DNA of 64,000 nucleotides from positions 124,001 through 188,000 of the forward strand of contig CANXME010001984.1 in assembly GCA_948144175.1 (NCBI GenBank). The letters are read 5' to 3'. The notes beneath the pieces are model-generated. The model saw nothing but the letters and a program-made list of their open reading frames with translations. It did no database searches and was not told the DNA's origin. This document shows positions 1-64,000 of the stretch, piece after piece. The translations under genes were made by a program, and so were the position numbers. The DNA is from Closterium sp. NIES-65 (Eukaryota > Streptophyta > Zygnematophyceae > Desmidiales > Closteriaceae). Each line of letters opens with the position of its first letter. The first letter of the stretch is position 1.

Positions 1-1290
1 CACAAGAGAGAGAAGAGCATGTTGGGTTGATGTGTGTGCTAGTGCTTAGGATATTGGGCTATTCGGCTATTAGGCTATTGGGCTGTTGGGCTATTAGGCT
101 ATTGAGCTATTAGGCTATTAGGCTATTGGGCTATTTGGCTATTTGGCTATTATGCTATTAGGCTATTAGGCTATTAGGCTGTTAGGCCATTGGGTTATTG
201 GGCTATTAGGCTATTGGGCTATTAGGCTATAAAGCTATTAGGCTATTAGGCTATTGGGCTATTGAGCTATTAGGCTATTAGGCGGTTAAGCAAGGCTATT
301 AAGCTATTAGGCTATTGGGCTATTGGGCTATTAGGCTATTAGGCTATTGGGCTATTGGGCTATTAGGCTATTAGGCTATTGGGCTATTGGGCTATTTGGA
401 TTTGGCTATTAGGCTATTGGGCTATTAAGCTATTGGGCTGTTAGGCTATTGGGCTGTTAGGCTGTTAGGCTGTTAGGCTGTTGGGCTATTAGGCTATTCC
501 GCTATTAGGCTGTTAGGCTATTAGGCTGTTAGGCTATTAGGCTATTAGACTATTGGGGTATTAGGCTATTGAGCTATTGAGCTATTGAGCTATTGAGCTA
601 TTAGGCTGTAAATCAAGGCTATAAAGCTATTAGGCTTTTGGACTATTAGGCTATTGGGCTATTGGGCTATTGGGCTATTTGGATTTGGCTATTAGGCTAT
701 TGGGCTATTGAGCTATAGGGCTAATAGGCTATTGGGCTATTAGAATATTGGGCTATTGGGCTATTAGGCTATTAGGCTGTCAGGCTGTTACGTTGTTATG
801 ATGTAAGGCTGTTAGGCTATTAGGCTGTTAGGCTCTTAGGCACTTAGGCTGTTAGGCTGTGAGGCTGTTAGGCTGTTAGGCTGTTAGGCTGTTAGGCTGT
901 TAGGCTGTTAGGCTGTTAGGCTATTAGGTTGTTAGGCTATTTCTGTTAGGCTATTAGGCTGTTTCACAATTACGATGTTAGGCTGGTAGGCTGTTAGTCT
1001 GTTAGGCTATGTTAGGCTATTAGGCTGTTAGGCTATTAGGCTATTAGGCTGATAGGCTATCAGGCTGTTAGGCTATTAGGCTATTAGGCTATTAGGCTAT
1101 TAGGCTGTTAGGCTATTAGGCTGTTAGGCTGTTAGGCTATTAGGCTGTTAGGCTATTAGGCTACTAGGCTGCTAGGCTATTGGACTATTAGGCTATTGGG
1201 CTATTGGGCTATTGGGATATTAAACTATAAGGCTATTAGGCTATTAGGCTATTAGGCTATTGGGCTATTAGGCGGTTGGGCTTTTGGCAA
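1..1290. repeat. 8-bp satellite, TTAGGCTA type
   Basis: The whole stretch is a degenerate tandem array with an 8-bp period. The main units are TTAGGCTA, TTGGGCTA and TTAGGCTG. The TTAGGCTG variant dominates roughly 760-1160 and the TTGGGCTA variant is common before that, so homogenised sub-blocks are visible. A few units are broken by insertions near 290, 610, 790 and 960. It lies directly downstream of the minus-strand gene that ends at 1292. I see no gene in it. It resembles a telomere-like repeat in composition but has no sign of being a chromosome end. Confidence 0.9.
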
Positions 1291-1291
1291 T

Positions 1292-4200
1292 TCACCTGTA
1301 CTTGACGAAGCCATAGGAGGCGTAGCGGCGGAAGGAGCGTTGGCGCCAGAGGTCAGGGTGGTCGTCGGTGATGTAGTATAGCGTGTAGTTGGAGGGGGGG
1401 GTGGCCGCTGCCTTGCGCATCTCCAGATCCGCCTGGGTGCAGTGCGGTAACAGGGGGTGCAGAGGGAGGGGATGCAGCAAGATGGAAGGGGAAAAAAGGT
1501 CAGGGCGGTCGTCTGTGATGTAGTACAGGGAATGGTTGCTGGGGGGGGTGGCCGCCGCCTTGCGCATCTCCAGATCCGCCTGGTGGGAATGAGATGCAGT
1601 GCGGTAACACGGGGTGCACAGCAGTAACAAGGGGTGCAGTGGGGGGGCCGCAGTTGTAGGGAAAGGAGGAGCAAAGGTCAGGGTGGTCGTCTGTGATGTA
1701 ATAGAGCGAGTAGTTGCTGGGGGGGGTGGCCGCTGCCTTGCGCATCTCCAGATCCGCCTGAGGGGAATGTGGGTTTGCGCTGTGTGGTAACAGGTGGTGC
1801 AGTGCGGTAACAGGGGTGCTGTGCAGTAACAGGAACAGAGGGCAGAAAGGGTGAGGGCGGCCATCCACCCCACCCCACCCACCTTGAGCGCAGTGACAGC
1901 AGCCATCTGCTCGGCCAGCATCTCCCCCTGCTTGGCCAGCACGCGCCCCATCTCCTCCACACGCGCCCGCACGCCCTGCACCTCCCCCGCCTGCTTCTCC
2001 CCCATGGCCCGCGTGAAGTCCACCAATCGCCTGCTGCCACCTGTCACCCGCGCTTCCAGCGCCTGCAGCGACTGGGCTGTCTGATTGGTCAGTGCTGCCT
2101 GCTGCTGCTGTAGCTGTGCCATGCTGGCCGTGAGGGAGGCTGGGGGGGTGGTGAGGGACGGGAGAGGAGGGTGGGCGACGAGGAGAGAGGGGAGGAAGGG
2201 AGAGGAGGGTGGGCGAAGAGGAGAGAGGGGAGGAAGGGAGAGGAGGGTGGGCGAAGAGGAGAGACGGGAGGATAGAAGGGTGGGAGATGAGTGCAGGAGA
2301 GGACAGGAGCAGAGGAGCAGAGGGAGCAGAGGGAGGCAGATAGATTTGTGGGTGGAGTCGGATTGGGAATGGAAGGGCTGGTGGCACATGGCGATGGCAG
2401 GCCATCATGCGGACATGCTCAGCTTAGGTTTTGCACGTCACATGCTGAGCTGGGTTCATTTCATGGCAGCTTAAAGCCCACCTTGCAGGTCCATGATGTC
2501 TCGCGCCATGGTGGAGAGCACGACTCGCCACCTCTAGCACACCTCAATGCCCACATTGCAGGCTCATACCATCTTAAAGCCCCCCGCACAAGCACACAGC
2601 ACGTTAAAGCCCACCTTGCAGGTCCATGATGTCTCGCGCCATGGTGGAGAGCACGACTCGCCGCGTGAGCTTCGCTGGCTTGCTCTGCGCACACCACACG
2701 GGGAGCAAGGGGAAGGGAGCGAGGGGAGCACGACACCACACGGGGAGCAAGGGGAAGGGAGCGAGGGGAGCACGACACCACACGGGGAGCCAGGGGAAGG
2801 GAGCGAGGGGAGCACGACACCACACGGGGAGCCAGGGGAAGGGAGCGAGGGGAGCACGACACCACACGGGGAGCGCGGGGAAGGGAGCGAGGGGAGCACG
2901 ACACCACACGGGGAGCGAGGGGAAGGGAGCGAGGGGAGCACGACACCACACGGGGAGCGCGGGGAAGGGAGCGAGGGGAGCAAGACACCACACGGGGAGC
3001 GAGGGGAAGGGAGTATGAGTCTGCTTTTGAGTCGACTCAAAGGAAGGGAGTAAGAGGGGGAGTGAGGGATGGAGAAGCAAACTGATGATGACTGTACACT
3101 CCGTTTCACCTTGCCTTGAGCCCGTACCCTTGCCTTCAGCCCGTACCCTTGCCTTGAGCCCGTACCCTTGCCTTGAGCCCGTACCCTTGCCTTGAGCCCG
3201 TACCCTTGCCTTGAGCCCGTCGTACCCTTGCCTTGAGCCCGTACCCTTGCCTTGAGCCCGTACCCTTGCCTTGAGCCCGTACCCTTGCAAAACTGTAACT
3301 CCCTTCTCGTCGTGCACATGCACCACCTCCTCTCGTCGGCCCCCCATCCCCTTCCTCACCCCCCCCTTTCCTTCATCCCCACTTGCACCCCACCCTCCCG
3401 CCCTTGTACGCACACACCTCTTCCCTCCCTCCCTCCTCACCGTGTTGAGCAGCGACGAGAGGCCTGTAGAGGACACCTCCAGCGCCCCCAGCTCCTCCGT
3501 CCACATGACATACACCTGCGCAGCAGCGCGGTGCACACAGCAAGGTGGGGTGAAAAGGGAGGTTGTGGGAGGAGGGGTTTGGGTGAGGGAAGGCGAAGGG
3601 GAGGGGGGGATTGAGGAGAATGGGGCAGGAGAAGGGGTGGTGTTGACAAGGCATGGTGGAAAATACTGGAATCATGGGAATAGCAAGAGGCGCACCTGGC
3701 AGGCGGTGAGGAGGAGGAAGAGGAGGAAGATGGTGCAGTAGAACCGCGCCTGGCGTGGGGGTGCACACATGGGGGCACACATGGGAGGAGGCATGAGAGG
3801 AGACATGGGAGGCATTGAGAAAGATAGAAACGACAACTCAGACTTGCAGAACCCCCGAGATTGTCATATCAGGCACCACATTTCCCTTTCCCCCATCTTT
3901 CCTCCCCCATCCCCTCCCCCCCCCACATATTGTCACATCAGGCAGCAAATGCCAGGCCACACTCAAACACCCATACAATCACACGGCCACCCTCCAGTCA
4001 ACCCCCCTCCCCCCAGCGCGCACCACACTACGCAGGAACGTCATTGGGCGAGCGATCGACCGCGCAACGCCGCTGTCGTCCCCCCAAGTGTCTCGCCTCT
4101 CCGCGCCCTTCCCCTCCTTCCCCTCCTTGGTCTTCGACGGCGAGCTAAGCTCCTCCGCCGCGCCGCTCGCGCCCGTCAGTCCGCCAGCGCCGGCTCTTGC

Positions 4201-4353
4201 GGCGGCCAATGCGCGTGGAGATTGCTTAGCGGCGGATGCGGAGGAGGGGGTGATGGGCACGGCATTGAGAATGGCCTCTCGCCGTCGGATTCGCTCGAGG
4301 CGCTCCTCGGCCCACGGCTCGTACTCGTACTCGCCCGACTCTGACGCCACCAT
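1292..4353 (-). CDS. Unidentified 303-aa protein with one membrane segment and a coiled coil; six exons
   Basis: Six exons join in frame: 4353-4024, 3749-3696, 3515-3441, 2669-2615, 2139-1883 and 1432-1292. Exon 1 encodes a charged, Ala/Ser-rich N-terminus beginning MVASESGEYEYEPWAEERLE. Exon 2 encodes a short hydrophobic run (FYCTIFLLFLLLTACQ) that could be a membrane anchor. Exon 5 encodes an amphipathic Gln/Glu/Met/Ala-rich helix, predicted coiled coil (SMAQLQQQQAALTNQTAQ and onward). The last exon encodes a compact C-terminus containing NYTLYYITDDHPDLWRQ and ending in KYR. I do not recognise the family. Exon 4 has a second copy at about 2484-2530. The last exon has two extra copies, at about 1680-1758 and 1497-1582, each keeping the acceptor but cut off after the DDHPDL region. 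The downstream full copy carries the stop. Alternative splicing among the copies is possible but not shown. Confidence 0.6.
2690..3012. repeat. 42-bp minisatellite in an intron
   Basis: About eight tandem copies of a 42-bp unit built around CACACGGGGAGC, AGGGGAAGGGAGCG and GGGAGCACGACAC lie in the third intron of the preceding gene. Units differ at one or two positions (GCAAGG, GCCAGG, GCGCGG, GCGAGG). The array stops at about 3012, and a palindrome TTTGAGTCGACTCAAA follows at 3026-3041. Confidence 0.9.
3108..3295. repeat. 19-bp minisatellite in an intron
   Basis: Nine to ten copies of a 19-bp unit (TTGAGCCCGTACCCTTGCC) lie in the same intron as the 42-bp array, about 65 bp after the palindrome at 3026-3041. 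One unit has a 3-bp insertion (CGTCGTACCC) near 3220. Copies are otherwise almost identical, which suggests recent amplification. Confidence 0.9.
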
Positions 4354-5405
4354 TTGCAGTCAGCGGGGCAACGGTCATTTGCGGTACGGAGGAGTGAGGA
4401 TGGTGTGAAACATGGGAATGAAGATTGCGAGACGTTTCAGGCTAGATGTGAATTCAATCGTTACGTCACGACAGACGTGATTTCTGACAATCACGATAAC
4501 TCTGGCTTCGAACCTCTAAGTCCGGGCACACGTAAGACCTTCGAGGCGACTCAAAGGTCGCTTTGGACTCGCTCAGACAGTCGCAGAAGCGGCTAGATGA
4601 ACTAGACGCACGCCGAGGACCGTCCGATCAGCGCGCATGGCAATGCAAAGCGTAAGAGGTTCATGCGCCTGGAAACGAGCAACCGAATTAGAATCCAAGC
4701 GTAGGTGAGCATTGCTAAGGCGAACTTACAAGTGTGTTGTTTGGTTGTGGGTCTAGACTAGATAAGGCTCCTTGATTCTTGGTTTAATAACTTCTCAGAG
4801 CGGACAAGAGACGTTGACGGGGGTGTTGCCGGCGTTGGAGATACGTACATTTTGCGGTCCTTATATACTGTATGTTCTCAAGGTCTTGGAATGCGATGCG
4901 ATACAAGGTTAGGACCAACAAGGTACGCAATACAGTATACCAGTATTTGTTAGGTGAATTCCGCTTTCAACTAGGCGCTCTTCTTAGGGAAACATCAACT
5001 GATATATACCTTTCAGGCATTGATTTGTCTAGGGTCCAGCACCTAACCTTACAGTTACGACGACGTATTCCTGTCCCTTGTCCCCTTTACAGAAACATTC
5101 AATTTGTTTGCAGCCTCCTGAGGTGGAGGCTGCAATCTCTTAGCGAGGTTGGGGTGTATGTGAGAAATCTCGGAGGGCAGCGTCTCTGGGCAGATGTACA
5201 TTTCACAGTGGTCATCTCGCCACCATTCCCGCAACCTGCCAAAGAAAATGGTGACAGCATAAGCACGCATCGCAATATAACACGAACGTGCACATCGCAT
5301 GGAGCAGTAAAATCACACTTGAGAAGAACGCATCTAACCATATGAACGCACACCACGACAGATCACATCACACCAACTTATCAGGGGAGCCAATTGCAAC
5401 GTGTC
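4354..5405. other. Intergenic spacer, no gene recognised
   Basis: This stretch separates the start of the coiled-coil protein gene from the 3' end of the O-fucosyltransferase gene. No coding exon with convincing residues was seen on either strand. It holds an imperfect 24-bp palindrome at 4536-4559, containing CTTCGAGGCGACTCAAAG, which belongs to the same motif group found at duplication edges elsewhere. The part near 4354-4450 should contain the promoter of the upstream minus-strand gene. No TATA box is obvious. Confidence 0.5.
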
Positions 5406-8400
5406 TCACCGCATGATGTCATGGGAATACGTGGAGCCTGACGTGCCATAGAACTTGAGCGCGAGCGCACAGATGGTCTTATCCAGAAACGACACCACCT
5501 CCCTGTTGCTCTCCAGACCCAGGCTGAGTAGAGGCTCGGCCCAAGCCTGGCCCTTGAGGCTTGGTGGCAAAGACACGAACGAATGAGGAGAACCCTGAGG
5601 GGAAGCAGGAGCAGTGGAAAGGGAGCGGCCAGGTGCGGGTGCAAGCCAGCAGAAGGCCGAGATCGAGGAAGCAGGTGAGAGAGACGAGAATCAAGAATGG
5701 GAAGGAGAATGAATTTGTGATAGAGCTGGAAAAGGCTCTCTATCGTTCCACTCACAAGCATTGCTAGTGTCTCTGACAGCTCCCACATCTGCTCCTCCCC
5801 GCAATTCTCTCCCTCTCCCTCTGATCTCTTGGCCAATCCAACCCCCACCTCCCCCATCCCCTCACTCCTCACCCCCACCACTCATTGCCAGTGCCTCTGA
5901 CAGTGCCTCTGACAGTGCCAACATCTCCTCCTCCCTCGCATTGCTCGCCACAAACACAATTGCGGCTCCTGCAGGCACGAGGAGGAGCGACAACCTTGCT
6001 CGTTCTCCCTTTCCCTCTGGTCCCCCACCCATTCCTACCACCATGTCTCTACCCCTCCCCACTCACGAGCGTGGCCAGTGTCTCTGACAGGGCGCGCATC
6101 TCCTCCTGCCCGGCATTGCTGGCCACAAAGACCATGGCAGCGCCGGGCAGCGCCTGCAGGCGCGAGTGCAGGCAGCGCGCGAGCTGGTGGATGGGGTGGA
6201 AGCACGGCACCGCCCTGCGACTGCCGTCCCCGTGTATGCAGTGGTGGAAGAAGTCGCCTCTGGGAGGAGGAGAGAGGGGAGGGGTAGGCGTGGGCAGGCA
6301 CGAGCCAGTGTGAAGAAGTGAGGTTGAGGGGTACGGGAGAAGGGGTTTGAGAACTTGATGAAAAGAGAGTGTGAGCTGGTGGATGGGGTGGAAGCACGGC
6401 ACCGCCCTGCGACTGCCGTCGCCGTGAATGCAGTGATGGAAGAAGTCGCCCCTGGGAAAAAAGGGGAGGGGGGGAGTGAGATCGAGAGGGAACGACATAC
6501 TGGTAGTGTCAGCCCTTGAAAAGGTGGAGGCGAGGGCGCTGGCATTAGGCAGTGCACATGAAAGCAATAGAAGCGTAAATGAAAACGCAGGTCCTGGCCC
6601 TCAGATATGTAATGACACGAAGGCTGAAACGAAGGTATGCACCCCGCACACAGTCAGAACACGGTCACTGCCTGAAGCTGTACCTGCGCAGGTGAATGGC
6701 AATGAAGCGCGAGCCAAGAAACGTGTTGATAAACCCCACCGCCGCCTCCTGGATCGCGCGGCTGGGCTGCAGCAGCCCGCGGCACTCCGGGCGCACCACC
6801 AGCGGCGCTCTCCCATGGAACCTCAGCTCCCTCCCGCCCACGCCAAACATATTCGCAAACGCAATCACGTGGTGGTCCCCGTGGAACTTTCTGAGAAACT
6901 CCGTGGTGGGGTATTTGAACCAGGGGCTGGGTGTTCTCTTGCGGGCGATCTCATGCTTGGCAAAGGACGCGTGCAGGCGCGCCTCGTAGGAGAGGCGGAG
7001 AGAGTCGCAGGCCTGGTCGGTCTGGTACACGTGCACGTGGCAGATGTAGCGGCCCACTCGCACGCGGCCTCGGACTGAGGCGTTGTAGGCTGAGAAGGTG
7101 ATGACGCGCCCAGGGCCCATGCACTCGTCGAATGCCCCCAGGTCTGATGGGGCACACGGGATGGCAGGAGGACTGTATCGACCTTGTGGGAATTCGGATG
7201 AAGTGGATTGATTGTTGTAGGCTGATGAGCTGCGTGGGGATGACGAGCGTGCGGGTCCCCGAGAGCCACAACCAACACTCCCCAAATCGAGTAACAAGCA
7301 AGTTCCCAGCCCTACAGAGACACAGACGCACAGGCACACTAGCAGTGCCACACGCACTCACCTAGCGGCGCCTCGTAGTCGTAGTCAATGCTCTGCGTGG
7401 GGATGACGAGTGTGCGGTTCATGAGCGCCGCACACCCCCGCCACAGGCACAGAGGCGCTGAGGCGCAGCACACTCACTCACGCACCTAGCAGCGCCTCAT
7501 AGTCATAGTCGATGCCCTGCGTGGGGATGACGAGCGTGCGGTTCATGAGCGCCGCGTCCAGCATGTTCTGCCGCACACACGCCAGGCGGTTGCTCAGCTG
7601 CCCCCCCGAACACAGCGCTATCAGGTACCTGCGCTCTCAGCGCATGGGCGAGGGGAGTGGCGCGGGGGAGAGGGGGAGGAAGGGGGCGAGGGGGAGGTGA
7701 GGGAGGGAACGGGAAAGGGGGGAGAGAAGGTGAGGAGAGGGTGAGGTGAGGAAGAAGAGAGGGGAGGAGAGAGGGAAGAGGGTAGGCGAGAGTGAGGAGA
7801 CAGGAAGGGCAGGATAGAAGGAGCAAGTGGGAAGGAGGTACTAGGAGCGATGCACTGTGGGCCAGCACGCCCCAATAGCTAGTTGCCATACCTCTGAGGC
7901 TTCGGGTTCCAGTGGATTGTGCCTACACGTGGCATCGTGTCATTGGCGCAGGCCGGTTCCACTGAAAGGGACAACGGGTGAGGGATGACCCAAGAGAGGG
8001 AATTCTCAGGTGAGGCATGACAAAGTGTTACGCATGGCCTGGTTGAACATAAACCACGGAAGGACATTCACGAATAAAATGCGGTAACACGCACCGATTT
8101 CGCTCACAATGGAGCCGTTTCGCGCAGCCACTAGCTGCTGAAGCCTCTGAATCCCCACCTCCTGCTCCTGCAGGGATTGCAGAATAGCGTCCTGCTGCTG
8201 CTTCAACAGCACCAGCGACGCGTTACAAGGCTCTTCGCTAACAGAGCCGAGTTCACCGCTCCTAGCTCCAGAGAGGAATGAATTTTCAAAAGAAGAGGAG
8301 AAGAAGGATAAGAACGGAAGGGTATTTCCTCTGGCGCATCCGAGGTCGTCAGGTGACACGCACGGCCCCTGCTGCCGGTGCTGTTGCTGCCACGCTGGCA

Positions 8401-8500
8401 CGATAACTGACGTGGAGATCCATCCGAGCTGGAAGCCGACGATAAGGAAGAGCACGGCGGTGGGGGAGGGGAGGCTGCTCAGGCTGAAGATTGACGGCAT
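5406..8500 (-). CDS. O-fucosyltransferase family protein, type II membrane, 470 aa, six exons
   Basis: Exons 8500-8095, 7961-7892, 7628-7486, 7143-6684, 6259-6067 and 5546-5406 join in frame to a 470-residue protein. Residues about 13-35 are a single hydrophobic anchor, followed by a lumenal stem with a Gln-rich helix, as in Golgi glycosyltransferases. The catalytic region shows GGQLSNRLACVRQNMLDA and RTLVIPTQ, then FHGRAPLVVRP and RFIAIHLRR. That last segment is the conserved Arg-containing HxRR block of plant GDP-fucose O-fucosyltransferases (PF10250). AMVFVASNA and a C-terminal FLDKTICALALKFYGTSGST complete the fold. Fucose transfer from GDP-fucose in the Golgi is inferred from the family; the acceptor is unknown. 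Three exons have extra copies: the exon 3 tail at about 7428-7368 and 7260-7245, exon 5 as a truncated copy at about 6451-6365, and the exon 5 tail at about 5990-5890 and 5790-5750. Both exon 5 acceptors keep the frame. Confidence 0.85.
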
Positions 8501-9588
8501 GGCTTAACGGAGCTTAATGTCGCGACGAGAAGCTCGGTTGAAAGCGGAATGAAACTGTTAAATGCGGTTCCTGACTAGAAAATGTATCATGTGTGATCCC
8601 GGGCGAAGTGACGTCTTCGCATGCTGCTGTCCGCTTCGGAGTGGAAACCGACAGGATGATCCTACTCCTCAACGCTGCTAACAAAGCCTAATGTCAGGCG
8701 AGCCAGTCAATTCGGCTAGACATGGCGAATCTTGGTTCCGCATTCCCCCGTTAAGGGTGGCAGAGATGGAGACGAGCCCTGGCAGCAAGGAAGGAAGTCA
8801 GGAATCGGGAAAATATGCATTTGGCGCAATGGCGCACATACTGTAACGGAACCGGTTTCACTGTGGTGTACCTCCTCAAAAATCAGAACTTCGGTGCGAT
8901 AAGCTCACAAACCGCAACAACACTCGGTCAAGTAGTTCCCGCTGCGCTCCTGCCAGCAAGGAGCATCCAGTTCCCAAATCCCAAGGCTCCCTCCCTCCCT
9001 CACTCACTCTCGGTCCCTGTTCTCGGGGCAATCCTGGGAGTTCAGTTCAGCTTGCAACAGCCAACCATATTCGCACATCACCAATACTCATTGGTTGGCC
9101 GTTCCTTCACGAGACCATCGAGCTTCTTGTTCCTGAATCCTGATCCGTGCTGTTTTTGCGACTTTCTACTTGCTTCAAGTTGCTCCCTGTTTTTTCTCCG
9201 AATTAGTAGCGACGGTGTACAGTCTTGAGACATAGCTGACCTAGTAGTTGACGTTACTATGTCAGCTCCGATCGATCGCGGTACTCTCTAGGTTAGCCGG
9301 TTTGCTTAGCTGTGAAGAAGCTGGTTGCAGCAATTGGAGAAGTTTACTACCCCGTGCCTCGCCTGGCTCATTTACCAACCTCTGTTTCTGACTCGGTGTT
9401 CGTCACCGGTGTAGCAATATGATCGTTGAAAAGCGCAATTGATGTTTAAAGCCTGTCACTCACCACACCCGACCGCTGTTCTGCCGACATCCCGCGGATA
9501 AGAAAAAACTTCGATTCGTTGCCAGTGCCACTAAACCGCTTGTCCACTCCTCACCGCGCAAGCTGATTAGAATTAGCTGCGACGAGCC
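8501..9588. promoter_or_regulatory. Shared spacer between divergent O-fucosyltransferase and synaptotagmin genes
   Basis: The O-fucosyltransferase gene starts leftward at 8500 and the synaptotagmin gene starts rightward at 9589, so this 1.1-kb segment must hold both promoters and 5' UTRs. No convincing coding exon is visible. No TATA box at a standard distance or other named element could be identified by eye, so the call rests on position alone. Confidence 0.5.
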
Positions 9589-12500
9589 ATGGGGTTCTAT
9601 CCCAGCATATTCTTCGGCTTCGTCACGGGAATCGTCGTTCTAGCGGGGATCAAATACATACAGAAAAGGCGACATGCGCAGCGCGTTCGCAAGGTGCACT
9701 TTTTCTTTGATCGCCTTCCATTCCCTGCTGTTTCCTCGTCATTTCCGCGCCTAGTTTACCCTTCCCGTCTAGCACGTGCTAAACGTTCATTCAATACCGT
9801 ACGCGTTATTGAGCAGATGGTGGATCTCGCGATGATGTCGTGCGTGAACAAGGAGGACCTGAGAAAGCTTATACCCAAAGAGCTCTACCCGACCTGGGTG
9901 CAGTTCCCGGAGTTCGAGCGGGTATGATGTAGACAAGTTGTTTTCATGTAACCAATACTTGCATAGTGAAGCCTCGAGCGCTACTCCGCCGTTTTCACTG
10001 ACTCCAGCGACAATGAAAACGTTAGAATGAGTTGCTTTCGAGCACTTTCGTCCTCTCCCCACGTGCAGGTGGAGTGGATCAACTACTTCCTCCGTGAGCT
10101 CTGGCCCAAGCTCAGAGAGGTGAGTCTCATGAGTTTCTCTTTGGCGCTGTGATCGTTCCTCTCAAACGCTCTTGGCGGAAGGCCGTCGTCTTCTTTACGC
10201 TGCTGCACTTCCACCAACCACCCTGTCTCAAGGCCGGTCTATTGCATCTTTCGCTTCTGGCGGAAAGAATATTCTTTTTGCGTCCTGATAACTCTTCTCC
10301 CCCCGCCCCCCCTTTTTACCACTGTCCCCGCCGTCTGCCGTTCACCCGTGTGCCTGCTGCACCGCGCGGCCCCGCAGGCCATATCAGGCGCGGTGATGAT
10401 GCAAATAGGCCCAGTGCTGGAGAGCTACCGCCCCCCCATGATCTCCTCGCTCAAGCTCACCAAGTTCAACCTCGGCCGCCTGGCCCCGCAGCTGGGAGGT
10501 GCGTGCAGTGCAGTGCAGCAGCGCGTGGGTATGGTGGTTTGGTTTGTCAGGAGTTGCCTGTCTGTCTGTCAGGAGTTGTGACCCATCTCCACGTGCTCCT
10601 CCTCCCTCCCCATGCTGTGCTGTGCGGCAGGCATAGACGTGGTGGAGACGAGGGCGGACGAGGTGGTGCTGCATGTGGACTTCAACTGGGTGGGCGACCC
10701 CTCCATCATCCTCGCCATCAAGACCGTCGTGGGCGTCGCGCTGCAAGTGCAGGTGGGTGGGTGAGTGCGGTGGCCATGGCAGGATAGCGGGCGGAGCATT
10801 CAGCCATGCATGAGGGTGAACAGGGCTGGGGGGCGACCCCTCTATCATCCTCGCCATCAGGACCGTCGTGGGCGTCGCGCTGCAAGTGCACTCTCCCGTG
10901 CAGGTAATTACCCTCGAAACCGGGGCTTTATCCAAGTGCCGTGCCCCAATGTGGCCCAACCCAGTGTGGCCCTCCCTCACCCCTCTCGTCACCAACTGCC
11001 TGCCTGTTCTTTCCTCTCCTGTTTCGTGACAGTACACATATTTTCTCTCCTCTCCTCTTCGCCCCATTCCCCGCACTTCCTTGCTCGCCACCAGGTGAAG
11101 AACCTTCAAATATGGGGAGTGTTCCGCGTGGCGCTCACGCCCCTCATCCCCACCATCCCATGCTTCGGCGCCATTGTCTTCGCCTTCACAAAGAAGGTAC
11201 ACGTACACCGTCACTGCGCCCCCTCTTCTGTGCTCATACCTGCTTCCATTCTCCTGAGGCGATTGTTGGGGCGCCTCAAAAAGGCCCTGACGCCCCTCAT
11301 CAACACAACACCATCCCATGCTTTGGCCTCATCAACACAACACCATCCCATGCTTTGGCCTCATCAACACAACACCATCCCATGCTTTGGCCTCATCAAC
11401 ACAACACCATCCCATGCTTTGGCCTCATCAACACAACACCATCCCATGCTTTGGCCTCATCAACACAACACCATCCCATGCTTTGGTCTCATCAACACAA
11501 CACCATCCCATGCTTTGGCCTCATCAACACAACACCATCCCATGCTTTGGCCTCATCAACACAACACCATCCCATGCTTTGGCCTCATCAACACAACACC
11601 ATCCCATGCTTTGGCCTCATCAACACAACACCATCCCATGCTTTGGCCTCATCAACACAACACCATCCCATGCTTTGGCCTCATCAACACAACACCATCC
11701 CATGCTTTGGCCTCATCAACACAACACCATCCCATGCTTTGGCCTCATCAACACAACACCATCCCATGCTTTGGCCTCATCAACACAACACCATTCCATG
11801 CTTTGGCCTCATCAACACAACACCATCCCATGCTTTGGCCTCATCAACACAACACCATCCCATGCTTTGGCCCCATCCGCTTTCACCAAGGAGGAAGGTG
11901 ACGTTCAATCTCAAGGTGGCGGGTGGTGACGTGACTGCCGTATCTGGATTGGTAGATTTGAGTCAACTCTGAAATCACCTACGCAGCCCAACCCACCCAC
12001 CCCGCTCCTTCACACACATACACTCTCCCCTCCGCGTCTCATGCCACCCACCCACGCATGTGACAGCCCGAGGTGAAGTTCAAGCTCAAGGTGGCGGGCG
12101 GTGACATTGCGGCCGTACCTGGCCTGGGAGATGCCATTGATGTGAGTGAGTCGCCAGGAGTCGGTGTGGTGTGGTGATGTGAGTCGAGTCGCTGTGATGA
12201 TGTGAGTTGGTGCGGTGATGTGATGGGATGATATGATATGATGATTTGATGGGACGATGCAATGGTGGCATGAGGATGTGAGTTGGCGCGGTGATGAGTC
12301 GGCATGGCATCGCATGGCATGGCATGGCATGGCATCTCTAGGAGGGAAAGGGCTTGCCTGATGCATTGTCTCCCTTGCCGTTGCACATTTTTTACCAATC
12401 CCCTGCTTTTGAGGGGATTGCAGCTGGCGCTAGGTTCTGTCAGTCATGTCTCTCTGTGACAAAGGATAGAGCCATGTTACGTCACCAGCACCTATCTCTG

Positions 12501-15500
12501 TTTCGCAGTGCTTTCTCTGTCCATCATCCCCACCCTGCGCTCCCTTCACCACCCTGCGCTCTCCCTGTGCACCCTGCGCTCTCCCTGTCCCACCCTGTAC
12601 ACTCTGCTGCAGGATCTGATTCGCTCAGCCATCATGGATTCGCTGGTCTGGCCGGTGCGCCATGTCATCCCCATTGTGCCCGGCAACTATGAGTGAGTTG
12701 CTGCCTGTACAAGTCTCACTGCCTTGTGAGTCGACTCAAATCAAAAGTCATGGCATCCCCATCGTGCCCGGCAATTATGAGTAAGTTGCTGCCCCCATCG
12801 TGCCCGGCAATTATGAGTAAGTTGCTGCCCCCATCGTGCCCGGCAATTATAAGTAAGTTGCTGCCCCCACCGTGCCCGGCAATTATGAGTAAGTTGCTGC
12901 CCCCATCGTGCCCGGCAATTATGAGTAAGTTGCTGCCCCCATCTTGCCCGGCAATTATGAGTAAGTTGCTGCCTGTACGTGTGTGTAGCTCCAGTTGCCT
13001 CCGTGAATTCCTCTCCTGTTCTTCATCCCATCGAGCTCTCACGTTGCCTTTTACCCCCCCTACTATCTTCTTCCACCCCTCATTCCCCACACCCTGACCC
13101 CATATTCCCCACATCCCAACCCCCTCCTCCAATCCCCACTTTCCCCCCTTCCCTCAACGCCAATCCCACCCTCTCCGCTACTTCTAAATGGGCACAGTGG
13201 GACTGTTAACGTTGAAACTCATGGAGGGCATTTCAATGTATCGTGAAACCCACTCTTATTCCACATGACTCACTCTTATTGCCCAACAACCCCCCCCCCC
13301 CCCCCCCCCCCCCAAGGTACCTACAGATGCGCACGGTGGGCGTGCTGGAGGTGAAGCTGGTGGAGGGCAGGGACCTCGTGAACCCCCCATTGCTCATTTC
13401 AAGCCCTTCCCCTCTTCTGTTTCTCTCCCGCTCCCCCCAGGTACCTACAGATGCGCACGGTGGGAGTGCTGGAGGTGAAGCTGGTGGAGGGGAGGGACCT
13501 CGTGAACCTGTCGCTGCTCGGCACCATCGACCCCTACGCCACTCTCTTCGTTCGCCCCATCCCTGCCCGCACCCGCCGCAGCCGCACCATTGTGAGTCCG
13601 AACCGAACCCTCCACGGAAGCACTTCGAGTCTTTCACGAACTACTGCTCCCCCTCCACGAACCACTGCTCCCCCTCCACGAACCACCGCTCCCCCTCCAC
13701 GAACCACCGCTCCCCCTCCACGAACCATCGGGATGAACCTCCATGCCATGGGACCATTATAATTCTTCAACTTGACAAACCATTGTAATTGGTGTGGCAT
13801 CCCCTTCCCGTTCAGCTGCTGTGGAGATTCAGCTAATTCGTAGATGTGGAAATAGGAGGAGCGAATGGCATGGAGGCACAGATGCACATCTGGCTTTCAA
13901 GTGCTCTGAGGCACAGAGACTGACTGATCTCCACTCTCCCCTTTCTTGCCTCCCTCCCTTGCGTTGGCAGGCCAACTCGGTGAACCCACTTTGGAACCAC
14001 TCGTTTGAATTCACCGTGGAGGACCCCGAGACACAGAGGCTCGTCATCAAGGTGAGGGTACAGTCTGTAACAGGCTGTGAAAGGTGTAACAGGTGTAGCT
14101 TCAAGGGAAATTCGGTCTGGTGAACGTGAGAGTTGAGATTAGAGCACGCTCTATGCCTGCATGTCCGATGTTGGCCCTCCTGCTTCCTTCTTTACTCTCT
14201 TTCTTGCTCTTTGAGCTCTCCCTGCTGCCTGCGTCAGTGGTGGGACGACCAGGAGCGGTCCGTGCGGCAGGAGGATGAAAGGCAGTGCGAGGCACCCCGC
14301 AGCTCACCCATGGCCTGCTTCCCCTTGCCCTCCCATCCCATCCCCATGCATCACTTGCAGGTGTGGGATGACCAGGAGCTGACGGCATCTCAGCCAGTGG
14401 GGCAGGCGGCCATTGTACTGGCAGACCTGCCTCCACTCACACAACCTTCCTCCCCTTCCCGCACCTTCTCCGCCACGCCTCACCCCCCCACCGCATGCAT
14501 CACGAACAGGTGTGGGATGACCAGGAGCTGACGGCATCTCAGCCAGTGGGGCAGGCGGCCATTGTACTGGCAGACCTGCCCCCGCTGAAGCTGGTGGACC
14601 GGTGGGTGCCCGTGGTGAAGGACGTGGACGACCCCAAGGCTGACACCCGCCCTCGCGGCTCGGTGCGTGTGGAGGTGCTGGCATGGGGTAGCAGCAGATA
14701 GCTTGTCATAACACAGCATGCAATGCAATCCCATGACGTAGCATGCCATTAGATAACAGACAAGGCAACGCAATGCAATCCCCCACTCTACCTCCCCCAC
14801 TCTACTTTCAGTCAACTCACAACGTTCCTTCTCCTTCACTCTCTCCCCTCCTCCCCACCCACCCCCGCTTCTCATCTCTCAGCTGCATCTGGAGCTGCTC
14901 TACCGGCCTGTGGACGAGAACGGGGTGCTGCTCGCCCCAGCCTACTTCACCCCACCAGCTCCCAAGACGCTCCAGGAGGCAACAGCAGCAGCCAACGCTG
15001 CAGAGGCACGGAAAACGCGGCAGGCGGGCGTGGGGTTTCTGAGCCCTATCAAGGCGCAGCAGCAGGAGGAGGGCGAAGAGGGGGGTGATGTGCCGGCGAT
15101 GGCTCTGGGTGGGGATCAGGGGGGGCTGGGGGTGGAGGACGGGGAGACCAAGTACTTGAGAGGCGTGCTGCAGGTGGTGCTGCTGTCGGGGCGAGAGCTC
15201 GTGGCGTGTGATATGAATGGGCTCAGTGACCCGTTTGCTGTTCTTGAGGTACGCACGCTCCTGCTGTGTTTTGAGGATGTGAGAGAACAGATCTAAGGGA
15301 TCTATGAAGTGTGGTTGTCATTATCTTCTCACATGACCTTCTCTCTCCCTCTCTCTCCCACCTCTCTCAACCGCTCTGCCTACCTGCAGCTACAGCTGGG
15401 AGGGCAGAGGAGGAAGTCACAGGTGGTGAAGAAGACGCTGGAGCCGGAGTGGAATGAGAACTTTGAATTCCTGGTGGAGGACGGCAAGCACGACATGCTC

Positions 15501-18049
15501 GTGGTGGGGCTCTTTGACCACGACCTGCTGGGCAAGAAGGTGAGCTTCTCTCATCAGGAAGGGCTTGCTGTTAGGTCGTGCGTCAGTCTGCAACAGCCAA
15601 CTTTGAGTTTCTCGTGGAGGACAGCAAGCACGACATGCTCGTGGTGGGGCTTATCGACCACGACCTGCTGGGCAAGAAGGTGGGCTTTCCTTATAACGTG
15701 TTGCTGGTGAGTATCTGTCACGGCCTTGGTGGAGGATGATTCCATGCCTGCCACTGTCCTCCACGCCCTCCCCAAGGTAAGTCAGCTTCACATCAGCATC
15801 AGCATCAGCATCACATCAGCATCAGCATCAGCATCAGCATCACATCAGCATCAGCATCAGCATCAGCATCAGCATCAGCATCAGCATCAGCATCAGCATC
15901 ACATCAGCATCAGCATCAGCATCAGCATCACATCAGCATCAGCATCACATCTGCATCACATCAGCATCACATCAGCATCAGCATCACATCAGCATCAGCA
16001 TCAGCATCACATCAGCATCAGCATCACATCAGCATCAGCATCAGCATCAGCATCAGCATCACATCAGCATCAGCATCAGCATCAGCATCACATCAGCATC
16101 AGCATCAGCATCACATCAGCATCAGCATCACATCAGCATCAGCATCACATCAGCATCACATCAGCATCACATCAGCATCAGCATCACATCAGCATCAGCA
16201 TCAGCATCACATCAGCATCAGCATCACATCAGCATCAGCATCAGCATCAGCATCAGCATCACATTAGCATCAGCATCAGCATCAGCATCAGCATCAGCAT
16301 CAGCGGATCAGCATCAGCGCATCAGCATCAGCGTATCAGCATCAGCATCAGCATCAGCGCATCAGCATCAGCATCAGCGTCAGCGCATCAGCATCAGCAT
16401 CAGCGCATCAGCATCAGCATCAGCATCAGCGGATCAGCATCAGCGCATCAGCATCAGCATCAGCATCAGCATCAGCGCATCAGCATCAGCATCAGCGTCA
16501 GCGCATCAGCATCAGCATCAGCATCAGCGCATCAGCATCAGCGCATCAGCGCATCAGCATCAGCATCAGCATCATCGCATCAGCATCAGCATCACATCAG
16601 CATCAGCATCACATCAGCATCAGCATCAGCATCACATCAGCATCAGCATCAGCGCATTAGCATCATCGCATCAGCATCAGCATCAGCATCAGCGCATCAG
16701 CATCAGCGCATCAGCATCAGCATCAGCATCAGGGCATCAGCATCAGCGCATCAGCATCAGCGCATCAGCATCAGCATCAGCATCAGCGCATCAGCATCAG
16801 AGCATCATCATCAGCGCATCAGCATCAGCGCATCAGCATCAGCGCATCAGCATCAGCGCATCAGCATCAGCATCAGCGGATCAGCATCAGCATCAGCATC
16901 AGCGCATCAGCATCAGCGCATCAGTATCAGCGCATCAGCATCAGCGCATCAGCATCAGCATCAGCGCATCAGCATCAGTGCATCAGCATCAGCATCAGCT
17001 TCAGCTTTCCGCATCAGCATCAGCGCATCAGCATCAGTATCAGCTTTCCACATCAGCATCAGCGCATCAGCATCAGCATCAGCATCAGCATCAGCATCAG
17101 CGCATCAGCATCAGCATCAGTGCATCAGCATCAGCGCATCAGCGTCAGCATCACATCAGGACAGCATGCCTCGCAGCAGCTGTCGAACAGACAAGCACGA
17201 CATGCTCGTCGTGGTTGCACTGTTCGACCATGACCTGCTGGGCAAGAAGGTGAGAGCTCCTCATGACTCGTTGGGCCAGAGGTGAGAGCTGGGCAAGAAG
17301 GTGAGAGCTCCTCATGACTCGCTGTTACGTGGAGCGTCAACGGGTGTGATCTGAGGCACCGTGCAGTGCAGCGACTGGGGAAGGATGGCAAGCACGACAC
17401 GCTGGTGGTGAGGCTCTTGGACCACGACAGCTGGCCAAAAGGTGAGTGAGAGTTCCTGTGTGGGTTGCTGTTGGCTAACGGTCAGTCATCAAAGGTGTGC
17501 TCTTCGGCACCTTTCACTTTCTTGCCAGCTTTGTGTTCCTCGTGGAGGATGACTACGGCTACGACTACGACCATACTACGATGAGCATTGCATGCTCGTG
17601 GTGGGGCTCTTCGACTACGACCTGCATGACTTGGATGAGAACCCCCTTCCCTGTATGACTTTGGTTGCCTGCATGTGATATATAATGTAGTCCTCATGCA
17701 TTTGGTATGGCTGGCAAGAGAGTCAGTATGTGTAGGCTGGTGGTGATGCATGAATTGCTGAGCTGGGATGCGCATGCGGGCTTCGTTTCTGCTTATGTTA
17801 CTCTTGGATGGAATAAGCATGCTCATTCTGGTATGTTGCTGAAAATTCTGCATATGTCTGTACTTGTTTTTGTCTAGCCAATGCCATGATCCATATCTTG
17901 ATGTCCCAAATTTGCAGGATAACATGGGTCGGCTGGGTGTGAGCCTCTCGAGAGTAATGATGGAGGGGCATATTGAAAACGAGTTCCAACTCATGGATGT
18001 GCCTCATGGATGGTTGAATTTGAAGTTAACATGGAAGCCTGTACCATAG
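9589..18049 (+). CDS. Plant synaptotagmin of the SYT4/SYT5 (NTMC2 type 2) class, 597 aa, 14 exons
   Basis: Exons 9589-9693, 9817-9921, 10069-10119, 10378-10498, 10631-10752, 11095-11196, 12067-12141, 12613-12692, 13441-13591, 13971-14051, 14510-14662, 14883-15248, 15390-15539 and 17918-18049 join in frame (1794 nt). Order of parts: N-terminal membrane anchor (residues about 3-25), SMP lipid-transfer domain (about 40-250, with KLIPKELYPTW, PCFGAIVFAF and SLVWPVRHVIPIVPGNYE), C2A (about 255-380) and C2B (about 468-595). The family tethers the endoplasmic reticulum to the plasma membrane; that role is inferred. In C2A the first Ca-binding Asp of loop 1 seems lost (NLSLLGTIDPYA against the usual D before the GxSDPY), while C2B keeps CDMNGLSDPF. 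Many exon fragments are duplicated: exon 5 tail (10825-10902), exon 6 (array at 11297), exon 7 (11890-11952), exon 8 tail (array at 12745), exon 9 (13317-13385), exon 11 (14361-14440) and exon 13 (15608-15680, 17190-17250, 17387-17440, 17570-17630). Confidence 0.9.
11297..11876 (+). repeat. 32-bp minisatellite derived from synaptotagmin exon 6
   Basis: About 18 nearly perfect copies of a 32-bp unit (CATCAACACAACACCATCCC followed by ATGCTTTGGCCT) fill the intron between exons 6 and 7. The unit matches the 3' half of exon 6, where CCCCTCATCCCCACCATCCC is followed by ATGCTTCGGC. The array starts straight after an interrupted palindrome (arms CTGAGGCG and GCGCCTCAAAA, 11254-11281). An altered copy of exon 7 sits at its far end. 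The array is open in several frames, which gives false long ORFs. Confidence 0.9.
12745..12975 (+). repeat. 36-bp minisatellite derived from the end of synaptotagmin exon 8 plus its donor site
   Basis: Six to seven copies of a 36-bp unit (CCATCGTGCCCGGCAATTAT, then GAGTAAGTTGCTGCCC) follow exon 8. Each copy repeats the last bases of the exon (CCCGGCAACTATGA) together with its 5' splice site, so the intron carries a ladder of potential donors. The first copy begins just after the palindrome-like GTGAGTCGACTCAAA at 12726-12740. Confidence 0.9.
15786..17157 (+). repeat. 1.4-kb CAGCAT hexamer array in the last synaptotagmin intron
   Basis: The stretch is built of CAGCAT with interspersed CACAT, CAGCGCAT, CAGCGT and CAGCGGAT variants. 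CACAT interruptions dominate the first third and CAGCGCAT the rest, showing higher-order structure. It lies in the 2.4-kb intron before the final exon, between degenerate copies of exon 13. It is open in frame for about 500 codons as a Ser/His/Gln/Ala/Ile repeat, which I treat as non-coding. Confidence 0.95.
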
Positions 18050-18927
18050 ACTGTAAGGGGACTGAGATTATTGATTTAACTCATTAATGATAAATGAGTA
18101 TGGAGCTGTTTCGTATCTGTTGTATGGAGGAATAGGAACTCTTATTTGACATGTGGGAGCTTAGTGTCCCAATCGAAAGGGCACTGTAGTATTGCGGGCA
18201 TGAGAGTTCATTGCATTTAGGATCTGTTGGCCTTATATCGGCAATAGGTAATGTATTGTACCCTGAATCCCAGTCGAATGCACCGTGTCGCGGCATTTCC
18301 AACGATTGACCTGTCCAAATTCGACCGCCCTTGCAAGCCACCCGAGCCTTCAGCGATTTGTTCGTGCGATGACACCCTGGTGTTACACACCTGCAAGTAA
18401 CTTCTTCGCGATAGGACGAAGAGATTTTGCGACGACTCGAATCCAGCCAATTCGAAAGGCATCTTTTTGGGACTTGCTGCGCTGGCGCGCTTTGGTGACT
18501 CCGTTGCTGCTCGGTCACGAGGCGCTTCCAGAAATCTCGCCCGAAATGTGAGTCGCAGACTCGTCGTCATATCGGATTACCAGCCACTGTAATTCTCAAT
18601 TCGTCGTCGCATTCCACCATCCAGCCATCCATCGACCTCGCGAATTCGCAATGTCACCCACAATCCATCGCCAAGTCCGTCGCTATGTTTTATTGCGAGC
18701 TCAGCACTGAAAAGGGCCTTGTAGCTCTTTTTCCTGCAGTCAGCCATTCAGTCATTAGTCAGACTTTAGTAGGCTCCGTAGCAACGGATTCTAGTGTAGG
18801 ACCTGAGTGATCAGCCCATGTTTCACGGCTTCAACCCAGTAACGCAGGTTGATAAACGAGCCGTGACGTTAGAGAACGAGCAGTGGAGACAGTGGTGGGT
18901 AAATTGAATACGGTTCATTGATCTTCA

Positions 18928-19499
18928 ATGGCGTATCAAGGGCCTCCTGTCACAGCACCGCCCAATCAAGGTGTGACGCGTGTTGCCTCTGTAGCAGCAA
19001 TCTATCGCATGCTTCAAATACTGCGCTTGTTTTCGATCCTCCAATTCAGCCGCTAGGTTGAAATACAATTCCCTGGACGCAACTAACCCGTCGCACACTC
19101 ATCTGCAGGTTATCATTTCTGTCGCGACGGCCATTCGTCTCCGCCTGACTGCACGTCGCCCACGGAAGCCTTCACTAACCCCCTCAGCCTCAGCCGCAGC
19201 AGTAGCAGCGGCAGCGGCAGCGGCGCGGGGCACTACTACCAGTACTACCATTGCGACTCGCCGCCGCCGTGCAGTGGCGTGATCGTGACGAACAAAGACG
19301 CGAGCTTCTACGACAACTGCTGCGTCGCGCTGTAAGCTGACAAGCTGATACGCCAATAAGCTGTTATCGACTCTTTTTGCTCCGTTAGCAAAGTGTGAGT
19401 GTCGTACAAGACAGTTTGTTCATGGCTGACGCGCGTGTCTCTTGTTCCTGCAGAGTATCGGTGCTCTGCTGCTGCTGGGTAATAGACGGCTTCGTCTGA
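18928..19499 (+). CDS. CYSTM (cysteine-rich transmembrane module) peptide, 103 aa, three exons
   Basis: Exons 18928-18970, 19109-19331 and 19454-19499 join in frame (312 nt). The product begins MAYQGPPVTAPPNQGY, as plant CYSTM proteins do with a separate short first exon. It has a Ser/Gly/Tyr-rich middle containing CDSPPPCSG and ends in NCCVALVSVLCCCWVIDGFV, a Cys-clustered hydrophobic module typical of CYSTM tails (PF12734). CYSTM proteins are small membrane-associated, stress-related peptides; that role is inferred from the family. If exon 2 were read through instead of spliced, the protein would stop at 19335 after 89 residues without the module. The acceptor TTCCTGCAG before exon 3 supports splicing. 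The middle region has extra cysteines that are unusual for the family. Confidence 0.6.
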
Positions 19500-20680
19500 C
19501 CGTCGTCCGTCTGGACTCCCATCGCCTGACCACCTTCATTTGAAGGACTGAACTCGCACTGCTGAGTCGCGCAACGGAAACAAGCTTCGGATTCCAGGCA
19601 AAAGCAGCCTTTGATGCTCTCTGCGTTCCATTTTTGTTGGTGCTGAGTGGGTGTTTCCATACGAAGTATGGATAGGAATGTTTGCTTTCTAGGTTGTACA
19701 ATAATTGATTGCCATCAGAATTCTCAGAGTACGGTACAAGAACAAGAACCATAGCAAGTAAGCTGTCATGCACAGTAGTGTGTAGTTGTGCAGGGTATGC
19801 TTTTGCACGGCAATTTGAAGGCTTGTTGAAGAGAAGTGGGGTGTGTGTATTGGGGGAGAGGGGGGAGACATTTCAAGAAGAAATAAGGGCGTGCTACATT
19901 TTTTATATTCGCTGAAAGTCCGGACGGCTGTGACCAATGCGACGTCGTAAGGAGGCAGTACGAAAGATACGACGTCGTTTAGACCCTGACGACCTCACTG
20001 CTGAGTCTTGTAACCACACAATCGTCCGGACGGCTGGCTGTCCGGACGAAAAAAATGAAAAATGTAACACGCCCTAAAATACTAGCAAATTATAAAACAG
20101 CCCCTTCACACCCAACCCAACCCAGTGTCAAAATTGCCCTAAGATGCTCTTTTAACTAGTAACATATAAACCTAGATAGAGTAGCTTAGCCACCACCTTT
20201 GTGACACCATAACCCTGACAGGTAGGCAGGGACACACCACATCACTAGTCACGAAGGTTTTTCCACGCTGAGTCAGCACATCCCCAGCAGACGCTTTCCG
20301 GACCTGCCACCACCACGGGCAAAACAAGTCCCCGTCCCCACAGCGCATGAGGGGGGGTGCTTTTTCCAGCCCACGCTTTGTTTATCCTTTCTGCCAGGTT
20401 CCTCTGCTCGAAGTGTCCTTCTCCGAGTAACTCCTGCTCGTGCCGTCCCATGCACGCCACCAGCAGCAATGGAATGGCACATGCACCATGTGCATGGGGA
20501 GGCAATTCTATTGTCAAACACCTGCTTCTCCAGTATCCACTCATCCCCTTGGCACGACCAGCTCACCCCTCCTCCTCCTCGCCCATCTATCCCCATCCTC
20601 CCCCCCACACCCTCACGTCCATTTGACCCTCATACCTCTTTGAGGCACCTTGAAGTTGCCCACATCATGCCATGTCACGC
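19500..20680. other. Intergenic region, no gene recognised
   Basis: The segment downstream of the CYSTM gene contains AT-richer sequence and no exon I can support on either strand. Two related short blocks containing CGTCCGGACGGCTG occur near 19920 and 20025, together with two ACGACGTCGT-like stretches, which may be decayed inverted-repeat sequence. The 20640 area has a weak TTTGAGGCACCTTGAA palindrome next to the first metallo-beta-lactamase exon copy. Confidence 0.4.
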
Positions 20681-20689
20681 TGCCTAATG

Positions 20690-21010
20690 CTTGCACCCAT
20701 GCACCTCTCCCCCCACCTGCTGCAGCATCGCATCCCTCTGCCCCTCGCTGGCCCACTGACGCACACGCGCACTCATGCACCTCCACACTGCATGCATTGG
20801 CCCTAGCCCAGCCGCGTCTGCTCCCCCGCCACCACGTGCGGCAGCATAGCGACCCTCTGCTCCTTGCTGGCCACAGCACACAAGCGCACTCATGCACCTC
20901 CCCCACCCCCCCCCCCCCCACCTCCCTAGTGGCCCCGCCGCAGCAGCGCCTCGTCGCCTGCCACCACGTGCTGCTGCATCGCGTCCCTCTGCTACTCACT
21001 GAACAAGTGT
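20690..21010 (-). pseudogene. Three decayed copies of the last Fd-MBL exon
   Basis: On the minus strand, three segments repeat the end of the adjacent gene's last exon, whose product reads EQQRDAMLQQVVAGEEALL. Copy 1 (about 21000-20925) reads QRDAMQQHVVAGDEALLRRG but has a TAG in place of the first Gln codon. Copy 2 (about 20885-20815) reads EQRVAMLPHVVAGEQTRLG. Copy 3 (about 20760-20700) reads EGQRDAMLQQVGGE. They lie downstream of the stop at 21076 and are probably non-coding or 3' UTR. Confidence 0.75.
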
Positions 21011-21075
21011 GTGCGCCATGAGTGCTCCCATGCACTACCCCACGGCGTCACCCATGCTCCCATGCATGCCCCTTC

Positions 21076-23980
21076 CTAACGGCCCCGCAGCAGCAGCGCC
21101 TCCTCCCCCGCCACCACCTGCTGCAGCATCGCGTCCCTCTGCTGCTCACTCGCAAAGTGAAACCGCCGCCCGTGGCCTGGGTACACACGTGTAGGGAGGA
21201 GAAAGAAGGGGGCGATGGGAATGAACGATTGGGACTGAGTGCGAGCAGGAAATGTGACGAGGAGGGACGAGAGGTGACACAGGCTGGGAAGAGAATGGGC
21301 AGGCACTTGGGAGGTGGGCGCCGGCACTAGAGATTGATAGTCTCCCGCCCATCCCAAGGCGGCAGGAACTACCGCAAAACTGATGTAAATCCCTCACACC
21401 GCTACACCTGGCAGCACCGCGCCTCACCTGGCAGCACCGCGCCTCACCTGGCAGCAGCCAGCGGAAGGGCAGCCCCACCAGCTTCTTGGTGCTCTGAATC
21501 TGCACCGGCACTGCTCTCGTGGTGGCGCGTGTCACATGACAGGGGAGCGAAGCCAGGGGGGCCGGGGGGTGACAGGGGGGTAAGGGATCACGGAGTGACC
21601 TTATACTGGGTGCAAGTGACAAGGGGCAAGGGGCAAGGGGCAAGGGGCAAGGGGCAAGGGGCAAGGGGCAAGGGGCAAGGGGCAAGGGGCAAGGGGCAAG
21701 GGGCAAGGGGCAAGGGGCAAGGGGCAAGGGGCAAGGGGCAAGGGGCAAGGGGCAAGGGGCAAGGGGCAAGGGGCAAGGGGCAAGGGGCAAGGGGCAAGGG
21801 GCAAGGGGCAAGGGGCAAGGGGCAAGGGGCAAGCGGCAAGGGGCAAGGGGCAAGGGGCAAGGGGCAAGGGGCAAGGGGCAAGGGGCAAGGGGCAAGGGGC
21901 AAGCGGCAAGGGGCAAGGGGCAAGGGGCAAGGGGCAAGGGGCAAGGGGCAATGCATGCGCGTACAGAACAGAGGAGGCAGCAGTGTGAAGCAGCAGAGTG
22001 GCAGTGCTGCTCCGGATTGCATCCACTGCAACCCTTTCTTTCTACTAGAGACGTCACACGGCTGCGTTCAACTCCCTTTGACTTGAGTTGACTTGGGTTG
22101 ACTCACCCGAGTACCAGTTGACTCGTCTCATTATGGAAAGGCTTTCCGTATTTGGAGCGTATGCCAGATGATCCCCTGAGAAGAGCGCCCCTCCGTGCGC
22201 CTTATACAGCACACTCACGGAGCCCTGCGCACAGTGTCAAGGGTGGGGGGTGGGGGAACGGGAAAGGGAGTGGTGGTTTCAGCGCACAGTCCGCCTCTTC
22301 TCCTGTGAGCAGGCAGCGCACAGTCCGCCTCTTCTCCTGTGAGCAGGCAGCGCACAGTCCGCCTCCTGCTCCGCAGAGCAGGGCAAAGTCCGCGAGCAGC
22401 GCCCCTCTGTCCGCCTTAACGCACACTCACGGAGCGCTGTGCACAGGAAAATGCGCAAAAGGAGGGGGCTAGAGGAGAGATGCGTTCTCCAGGTCCGGCC
22501 TGGTGCCGCCCGTCCAGCAGCGACGGCTGCAACCGCACTTCCCCTACCGATCACTTCTGCGCTCACCTCCGTGTGGCCGGGAGTGAAGATGATTTTAAGG
22601 TCCGACCCCAGGCACCAGGGCCACGTGCCGTCCAATAGCATCTCCACCTCGCCCTACCCATTTCAACCGCGCTCTTCCCGCCCTCACCTCGGTGTGACCA
22701 GGAGTAAAGATGATCTTGAGGTCGGACCCAAGGCACGGGGCCCCCTGCCGTCCAATCGCATCTCCACCTCGCCCTATCCACTTCAACCGCGCTCTACCCG
22801 CCCTCACCTCGGTGTGACCGGGAGTAAAGACAATTTTCAGGTCCGACCCCAGGCACCACGGCCCCGTGCCGTCCAATAGCATTTCGACGTCTGTCGTGTC
22901 GGGCTGCACCTCCAGCGCGTGCAGGACACGCTCCGCCTTGAACCGCGCCGCCCACCGCGCGTGGTCCGCCACGTCGTCGCGGTGCGAGAGCACGATGTAG
23001 CGCACGCCGCCCATGCGCGCGAGTGTCTCCGCCAGGTGCTCCGAGTAGCGCGGGCAGTCCACCATCACGTTCCCCGCCGCGCGCTGGATGAAGTAGGACG
23101 CGGCGCCGAAGGACTTGCGCGAGTGGTAGCCGCAGTGGAACACGCCGGGCAGCGCCGCCGCGTCGATGGGCAGCGGGAACGCGTCGCGTGCCCGCGGCAC
23201 GAGCGATAGCGAGTCGCGCGAGTGGATGGAGGCCGTCGGGCACGACAGCAGCGCCTGGGCGCAGGGAAGGCGGGGTAAGGCAGGAGGAAGGAGGGGACAA
23301 GGCAGTGGGAAGGCGGGGGAAAAGGCGGGGGAAAAGGCGGAGGGGCGAAAGGGATGAGGGAGGAGGAGAACGAGCGACGATGGATGGAGCTGTAGGGCAC
23401 GACAGCAGCGCCTGGGCTGGGGAAAGGCGGGGATAGAGAGGAATAAGTGACGGCATGGCATGGGGAATGAGCCGAGGCCGTTGGGCAATTTTGACACCAG
23501 AATCCCTCAATATGTTGCTTTATTGTTCTTGGTTTATTGCTCGTCGTTCATCCTTCGTTGTTCGTTCGTTAGTTTGTTCGTTAAAACCCTTTCGCATACC
23601 TGCAGCGCCTTGACGGTGGTCGCCTCGTCGCCGGGCTGTGCGAACACGGCGGACTGCGACCCGACCTTGGCGAACACTTCGGGCGCCATCCAGCGGCACA
23701 CGTCGCAGTTGATGCACGTGTGGTCCACGTAAAAGTCGCCCGCCACGTTTTCGCCACGTGGCGCCCTCGCGCCGCCCACCCGCTCGCCCACCTGCTGCGC
23801 CTGTGCCTCGACCTTGAAACTCGGGATTCGCGGCGCTGCTGACGTGGCAGGGATTGCTAAAGTAGATTGCGACCACCCGGCGCTGTCCCTCCAACCGACG
23901 GCGCCGCCTCGCCGTGCCGTCAGCGGCGGCGCCACTCGCAAGCCGCCGGCCGCGGAGCAAGTCGCGAAAGCTATAGCCAT
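21076..23980 (-). CDS. Ferredoxin-domain plus metallo-beta-lactamase protein, probably plastid, 369 aa, five exons
   Basis: Exons 23980-23600, 23254-22808, 22224-22107, 21510-21448 and 21176-21076 join in frame (1110 nt). The first 60 or so residues are Ala/Ser/Arg-rich and look like a chloroplast transit peptide. A single [4Fe-4S] ferredoxin-like motif follows: CINCDVC near residue 88, and the distal Cys in LLSCPTASI at the exon 1/2 join. The metallo-beta-lactamase part has SHRDDVADH, FTPGHTEGS, FSGDHLAY and LPGHGRRFHF, the four metal-binding blocks in the right order. This architecture matches a conserved plant family of unknown substrate (similar, from memory, to Arabidopsis At4g33540). 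The end of exon 2 is present in two further partial copies at about 22680-22760 and 22570-22650, a degraded exon 3 copy lies near 22370-22440, and the exon 4 donor segment is tripled at 21412-21450. Confidence 0.85.
21617..21952. repeat. 7-bp GGGGCAA array in an Fd-MBL intron
   Basis: About 47 copies of GGGGCAA run almost without change through the intron between exons 3 and 4 of the Fd-MBL gene. Two units read GCGGCAA (near 21832 and 21902), about 70 bp apart, which implies block amplification. All frames stay open as Pro/Leu/Ala/Cys or Gly/Lys/Gln repeats, giving spurious ORFs. Confidence 0.95.
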
Positions 23981-24796
23981 TTCCGCGCGCGTGCCGTGCA
24001 AGTATGAAGCAGCAATCAACGGTTCGTACGAAACTCTGAGGCGCTTAGGATTTCGTCAAATCTGGAATGTACTAGTCACCCACTTAAGGTGGTGTGTGTG
24101 TATACGCGCTATGCATACGACGAGGAGGAATATGATGTCGTCTGGTCCACAGTACGTTGCGAACACAACCCGTTGAAAGGCTTCTTGCTAGTCTTTCTCC
24201 CGTGGACGTATTTATTCTGACGATGCTCTAGCAAGGTTTGCGTGTAATTGAAGAGAAAAGCTGAGAGAAGTTGTGCTGCATTCCCGTTGGAAGTCTATTC
24301 CAAATTCCCTCGGGTTTGCTGCCTCCCACACATCACACACCCATGTAACGTGCCAGTCCCCGTCAATCAAGGTGTTTCGGTTTGGTCAGTCCCTGGTTGA
24401 GCGGAATGCTTTCCTGGCACCTTGTCAGATCTGCACATACACGTCACATGTAGCCGCAAAACTGCCTATTCGGCAAACTTCCAGCTCATATTGGATGAGA
24501 ATGCGCTGGTTCAAGGGTAATTCCAATCTTGAAAATATCGCCTGTCCATTCGCGACGGGGTCGCTGGCTCGCACGGCGCAACATGACGCGCTCGCGAGGG
24601 AACGGGTTTCGTGCGCTGTCGGCATGACAGCGAATTTCGCACGTGCGACGAGATGTATAGCTTGGCCAAGACGATTGGGGAGGCACCTGATGCGTGTTTC
24701 TGCACGAATTCCATCCCTAATAACTTATAAATAATATACAATAAATACAGTGCATTTTCATTATGGCAAGTCAGAGTTGGAGTGTTAGCTAGGTTG
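23981..24796. other. Intergenic spacer between the Fd-MBL start and the EDR2-C gene end
   Basis: The right part of this stretch is AT-rich 3' flank of the EDR2-C gene and the left part is the Fd-MBL upstream region. No exon with recognisable residues was found on either strand. The TAATAACTTATAAATAATAT run at about 24717-24741 may act as a polyadenylation region, although it is on the promoter side of the Fd-MBL gene. Confidence 0.4.
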
Positions 24797-27700
24797 TCAA
24801 TTGAGGCATCCGAAGTGAGAGAGCTCCAGATGGTGCAGCCTCACACATGTCAGCACAGGCTCCGGCAATTCCTGGGGTGAATTACCCTGGTGGGTCAAGC
24901 AAGAAGGGCAATACAACTCACAAGAATTCAATCTACTGTAACATGAAGCAAAAAGGTGAGGATGGGTGCCCGCATTCATTCCCTCTCAACTGTGAATATA
25001 TAACATAATAATTTGTTAGCTGGATTTACTGAAAGGCGGAAATCCACACTTGTGCTGAACATTGGTCACTGACAGCGACTCACACAAAAGGCACACATGG
25101 TGAAGACTCACCTGCAGCACGAGTGCAATGTCGAGGATGGCATCTGGCAGGTGGGGGCGCAGGGAGAGCAGCGCCTTTTGATGGGCGGGGGGGAAGGCAT
25201 GCGCGTCTATGTCCAGCTCCATGTAGGGCTGGGCGGATGACTGAGGGAAGGGGGGAGAAGGGGGGCGAGAGGGGGACGGGGGAGTTGATATGATAGAGAA
25301 AGGGGGAAAGCATGTGCCTCTATGTCCAGCTCCAGGTATGGCTGTGTGGACGACTGGGGGAAAAGGGGGAGAAATGGGGAAGAAGTGGGGAGAGTAGCAG
25401 GGAGGAAGGGGAAGGAGGATGGATGTGATAGGAGGGACAGGAATGCCCAGCCACAGGTAAGGCGGGGCGGACGACAGGGCGAGAGGGGGAAAGGAGGGGA
25501 GAGGAGGGTTGTATGAGATATGATGCACACAGTACGGTAGCACGCTTCTCACCTGCAGAACAGTGTGGTAAGGGCGAGTGAGTCCAGCCTTTCCCGAGCA
25601 CCCCTCCACCAGCTTCTTGCCCGCCGCACTCAGTGCCACCTCCCCCTTGTTCACCATCCTCACCATCAGCTTCGGCCGGTCCCAAACCACCTTCTCCACT
25701 CCGCCTTCCCTTTCCCCATCATCTCCCCCGGACCTTGACCACCGTTCCGACTTCCCCCCGTGCTCCCTCCCAACATGCTCCTTTCCCCCATGCTCCTTCC
25801 CCCCGTGCCCCTGCACAGCCACCTCCCCTCCCATGGCGGTATCATCAGCAGATGAGTAGCTGGACCAGCTGCCCCTACGCCTGCCACTGTTGCTGCGCCG
25901 TGTCTTGCTGCCGCTGCTGCCGCCACTGGTGCCCTCAGCATGTGCGACCGAACGCTCCGCCTCTCGCCCTGCTGCAGCATCACATGCAGCCACCCCATCC
26001 ACGGCAGCCACCCCATCCACGGCTGCCGTGCCTGCTGCCCCGTGCGGCTGCTCTGCGCGCTTCACCGCCTCCTCAGTCGCTGCACGAGGCACGTGGGGGG
26101 AACCTTTCTCCGCCCTCTTCCCTCCCCCCTCGCCTTCTCCCTCCACTGGCGCTCCTCCTTGCCTCCCTAGGCCGTGCCTTGGACCCCATGTACGCAAAAC
26201 TGGCTGCAGATATGCAGGCAGCACAGGGGTGAATGGACGGGCAGCAGCACAGGGGGTAACGGACGGGCAGCAGGAGATGAGAGTTGGTGAGGAGAATGGG
26301 AGTGGGTACGGAGGCTGGGATGGTAGGAGCACGCATGCATGCATGCATGCATGAGTGCAGGAGCTGGGCCACCCCTATAAATTAACCTCATATTCTATAC
26401 CCCATACCCACATTGCCTCTCTCTATCTCTCTCTGCTCAACCCCATGTGCACGGGAGCCTCTGCCTGGCTGCACCAGTGCACCACCAGGCGACAGTACAG
26501 CACCACACTCAGCCCCGGGCGGTCCACACACATGCCCATAGCCCCACACCCCCATAACCACAAGCTCACGTACCCCCATCTGTGCAGGAGCGCTTGCCTG
26601 AGAGCCAGTGCGCCCCCAGCAGGCAGTACAGCACCACACTCAGGCCTGGCCCGTCCCACATGTGTCCATGCCCCCATGCTGCACACCCCTGTAACCACAG
26701 GCCGACGTACCGCCATCTGTGCAGGAGCGGTTGCCTGGTTGCGCCAGTGCGCCCCCAGGCGACAATAGAGCACCACACTCAGGCCCGGCCCATCCCACGC
26801 CCGCTGCTGCAGCGAGAGCAGCGGCGGGGGTGGCTGCAGGGGCAGCTGGAGGGTGGGCAGGGGAGGCCGAGGGGGTGGCAGAAGAGGGGACAGAGGGGCC
26901 GGACAGACGGACGAGAAGCCAGTAAGGAGGAGTAAGGAACCACAGTTTCTGGGAGCATACGCTCACGCTCACAGGTGCTCCACACGGGTAAACACAGGTA
27001 GTTGGAATGGCAAATCACACTGACAACTCAACGTTGTAAGCTCACGCACTTATGACCGCCCACCCAACTTCCTTCCTTTCCCTACTCAGCCCCCTCTGTC
27101 CCCTCTTCCTCCATCCCACACCTGCCCTTTCCCTCTCGACACGCATGAGTGCTGACCTGGATGTTGACGATTAGCACGGGTGGCAGCCCGTTGCTACTCT
27201 GCGCTGCCGGCTCGCTGCCAGGTGGCGGCACGAGAGCGGCTGGGAGGTCCACGTGGGCGGCAATGTGGCGGATCTTCCTGGACGTGTGAAAGACGTCTGC
27301 CGCCCAGGGCTCGTAGAGAGGGGGGGCAGCAGGGGCGACCTTGGCTCCATCACTGCACGGATGAATGGGGGAAACACAGTTGGAGTTTGGGAAGGGAGGA
27401 GAGGGGACACATGAAAGTCGTCTGCCGCGCACGGCTCGTAGAGAGGGGGCGCGGCAGGGGTGACCTTGGCTCCGTCACTTCATGCATGAGGAAGGGAACA
27501 CCGTCAGGTGAACACAACACAGCAGAAGGGGTGACGGGCAGATGTGCAGAGGCAAGGCGAACGGAGTGACACTTCATGGGAGAGCGGGTGGACGTGTGGA
27601 CGTGTGAACGTGTGGAGGACGCCTACACGCCCACACTCGTCCTCTCCTCACCTGGCATAGCTGGGACCTCGCACGAGCAGCAAGGAGGGGTCAGCAGGCG

Positions 27701-30700
27701 ACCAGCAGTTGGTGGCAGCACGGGCGGAGGGCGAGCAGCGAAACAGCTGCGAGCCCGCCCGTGGCCACATCAGCAAACGCTTCACGGCTGGAGTGCGGGT
27801 TGGAGAGGGGGAAAGGGGGAGAGGGGTCGGAGAGAGGAAAGGGGAGGGTAGAAAGAGTCGAGTCGGAAAAGCTGAGAGGCTGCCGAGGGCAGCGGTTACA
27901 TCAGCAGACGGGGCAACTGGGCAACCGGGCAACCAGGAAGCAATAGAGATGAGGTGTCGTGTGCTGGTCTCATCGCTGCAACTAAATCTCTCAATCTGCG
28001 AGCTATCCTTCTCCTGTCCCTCCCCTCCTGTCTTTCTCCTTCCCCACAGCATGGGTCTGCTCTCAGCATGGGCTGAGAGCAGGCTATGGAAAGAGCTTGA
28101 CTCACACTCGCTGGGGTTGAGAGCAGATGAGGTGCGGAAGAGTCTAGACAGCAGCGCGCCACCGCTACCAGATGCTCCTGACGTGCGCTCCAGGAGAGAC
28201 CCTCCACCCCCTGCCCCTGCTGCACCCGGCCGGTCCATTCCCATGCCCCCACTGCCAGCAGCTGCAGAAGCGTCAAGTGAAGGGAGCCTCATGCTGCCAC
28301 TAGACCGACCACGGTCCACTGTGGAGGGAGCTTCAGCATCTGTGCCCGCCATGGCTGGTGGTGGTGGGGAGTGGGTAGGGGCGGGGGGGAGTGGGGAGGG
28401 GCAGGGGGGAGTGCGGACGGGATGGCTTTTGAGTCGACTCAGAACACGGGAGCATCGAGAGAAGGGAGCCTCATGCTGCCACTCGAACGACCACGGTCCG
28501 TTGTGGAAGGAGCTTCAGCGTCACTGCCCGCTATGGCTGGTGGTGGTGGAGAGTGGGGAGGGGCGGGCAGCGGGGAGTGTGGTGTGGCCAGGACGGGATG
28601 ACTTTAAAGTGGACTAAGAAGTCTAAGGGTAGTGCGACAGGGTAGTGTGGAGTGGAGAGAGCTTCGGCGTCGGTGAAGTGAGGGGAGGGGCAGGCATGGG
28701 GGAGTGCGGTGTGGACGGGATGACTTTTGAGTCGACTCGAATAACGGGGTGCAGGGAGGGTACAGCAGGGAGGAGTGCAGACGTTTGGGAGTAACAACAA
28801 CAAAGAACGGAGGATTGGAATGGGAAAGACCGAGAGGAAGAGAGGGGGTACATGAGGTCCGGCAAGCAAAGTCGAAATGGCACGCATACATTACTGGCGG
28901 AAGAGAATGGCAGCAGATATAGAGCAGAGCAAGAGCAGAAAAGCAGAGGGGGAGAAGCGCAAGAGGGGGAGAAGCGCAAAAGAAAGGGAAGCAGGGATGA
29001 CCTTGCAGCAGAGAGGCAATAGTGCCAGAGTGAGACTGCAGAGATTTCCATTTCTTCAACGTCCCTGGCCTTCCCCCTCTGCCTTCTCCCCCACTCCTAC
29101 CACCACCACTAGCTCCGTAACCACTCATCGCACCACCACCACCACCGAAACTGCTACCCCCGAGGGAGGCAGCAGGGGACGGAGCAGCGGCGTCGGCAGG
29201 GGAGGGCGAGAGGAGGGAGGAGGAGAGGAGTTGCAGGTTGGAGACTCGCTGCTTGGCCGAGCCAAAGTCGGTGCTGCGCGTGCGGTACGGCAGCGAGCGC
29301 GGGGTGGTGGGACGGGGGAGAGGGGAGTGGGCGGCGGGGGAGGGGCTGGGGAGAGGGGAGTGGGGGACAGGAGGGGGGCGGTCCAGCAGTGTCTGTAACT
29401 CGTGAAAAGGCTGCTGCTGGCAGGAGTCGAGTGCTGGAGGGGAGGCTGAAGGTGCTGCTGGTGTTGGTGCTGCTGTTGTTGGTGGTGCTGGTGCTGTTGC
29501 TGCTGGTGCTTTTGGTGCCGCTGCTGGTGTTGCTGCTCCACGGGTGGGCGATGGTGGCGGTTCAAACGGATGTGCGGTGGCGGCTAATTGAGGGCCGTTG
29601 GGTGCTGCCGGGGAGTCAGATGGTGGCATGACATCTGCTGTTGGTGCCAGAGGTGCAGTTGAAAGCTGAGCGGCACTTGATGCAACGGCTGCTGCATTAC
29701 CCACAGCCTCATCACCCACCAAATCATCAGTGACAATACTTGTGTCAGTGGCGTTAGCTGAGTCAGTGATATTGGTCGTGTTGGTAGCATTGACCACTGC
29801 AGCAGTGCCACGTGGGTCAATATGAGAGGCTGTATCAACAGTACTGGTTATGCCAATCGCATTACTAGCAACAGTAGCTGGGTCAGTAGCAGCAACACTG
29901 TGAGCAGCACCAGCGGTGGCAGCAGCAAGAATGGTGTCAGAAGCCCTAGAGTCAGCTGTGTTAGTGCTTCTTACTGTGTCACTCTGCCTTGCTGCCACTG
30001 CAGGGTTAGCAGCAGCAGCAGCAGTGGCAACAGCAGCTGCAGCAGTGGTCTTTTCAGCAAGCGGGCGTTGAATGGGGAATTGGGTGGGAGGCTGTGAGCG
30101 GGAGGGAGTGCGAGGGCGAGTGGGGGTGCGAGGCCGAGAGGGTGTGCGCGGGTTGGGCGAGCGAGGAGGAGGAACGGAGCGAGGAGAGCGAGGGGGGGGA
30201 ATGGAGCGAGGGGAGGACTGGGAAAAGGAGCGCATGGAGTTGCTGCGAGAGAGGGACTCTGGAGGGGACGACAGAAGGGGCAGGGGAGGAGAATGGGTAG
30301 TGAGGACAGGACGGGTGGATGGATCAAGGGCGCATGTGGGGGTAAGGGCACTCATGGGGGAAGGACAGCAGCAGTGCAGGTATGATACAAAAGAGTTGAG
30401 GAGAACACACTGAAGAGTTGGGGAGAACACACTGGAGCGTGAAGCGCGAAAGGGAGCACGTAAACGGGGTGAAAGAGGGGTGGAGCAAGTGGGAGAGGAA
30501 GCAATGGGGAGAGGGAGCACGGGGGAGAGCACGGGGGAGAGCACGGGGGAGAGTTAGCACGAAGGGGGGGGAGCAAGGGGGAGAGGAAGCAAAGGGGGGA
30601 GGGAGCGAGCACGGACCCGCCACAGAGAAGAACTCGTCCGGGTCGTTGAAATCATCACTGTTGTTGCTGCCTCCATCGCCACATCCATCCCCATCCCCAA

Positions 30701-32384
30701 CGCCATGTCGGTCCCTGTCACTGCCAGTACCCAGTACACCAGGTAGGTGCAACGCAGCACGTGCACCCGCTCTACTCCCACCCCTTGCTGCTGCTGCAGC
30801 AGCAGCTGCTGATACTACCCCCTCGGCCGTTCCCGCAGAGTCAGCTGCAGGGTGAGAAGCAGAGAGAGGGTCCAGGGCGGCCTGCAGGCAGCTGGCCACC
30901 CACTCGTCAACCTCCCTCGCCCGCGCAGGGCTCTTGCGCTCATCAATCTCCCCAGTCCCAGCCATTTCTCTCACCACCACATGCCCGCGTCCCATAGGCG
31001 AGCACGAGCGCGCTCGCCCCAAGCCACTGCCCTCCGTCACGCCACTCACCCCCGCCCCACCCTCTCCTCTCCATTGCCCCCCCTCCGACTCCCTCCCCTG
31101 CTCCCTCTCCCGCCACCTGCTCTCCGCGTCTCCCTCGCCTCCCTCACCTCCTCTCCCGCCCTCCTCCCTCCTCTCCTGTCCTCGCCCCTCCTCTCTGCAT
31201 CCGCCATCAGCTTCTGCCGCCTCTGCAGTCTCTGCAGCACCACCACAGACCTGCAGCGACACTCGTTCGTCCACGTGTCTCCGATCCTTCCCCTCTGCAC
31301 GCCCTGCCATCTCACCAGGGGGTCTCCGCTGCTCCTCCTGCTGCCGCTGCTGCTGCTGCTGCTGCTGTGCCTGCTGCTGCTGCTGTGCCTGCTGCACCTG
31401 ATCAGACGAGACAAACGCGGAAGTGCCTTCCGTGTGGCCATTCAGGGAATCGACCGTGGGCTTACTCCCATCCTGGTGCTGCTGGTGGGTGTGCTGGATG
31501 AGCCGTATCCACGAGCCGTTGCTGTTCTCTGACGTCTCGTCCTCACTGCCTCCATCCTCATCGCCTGCTGCTGCTGCTGCTGCTCCTGCTGCTGCGGTCG
31601 CAGCAACAGCTGCTCCTGTCGCTGCTGCAACGGCTGCGCTCGCTCTCCTCCGATCTACCCCTTCAACACCCATGCCGTCAGCACCATTCATGCCGTTCTT
31701 GACTCTTCCGCCCGCTGCTGCTGCCCCAGCTGCTGCTGTTTCCACAGCCACTGCTGCTTCCTCTTGTTCCGTGCGACCATCGGAGTGACCGTGGCGCCGG
31801 AACGGGGACAGGGAGTGTGAGCGGGAATGAGTGTGACTGTGTCTACGATCTGCATTTTGATGCGCATGTCTCTGTGAGTGATGCTGCGAGGGGTGGTGCT
31901 GGCCTTTCTTCCCATCTTTGAACACCATCACCTTCCACGTGAAGCACCTCACTCCCATCACCGCCTCGGGACTCCCCATTTCCCCCTCTTCTTCCTCCTC
32001 TTCCTCCTCCTCCTCTCCATCCCTCGCCCCTTCCGCTCGCCACACTTCCGCTTCCGCCTCTCCACTTCCATCTTCGCCTTCCCGCGCTCGCCTTCTCCCG
32101 CGCTCTGTGCTCTTGCTGCCTCGTCCTGTGCGCGCATGCCCCGCGCCGACCGCAGGTGGCTTCGTAGGTGTTTTTTCAGGTGTTTCGGCTCTACGAGAAG
32201 GGCTCGCAGCATTTTCCGGCGCGAGAGACGCCGACAGACCCGGAATGGGTGGCTTTTGCTGCGATATTTCGGTCCACGTCCCGTCCGCGGTATTGTGGAG
32301 ATTAGACTGTTTTCCGCCACTGGCATCCGACGCGGCGAGCATAATAACGGACGGTAAGTTCGTAGAGCGAAAGCGTAAGGTCAC
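24797..32384 (-). CDS. EDR2 C-terminal (DUF1336) domain protein, multi-exon
   Basis: Exon 1 (about 32384 or 32339 to 30617) encodes a long low-complexity N-terminus with His-, Gln- and Ala-rich tracts and an acidic end (NDPDEFFSVA). Exon 2 from 30258 encodes Ser/Pro/Arg repeats (RSNSMRSFSQSSPRS) and a large Ala/Thr region. The domain then follows in short exons. ATNCWSPADPSLLLVRGPSY lies near 27730-27655 and YEPWAADVFHTSRKIRHIAA plus GLPPVLIVNIQ in about 27350-27158. GPGLSVVLYCRLGAHW lies near 26785-26700 and RPKLMVRMVNKGEVALSA in the exon ending at 25553. PYMELDIDAHAFPPAHQ is in 25228-25112, and ELPEPVLTCVRLHHLELSHF in 24886-24797 with the stop. This block order is that of plant DUF1336 proteins; the EDR2 C-terminus is linked to membrane and lipid-related defence regulation. 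No PH or START domain was seen, so it belongs to the DUF1336-only type. Several exons have tandem copies. Exact borders of the middle exons are uncertain. Confidence 0.8.
26440..26790 (-). repeat. Tandem copies of the EDR2-C VVLYCRLG exon
   Basis: Three or four successive minus-strand copies encode variants of GPGLSVVLYCRLGAHW, each followed by a similar intron start. Copy ends lie near 26470, 26590 and 26725. The residues are almost unchanged between copies, with only HW, HWLS and VHWCS style differences after GA or VV. This suggests recent duplication of an exon-intron unit of about 120-130 bp. Only one copy fits the DUF1336 family length. Confidence 0.7.
28265..28745 (-). repeat. Tandem copies of an EDR2-C coding segment separated by a palindrome
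   Basis: The minus-strand segment encoding APSTVDRGRSSGSMRLPS (about 28345-28265) is repeated at about 28545-28465 and, more degraded, at about 28690-28640. Each copy is bordered by GAGTCGACTC-type palindromes at 28431-28440 and 28730-28739, with a decayed one (ACTTTAAAGTGGACTAAGAA) at 28601-28620. Confidence 0.75.
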
Positions 32385-32855
32385 TACGCTGAAGATAACG
32401 GCAGACGTTTAGGAAATTTCGAGCAATATGCTAACTTGCGATCCGCTGTAGCGGTAAAAGGATGACGCGAACAAGCGGAGGAACGTGATAAGCGCTACCA
32501 GTCAAGTCAAGCCTAAACTATATTGGTAGTCATTAACTCCAACTCGTGTTCTTAAGATGGACTGCGTTGATGCCGAACAATAAGTAACGAGGAGGTATAC
32601 TATGTTTGCCGAGGTTGGCAGCCATTGCTCTTGAGAGGCAAAAGAAACCGGAACCATTTTATGGAGAGTTTGGCAGGTATGTTACTTGCCTGCTCGAGCA
32701 TGTGGGCTGGAGGGGGAATGCTGACAGCAGGGAAACTGTACTCTGTAAAGCGTCAAGTTCTGATAACTGCGAAATAGTTATGCATGACGCTTTTCTGTAC
32801 AATACCGTAAATGCTTTAGATGTGTTCATCTAACCTCCACTAGATTGTTAACATT
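32385..32855. other. Upstream region of the EDR2-C gene
   Basis: This spacer lies between the EDR2-C start and the outer edge of the tyrosine-recombinase retroelement. No coding exon can be supported. It should include the EDR2-C promoter and 5' UTR on the minus strand. No TATA element at a convincing position was found. Confidence 0.4.
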
Positions 32856-32909
32856 GAGAAAGCTTGCTTTCTTATTCTTATCAATTGGCATCGTTCTCAT
32901 TACAAATGG
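32853..32909 (-). repeat. Split direct repeat B2 of the YR retroelement
   Basis: This 57-bp segment, beginning ATTGAGAAAGCTTGCTTTCT, matches 33213-33269 with only about three mismatches and in the same orientation. It marks the outer 3' end of the element. Confidence 0.8.
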
Positions 32910-33030
32910 CTTATTACAACATTTGCATCAACGTTGAACACAAGCTAGTGCAAACGAATAACACTAGCTAAGATGTACCCTATCCAAGTGGCATTAGCAA
33001 GGCGGTTTACTCTGGGGTGGGTGGTTGGGA

Positions 33031-33269
33031 ATGTTGAGTGAGCCGTTTGAAAATCGAGAAGCGTGGGTGGAGGGAAATGAACTCCAACCCACGGTTTTTG
33101 TAGTTGGAGAAGGGAGTTTAGCGCGCTTCGACGATGCCAATTGTGCAGTACAAGCAGCTTCGCTTTCACAATACACAAATTTAAAAAACACAATGTGTTT
33201 AAAAATTATAATATTGAGAAAGCTTGCTTTCTTATTCTTATCAATTGGCATCGTTCTCGTTACCAATGG
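33031..33269 (-). repeat. Adjacent repeats A2 and B1 of the YR retroelement
   Basis: Positions 33031-33215 match 41629-41816 (repeat A, about 185 bp, a handful of small differences). Positions 33213-33269 match 32853-32909 (repeat B). A2 and B1 touch at the sequence ATT, which is also the outer flank of A1 and B2. That is the expected circle-junction arrangement for a YR element. Confidence 0.8.
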
Positions 33270-34304
33270 GGTCTCTGAGACATGGGCAGCGGGGGCCTCC
33301 GGTTGCGTACGAGTGCCTCTGAGTGTTGTGCCGATGACGCTGCATGCGTCAGGTCTTGTAGGTTACGGGAGGCTTCGATAAGAGGCTCGACGTATGGTGT
33401 AACATACATTTCCTTTGCTGAGTCGCTTCGCCATCTGCCCAGCCGTTTGAAGACCCTGTCTGGCACGCCCGTGTTGGCTGCTACTGTGGCTGCACCTTTT
33501 CGGAAAGAATGTGTGCCGAGCTGCAGGTCTCCAAGGCCCACCTTTGCGAAGGCTTCCTTGCACCAGTTCCGGATCGTGGTGTATGAGGGTGGCCTTGCTT
33601 GGCCCTCGCTGGTTGAAGCGTGGCCGAAGACCCGAATCAATGGTCCCTCTGACTGTGGGCCATAGCCGGCCAGCTGGATGAAGCGTCGGGTGCAGCGCAC
33701 TGGGCAACAGGGGTCTGTCGTTGCTGCAATGGGAATCCAAGTGCCATGACCAGCCTAATCGGTCTTGGAGTGTGGTATGAGAATCCACATGACCGCGTCG
33801 TCGAATTGGATGTCTTGCCATTTTATGGCTGCCAGGTCAGAATATCGCAGGAATCCTGAGTACATGAGGATGGGGATCAACCCTTTCTGAAACGTCGCGG
33901 GATCGTCGGACTGCAAGTAACTCGCGGCCATGTCCCGGACTTGTTGGATCGATACGGGTTCCTTCATACGAGTAGGGCGAGGGCAATGTCGTTTTGCACA
34001 GTCACGGACTTGGGTGGTGAACGGTCCGGTTGTCCGGCATTTGCTCCCAGTCATGCGATGAGCGAAGCTGACCGCCGAGCACGTCAGCTGCACTACGGAC
34101 AGGGTGGCTTTGCGTCGGATTGCGTGTACCAGGTAGAGCGCGAGGGTCATGTCGGATGCCGGAAGAAATGGGAGGTTCACTTTTGTGCAGAAGGCTCGAA
34201 ACTTGGCCCAGTATGGTTCGTATGTCCGGATCGTAGAATCGGCGCGAGATTGCGCGAGCATGTTGATCATTTGGTCGTGTAACTTTGGGAGCAAATCTGA
34301 ACAC
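33260..34304 (-). pseudogene. Tyrosine recombinase of the YR retroelement, one in-frame stop
   Basis: The N-terminal core-binding part begins near 34294 (QSRADSTIRTYEPYWAKF), and the catalytic part follows. The active-site residues are recognisable: Arg in YSGFLRYSDLAAIKW, the HxxR motif in GTHSFRKGAATVA, and the nucleophile Tyr in SAKEMYVTPYVE after RLGRWRSD. A TAG at about 33755-33757, between the two halves (after IPHSKTD), interrupts the frame. Without it the reading continues directly into AGHGTWIPIAATTD. The enzyme would join element circles to target DNA. No intron explains the stop, so I call it a single nonsense change in this copy, though stop readthrough is not excluded. Confidence 0.75.
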
Positions 34305-34323
34305 AGGGCGTTGATGTTTTGAA

Positions 34324-37300
34324 TTAGTAAAATGCCATTCTCAGTGCAATAATTGGGCTATGCGGTAGTCCCATGCCTGAAAAAGCATTGGAATGGGACC
34401 CTGCGTCTAGGCATTGGCTTCCGTGTGACAGAGGGATGTGCGCGTGGATGTGTGGAGCCCAAGTGCATGGGGAGGATTGCAAAAGTGGCCACCAGCTTGC
34501 GCCTGGCCAGTGCGGAACTATCAGTGTGAGTGATGCATGGGTGCGTTGTGCGTGATGGAGGACGGCTGGGACCAGTTGGGGCGGGGGGAAGGCGAAGTTG
34601 TTTTCGGGTGTCCACGCGATCGAGAACGCATCAACTGCGATGGCTTCTGGGTGGGGAATCCTTGTGCAAAAGCGCGGCAGTTGGGTGTTGCGGGAGTTTG
34701 CGAAGAGGTCGATGGAGTGGGGCCCCCAACGACGTTCCAAGATGCGGAACCACGGCGTTTTCAGCGCGTAATCGTCGTGGTCGACCATTTTTGAAAGTTC
34801 GTCGGTGTGTGTATTGAGCTCGCGCGGAATCCATTCGATGATCAAGCGCGTGTCAAGCTCCATGCATGTTCAGATGATGCTCTTGCATGCCGTTGCGAGG
34901 TCGGGGCTGTGAGAGCCGCCTTTTCGAAGGATGAAGAACACGCCCTGGTTGTCCACCCGCACGAGAACGTGTTTTTGCTTGATCTTGGTCGCGTATGTTT
35001 GGAGCGCCCAAAGGACGCCTTCAATCTCCCGTCGCGTGCTGGACGTTCCTCGTAGCGGCTCTGACATGGTTGCGCTGGCTTCTTCGAGGTCGCCCGGAAA
35101 TGTGGTCAGAGTGGCGCCCCAACCATGAGAGCTGGCATCCACATGGATTACTGCGTCGTAGCTGTTCCTGACGTGAAAAGGTGCGCCGTTGAAACGGTCA
35201 AACTCCTCGAGCCAAAATTGGAGCTCCTCTGCTGCGGATGGGGGGATAACCAAGCTGCTTTTCCAAGACGGTGCTTCGTTGATCACTTGTAACATGTGTC
35301 AGAATATTATCTTATGTTCTAGCCTGTAGTGGGGTGCTCTATAGCGATTACAACCCTTCTAGGGTTTTGCTATTTGTATCCTCATTCCTGCTAGTTCAAT
35401 CCCCTTTCTTTCTTCAAACTTTGACATGTTATCAGAGCAGGTCGATCCCCTTGGATCGATCCTGTGGGTGGGTTTCCACCTCGCTTCCGCTGCTACCTTT
35501 CCTTCCCGCCGTGCGCCCCGAGGCGCGCGGCGGTTTTCCTTCCCGCCGTGCGCCCCGAGGCGCGCGGCGGTTTTCTGCCCGCCGTGCGCCCCGGGGCGCG
35601 CGGCGGTTCTTTGCCCGCTGTGCGCCCCGAGGCGTGCGGCGGGCGTCTGCCCTACCGTCGCGGCCCCGCCCCGACCGTCGCGGCCCCGCCCTACAGTCGC
35701 GGCCCCGCCCTACGTTGCGGCCCCGCCCCGACCGTCACGGCCCCGCCCTACGTCGCGGCCCTGCCCGACCGTCGCGGCCCTGCCCTACGTCGCGGCCCCG
35801 CCCTGTGTCGCGGCCCCGCCCCTCGAAGCGGCCCCGCCCTACTTCGCGGCCCCGCCCCTCGTCGCGGCCCCGCCCCTTTTCGCGGCCCCGCCCTCCAACC
35901 AGGCCCGTGGTGGGTCCCTTTCACCACCCCGCCTCCCCCCCCCCCCCCCGCCCTCCCCCTGCCATTTCCCGTCGTCCGTCGAGGCGACCTGAGGGGGGGT
36001 GGCGGGTATGGGGGTGGTCGGTCTTCCTTCCTCCCTTTGCTCCTCCTCCTCCTTCGTCTCCCACTGCTGCAGCTGTCGCTGAGGGGGGTGGATGTGTGGG
36101 AGACTGGGTTTAGGGTTTAAGGGGGGTGTGTGGGAGTAGAGCTAGCGGTGTAGCAGTGGGTGTGTATCAGGGGGGTGGGACTGTGTGCGGGAGGATGAGC
36201 GGAGGTTGCCAGTTTGTCGTCAGCAGCACCTGTAGTCCGGGGCGCTGTCCCGGTAGCCCAGTGAGCTAGAATTCTACGCCAGCCGCCTGTGGGTCCGTTG
36301 CCCGTCCGCCGCTATTTGAGCCGCGGGGCCTGTTACTCCTGTAGTCCGGGCGCTGTCCGGTAGCCGCTGTGCCAGTCTGCCTCCTGCTGCCCGTGTGTCT
36401 GCAGCTTCAGCCGTCGCCTCCTATCTCCTCTCCCCTCACTCTCCCTCCTCCTCCTCACTTGCCCGTTGTGACTACCACTAGCTTTGCTTATAATTGTTAA
36501 CTCTAAACTATTTCTTCTTGAACTTGTGCTCAGAATGTGTGGTGACATTGTGATCCACCCTGAGCTTGTATTGCTTTGCCTGCTCTGCTGATTACACCCC
36601 ACTTTGGCTATGGGGGTGTGTCAGAATATTATCTTATGTTCTAGCCTGTAGTGGGGTGCTCTATAGCGAGTACAACCCTTCTAGGGTTTTGCTATTTGTA
36701 TCCTCATTCCTGCTAGTTCAATCCCCTTTCTTTCTTCAAACTTTGACAACATGGCGTGGCTGAATGCGCGAGCGGTCGCGCCAAGTGCGACACCCATCAA
36801 TGCAAGCATGCCAGTGATTCTGGCCATGTGGCGGACCGGGACTGGTCGGCATGCCCTGCTTGCGCTCAGGAGGTTCCGGATGGTTGCATGTAGTGAGGCT
36901 CGTCGGTCGGGACCGATGGAGAATCGGCCGGTGTCGGTCTCCAGTTCTACGCCCAGGAATCGGAGATGTTACGATGGTGACAGTTGTGATTTCTTCGTGT
37001 TTATCACAAGGCCTGCCTCTTTGAGGTCCAATATCACCTGCTGGCAGATTGCTTGCGCATCGGCTTTCGACTGGCAGAGAATTAAGATGTCATCCACGTA
37101 AGGTACGACTCGGATGCCTTGTTCTCGCCAACGCCGAGCTAGTTGCTTGATGAGCTGTGTAAAGACGAATGGAGCCGTCGCGAGGCCGAATGGTAGTGAA
37201 CGAAATGCGTATGTGCGCCTATCGAATTCGAAGCCAAGGAACTTCCAGCACGATGGGTGGATGTCGATGTGATGGTAACCAGATTTGAGGTCAATGGAGA

Positions 37301-37802
37301 ACATCCAGTCCCCAACGCGCGCCAGGTCGGCGACACGGCTGAGCCCCTCGTACTTGAACTTGGGGACAATCAAGTTGGCGTTGACTTTTCTCAGATCAAG
37401 AATGAGCCTGCATTTGTCTTTTTGCTCGACCAAGTTAAGTGGACTTATGCACTTGAGCTCCGTTGCGGCCATCGGAACTGCCGCTCCCGTCTCTATGAGT
37501 TCTTGGATGGTGGTACGTGTGAACGTGGCATGCGTGTTCGCCCCGACATGATTGCGATCGTGGAAAGGTTGTGGTGGGCCGTGGCTCCATGGCAACCAGT
37601 AACCCTTGGCGATGACGGAGAGAACGAGGCTGCTGGGGCACCATGAGCTCCACCACGCAAAGGTCGCGCGAAGACGACCGCGCATCTCTGTAATAGTTCT
37701 GTCTGTAACGGCAAATTCGTACGGGTCATCGTAGCATGCCGCCTCGCACCGTCGTGCTCCTATGCATGGGAGGCCAAGTGGTATACGGGTTGAGTATTCC
37801 AT
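34324..37802 (-). pseudogene. Reverse transcriptase and RNase H of the YR retroelement, split by an LTR insertion
   Basis: The reverse transcriptase starts near 37802 (MEYSTRIPLG). It shows KCISPLNLVEQKDKCRLILD, WMFSIDLKSGYHHIDIHP, LPFGLATAPFVFTQL and the catalytic VPYVDDILIL. A TAA at 36969-36971 interrupts the frame just before the FLGVEL segment. The frame is then cut at 36749 by the non-autonomous LTR element and resumes at 35296. Removing that element and one 5-bp target copy restores the frame. RNase H follows, with the Asp in VIHVDASSHGWGATL, STRREIEGVLWAL and RVDNQGVFFIL. A further stop lies between about 34863 and 34870. The tail to 34324 (IIEWIPRELNTHTDELSKMV) completes the RNase H-like region. 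This resembles DIRS/PAT-type pol with no protease. Confidence 0.8.
35297..36748 (+). mobile_element. Non-autonomous LTR retrotransposon nested in the YR element
   Basis: Two 130-bp LTRs (35297-35426 and 36619-36748) start TGTCAGAATATTAT and end TTTGACA; they differ at one base. A copia-style primer-binding site (TGTTATCAGAGC, 35427-35438) follows the 5' LTR. A 5-bp target duplication ACATG flanks the element (35292-35296 and 36749-36753). The interior has no gag or pol. It contains a GC-rich array of GCGGCCCCGCCC-like units (about 35640-35900), then a block shared with the second copy at 39432. The element lies inside the RT/RNase H gene of the host element, on the opposite strand. Confidence 0.9.
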
Positions 37803-37931
37803 GTTAAAGCATGTGTGTGCATATACATGTACGAGCAACCATTGATCAAATGTGTGAAGAAAATAAAAACCGACGGAAATGTCAACGAATGTGTCGGGCG
37901 CGAGACGGCGCTTCTTCTTCTCCTTGTTTCC

Positions 37932-37936
<5 letters not shown>

Positions 37937-37979
<43 letters not shown>

Positions 37980-38089
37980 CGGCCCAGCGTACACTCGGTA
38001 GGATGTGGTTGTGCCTGCCCTTAGTGCATAGGAGATGATGCCTATGGCCATGGACACACTTGTCCATTGTGTTTCTCTTATTCTCTCTT

Positions 38090-38152
<63 letters not shown>

Positions 38153-38271
38153 CTCTCCCTCTCCCTCTCTCTTTCATGCTCTCTCTTACTCGTAGTTCAT
38201 GGGGGCTGGTGCGTAGAATCATGGACATGCGTGCCCACCATGTTGTATCTCGTTCTTTCTCTTTCTCTCTT

Positions 38272-38328
<57 letters not shown>

Positions 38329-38365
38329 CTCTCTCACACACACACACTCTCTCTCTCTCTCTGAT
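37937..38365. repeat. Poly-T tract and two CT microsatellites
   Basis: A 43-base T run (37937-37979) is followed by CT/TC tracts at about 38090-38155 and 38275-38330, with a short CACACA bridge and another CT run to 38361. They sit between the gag-like stop and the reverse transcriptase start of the YR element, so they may have expanded from a shorter spacer. They produce false Arg/Glu and Ser/Leu repeat frames. Confidence 0.95.
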
Positions 38366-38670
38366 CCTCCTCTTGATTGTTTCAGAGTCTCTTTGCCAAA
38401 ACAGTAGGCTTTTAAGAAGGTAGTTTTTTTTAATCAAATCAACCAACACACATAGCAATGCTCTCCTAGCATGCATCATGCTACTGAGTGGTGAACTACA
38501 TGGGACCGAGGGGGTTGTTGCTCCCCTTCCCTATCCTAGGCCCAAAGCCTATTCCTACCCTTCACTAGGGCTGGCCTCTTGCCATCGCAAACCCCTAGGG
38601 TTGCCCACGGTTTTCGCACTCAAGAGTGCACCGTGCCTAGCGCTCAAGCGCCTATTCCCATGGCCCGCTC

Positions 38671-41516
38671 CTACACCACCTGAGCGGGTCCTTGGCCGCC
38701 GTGCCCGTTCCTAGGGCAGGCACTTGCCACGTGGCCCGGCTGGCCGCAGCGGAAGCACGAGCCCCGAAACCCGCGGCAATTGGCCGTGGGCGGGGGGCCC
38801 CGCTTGGGTAAAAACGGCAACGGCGCGTTGTTTCCGCCGCGGTTGGCACGAGCATATCCGCTTGCCGCACGGTCCATTGCCGCCATGTCTGCGACCGCCT
38901 GCTTGAAGGGTCGAGAAGTCAGCAGGCTCTTCTGCTGGTACAACTTGAAGCGCTTCGCCGTGCGGAAGTCGGATGCGTCCTCCACTTGAAGCACCTCGAA
39001 ACGCCCCGAGATGAGGTTGAGAGCGTGCGAGATGAGTTCGAGTCCGCCCGCTGGGTCTCCGCGCTGCGCCTTATATTCCGCGTGCAGCAGGTACGCGCGC
39101 AAGTCCTCCAGCAGCTCCGCTTGCTCTCGCACGGAGTCGTTGACGAATGTTGCCGTCGAGAAGGTGGGGTTAGAAGAAGGGAGGGGGGGAAGGTGTTCCG
39201 TGCCATTAAAATTAACATTGTTGACTGGAGCCTCACCGGCTTCATCTTCAGAGTCGTCGGTGTCGTTGTCGACCGCTGGAGCGGGGGGTGCTGCTGCTGC
39301 TGCGTCGTTGTCGTGCCGAATGGTCCTTGCTCCTCGCGCGCCTTTTTCCTTTTTTGCATTTTCTTTTTTAGCCAACGCAGATGCAGCGGGTAGTGCAGTT
39401 TCCGCGGCTGTAACGCTGACGGGCTGCTGCTTGACAAAATTAGAAGAAAGAAAGAGGGTTGAACTAGCAGGAATGAGGATACAAATAGCAAACCTAGAAG
39501 GGTTGTACTCGCTATAGAGCACCCCACTACAGGCTAGAACATAAGATAACATTCTGACACACCCCCATAGCCAAAGTGGGGTGTAATCAGCAGAGCAGGC
39601 AAAGCAGTACAAGCTCAGGGTGGATCACAATGTCACCACACATTCTGAGCACAAGTTCAAGAAGCAATAGTTTAAAGTTAAGAATTATGAGCAAAGCTAG
39701 AGGCTATCGCAGAGGGCAAGTGAGGAGGAGGAGGCGAGAGTGAGAGGAAAGGAGATAGGAGGCGACGGATGAAGCTACAGACACACGGGCAACAGGAGGC
39801 AGACTGGCACAGCGGCTACCGGACGAAACCCCCGGACTACAGGGGTAACTGGCCCCGCGGCTAAAGTAGCGGCAGACGAGCAACGGACCCACGGGCGGCT
39901 GGCACAGCTGGCTACGACTGAGCTACCGGACGAAGCCCCCGGACTACAGGTGCTGCTAGCGACACAGCGGCATCCTTCATTCAGCTCCCCAAACAGTCTC
40001 ACCCCCCCTTGCACACACCCCCTACTGCACCCCTAGGGTCACTCACACCCCACCCCCTAGCACGACTCCAGCGACTCCCACACACCCACCCCCCTCAGCG
40101 GCAGCTGCAGCAGTGGGAGACAGAGGAGGAGGAGGAGCAGGGGAGACCACACACCCGCCACCCCAATACTCGCCACCCCCTACTCGCCACTCCCCAAACC
40201 CTAACTCAGGCAGGGCGGGATGGCGGGTAGGGAGGTTACGGGGGAGGGGGAGGGGGGGGGGGGGGGGGGGGGGGAACCGACGCGCGGCCGCCCAGGGCGC
40301 CAAGACAGGCAGCAGAAGGGGGGGGGGGGGGCGCTCGCCCCCCTCCCCCAGCGGCCCCCGAGGGAGCCGCGACGGGCGGCGGGAAAAGGGGGGGGGGGGG
40401 GCGCAGGCGGGGCCGGGGCCGGGACTGGCGGCGCACGGGCGGTGTGGGGCCAGGACAGCGGCGCACGGGCGGCGACGGGCCGGGGCTGGCGGCGCACGGG
40501 CGGCGACGGGCCGGAGCAGCTGCGCGGGGCCGGGGCAGCCGGCGCACGGGCGGCGACTGGCCGGGGCAGCGGCGCACGGGCGTCGACGAGCCGGGGCAGC
40601 GGCGCACGGGCGGCGACGGGCCGGGGCAGCGGCGCACGGGCGTCGACGGGCCGGCGCGCGGGTCCCCGTCGCCCGTCGCAGCGCCTCCCGAGGGCGACGC
40701 GCCGAGCGACGAGGCAGAAGCCCGCCGCGCGCCTCGGGGCGCACAGCGGGCAGAGAACCGCCGCGCGCCTCGGGGCGCACGGCGGGCAGAAAACCGCCGC
40801 GCGCCTCGGGGCGCACGGCGGGAAGAGAAACTGCCGCACGCCACGGGGCGTGCGGCACAGAGAGTAGCAGTAGAAGTTGCAGCGGAAGCAACGAGGTGGT
40901 GGTAACCCACCCACAGGATCGATCCAAGGGGATCGACCTGCTCTGATAGCATGACAAAATTAGAAGAAAGAAAGAGGGTTGAACTAGCAGGAATGAGGAT
41001 ACAAATAGCAAACCTAGAAGGGTTGTACTCGCTATAGAGCACCCCACTACAGGCTAGAACATAAGATAACATTCTGACACTGCTGTAGAAGGGACAGCAG
41101 CGCGTTGACCTGGTCCGGGGTCAACGCCTGCGTCAACGCAGGGGCGGTCGTCGCGCCAGACGAGGAGACCGCCGTCCGCCTCCTCTGGCGCTGACGCGAC
41201 GGTCCAGCCGCGGGTGCTGGCGTGTGCTCGGCGTCGGTGGCGTGTGCCACGCCGCGGCCGTCGCCACTTGCGCTGCAGGTGCCACTAGCGCCACAGGCAC
41301 CTCAGGCGCCACTGGCACCGAAGGGTGCTGCTGGGCGTTGGCCGAATTGTTGGCCTCGAGCCCGCCCAGCAGCACGTCCACTGCAGTCGGGGCGGGCGGT
41401 CCATCTTCTGCCCGTCGCTTGTTACGGCGTTCGCCCGCCAAATCGCGGGTGTTACGGTCGTTGTCGGAGGCGGGGTTGGACGAGTTCCCGTTGTTAAGTG
41501 TCGGCGTCGGTGCCAT
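38671..41516 (-). pseudogene. Gag-like protein of the YR retroelement, interrupted
   Basis: Reading from 41516 (MAPTPTLNNGNSS), the frame runs to about 41260, where it must shift by one base to continue as PSRQRQRRRTAVSSS and ALTPDQVNALLSLLQQ up to the LTR insertion at 41079. It resumes at 39431 and continues through an acidic segment (DNDTDDSEDEAGEA) to a helical part (RAYLLHAEYKAQRGDPAGGL). A CCHC zinc knuckle, CFRCGQPGHVASAC, lies near 38760, with the stop at 38671. A CCHC knuckle is expected for a nucleic-acid-binding gag. The frameshift plus insertion make this copy non-functional. Confidence 0.7.
39432..41079 (-). mobile_element. Second copy of the non-autonomous LTR element, in the gag-like gene
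   Basis: LTRs at 40952-41079 (5' for this orientation) and 39432-39559 appear identical, implying very recent insertion. The primer-binding site lies at 40940-40951 (minus strand TGCTATCAGAGC). The target duplication is CTGCT (39427-39431 and 41080-41084). The interior carries a long GC-rich CCCGTGCGCCGCC-type array (about 40380-40700) and the same conserved block before the 3' LTR as the copy at 35297. No coding capacity is supported. Confidence 0.9.
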
Positions 41517-41628
41517 CGTTGAGCGATTGAAGTTAAAAATATCGTTGAGTAAGGTCGAAGGTGACTCGCCTCTAGGAAGCGATTTTGTTCTAGCCAGCTT
41601 GGACGGAGGGATAAACTACGTGAGCAGA

Positions 41629-41816
41629 AATGTTGAGTGAGCCGTTTGAAAATCGAGAAGCGTGGGTGGAGGGAAATGAACTCCAACCCACGGTTTTTGT
41701 AGTTGGAGAAGGGCGTTTAGCGCGCTTCGACGATGCCAATTGTGCAATACAAGCAGCTTCGCTTTCACAATACACAATTTAAAAAAACACAATGTGTGTT
41801 TAAAAATTATAATATT
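41629..41816 (-). repeat. Split direct repeat A1 of the YR retroelement
   Basis: This is the 5' terminal repeat in the element's orientation, a direct copy of 33031-33215. Differences are small indels in the A-runs and the CAATGTGTGTTT stretch. It precedes the gag-like start at 41516. Confidence 0.8.
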
Positions 41817-42030
41817 ACACGAGGTGAAGGTTCAAAAACTGCCATGTAGGCGAACGATGCTCTTTTCCAGCAAAGGCTCACTCTCGTCCTCAGCAATAAA
41901 GGCAGTCTTGCAGTTCAGCAAATCACCTCAAGTTTCTGCTAGGTTGGAACCTTCTGCACAACTGTAGAACTGAAAGCAAGTCATTCAGGCAAATCAAAAC
42001 GATGTCATACTATAACAGAGCAGTAGACGC
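41817..42030. other. Short spacer between the YR element and the PC-esterase gene
   Basis: This is the 3' flank of the PC-esterase gene (minus strand). Nothing else is recognised. The junction with the element shows only the shared ATT, with no longer target duplication. Confidence 0.5.
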
Positions 42031-44200
42031 TCATGGTGTTCCTTTGCTAAGCTGGACTGACAGAAAATGCACAAAAGCCTTCACCACAGCCTCCCCTACC
42101 TCCCCCCTCATGCCTCCATTCCCGTCTGGGCATGAGTAATGTGGATCAGCTAGTGAGCATGTGGTCCTGTACTGAGGTGCAGTGACCTGCCACGTGTCAA
42201 AGAACGACAGACCCATGTGGCGAACCAGGGGCTGGGCAATCCCATTGCCATACGCCAGCATGGCATTGGTTCGCCTTATCCATTTTTTATTTGCCACCCA
42301 GAATGAAGGCAGGCCAAAAAAAACAGCAGGCTTTTTGGGTCGAAGGAGGTGGAGCGAGGAGAGGAAATGAGGGAGGTAGTGGGGATAGGCCACAGCACCA
42401 TCGGAGCAGAACTCAAAGGTCCAGTGTCCTGTGCCTACGACTGTGACATCTGCAGTTGGTGATGGTGCAGGATAACTGCTTGTATGGTTGGAATATTTAC
42501 CCCTGCGACTGCATAAAGGTAGGGAGAGGGTGAGAAAGGAAGGACAAGTTGACAAGGAGCTACTTACGTGTGTGCAAACCTGATATAAATCATTGATTTT
42601 CACTGGCATACTTACGAGCATCCTGCCACATTGTTGTCATATATGCCATCCAGCCAGTTGTATTTTACACGAATAATGCCTTCCTTCACCAATTCTCCAC
42701 CAGCTGAAAGTTCCCCTGCTGCTGCTGGAGCAGTGACGTTGAGGGCGTAAGAGACGTCACCATGCCTCACCAGGGTCATATTATGCCTCGTGCCAGTGTG
42801 CATAAACCAGAGGTGCATAATTAACCCTCTCATGTGCGAGTCTCCAATCACATTCACCTCCCGTACTCCTCCATCCTTCCACAATGACCAAAGCATGTCA
42901 TTCAACGGAGCAGCACGAGCGCAGCTGAAGAATGCCCACCTGAATCCAAGAACGAAAGTTCAGGCTAAGACGTTGCCCCAAAGGTTTGACGTTCTGATGG
43001 AGTATACGAGGCTTTGTATATCCGTGTTTTCACTGACCTGTACTTATCTGTGGTAGCAGTTGCTGTGTTTAGATTGGTCAAGCCATTTTGACTCGTGCCA
43101 TCATTGTCTGCAAGCCACCGACCAGCAATCCCATGTGCACATGGACTCGTGACCGCTGAGAGATCCATAATGACTTCATCGAGTTGGGGTTGCTCCAGCC
43201 ATTCTGGTGTCTGGCTTCCTTCAAGCACCGAAACAGGTATTTGTGCAAAAACGTGTTGCCCTAAACGGTTCCAATCTTTGGTGTAGTTCAGATTGGAGCC
43301 ATCGACACGGAATTCCATGCTGCATGAAATAAAACGAATCACCATGTCAGAGTGCCATGTGCGAAGCCTATAGAGAATGACCCTCCAGTGTTGTGAAAAC
43401 GTTGACATACCTGTAATTACCAGCATCCCACGGAGTATAGGATGCAAGAAATACCGACTGTCCTGGAGAATCAGCCATCACTGTTGTCAGATGCACATGA
43501 ATCAAAGAAGGCCCTTTGAGCGTGACCATCATGTCCCACTGAAGGGAGGAAGATGCAGAAGCAGGGATCCAGCGTGCTGGTGATTGCACCGCGATGTAGA
43601 GAGAGCAAGTTTGGCCAACATGGCATCGTTTGCAGCCATCTCCATAGATTATAACGCCACCAGGACGAATTGCATTCTTTCCATGAAACAAGCTTTCTTC
43701 ATCGAAGTTTCCAGTTTCGTTCAATGAGATCCTCGAGCCGCCAAGGATGGAGGAGCTCCAACACAACCCCGCAGGCAAGACCTCAATGGATCCGGGGTTG
43801 CTTGAATTTGTTGATACAATTGTTGAATATCTGAGAGTATGAAGAATAAGGATCCAATAAAGATGAAGCTAAGGCGTATCAAAATGAAAAATTACCTGCT
43901 GTCTGTCTGATTCGGAAACGCTGTGTTTGCTTGGGTCAGTGGCGCAGCCTTCCTCAGCTCTTGGTTACTTTCTCTAGCAGCAGTGCTCCTGGACAGTAGA
44001 TATCCCGACAACGCGAGCAGTATAAACGAGACTGCGCAAAGGCTTCGCCGAACTACGGATGGCCAATGGCATTTTGTGACGGAAGGGTTATCTATATCGA
44101 ACTCTCGACATGGCTTCTTCCTGGCCGGGCTAGAACCTGTCTCATGCTCGTCGTCCGAGTCAACGACATGCGAGTAATTGGCAGTGGACGGAAGTGCCAT
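42031..44200 (-). CDS. Type II membrane PC-esterase/NXPE-like protein, 618 aa, five exons
   Basis: Exons 44200-43896, 43830-43411, 43367-43038, 42939-42616 and 42508-42031 join in frame (1857 nt). A hydrophobic anchor (VSFILLALSGYLLSR, about residues 58-72) follows a charged cytosolic N-terminus. The ectodomain has Ig/filamin-like sequence (LIHVHLTTVMADSPGQSVF, FLASYTPWDAGNYR) and then an SGNH-type esterase domain. VIGDSHMRGLIMH carries the Ser of the GDS motif, and SLADPHYSCPDG near the C-terminus carries the Asp-x-x-His pair. This arrangement fits NXPE-like and trichome-birefringence-like (PC-esterase) families, which in plants O-acetylate cell-wall polysaccharides in the Golgi. The substrate here is unknown. 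An upstream in-frame Met at 44239 would add 13 residues. This is one of the few genes in the window without obvious exon copies. Confidence 0.75.
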
Positions 44201-44698
44201 TGTATCAAATCCACCGATGCTATGCTGCAGCCGAAACACCGAATGGCAATAAGAAGCTAGTAGCTTGCTGCAGCTGTGGGGTCAGACAAGCAAAAAGGCG
44301 ATCGGCAAAGTCATCGCGTCTAACCAGCAGCGAGCTGGACATGACGTTTCCAAGGCCGGAAAAACTAGCCCGGGGTTTCTTGGCAGGTCGCGACTCCATG
44401 GTTTTCGCTGTGAGCGGTTGTGACGAATCCACCACCTCAGCAGCGTTCTTACGTATCCTAAATCGGCGTCAGATGAGACCTTGGTGACCTCATTGCACAA
44501 TAGTCCCCCATAGCAGTGCTCAATTCAGCTGAAACCTTGGGAATTTGAAAGCGCTATAGAACACCACAATACCGATGCTAAAGAGCGAAACGCCTTCATC
44601 ATTAAAAATAAGCTACCTTAACTCCTCATATTCATGACAGAAGAAGACTGAAAACTAGCACCCGAAATACATCTACTGGCTTGATACAGGTGAGGCCT
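44201..44698. other. Spacer between the PC-esterase start and the helicase end
   Basis: The left part is the upstream region of the PC-esterase gene and the right part is 3' UTR and flank of the helicase gene, both on the minus strand. No further gene is supported. Confidence 0.4.
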
Positions 44699-47600
44699 CT
44701 ACATGTACTCCATTGCACTAAGCAACTCTCCATGCTCTTCGAAGTACGTAACCATCCTCTGTAGAAAGGGGTTATTGTTCACTGTGTCGCAGTTACACAC
44801 AATGCAGCACTGTCGGCGGGCTCTTGTGACAGCTACATTCATTCGCCGCTCATCCGCCAAGAACCCAACCTACTTATACAAGGGCAATAGTAGTGAGGCG
44901 AGGGGGGGGAAGTGGCATGGAAAAAATAGTTAGTATAAGCATTTGCCAAAGACGGAGTGATGCACTGTACTGCACTACCAAAACAGAAATCAACCAATCG
45001 CGTACCTCTCCAGTGTCATTGGAGCGGACCATGGAGATGATAATGGCCTCCTTCTCCCTCCCCTGAAACCCATCAACAGTGCTGATCTCCACGCGAGCCA
45101 GCTGCCGAGAGTCCTCTCTGAATGACTTGAGTAAGCCCACCTGGGGTGTCGAGATCAGGAAAGAGTAATGCAGAGGGTTGAAAAGAGCGTTCAATTGTTC
45201 CATAACGATAGCTCGCAGAGCAATCGCGAGACACCCATGTGGTGGAAATTACTCAAATTACAAGCAGCTGTTGCATCCATGTATCATGTGGCCATTTCAG
45301 TAACCCACCTGTGCACTGTACGGCGTGACAATCCCTATGTCCCCCGCATCCACCCCAGCCTCCAGCAACCGCCTCACATGTGCCACCACCACCCTCGCTT
45401 CCCCCTCATTCCGCAAACTCTCCCCCTCCTCCTCCCTTTGCTCCTCCACATCATCACACCCCGTCGTATCCACAAGCACCAGCCGAGCCTCCGTGACAGG
45501 CCCAGAAACCACCCCCGGCAGGTCCGGAAGCCCGTGGCTGGCCACCGAGGCATGCGCGGACAGCAGCGACTGGTACAGCTCGTCAGACGCCCAGCACATG
45601 ATGTCCTTGTGCATGCGGTACTGAACGGTGAGCATGGATGTGATGCGGTCCCCGTAGAGGCGGTGCAGGCGCTCGAAGAGAGTGACCCCGAGGCCGCGCT
45701 TCTGAGCCTCGTCGCACTGCACGGTGGGCGGCAGCTGCAGGTGGTCCCCTGACAGGATGCAGCGTGGGGCTTTGAGCACCGCTGCCCAGCAGGACACCTC
45801 CAGAGCCTGTGCTGCCTCGTCTATCACCACCAGGTCGAATGTCAGGGGCTGGAGGGAATGGGGGAACGGCAGCGGGAGGGGAGAGAAGGGAAGAGGTGGC
45901 AAGGAGAGAGGAGGAGACAGAGTGTCAGTTGCAGCACCGACACCTCCTCCAAGGCCTGTGCCGCCTCGTCTATCACCACCAGGTCGAACGTCAGGGACTG
46001 GGGGGATGGGGATGGCAAGGGGGCGGGAAAGGAATGTGAGAGAACGGGAGCGGATTGATTTGGGCGGGGATGTGAGGCGAGGGGAGGGGAGGGGAGGGGA
46101 AAGAACAAAAGAGAAGGTAGAAATCGAGAGTCAGTTTCAGCATAAGACGTTCAGGGCTTGTGGTGCCCCGTCAGAGACCACTGGGTCAAAGGAGAAGAGG
46201 CGAAATGCAGGTGCTATCTTCACTTCACTGCCCTGTGCCACTGCTGCCTCTATGCCTTCCCCAATGCTACAACAACTCACCTCAAGGTGCCGTGACAAAC
46301 AGCCAGTGAGAGTGGTGAGCACAACGTTGGAGTCCTTTAGCACGTCCTCCACTGCGCGCTGCTGCCGCTGCCTCTCCTCCTTGCCCAGCCGCCGCAGGTC
46401 CCTCTGGATCTCGCCCCTCTCCCGTCTTATCCTCGTTTTTAGCAGCTTCCCTGATAGCTGCTGCATCTCCTTGCGCACGTCCTTGGCCAGCGCACTGTTG
46501 TCCGACTGCTGCACCTGGTGGGGGGCGAGCAGGGCGGGCACGGGGGAGCGGCAGAAAGAGAGAGACGGGAGAAAGATAGAGAGAGAGCAACGGGAGGGTA
46601 AAGGAAAGAGAGGGGTGCTGCATCTCGTTGCGCACGTCCTTGGCCAGCGCACTATTGTCCGACTGCTGCACCTGGTGGTGTGGGGGGGGCAGGGAGGGCA
46701 GGGGGGAGGGGCAGAAAGGGAGAGAGAATGGAAGAAGGGAGAGAGAGAGAGGAACGGAGGGTAAGCCTGTTGGCCAGCGTGCTGTCGCCCAACTGCTGCA
46801 CCTGGTGGGGGGTGAGAACAGGAAAGGACACAGGGTTGGGGCGAGTATGGGACAAGGGAGGGCAAGAAGGCGAGAGGGAGAAGGGAGGGAGTGAAACGCG
46901 GAAGAACAATGCAAGAAAATTCAGAGGAGCGAGGGAAAGAGAACCCATGCATCAGATTGCGGAGAGATTGCGGTGAGCAGATGGCACATACACATGCCGG
47001 GACGTATGCATGTATGTGGTGGCATACGCTTGTCATGGTGCATGCATGCATGTGGTGCCATACCAGGGCATCAAGGGAGGAGTTGAGGATGGATGGCAGC
47101 AGGCGAGCGGGATGCCCCACTCTCACTGCCCGCACCTGCACGCACGGCAGTAGACGGGTGGGGCAGGCAGGGCAGGGCGAGGGGGACAGGGCGAGGGGGA
47201 CAGGGCGAGGGGGACAGGGCGAGGGGTCCAGCACAAGGGGGACAGGAAAAGTACAAAAACAATATGTCTTGATAAAAGCTAGGGAGTTTGCGAGGGCAGG
47301 CCAGCGGACTTGTGAGTTGGTACAGTGTGAAATTGGAGATATTGTCCGAGTAGGAAAGGAATATCATGGAGGTATAGCTGTTATTCAGTAGATATATCAT
47401 GTAGGAGGCACCTGCTTGTGCGGCACGAGTCTCTCCACAAGGTTGTCCACAGCGATGTTGGACGCCGCACACACCAGCACCTTGCTGCCCCGCTTCACCT
47501 CCTGCACCACCACCTGCACAAGGGCGCGAACGCGGAAGGGTGGTGATGGAGGGAGGGAGTTGCACGGGAGTTGCCTGTGCCCAGCGACCCGTGGATGAGC

Positions 47601-50600
47601 GCCACGTGATGAGGACAGTCTCTTGGCCACGGCTGCCTTCTCTGACTCGTGTGGAAAGTAGTCGCAAACGCCCCGCACACTCACATCCACCACCAGAAGC
47701 CTCACCTCCACCACAGTGGTCGTTTTGCCGGTGCCCGGCGGCCCGTGAATGAGCGCCACGTGGTGCGCAGACAGGCTCTTAGCAACAGCTGCCTTCTGTG
47801 ACTCGTCCAGAGCGCGGTTGAAGGGTGTGAAGGGCGGCGGGGCCTTGGCGAGGCGAGGCTCTGACTGGCCGAAGAGAACCTGATGGGGGGCGAGGGGGAG
47901 GGGAGGGAGGCAGGAGAGGTGGGGAAGGATGAGCCGCGGCCCCAGGCCTGATCAACGGGCACTCCCAGAATATCCCGCATGCGCTTGTACATCACATCAT
48001 TCGCCTGTGCTCACCGGGATAAGCGCCGCCCCGGGCCTCCCAACCGTGCTCACACCCACATCCCCCGTCCGACTCAGCGCCCCTAGTGTATCGCGCATGC
48101 GCTTGTACGTGACATCATTGGCCAGCTTCTCTATCCGCACAGGAGCGTCCAGCCCGTCCCCATCGGGCACGTCATCCACGGCCACCACCACCGCATCCTC
48201 CCTCACGCGGTACACCACCCCCTGCGCTATCGCCGCCTGCGCGCCCTCCGCCTTGTTCGCCCGTATCGCCACCACGTCGTGCGGAGTGAACTTGTGCGGC
48301 GGCAGCACCGGACCAGACGCTCGCGAACCCGAACCTGCAGGTCCGGCGTCTGCTGTGGCGCCTTTGCTTGCACCTTTTCCAGTCTTGTTGGAGACGAGGG
48401 TGAGGAGGGTCTTGCCCATGAGGCCTGATGTGGCCTCCGTGCAGCGCAGGTGGCACAGCACTCGCCCCTTGGCCTGCGCTGACGCTAGTGAGCGGGTTGA
48501 TGCTGCCTCTTCTGCTAAAGCCACCTCCGCGTCCTGTGGGTGTGCACAGGGGGAGGGGAGAAGGGGAGGAGAGGAGGAAGGGTGTAGGAGGGAGTGAGAG
48601 CAGTGCAGGTGGCACAGCACTCGCCCCTTGGCCTGCGCTGACGCCAGTGAGCGGGTTGATGCTGCCTCTTCTGCTAGTGCCACTTCCGCGTCCTGTGGGT
48701 GTGCACAGGGGGAGGGGAGAAGGGGAGGAGAGGAGGAAGGGTGTAGGAGGGAGTGAGAGCAGTGCAGGTGGCACAGCACTCGCCCCTTGGCCTGCGCTGA
48801 CGCTAGTGATGCTGCCTCTTCTGCTAGTGCCACCTCTGCATCCTGTGGGTGTGGGGGGTAAAGGCAGAGGGGAGAAGGGTTGGAATGGGGAGGAATGGTG
48901 TGAACTGTGAAGGAATGGGGTCTCAGAGCAGATCTGTGCTCATGAAGAAGGGCAGCAGTAGGCAAGGTCGCCTTTAGCAAAGGGACGATAGTCAACCAGT
49001 GAAAAAAAGTAACCCTCGAAAAAAATTGATTAAGATCCAAACGTACAACTCAGTTCAAACTCTAGACGAAAGCAAACATGTTTCGGCTTCGCACGGGGAT
49101 CATACCCGCTAGGCCTTCATGAGTGCAAGAGTTCAAAGTGAAAGAGCGAACAAGCAAGGGGTCTTAAAGAACACCCAAGCCTCGAGATCTACACAGGGAA
49201 ATCCTACCCCGGGCGCGTAACTAGATAAGAAATGCGCCAACTAGACACAAAAGAAAATTCCTAGGTGTCCAGTCACTCTTCGGGTTTGTCTTCGGCAGTC
49301 TTGGAATTGGGTGGTGGTAACCTCGCGCGAACCAGGCACTGTTGCACGTTACGTGCACACTTCCAAGCAACAAGAATTCGATCAATATAAAAATTGCGGG
49401 TAAAGAGACGACTTTTGAGGCGCCTCAAAAGTACCCCTAATTTGAGACGGGCAGTCACAGGTGTGAAAACCGCCTTCAAAACTAGGGGCCCGCGTGATGA
49501 AGTTGAATCCTGTTGCTTGAATAAGTGTCGCGCCGAGGTCTGCTCGAGAAGATCACCGCGTTGTAGAAAGACGACGCTCCCGAAGATGGGGCGAAGGAAA
49601 TCCGGAGGGTAACCACGTGCACGAAGCCTGCGGAAGAAATCATGCTTCGTTGCGAGGAAGGCCGAGGCTGATGACGAGCGGAGTAGATACCGCTTCAATT
49701 CGGCCTGGATGAACCCAACCTTGCAGTGACGTGTGTGGTATGATGAAAATGGGAGGTAGAGATACCGGTTCATAGGTTTCTGGAAGGTCCGGAAATCCAA
49801 GGTACCGCAGGCAGCGAACCGGTCCCCCTTGTAGAGGACCATGTCGAGGAAATCCACTGACTGCCCCGAGACATGCCACGTAAGCTTGATATTCGGGTCG
49901 AGGCTGTTGAACGTGTTGAAGTACCGTTCCAGCTCATCTCTGGTTCCAGGCCAGACAATGAACCCATCGTCGATGTATCTCACGTGTCGAAGCGGCTGCG
50001 TCCCGGTCCACCTCTGCTTCAGCACCTCGTCCAGTCGGCTCATGAAAAGTACCGCAAAGCAGACCGCCACGGGAGTTCCCATGGCGGTCCCTTGAATCTG
50101 GCGGTAGACGTTGCCATTGAACTCCACGTAGGAATTCAACATGACCCACTCCAGCAGGGCCATGACCGGGAAGGCCTGACACGAGTTCTCCCTCTGCAGA
50201 AAGTCGCTGACCGTATCAAGACCGCGCCGAAGTGGAATACTGGGGTACAGCGCGATGACATCATACGTCGCCAGAAGCACATTTCGGGGAAGAGTAGTGC
50301 GTTCCAGCTCAAGTAGCAGCGAGAGGGAGTCGCGAAGGTAGGAAGGTTGTTTAAGAACCAGCGGCCGCAGTTCAGCATCCAACCAAGTGCTGACGTTAGT
50401 AGTGACCCACGAATGCGAAGCAGCGATCGGACGCCCCGCCAGGGTTTTTTTATGCAGCTTCGGTAGGATGTAAAATGCCGCTGGTTTCCAGCCCCCGCTA
50501 GGTTGATGTAAGAAATACCTCCATAGACTATCTGGAAGAGCAGGGCCCCATGCCACCTGAAGTGTGCGCAGTTGCTGGAAGACAGAATCTGTGGGATTGG

Positions 50601-53391
50601 AGAAGACTGGTTCGTAGGTGCTCCGGTCGTCGAGATGATCCAGACACAGCCTGACGTAGTGCTCCCTGTCTAACACCGTCACCCCCAAGTTCTTATCCGC
50701 CGGTTTAATCACCACGCTGCGGTCGGCTGCAATGGAACGCAGAGCCTGGGCGACGCCGAACGAGATGTTCCGAACACGCCTCGGTCTGTTAGCTTTCAAC
50801 AGGACAGAAAGGTCAGAAACCGTTTCATTGAAAACCTGCTCTGGAATCGGATTCACATCAGGGACCCAACCGGGATTCCGTACACGAAAACGCGAACCCG
50901 CCGCTGAACCACCTGACTCGTTGAAGAAAAAGTGAAGGGAAACCTGTCGGAGTAGCTGATCGAGTTCCACTCCGGAGGAAAGGGATATGGCGGGCGTTGG
51001 TATGAACTTCAGACCCAACCCAAGCGCCGTCTTCTCGTCAGGAGACAATATTCTGGTGCTCAGGTTGTGTACTCCCTGGTTCAGTATGCGCGACGTCGCC
51101 TGCCGATACGTCATGCGACCGAACCAGCGGAGAGCCAAATCATGGCTCGTTACTTGTTGCGCGGCCCTTTTCCGGGGCCGCCTCCGCCGTTTTTTGGACC
51201 CTTGGCGCTGGATTTGTCGTTGTTGTTGGCGCCTTTCCCCTGCTGCCCGTCGTCACCGTTGGAGTTCTGCGTTTTCGGCTTCTTAGCTCCGCGCTTCCTT
51301 CTCGGCTTCGAAGGCGCATCGTTCTTCTCCTTCTTAGCCTTGGAGTCCGCGTTGGAGGCTGTCGTAGGTTCCTGTTCACCCAGAGAGAGCTCCTTCTTGA
51401 ACTTCTTCGATAGCTTGGCTTCAACACTCGCTGTGATCTCCCTGCGAAGCTGATCCGCCATCTTCTTAGTGTGGTTCTTCAGGATCTCCTCCATCGACAG
51501 CTCTGTATCCATCTCCTTCAGTTCCTCCGCGGCAGCGGCTTTCTTCAAGTCCTCAGCGGCCTGCTTTCGCTGTCGATCCAGTTCTCGGATGACGATCTCA
51601 TCCTTAGCAGCAGCAATCTCAGAGTTAACCTTTTCGATGCAGCGTCCCTTCAAGCGACGAAATCGCTCCTTGGCGGCGTCAGACACCACCAGCTCTGGGT
51701 CGGCGGAAAGGCTTAGTATGTACTCCTCGAGCTTTGTTGCCAAAACCGTGACATGCGAGTTGCTCGCTGCCAGAATTTCCTCGACCTCCGCTTCTTTAGA
51801 CGAAATGAAATCCGCCTGGAGACGTTTCTGGTTCTCCAGATGCGTTGCTGCGACGAGCTCTGCAGATTTCTCCTTGATGGTGGCGTACTTTGTCTGGAAC
51901 TCCACCGCCTTCGTGCGGATACTGTGAAGTATCTCGCCCTTGTCGTTGAGCTCCTTCATCTTTTTCAATTTCGCCTTCGCCTTCAGATATGACTTGTAGT
52001 CGTCTCGAAAGCCCTTAACTGCAGACAGCGACCATCCCTTGAACGGCTCAGGGATTGGAGTAACGTCAGCAGTAGCTTCCGTCGCGAACGCGCACGAACG
52101 ACCCGACGAGCCAGCAGCGGGAAGAATTTCTGGTTGCTTCTCAATGAAACGATCATCGCGGACCAGTGGCAAGGGAGGGAACGTAGAACCTGCAACGCGA
52201 TACTGCTTCTCAGCAGAAAAACCCGGGCGGCCAGACGAACCCCCTCCGCGAGATGAATTCTTAGAGTGACGTCCCTTCATACCGGCCTCTTCTTCCGAAT
52301 AAAACTTTGTAAAGTCCCACGGATCTGTGCTCATGAAGAAGGGCAGCAGTAGGCAAGGTCGCCTTTAGCAAAGGGACGATAGTCAACCAGTGAAAAAAAG
52401 TAACCCTCGAAAAAAATTGATTAAGATCCAAACGTACAACTCAGTTCAAACTCTAGACGAAAGCAAACATGTTTCGGCTTCGCACGGGGATCATACCCGC
52501 TAGGCCTTCATGAGTGCAAGAGTTCAAAGTGAAAGAGCGAACAAGCAAGGGGTCTTAAAGAACACCCAAGCCTCGAGATCTACACAGGGAAATCCTACCC
52601 CGGGCGCGTAACTAGATAAGAAATGCGCCAACTAGACACAAAAGAAAATTCCTAGGTGTCCAGTCACTCTTCGGGTTTGTCTTCGGCAGTCTTGGAATTG
52701 GGTGGTGGTAACCTCGCGCGAACCAGGCACTGTTGCACGTTACGTGCACACTTCCAAGCAACAAGAATTCGATCAATATAAAAATTGCGGGTAAAGAGAC
52801 GGCTTTTGAGGCGCCTCAAAGGGGAGGAATGGTGTGAACTGTGAAGGAATGGGGTCTCAGAGCAGCACGCGGCTGACACACAACCCCAGCCAACCTCGGT
52901 AGACCTAGCGTAGGGGAGGGCAGTGGAGTGGCTCACCTTTTCGAGGTCCAGCAGAGGCCGCATCCGCTTGACGAACTCGTACACGTCGCTGCAGTCACTC
53001 ACGTCTGCCGCCACGCCCCCACGCACCCTCCCCACCCCCGCCGCCCCATACCCCATGCCTGCACCCCCCCTTCCCCCTCCTTCTCCTGATCCCCTTTTTC
53101 CGCCTCCTCTTCCCCCCACCCCCTTGCCCTCAGTGCCGCTTCCGCCCCTGTCGTCCCCCCCAAGAGCGTCAGCAGGCACATCCCATCCCAAATGCTGCTT
53201 CAGAGCGTCTCCCAGCTGGCGCGCTCCCATTGGCTGCTGCTGCTCCTGTTGCCACCCATCATCCGCTCCTACATGCAGCGTCCTGCCTTCCCCCTCAGAC
53301 TCTCCACCTTCCCGCCACAGCACTAACTGCCGTTGCGAGCCGCCCGGCATGTCCCGGCTCTCGTGTTGCCACCCATGAGTCTCCGCAAGGT
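44699..53391 (-). CDS. IGHMBP2/SMUBP2-type superfamily 1 helicase, nine or more exons, with a Penelope-like element in an intron
   Basis: Supported exons are 53391-52937, 48533-48015, 47879-47706, 47513-47412, 47135-47064, 46514-46281, 45848-45309, 45140-45006 and 44869-44699; from the second on they keep frame to the stop. Upf1-like helicase motifs appear in order: GPPGTGKTTTVVE (Walker A), CAASNIAVDNLVERL, VVIDEAAQALE (motif II), GDHLQLPPTV, SMLTVQYRMH, VDGFQGREKEAIIISMVRSN and NVAVTRARRQCCIV. The N-terminal DVYEFVKRMRPLLDLEK and the region GLMGKTLLTLVSNKTGK match the plant IGHMBP2-like branch; an RNA/DNA 5'-3' helicase role is inferred. Extra copies: DAEVALAEEAAS exon starts at about 48840-48780 and 48695-48605; VQQSDNSALAKDV at 46676-46618 and a fragment near 46805; motif II at 45998-45940 and a decayed one near 46190-46140. 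The last exon uses a TAG acceptor. The 4.4-kb intron holding 48932-52820 must be spliced across the element. Confidence 0.85.
49058..49133 (-). ncRNA. Candidate hammerhead-like ribozyme fold in the left pseudo-LTR
   Basis: On the minus strand a 10-bp helix with two wobble pairs (TTTGAACTCT with AGAGTTTGAA) encloses CTCATGA, a GGC/GCC hairpin, GAAAC and a GTC next to the helix. That is the order of a type I hammerhead (CTGATGA, stem II, GAAA, NUH). Position 5 of the core is C instead of the normally essential G, and an extra A precedes stem II, so activity is doubtful. Penelope-like elements are known to carry hammerheads in their flanking repeats. An identical copy is at 52449-52524 in the right pseudo-LTR. 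Confidence 0.4.
49273..51138 (-). CDS. Penelope-like reverse transcriptase, 621 aa, no GIY-YIG domain
   Basis: Conserved reverse transcriptase blocks are visible: VVIKPADKNLGVTVLDREHY near residue 137, KLHKKTLAGRPIAASHSWV, LLATYDVIALYPSIPL (first catalytic Asp), IQGTAMGTPVAVCFAVLFM, RYIDDGFIV (the catalytic pair) and SVDFLDMVLYKG. These are diagnostic of Penelope-like elements, which resemble telomerase reverse transcriptase. The chain stops soon after the linker segment RILVAWKCARNVQQCLVRARL, just where endonuclease-bearing relatives begin the GIY-YIG domain. It is therefore an EN-minus type by sequence. The last 49 or so codons are also present in the right pseudo-LTR. The start lies 12 bases after the ORF1 stop. 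Confidence 0.85.
   Translation of the reverse strand: MALRWFGRMTYRQATSRILNQGVHNLSTRILSPDEKTALGLGLKFIPTPAISLSSGVELDQLLRQVSLHFFFNESGGSAAGSRFRVRNPGWVPDVNPIPEQVFNETVSDLSVLLKANRPRRVRNISFGVAQALRSIAADRSVVIKPADKNLGVTVLDREHYVRLCLDHLDDRSTYEPVFSNPTDSVFQQLRTLQVAWGPALPDSLWRYFLHQPSGGWKPAAFYILPKLHKKTLAGRPIAASHSWVTTNVSTWLDAELRPLVLKQPSYLRDSLSLLLELERTTLPRNVLLATYDVIALYPSIPLRRGLDTVSDFLQRENSCQAFPVMALLEWVMLNSYVEFNGNVYRQIQGTAMGTPVAVCFAVLFMSRLDEVLKQRWTGTQPLRHVRYIDDGFIVWPGTRDELERYFNTFNSLDPNIKLTWHVSGQSVDFLDMVLYKGDRFAACGTLDFRTFQKPMNRYLYLPFSSYHTRHCKVGFIQAELKRYLLRSSSASAFLATKHDFFRRLRARGYPPDFLRPIFGSVVFLQRGDLLEQTSARHLFKQQDSTSSRGPLVLKAVFTPVTARLKLGVLLRRLKSRLFTRNFYIDRILVAWKCARNVQQCLVRARLPPPNSKTAEDKPEE
51150..52334 (-). CDS. 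ORF1 of the Penelope-like element, coiled-coil basic protein, 394 aa
   Basis: The frame begins MSTDPWDFTKFYSEEEAG. The middle is long alpha-helical sequence rich in Lys, Glu, Ala and Leu (KSYLKAKAKLKKMKELNDK and following, about residues 115-330). The C-terminal tail is Lys/Asn/Gly-rich and very basic (RRKRGAKKPKT). No known domain is recognised. The composition suggests a self-associating, nucleic-acid-binding protein comparable in role to ORF1p of other retroelements; that is inference. It lies immediately upstream of the reverse transcriptase on the same strand with a 12-base gap, so the second ORF may be reached by reinitiation. Confidence 0.7.
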   Translation of the reverse strand: MSTDPWDFTKFYSEEEAGMKGRHSKNSSRGGGSSGRPGFSAEKQYRVAGSTFPPLPLVRDDRFIEKQPEILPAAGSSGRSCAFATEATADVTPIPEPFKGWSLSAVKGFRDDYKSYLKAKAKLKKMKELNDKGEILHSIRTKAVEFQTKYATIKEKSAELVAATHLENQKRLQADFISSKEAEVEEILAASNSHVTVLATKLEEYILSLSADPELVVSDAAKERFRRLKGRCIEKVNSEIAAAKDEIVIRELDRQRKQAAEDLKKAAAAEELKEMDTELSMEEILKNHTKKMADQLRREITASVEAKLSKKFKKELSLGEQEPTTASNADSKAKKEKNDAPSKPRRKRGAKKPKTQNSNGDDGQQGKGANNNDKSSAKGPKNGGGGPGKGPRNK

Positions 53392-54061
53392 CTGATTGGA
53401 TGGGACCGGATGTGAATGAGAGAGAGGGAGCTCTATATATATAAATTGTTTTTTTTTTGGGAGAGAGAGTCAACAAGTCAGCAGAAACTCTCTCAAGTAG
53501 TTATTAGAGCAGTAATGAGCGCAAGCAAGAAGGTGAGTAGAGCGATCTCGCATGCAGCGCCTCGGATCACATTGCCAGCACCACCCCTCCCAGCACCACC
53601 CATCACCGGTCATCAACATCTCTCACCGTGCATCCCTCACCATGCAGTGCGGCGCGTTGCTTGGGCGTGAGGGAGGGCGGAAAGACCACGCGTGTCACCG
53701 GCAGCTGGGGATACGTGGCAACAGGGGAAAGGGGGAAGAAGGGGAGGGAATGCAGGGCGAGAATGAAGCCAAAAAAGGCAAGATACCAATGCATAAATGA
53801 AGGAAGCGAATCACGGAGATGGGTTTAGGGTTGGAGAGGCACGACCTGAACCCTATCCGTACATGTCTATGATGCATGCATCCATCCGTAGCAATCACTC
53901 CAGTGTCACAGTTCTGTCGGAAGCCCTGAACCCCCCAACCACAGTTATATTAAGAAAGAACCCGCCTGTCATCTTCCTCCGAACAATACAGCACTAGGAC
54001 GTGCTTACTCCAGCCGTCGCTTCTGCCTCCGCCGATGACGCAGTGCCATTTTCCCCACGAC

Positions 54062-54242
54062 CTGCGCTTTCCCCGTCGCTCGCGGAAGCTGCTATTTCCG
54101 CGGGTGCACTGACGGAAGCGGCGGGAGGGTGTGCGGGTTTGGCGGAAGCGTCCGCGGGAGGCGCGGAGACCTTCTGCGCGGTGCGGTTAAGCTGCGCGGC
54201 TTTTTTGGCCGCGGCCTTGCGCTTAGCCGCATCCGACACCAT
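54062..54242 (-). CDS. Candidate first exon of the helicase gene, uncertain
   Basis: A Met-initiated segment encodes a basic, Ala/Lys-rich start (MVSDAAKRKAAAKKAAQLNR) and then Ala/Ser/Pro-rich sequence. Ending the exon at 54062 with a weak donor (GTCGTG) gives the phase needed to join the helicase exon at 53391, for a total of about 860 residues, which fits the plant family. A stronger donor (GTAAGC, exon ending near 54013) gives the wrong phase. The first 20 residues also resemble the start of plant ABCF (GCN20-type) proteins, but no ABC domain follows on this strand. The assignment is an inference. Confidence 0.35.
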
Positions 54243-55073
54243 GCCGGGGGGGAAAGAAGGCGGAGGAAAGCCGGAGGCAGACGGCGGAGACGCAAACGGA
54301 CGGTTTAAACGTCGCTGCTATCCGTGCACGAAAACTTGCGTGCTGTTGTCTGATGCTGGCAAGTTGACGCCTCGCTACCCGTTAGTATTCCGTGACATGC
54401 AGCATTTCGGCATTCCGTGACAGAACCAAGGCTTAGCCGGCCATTTGCGTTGCTGGTGCCGATAAGAGAAGCTGGAGCAGAGGGAGTGAATGAGAGCTAT
54501 TCCAGTTGACAAGTGTTTCATGAAATGGAGTGGTGAAGGCAACAGCTGGAGCTTCAGTGCTGCAGCTAGCAATTGCAGTGTATGTCGAAATTATTTGAAG
54601 GTGTATGCGTGCAATCACTTTTTACCGCGTAAAATTCGTCAAGGTCCCCCAAATCCTTAGTCACGCATGCCCTGGTTGTCGAAACAAATGCCAGTGCGAT
54701 GTTCACGAGGAATCCTGTTTGCTTGGCTGTCCGCTTCCACTATGCTAACATGGCTCATCATGGCATGGCACCACGCAAGCACGCTCTCACACTCGAGCAA
54801 GCACCAAAATCAGCAGGCGACAGCGGTAACCATCTTCATGGCGGCTCGATGCTATGCAAAATTGCGCGGCAAATTCGCGCTGAACCCTTCTGCAAATAGA
54901 TCCGTAGCAGCCGTGTACTGTTGCGCTAATAGTTCACAGGAGAACACGGCTGCTCGTCGCTCTGCCGTTTTCGAAAAAGCAGGCTTCGTGATTTGCGAGT
55001 GGTTGTTTTACAGAAACGGATTAGGCAGGCAGGCGTAAGTAATCGTAGCAGGCCGCGCCGATTTGCTGTCGCC
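54243..55073. other. Intergenic region, no gene recognised
   Basis: This stretch lies between the candidate helicase first exon and a short candidate CYSTM exon. No coding segment is convincing on either strand. It should include the promoter of the helicase gene on the left side. Confidence 0.35.
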
Positions 55074-55116
55074 ATGAGCACGTACCAAGGACCCGTTGGT
55101 ACACCACCGAGCCAAG
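55074..55116 (+). CDS. Candidate first exon of a second CYSTM-like gene
   Basis: The 43-base segment encodes MSTYQGPVGTPPSQ plus one base of Gly, followed by a donor GTTCGT. It is the same length and phase as the first exon of the CYSTM gene at 18928 (MAYQGPPVTAPPNQ) and matches the usual start of plant CYSTM proteins. Possible downstream exons lie at about 55271-55424 and 55586-55762, with acceptors CTTTGCAG and CACCCAG, but none encodes the Cys-rich tail. The locus may be decayed, or the remaining exons were missed. Confidence 0.3.
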
Positions 55117-55762
55117 GTTCGTAGTAGTAGCGTGTTTGGTCTTCCAGTTTACAATGATACGCCGAAATGACGAATCAGGCTTCGCACTTTTTATTGCTCT
55201 GCTTTCTGTTTCCATATTTCCCCTCCTTTCCTGCCTGCCTACTGACCAGCTCTGCGTGTGTGCTTTGCAGGTGGATGGGAGGGGCGTGGGGGTCATCACC
55301 GACACTCCCCCGCACCCCTCCTCTTGTGGCCATGCAGGTGGCCGTGGTGGGACCAGAGGGGGGCAGCACTCCACTTGGCTGGGATGGGATGGGAGAGTTT
55401 CGGGATTGGGTCGTCTGGAACAAGGTGAGCCTCTTTTCCCTCGTGCACTTATGCTGCTTCTTGGTCTTCTTACAATGCTCACTTCCGTTTTGCGCCCTCC
55501 TGCCTTAATGCTTCCGCCTGCTCTTCTCCCCATTCTCACTGCTGTCCCTTGCTTCAATGCCTCCCCCCTCTCCCCTCCCACCCAGTGCATTGAAGCTGTA
55601 GCAGGGCAGCAGGGGGCAGCAGCAGGGCAGGCAGCAGCGGAGGGGAGGGGAGGGGATGGGCAGCGGCAGCAAGCAGAGCAGCAGATTGGCAGCAGCACTA
55701 GCAGCAGAAGAAGCGGTAGCAGCAGTAGCAGCAGTGAGGGAAGGGGGGATAGGCTAAGCTAG

Positions 55763-56450
55763 ATGTAGCTGCGCGCGATGTATGGTACAAGGTAAGGTAT
55801 GGTAACAGGTGTGGTATGGTTACAGGTGACGTATGGTAAGCTAGTCCCCTTCTCTCTCACCCCCCCTCTTTCTGCAGGCTGAAGGTAGGAGCACTGGAGC
55901 AAGGACGGGATAATGGAGTCCAAACTCTCTCTCACCTCCCCCTCTCTCCCTTTTTCCTTCCCTCCCAGCAGCACCCTGCCTGGACCACAGAGGAGTCTCT
56001 CCCTCCCCTGATCCCCCCTACTCTCTCCACTTCCCAGCAGCCTCAGCAAGGTAGGTTCAGGTGAGTACGCATGGGAGCGAAGTGTGGGGAGGGTGGGTGG
56101 GAGCATGGGATCAAGCGGGGGGTTCACTGCCTTAGGGGTAGCATCCTCTGGGGTTGTGACTTGTGAGTCGGGGTGTGGAGGGTGGAATCGGTGCGGCACG
56201 GCACTCGGTGCTCAGGTTCCCAGTCTGGCGTTCAAGGCTTAATGGGCACCGTCAGAGCCGACCGGCCGGCGGCTCTGGTTCGCGTCAGCTCTAGCTACGT
56301 CAGGGGTGGGATTTGAGTCTTGGGCTGGAAGCAATTTTCCACTACCACACTTCATCCCACAAGGCTCACTCTCAGGGGTTGCTGTTTTCTTGAGGAAGTG
56401 GGCTCTCTGCTGCTCCTACTGCTGGTAGGTAAACTTGGGGATGGGCTGGG
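55763..56450. other. Non-coding stretch, no gene recognised
   Basis: This segment has pyrimidine-rich tracts alternating with TACAGGT-like motifs. No open frame with protein-like composition is supported. It may be 3' flank of the candidate second CYSTM-like locus. Confidence 0.3.
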
Positions 56451-56451
56451 T

Positions 56452-56765
56452 GTGTGAGTGAGAGAGATGGGGGCTGAATCCCCTTGGGTGGGTGAGTATA
56501 AGGGAAGGGGGCTGAATCCCCTTGGGTAGGTGAGGGAGAGAGAAGGGGGTTGAATCCCCTTGTGTGGTTGAGTGAGGGAGAAGGGGGCTGAATTCCCTTG
56601 GGTGGGTGAGTGAGAGAGAAGGGGGCTGAATCGCCTTCGGTGGGTAAGTGAAGTGAAGGGGTTTGAATCCCCTTGGGTGGGTGAGTGAGAGAGAGGGGTA
56701 CTGAATCCCCTTGGGTGGGTGAGTGAGAGAGAAGGGGGCTGAATGCCCTGGGGTGGGTGGGTAGC
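56452..56765. repeat. Minisatellite of about 40 bp, GGGGGCTGAATCCCCTTGGG type
   Basis: Seven to eight degenerate units contain GGGGGCTGAATCCCCTTGGG, then TGGGTGAGTGAGAGAGAA. Unit length varies between about 38 and 45 bp. No coding potential is supported. Confidence 0.85.
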
Positions 56766-57340
56766 GTATGGATGAGACAGAGTGGGTGGGATAGGGTTGG
56801 GTGGGATGAGGCGGGTAAGGTGGGTAGGTTGGTAAGGTGGTTGGTTTTGGTGGGTCAGTGGGATTGTGGGTAGATGGTTAGTTGGGTAATTGGGCGGGTG
56901 GGCATCTGGGTGGTTGAGAGGTGGGTAGGCAGGTGGGCAGATGGTCGGTAGGTGGGTGGATAACTGGGTGGTTGATGGGTTGCGTGGGTCATGGGGTGGG
57001 TGAGTGGGTGAGTGGGTGAATAGGTGGGTGGGTAGATTGGTAGGTGGGTCAATGTGTCGCTAGGTGTGTGGGTTGGTAGGTGGGTAGGTGATGGGTGGGT
57101 AAGTGGATAGGTGGCTGGGTGAGTGGTCGTGGGTTGTGTAGGTGGTGGTGGGTGATGAGTGGTGTGTGGGTGGTGGATGGTGGTGGATGATGGGTGGTGG
57201 ATGGTTGGCGGGGGTTGGGCTGGGTGAAGGTAGAATGGGATGAGGAGCAGTGGGGTAGGTGGGGATCAGCAGAGTGGGTTGGGTTGGGTATGGTGGGATG
57301 AGGTAGAGTGGGTTGGGCAGGGTACGGTGGGGTGAGGTAG
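56766..57340. repeat. Degenerate GGTGGGT-rich low-complexity region
   Basis: G/T-rich sequence made of GGTGGGT, GGTTGG and GGTGGTGGATG variants without a fixed period. It links two ordered minisatellites and shows no exon. Confidence 0.7.
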
Positions 57341-57745
57341 AGTGGGTTGGGCAGGGTACGGTGGGATGAGGTATGATACAGTGTGCTATGATAAGGTGTG
57401 GTTTGATACAGTGTGCTATGATAAGGTGTGCTATGATAAGGTGTGGTATGATACAGTGTGCTATGACAAGGTGTGCTATGATAAGGTGTGGTATGATACA
57501 GTGTGCTATGATAAGGTGTGCATGATACAGTGTGCTATGATAAGTTGTGCTATGATAACGTGTGCTATGATACAGTGTGCTATAATATGGTGTGCTATGA
57601 TAAGGTGTGGTATGACACAATGTGCTATAATGAGGTGTGCATGATACAGTGTGCTATGATAAGATGTGCTATGATAAGGTGCGCTATGATACAGTGTGCT
57701 ATAATAAGGTGTGCTGTGATAAGGTGTGGTCTGATACAGAGTGAT
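57340..57745. repeat. 14- to 15-bp minisatellite, TGCTATGATAAGGTG type
   Basis: About 26 units of GTGCTATGATAAGGT and the variant GTGTGCTATGATACA alternate, giving a higher-order period of two to three units. All frames on both strands stay open, so Tyr/Cys/Asp and His/Ile/Pro repeat frames here are artefacts. Confidence 0.9.
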
Positions 57746-57921
57746 GATGAGTGTGGTTTGAGTAATTCTTCGGTTTGCTACATTGATTGGTATGCAACGT
57801 TGTTTGGTATGGTACATTAATTGGTATGCTGCATTAATTGGTATGCTACATTGATTGGTATGCAACTGTGATTGGGTGAAATGGGCGGGAACGCCTTCTT
57901 TGCTTTTCTCTTCTTTTCTCT

Positions 57922-58023
57922 GTGCCGTCCCTTCTCTGTGTGCCGTCCCTTCTCTGTGTGCCGACCCTTCTCTGTGTGCTGTCCCTTCTCTGTGTGCCGT
58001 CCCTTCTCTGTGTCCCGTCCTCA
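57922..58023. repeat. 18-bp minisatellite, CCTTCTCTGTGTGCCGTC
   Basis: Five to six copies of an 18-bp unit with GCCGTC, GCCGAC, GCTGTC and CCCGTC variants. It is short and recent in appearance, outside any gene that can be supported. Confidence 0.9.
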
Positions 58024-58367
58024 TTTGTTCCATTCTAGTCCACGGGCGTTCCTTCCCTTTCCCTGGGGGCCATGCATGTGCAGCTTCCCTCCCAAGGCAC
58101 GGGGGAGCGTGTGCAGGCTCCCTGCCATCTATTCAACGACTCATGCTCACATGTTTGTGACCCCTTCCCTTAGCCTCAGGGCCACCCATGTGCATGGGCT
58201 GGGCAACATACCTTCCTCCACCGACGCAAAGGTCGTGGCGGGCGCCCATCCTTGGATGCTTCTCATTCCGCCTCTCACCTGCCTTGTACCACTTTCCCAT
58301 CACTGGTGTTGGCACTCTGCAGACTAGATTGGGTACATGTGCCTAGTGGGAAATCCCACAATCAATT

Positions 58368-60567
58368 TGTTGGGAATATAAACGCATGACTTAGTGCGTT
58401 TCTGTAGTATCGAACCTCACCCGATACTGAAGCACAACAAAAGGGGTATGAAGTCGAAAAAGGCGCGTACCACATCAAACCGCAACTAGAGGTTGCGAGC
58501 TGTAACCACCTGGAGGTTACGTAACAGCAAGCGACGCTTCAGTGAACAGTAACCGCCTCGATAGTCGAAGCGTTACGCGTCTCGATAAACATAACCGCTT
58601 CCTGTAATCTATCTTTCCTATATATTCCTGTATGCTCTTTGCTTTAATCAATTACTTGTTCTCACATACCAGCACAAGTACATTCACTCAAAAGACTTCC
58701 GCTGTGCTACTCTAGCACCTACTAGCCTATTCTCTACAAAGATCCTAAGGCTGAAATCCTCAGCCCAACATGGTATGAGAGCAGTCAGAGAACAAAGGCT
58801 CTCGTCACTAAGCCTCTTCCAGGCTACCGATCTGCAAGCAACCAAGAAGTTCAATCTTCATTCAAGAAAGGCAAGACATGGCAAGTGGCAAAGAAAGAAG
58901 ATCATCTACGGGATCTACTCTACCCCCGGTCTCCGAGTTGCAGACCGAAGGAGGAACAACGCCCGGATTAACGCCGGAAGCGACGGAACGTTCTACTCAA
59001 GCGCCAGTAGCGCCGCCAACAATCTTCAACCCAAGCTTAATGGAGGAGTTCTTCAACTTCATGTCGCAGCAGCAGTCCTCGCAACCTGCAAACAGCAACA
59101 GCGTAAACAACGGAGCGGCACCAATGAGTATTGACAACTCATCGTTCGGACGACATAATCAACAAACACCAAATTCGGTCTCACCTGGTTCCTTCACGTT
59201 CATGCCGCCTCGCCATCCAGCGACCCCTCTTCCCGCCATCAAACGAGACACCGAAGAAGTCCTGCAAGTACAAGCACAGTTGAACAACATCCTACGACTG
59301 CACACATCCACACCATTCAACGGGAAGGACTTCTACTCTTGGAGCTTCGAGTTTGAACTCCTGATGGAAGGCGCGAATCTTCTTGGATTCTTCAACGGTA
59401 CCTGGCCATATCCACACAACGGCGAAGACAAAGACAAAGAAAATTATACGTATCACTCCCTAATGGCTTACACCGTTCTTCTCCGAAACCTGTCGCCGAA
59501 CGAACAACAAAGCATCCGCGCCTACCGGAACTACGCAAACTCCGCGGAACTCACCTATCAACATCTGCGAAGCATTCATCAAGCATCCGACACCGTTACA
59601 CAAAGCCGACTCATGGCACAACTGACAACAGTTCAAATGCAACCTGGAGAAAAGGCCATGCCTTACATCAGTCGCTGTCAAGGACTACGCGACAGACTTA
59701 TTCGCTGCGGAGGAAACTTATCTGAAGAAGCTTTCGTAACCGTCGTTCTTGCCGGCCTTGGACCTCAATGGCGCACCACCCGTTCACTTCTTCGCGCTCA
59801 CGGTCGACTCTCCGAAATGCATCTCTGCGCCGAACTTCACGCCGAGCAGCAGGAAATGGACCTGTTCGAAGAACGCAACAAAAGGCATCATCAACCAGTC
59901 GTTCTTTACACCAATCGACGACAGCCACGTTACCAAAATCGAGGACACGTACCTCCTTATTGTCATCTGTGTCGGACTTCAGGACACACACGCTTCAACT
60001 GCCCTCAGCAACAACGACAACCAACACCATTCTCTCGTCCTCTGCGACCCGCGCCTCCCCACATCGCGTCAACTCAACAACGACCCGCTACCGCCTCAAC
60101 GACTACTTCAACGCGACCGTCAACTTCCACTTCGGGACCTGCACAGACATCAAGAATCGTCGCCATGGCACGAACAACAGAGTCAAACATCGAATCGTGT
60201 ATTACCGGCTCTCCACCGACTTACAGTCCTGATGAGCAACCGTCACCACCACCGTCGTCCCTTAACGTGAATCCAACGTACGCCGCCATCGCGAACAGTG
60301 CACCCACCGGACCAGACACATGGTTCCTCGACAGCTGTTGCGGTCATCACATGTGCTCTTCATCACGATTTCTTCAGCGTGAACGACGTCTTCCGCGAGA
60401 CGTCATCATCACCATCGCCAACAACGAAAACCTGCACACCAACAAACAAGGAGTCGTGGAGCTTCAGTCCAACGAAACAAACGTTATCCTCCAACTAAAC
60501 AAAGTACTCGTCGTCGACAACCTCGGCTTCAACTTACTGAGCGTCAGCCAACTCATGTCGAAAGGTG
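58368..60567 (+). mobile_element. Ty1/copia LTR retrotransposon, 5' part, interrupted by another copia element
   Basis: A 403-bp LTR (58368-58770) begins TGTTGGGA and ends CCCAACA, a perfect terminal inversion. It is followed at once by the copia primer-binding site TGGTATGAGAGC (58771-58782). The gag-protease frame starts at 58878 and is broken off at 60567, where a second element begins with TGTCAGAACATT. A CTATATATT box at 58618-58626 may be the LTR promoter. Integrase, reverse transcriptase and the 3' LTR, if present, lie beyond the window. Confidence 0.9.
58878..60567 (+). CDS. Copia gag-protease polyprotein, truncated by insertion
   Basis: The reading frame begins MASGKERRSSTGSTL. A UBN2/gag-like domain covers about residues 130-330 (STPFNGKDFYSWSFEFELLM, QPGEKAMPYISRCQGLRDRL, VTVVLAGLGPQW). 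A CCHC knuckle, CHLCRTSGHTRFNC, follows near residue 365, then a Pro/Ser/Thr-rich linker. The protease segment begins DTWFLDSCCGHHMCSSSRF, where DSCC replaces the usual DSGA around the catalytic Asp, and continues to NLGFNLLSVSQLMSKG, at which point the second element begins. The frame would run into that element's LTR and stop at 60671. No stop occurs before the insertion. Confidence 0.85.
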
Positions 60568-60774
60568 TGTCAGAACATTATAGCTTACTCATTTATGTAG
60601 GCTATAGTGGGGTATCCCATAGGGGGTACAACCCAGTTAGGGTTTCCTATTTGTACTCACTTCATTCATAGTTCATCCGATTCTCTCGTTCACTTCTTCT
60701 CATGGAATCAGAGCAGGTTCCCCTGTGGGAACTGTGCTTCGGGCCCACCACCTAGAACTTTTTTTTTTTTCTGC

Positions 60775-61645
60775 CCTGGCGCCCGCCCTAGCGCCCGCCC
60801 TAGCGCCCGCCCTAGCGCCCGCCCTTTCGAGCCGCCCGTTAGCGCCGCCCGTTCGCGCCGCCCGTTAGCGCCGCCCGTGCGGCTGCCCGTTCGCGCCGCC
60901 CTTTGCGCAGCCAGTAGCGCCGCCCGTGCGGCCGCCCGTTAGCGCCGCCCGTGCGGCCGCCCGTAGCGCCGCCCGTGAGCCGCCGCCCGTAGCGCCGCCC
61001 GTGAGCCGCCGCCCGTCGCGCCACCCTTTAGCGCCGCCCGTGCGCCGCCGCCCGTGAGCGCCGCCCGTGACGCAGCCGCCCGTGAACCGCCGCCCGTGAC
61101 GCTGCCGCCCGTGACGCCGCCGCCCGTGACGCCGCCGCCCGTCCCGCCGCCCGCCCGTCACGCCGCCCGCCCGTGAGCCGGCGCTGCCCGCGAACCGCCC
61201 ACCCGTGGGCCTTCAGCCCGCCCGTGAGCTGCCGACGCCGCCCGTGAGCAGCCGACGCCGTCGACGCCGCCCGTGAGCTGCCGACGCCGCCGACGCCACC
61301 CGTGAGCCGCCGACGCCGCCGACGCCGCCCGTGAGCCGCCGACGCCGCCGCCGCCGCCGCCGCCCGTGAGCCGCCCTGGCCGCCCGCCCAGCCGCCCGTG
61401 AGCTCCCCGCGCGCCGTCCCAGCCGCCCGTGAGCTGCCACCGAGCCGCCCCGGCCGCCCGTGCAGCCGCCCGGGCCGCTCGCGCCGCCCTAGCCACCCGA
61501 GCCGCCCGAGCCGCCCGAGCCGCCCGAGTCGCCCACGCCGCCCGAGCCGCCCGAGCCGCCTGAGCCGCCCGCGCCGCCCGAGCCGCCCGAGCCGCCCGAG
61601 CTGCCCGAGCCGCCGGAGCTGCCCGAGCCGCCAGAGGAGCTGCAC
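60775..61645 (+). repeat. GCCGCCCGTG-type leader array of the nested copia element
   Basis: Units of GCGCCCGCCCTA, GCCGCCCGTTAGC, GCCGACGCCGCCCGTGA and GCCGCCCGA follow one another in homogenised blocks between the primer-binding site and gag. It is open on both strands as Arg/Gly/Ala or Pro/Ala/Arg repeats, which I do not treat as coding. Similar arrays occupy the interior of the non-autonomous relatives. Confidence 0.85.
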
Positions 61646-61741
61646 TCCTGAGCCCGACGGGCTACTGCTGCTCCTGGGCTGTGTACCTGCGCCGCTGACC
61701 TACCCGACTCTTCCTGCCCGGTGAGACTGTCAGCTGCTGTC

Positions 61742-64000
61742 ATGACCACCCCCAATGTCCTAGCTTTTGACGCTGAGGGTAGAGCCATTGACTTTGCAGT
61801 CTGGATTGAGGACCTGCAGCTGTACTTACTGTGTGATGCGGTCGATGAGGTCTCTCTCTTTGACTTTGTCTCTGGCGCTGTCCCTGCCCCTCCTCCTGAT
61901 GCTGATTCCGCCGTTCGCTCCAAGTGGGCGACCCGCGATGCTGCTGCACGTCTTGCTGTGCGTCGCCACCTCCCTTCCTCCGAGCGTGCCCACTTTAGTC
62001 AGTGCAAGACCGCTCAGGCCTTGTACGACGCTGTAGTTGCACGCTACTCCTCCCCTTCCTCCGCTACGCTGAGCCGCCTCATGCTACCTTTTCTCTTCCC
62101 GGACCTCGCTGCCTTTCCCACTGTCGCTGACCTCATTACCCACCTCCGCGCTAGTGACGCTCGCTACCGCGCTGCCCTTCCTGCTGAGTTCCGCGCCGCC
62201 AACCCTCCTCCCATGTACATCACTCTCTACTTTCTTGTCACCCGTCTCCCTGAGTCCCTTCGTGTCGTTAGGGACCAGTTTCTCTCTGTCTGTCCCACCA
62301 CCCTCACTGTCGACCTCCTTGAGGAGTCCCTGCTAGCGGCTGAGAAGAGCATAGTCGCTGTAGGGGCCTCTCGGGGTGACCCTCGCACCCCCATCTTTGA
62401 GGGGTGTTCTCCTTCCCCCCTGCTACCCTCTGTCGCCTCTGCCGCTGCGGCCGACCTCGCTGGTTTTGAGTCGGTCGGTGCGGCGTCTGCCCCCAGCGGT
62501 AGACGCCGCTCTGGCAAGGGCAAGGGGGGCAAGGGAGCGGGTGGAGCTAGAGGAGGCAGTGGCGGAGGAGGTGGGGGTGGCGGGGGGAGTGGGGGTGGCG
62601 GTGGAGGTGGTGGCGGGAGTGGAGGTACTGGTGGAGGCGGTGGAGGCGGAGGTGGCAGCGGAGGCGGTAGCGGAGGAGGCGGGGGCGAGGGTACCAGTGG
62701 AGGCGGTGGCGGTGGAGACGGGGGCGGTGGTGGAGGCGGGAGTGGCGGTGGCGGCGGGGGTCGGAGTGTCTCGTCCCAGCGCAGCAGCTCTGGGGGTGGT
62801 CAGCGCCAGCAGCAGCAGCAGCAGCAGCGCTCTCGCACCGTCCCCGCCCCTCAGCAGCTCCGTGAGTGGTACTTGCAGCGTCAGCGTGGTGGTGCGTTTG
62901 GTCCCTGCCCCTACGTTCTTCGCACCGGCGACCGTGCGGGGGAGAGGTGTAGTGGCACCCACACAGCCCGCCGCTGCTTTGGCCGCCTGACCGACGCCTG
63001 GCGTCAGCAGTTTCCGGAGGCCGCTGAGATCCCCCGCTGGGGGGAGCTGTCTAGGGCTGGTGTAGCCATTTATGATCTTGACTTTGATGCTATTCTTTCT
63101 GCTATGTATGTTGTGACTGGTAGTGATGAGGATGACTGTTACCGGTGTTTCCCGCCCGACCCGGGCATTGGTACTGCTGCGTCAGGTACTAGTGAGGCTG
63201 CTGCTCTAGGTGCCAGTGCGTCTGTGCTCTCAGGTACTGGTGAGTCTGCCCTCTCAGGTACTGTGTCGGCTTCGGCCTCTCACACCTTCACACTTGACTC
63301 TGGAGCGTCTCGCTCCTTCTTTCGGGACCGCACTACTCTCACGCCGCTGAGTCGGCCGGTTGCGGTGTCCCTCGCTGACCCCTCTGGGGGGCCTGTCCTG
63401 TCTCGCTTCTCCACGGTACTTCCGTGTCCGGCGGCCCCCTCTGGCACCCTGTCTGGTCTCTACCTCCCCTCGTTCTCGACGAACCTGGTGAGTGGTGCTG
63501 ACCTACAGGATGCGGGTGTCCACCAGTTCACTCCTGCTCGTCAGCGGGTGACCCACTGCACGGAGGCTAGCACGGGACGCCACCTGGCCACGTTTACACG
63601 TCGGCCCGGGTCGAGCCTGTACACACTGACCACTGCTTCTCCTCCAGGTCCTGAGTCTGGTAGGGTCCCTTCGTCTGGTCAGGTGTTTGCCGCAGCGTCC
63701 AGGTCTGGTCCTGAGTCTTCCCCCTGTTCGTGTCGTCGTCTGTCTCACGAGACCCTTCTCTGGCACCACCGCCTTGGCCACCCCTCTCTGCTTCGGCTCA
63801 GAGGCATGGCCTCCCGTCTTCTTGTGTCTGGTCTCCCCCGGTCTCTACCTCCCCTTCCTCAGGGCCCTGGCCCTGCCTGTGTCCCCTGTGTCGAGGGGCG
63901 CCAGCGTGCTGCCCCTCACTCCTCCCAGTTTCCTCCGACAGAGGCCCCGCTGCAGACACTTCACATGGACGTGTGGGGCCCAGCCCGCGTCTGTGGACAG
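61742..64000 (+). CDS. Copia gag-protease-integrase polyprotein, partial at the window end
   Basis: The frame starts MTTPNVLAFDAEGRAIDF and stays open for 753 codons to the last base. The gag part (about residues 1-210) shows VWIEDLQLYLLCDAVDE and HFSQCKTAQALYDAVVARYS. A Gly-rich linker (about 265-340) is built from GGGG-type blocks. A non-standard zinc-binding stretch has GERCSGTHTARRC near residue 400. The protease has the active-site FTLDSGASRSFF near residue 518. A pre-integrase region with LLWHHRLGHPSLLRL (the HH...) and CVPCVEGRQ follows (CC), then HMDVWGPARV at the start of the integrase core. This is the plant Copia gag-pre-integrase organisation. The catalytic integrase residues and reverse transcriptase lie beyond the window. 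Confidence 0.85.
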   Translation, partial: MTTPNVLAFDAEGRAIDFAVWIEDLQLYLLCDAVDEVSLFDFVSGAVPAPPPDADSAVRSKWATRDAAARLAVRRHLPSSERAHFSQCKTAQALYDAVVARYSSPSSATLSRLMLPFLFPDLAAFPTVADLITHLRASDARYRAALPAEFRAANPPPMYITLYFLVTRLPESLRVVRDQFLSVCPTTLTVDLLEESLLAAEKSIVAVGASRGDPRTPIFEGCSPSPLLPSVASAAAADLAGFESVGAASAPSGRRRSGKGKGGKGAGGARGGSGGGGGGGGGSGGGGGGGGGSGGTGGGGGGGGGSGGGSGGGGGEGTSGGGGGGDGGGGGGGSGGGGGGRSVSSQRSSSGGGQRQQQQQQQRSRTVPAPQQLREWYLQRQRGGAFGPCPYVLRTGDRAGERCSGTHTARRCFGRLTDAWRQQFPEAAEIPRWGELSRAGVAIYDLDFDAILSAMYVVTGSDEDDCYRCFPPDPGIGTAASGTSEAAALGASASVLSGTGESALSGTVSASASHTFTLDSGASRSFFRDRTTLTPLSRPVAVSLADPSGGPVLSRFSTVLPCPAAPSGTLSGLYLPSFSTNLVSGADLQDAGVHQFTPARQRVTHCTEASTGRHLATFTRRPGSSLYTLTTASPPGPESGRVPSSGQVFAAASRSGPESSPCSCRRLSHETLLWHHRLGHPSLLRLRGMASRLLVSGLPRSLPPLPQGPGPACVPCVEGRQRAAPHSSQFPPTEAPLQTLHMDVWGPARVCGQ

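Follow-up and report, generated by a model that had tools for sequence, protein, structure and literature searches.

The short palindrome, roughly 25 bp long, that recurs in this stretch of Closterium sp. NIES-65 DNA (64,000 nucleotides, here called the window) is real and lies far above chance expectation, and it is a high-copy insertion across the genome, usually with flanking duplications. The same palindrome begins the pseudo-LTR in two families of retroelements that appear to be Penelope-like, one of them represented in the window. We consider it probable that the palindrome is the 5' end of the Penelope-like pseudo-LTR, and that its solo copies are micro-insertions of that end alone. Palindrome insertion explains several of the window's gene-internal duplications. 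In this way the element remodels genes, through partial exon duplication with a splice donor and through short arrays, using palindromic inserts that are very small for repeat finders.

Palindrome copies in the window and across the genome

The initial annotation described a palindrome at the edges of gene-internal duplications, and we recovered sites at or near the positions it gave. The form TTTGAGTCGACTCAAA is exact at 3026-3041, and its near copies are included in the following list.

3020..3041, micro-insertion of 22 bp, TCTGC plus TTTTGAGTCGACTCAAA, between duplications 3005-3019 and 3042-3056 (14/15 identical)
4540..4555, decayed palindrome, two mismatches to TTTGAGTCGACTCAAA; flanking duplication not above random level
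11265..11280, decayed palindrome of the GGCGCC type, bordering the exon 6-7 copy on the left
11281..11956, + strand, copy of SMP-domain gene exons 6 and 7 that lacks intron 6
11957..11972, decayed palindrome, three mismatches, bordering the exon 6-7 copy on the right
12661..12710, + strand, 50-bp left copy of the exon-8 end, which is duplicated together with its splice donor (45 bp from mechanical alignment, the final 5 from inspection)
12711..12748, 38-bp micro-insertion containing the palindrome 12725-12740 (one mismatch)
12749..12978, + strand, right exon-8 copy, expanded to a 36-bp array of 6 units
28428..28443, palindrome, one mismatch, closing a duplicated segment
28601..28620, decayed palindrome within the segment's second copy
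28726..28741, palindrome, one mismatch, at the end of a third, partial copy of the segment

Window sites for TTTGAGKCGMCTCAAA number 3, 7, 8 and 12 at up to 0, 1, 2 and 3 mismatches, against means of 0, 0, 0.08 and 0.63 in 40 third-order Markov simulations. With up to one mismatch, the bare core GAGTCGACTC occurs 8 times where 2.0 are expected, a count reached in 0 of 100 shuffles. The bare core GAGGCGCCTC, also with up to one mismatch, shows no significant enrichment in the window (7 against 3.9; 9 of 100 shuffles as high); its only exact occurrences are at 49417 and 52808, and the site at 11268 differs from it by one mismatch. The copy at 4540-4555 and the exact GAGGCGCCTC sites at 49417 and 52808 do not appear in the initial annotation's list.

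Duplications at the palindrome edges are real at the pairs beginning at 3005, 11896, 12661 and 28269, as had been claimed. The exon-8 duplication joins 12661-12710 to 12749-12793 and onward, a segment duplication joins 28269-28444 to 28451-28620, and the duplication 11896-11957 / 12071-12132 adjoins a palindrome. Five of 10 window sites fall within 50 bp of a duplication edge, compared with 18% of random positions, by a mechanical list in which two duplications are missing, one of 15 bp at 3026 and one of 48 bp that surrounds the retroelement. The exon 6-7 copy, whose exon-6 part is expanded to an array of 18 units of 32 bp, aligns better to spliced (score 112) than to unspliced exons (58) when that array is collapsed. 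A duplication flanking this whole copy was looked for and none was found.

Genome-wide counts, made in the window's own genome (874 Mb, with redundant contigs), are far larger than expected: 38,285 sites for TTTGAGNNNNCTCAAA against 31 for the reversed control, 24,925 for GAGTCGACTC against a control of 739, and 1013 for the 28-mer GTGACTTTTGAGTCGACTCAAAAGTCAC against 0. Sites with both long arms (1013) exceed the approximately 321 that 5660 single arms and 24,925 cores would predict, an excess inflated by tandem arrays. Among viral contigs the 18-mer had two matches, both in AT-rich DNA unlike the window; window bases 1-25000 had no match among phages, and an Rfam search gave nothing at the gathering threshold (two chance matches, E 1.9 and 2.1). 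We did not find mass insertion of the palindromic end alone in print, and none of the papers containing the 10-mer GAGTCGACTC was relevant by title among the matches listed.

Solo copies and their flanking duplications

At 32 of 49 measured sites (array members within 60 bp collapsed to one), an insert of 15-40 bp (median 26.5) lies between direct duplications of 11-94 bp. These inserts consist of the palindrome and little else; they are not an internal region bounded by terminal inverted repeats. The first clean sites hinted at a constant insert length or a trade-off between the arms, which was rejected (correlation of arm lengths, r = 0.24, p = 0.19, n = 32).

On contig C6, a strict test found flanking duplications at 13 of 20 separate site clusters compared with 347 of 5000 random positions (6.9%), and a looser offset found them at 17 of 20 compared with 588 of 5000; half-motif sites had them in 11 of 115 cases. 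For this cluster test, as for the arm-pairing test and the survey of copy position, members of an array lying within 120 bp of each other counted as one site. With array members included, 30 of 51 sites have a flanking duplication (a count into which both L016 and its repeat L017 were entered), against 311 of 4000 randomly chosen positions and 8 of 1606 swapped flanks. Thirty of the 35 palindromes of at least 18 bp on C6 are of this type, and 20 of these 30 were flagged with an adjacent duplication, as against 0 of 5 of other type. In the C1686 stretch the corresponding figures are 2 of 4 and 1 of 9, the latter inside a tandem array.

Three of 38 non-array sites have no duplication within 150 bp, two of them belonging to the retroelement itself, and several further non-array sites have a duplication only at some distance. 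The copies of the retroelement's own duplication are 3.9 kb apart. The outer arms vary symmetrically: positions 2, 3 and 4 pair in 34, 21 and 23 of 38 cases, against 19.6, 12.0 and 14.3 when shuffled, and pairing is near chance from position 6 outward. Overall, the duplications look like target-site duplications made when the palindrome was inserted.

A putative Penelope-like retroelement and its relatives

The initial annotation's suggestion that the palindrome could be the footprint of an unknown small element agrees with a high-copy insertion accompanied by duplications, and a possible source element lies in the window at 48932-52820. Its features are as follows.

48932..52820, - strand, putative Penelope-like retroelement with two direct pseudo-LTRs
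48884..48931, target-site duplication, 3'-side copy, 47/48 identical to 52818-52865
52818..52865, target-site duplication, 5'-side copy
49273..51252, - strand, ORF2, 659-aa reverse transcriptase (YIDDGFIVWPG)
51150..52364, - strand, ORF1, 404 aa measured from stop to stop, without a Pfam match
49411..49432, inner palindrome ACTTTTGAGGCGCCTCAAAAGT, where the 3' pseudo-LTR starts
52805..52820, outer palindrome TTTGAGGCGCCTCAAA, forming the element's 5' end directly beside the duplication

The pseudo-LTRs (48931-49429 and 52322-52820; 499 bp each, 99.8% identical) begin at the palindrome, and a 48-bp duplication surrounds the element; contig C1650 carries the same insertion. The first ATG of ORF1 lies 13 nt before the pseudo-LTR end, and the C-terminal part of ORF2 reads through the inner palindrome as LLRRLKS. 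Judged by motifs and architecture only, the reverse transcriptase appears Penelope-like, its motifs being those that we take to mark the group. Its match to Pfam RVT_1 (E 6.6e-5, 23.2 bits) is below the cut-off of 29.6, with YIDD identified by inspection; among PDB sequences the only matches were two unrelated receptor chains (E 0.79 and 0.91), fold prediction was unusable (pLDDT 36), and viral contigs held no relatives of this enzyme. Neither ORF1 nor ORF2 matched a GIY-YIG endonuclease at E values up to 10, a search in which weak matches may be filtered out. This endonuclease occurs in canonical Penelope-like clades and is absent from endonuclease-deficient ones. Given the lack of a match, the element is therefore at most an endonuclease-deficient Penelope-like member. 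Rfam searches gave no match to a hammerhead ribozyme, a feature of Penelope-like pseudo-LTRs.

A search of the genome gave 69 reverse transcriptase matches, with 525 first-look candidates for Penelope-like copies, and copies repeated at approximately 6 kb on C927, C969 and C2347 indicate partial tandem organisation. Among the 42 pseudo-LTR matches, a count that takes in the query and its allele, 40 reach the 3' end (query 486 or beyond), 31 are 5'-truncated and 2 span only 1-141; a fixed 3' end with 5' truncations is the pattern of Penelope-like elements. Copies that start at query position 1 prove no boundary, because the query itself begins at the palindrome. The boundary is tested by a comparison of 49 rows, 17 of which were assigned as inner (9) or outer (8), either from their placement against reverse transcriptase matches or, for C1652 and C2069, from pairing at approximately 3.57 kb; it leaves aside the row of the query itself, an inverted copy on C191 and the rows without a placement. 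All 9 inner copies begin matching at query position 25. Six of the 8 outer 5' ends, among which two C1847 copies are possibly not independent, extend the match outward, starting at 16-22, and so reach into the inverted arm. This extra arm is missing in the other 2 outer ends and in the window element.

A related second family has the GTCGAC form of the palindrome at its 5' end. On C95 it lies 1.7 kb upstream of the reverse transcriptase, and the sequence after it encodes LLSRLKS...ILAWK, the window counterpart being LLRRLKS...ILVAWK; C21 has the same layout by coordinates. In the relatives on C2177 and C2188, no such palindrome was found in the 1.8-1.9 kb read upstream of the reverse transcriptase.

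Mechanism, alternatives and known systems

We infer that the 5'-terminal hairpin of Penelope-like RNAs is copied at staggered breaks. The 5' end of the RNA would fold into a hairpin, and at a staggered break the element's reverse transcriptase would prime on a 3' end and copy only this hairpin. Symmetric arms could then arise by fold-back synthesis. The break would be sealed as the self-complementary ends anneal and the overhangs are filled in, leaving target, palindrome and target. Target-primed reverse transcription starts at the 3' end, and copying of the 5' end alone is unusual for it, which weakens this explanation. More tentatively, the palindrome may be a self-standing mobile unit of approximately 20-30 bp, a hairpin RNA copied in trans by a Penelope-like reverse transcriptase into staggered breaks, where the palindrome acts as a sticky patch joining the two sides. 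If so, it would be the smallest mobile sequence family known to us, and a considerable contributor to gene-internal duplication here.

Alternatively, though we think this unlikely, ready-made short DNA fragments of the element end (cDNA stubs or excised hairpins) could have been passively captured as filler during end-joining of staggered breaks, without reverse transcription in place. The probabilities of this case and of our preferred explanation overlap because insertion and origin are shared and only the last step differs. Local duplications with other fillers are indeed common: of 206 pairs in 258 kb, only 29 carry the palindrome by a loose pattern, in keeping with the initial annotation's view that it is not the only mechanism. 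Among the 169 pairs used (spacers above 110 bp or too short for the motif were left out), 31 spacers match the palindrome at up to 6 mismatches and 138 have no recognisable one, so that it is absent from more than 80% of sampled local duplications. Such palindrome-free duplications may reflect staggered breaks of the same type whose repair did not take up the insert. Repair of breaks that have protruding ends has been described to yield duplications (PMC5730883), and these resemble ours as short direct duplications, there from two opposed nicks; in the available part of that source, however, no mobile-element sequence lies at the junction. Counter to passive capture, one end of one element type dominates the inserts, at 15-40 bp, and its arms are symmetric.

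Much less probable is a pre-existing hairpin hotspot, around which template switching or breaks form duplications. The palindrome does occur at duplication edges, and some units of palindrome plus flank have been amplified into arrays (C6:107988, C6:131437). Yet the palindrome mostly sits between the two duplicate copies, not inside them, the other long palindromes on C6 (5 of 35) have no adjacent duplication, and 38,285 near-identical sites require a copying source. One paralogous empty site (n = 1) lacks both the palindrome and one of the duplicates. The paralogue of C6:72529 is uninformative because it is full of its own repeats, and the one site looked up in other contigs has the insertion on all three. 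Given the micro-inserts between duplications, the C6 test and the empty site, we conclude that the palindrome does not seed duplications. Of the initial interpretation, the small-element footprint is supported and the existence of other mechanisms is correct, whereas the hairpin that drives duplication by template switching is not supported.

A DNA transposon or MITE shrunk to two fused terminal inverted repeats is more improbable still. Perfect palindromes with symmetric arm variation would suit it, but the duplications here vary from 11 to 94 bp, unlike those of a transposase with a fixed duplication length, and the palindrome falls within sequence that codes for a reverse transcriptase family. 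Coincidence through low complexity, or a motif that has nothing to do with insertion, has a negligible chance of being correct: only the unenriched bare GAGGCGCCTC core in the window speaks for it, and the shuffle, Markov, genome-wide, 28-mer and C6 random-position controls all oppose it.

MITEs and introner elements are likewise short, high-copy, non-coding insertions in genes, but are much longer than the palindrome and have short target-site duplications. A closer comparison is with Penelope-like elements. Tens of thousands of palindrome copies here, many with measurable duplications, constitute a statistical record of how such elements make their 5' junction. In the Anolis carolinensis Poseidon/Penelope element (PAc), reverse transcription begins internally in an RNA stem loop, both target strands are cut and extended, and the insertion 3' end lies inside the ORF start, as at 48931 here (PMC11167929). 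PAc differs in having an endonuclease and a hammerhead, and in an initiation stem loop 111-118 bp into the ORF, compared with 13 nt here; the available part of that paper describes no palindromic micro-insertions.

The Adineta vaga elements Pen2_Av and Pen3a_Av have 5' palindromes of 18 bp and a near-perfect 38 bp in their pseudo-LTRs (PMC3846280). They differ from the window element in encoding an endonuclease, in target-site duplications of 8-10 bp and in low copy number, and the available part of that source describes no palindrome-only insertions, which number tens of thousands here. They share with it 5' palindromic pseudo-LTRs, partial tandems and first ORF codons inside the pseudo-LTR, and further shared traits are solo pseudo-LTRs, host sequence captured between pseudo-LTRs, and the self-priming that was proposed from their palindromes (PMC3846280).

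A palindrome abundant throughout the genome

The initial annotation had described a palindrome recurring at the edges of gene-internal duplications, and TTTGAGTCGACTCAAA and its relatives do occur at the positions it listed, far above the level of simulations. Further palindromes lie at 4540-4555, 49411-49432 and 52805-52820. This enrichment does not extend to the bare GAGGCGCCTC core, which alone is not enriched within the window. The genome-wide search that the annotation suggested bears out an excess: GAGTCGACTC occurs 24,925 times compared with 739 for the reversed pattern, and TTTGAGNNNNCTCAAA 38,285 times compared with 31. These counts, over 874,075,685 bases in 2400 contigs, include redundant copies, because the locus of the retroelement considered below is found again on contig C1650 (100% identity over 751 bases, 99.8% over 601) and one further palindrome site is found on three contigs. 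Among the listed sites the centre is mostly TCGA, GCGC, ACGT or AATT; the exceptions (TTGA, TCAA, ACAT etc.) look like the result of CpG decay. A degenerate 8-bp repeat, TTAGGCTA, spans 1.2 kb at 46-1273.

Micro-insertions between direct duplications

We sampled 15 loci from a genome-wide search (five of them belonging to a single array) and the whole of contig C6 (153,685 bases), picked as the first contig with palindrome matches. Most palindromes in this set have direct copies of local sequence on both sides, with none visible at loci L003 and L015.

Palindrome-bearing sites on C6, at sampled locus L039 and in the window
C6:109300, 23-bp insert in a 60-bp duplication, 100% identical
C6:123338, 23-bp insert in a 23-bp duplication, 100% identical
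L039, 23-bp insert in a 71-bp duplication, 94% identical
12711-12748, palindrome-bearing insert between two copies of the exon 8 end and splice donor
3020-3041, 22-bp insert between 15-bp copies
11265-11972, two decayed palindromes bracketing an exon 6-7 copy without intron 6

Duplication statistics and one empty site show that the sampled palindromes are mostly insertions, accompanied by flanking duplication. On C6, a strict test found flanking duplications at 13 of 20 separate sites versus 6.9% of random positions (p ~4e-11), and at 11 of 115 half-motif control sites; across all sampled sites the figure was 30/51, versus 7.8% at random and 0.5% with swapped flanks. Some duplication lies within 150 bp of 35 of the 38 non-array sites, several at a distance, and none near the other three. 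Where measurable (32/49 sites, allowing inserts up to 42 bp), inserts are 15-40 bp and duplications 11-94 bp long. At C6:73853-73923 (reverse strand), a paralogue with the same flanks has no palindrome and a single copy of the 20-bp duplicate; it is an empty site.

Some sites are more elaborate. The right copy of the exon 8 end has expanded to a 36-bp array, and the duplicated segment at 28269-28741 carries a palindrome inside it. Tandem arrays on C6 include the palindrome in their units (107988-108157, 37 bp; 131437-131670, 53 bp; 136183-136467, mostly 24 bp), as if a target-palindrome unit had been amplified after insertion. A longer palindrome at C6:135275-135324 (50 bp, CGTGTAGATAGGTT arms) shares this type of core and sits within a 29-bp flanking duplication.

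Most local duplications are palindrome-free. Direct duplications, ranging in length from 18 bp to several hundred and with spacers of at most 200 bp, are packed very densely, at 885 per Mb on C6 and 673 per Mb in C1686:104001-208000, a stretch that includes the window, itself C1686:124001-188000. A loose pattern places the palindrome in 29 of 206 pairs in 258 kb; with spacers of at most 110 bp, 31 of 169 pairs hold it with up to six mismatches (4.5 expected), and its decay rises with duplication divergence (rho -0.48, p 0.006, n = 31). Since palindrome-free duplications are common and similar in length (median 72 bp for all pairs, 60 bp for palindrome-bearing pairs), the pattern fits a single type of lesion that received different fillers. 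Duplications like these reportedly result when opposed nicks are repaired (PMC5730883).

A probable source element, Penelope-like in type

The palindrome is identical with the 5' end of the direct repeats (pseudo-LTRs) of a retroelement in the window whose motifs and architecture are Penelope-like:

48932-52820, minus strand, retroelement with two 499-bp direct repeats, 99.8% identical

The element encodes a 404-aa ORF1 and a 659-aa reverse transcriptase, is surrounded by a 48-bp duplication (47 identical) and has its 3' end 13 nt beyond the ATG that comes first in ORF1. Both pseudo-LTRs start with the palindrome, the inner one being read in frame as LLRRLKS within the reverse transcriptase C-terminus. 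Counting query and allele, 40 of 42 pseudo-LTR matches share a fixed 3' end and 31 are 5'-truncated to varied extent. Two matches, C2400:3307175-3307317 and C2073:180605-180747, comprise only the first 141 bases, with no 3' end, and are possibly longer relatives of the micro-insertions. At least 69 reverse transcriptase matches are listed, 44 without internal stop, from a search in which 67 of 525 first-look candidates were scored.

Other elements were seen alongside. Penelope-like reverse transcriptase copies on C927, C969 and C2347 stand in runs at ~6-kb spacing, with frames mostly of 762 aa, and C191:245266-245376 is a pseudo-LTR end, possibly an inverted pseudo-LTR, on the opposite strand to a nearby Penelope-like reverse transcriptase. 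In the window, an element at 35296-41080, which looks DIRS-like, has long inverted repeats (35296-35651 with 40713-41080; 35995-36749 with 39431-40180). These enclose ORFs that encode a zinc-knuckle-like motif as well as a reverse transcriptase (36969-38333, minus strand).

A second family carries the palindrome in GTCGAC form. On C95, a reverse transcriptase that shares 47% identity with that of the window element has a 28-bp palindrome 1.7 kb upstream. In the 161 bases read, this palindrome is followed by LLSRLKSHLDIMSRDIFTGRRAILAWKL, which matches LLRRLKSRLFTRNFYIDRILVAWK in the window element. Judged by coordinates, C21 is laid out likewise; no palindrome was found in the 1.8-1.9 kb read upstream of the reverse transcriptases on C2177 and C2188. 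A query over the C95 end separates inner copies (n=9), which lie in or adjoin the C-terminus of the reverse transcriptase or were assigned from the spacing of pairs, from outer copies (n=8). The match starts at the core (query 25) in all nine inner copies and, judged from match coordinates against the query, extends 3-9 bases beyond it in six of the eight outer ones, entering an arm which, in the query, repeats the right arm in inverted orientation. An inverted arm is present at several element 5' ends, the expected residue of fold-back synthesis at the 5' junction; the outer ends on C450, C2069 and the window element have no such extra arm.

Proposed priming at breaks and comparison with known elements

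We propose that the 5' end of the RNA forms a hairpin, which would serve as template for a 3' end within a staggered break. Being self-complementary, the product could then fold back on itself or anneal to its counterpart across the break, and overhang fill-in would yield the flanking duplication. Because no recognised endonuclease domain was found in ORF1 or ORF2, it is plausible that the breaks were already there before insertion.

For rotifer Penelope elements, pseudo-LTRs with a palindromic 5' end have already been described and self-priming proposed, as reported in PMC3846280. Four 18-mers of the palindrome are absent from all 5.39 million papers searched by text, and a literature search, mostly at listing level and largely outside subscription titles, found no palindrome-only micro-insertions, which we therefore rate as apparently new.

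The copy of exons 6 and 7, in a gene encoding an SMP lipid-binding domain, aligns better to the spliced than to the unspliced exons (score 112 vs 58). The missing intron 6 suggests that it was made through an RNA intermediate; a decayed paralogue is a possible source. A flanking duplication was looked for at 11265-11972 and not found. As a candidate RNA-derived copy between palindromes, it recalls the host sequences that, in the account of PMC3846280, are enclosed by Adineta vaga pseudo-LTRs; those sequences keep their introns, whereas the window copy does not have intron 6.
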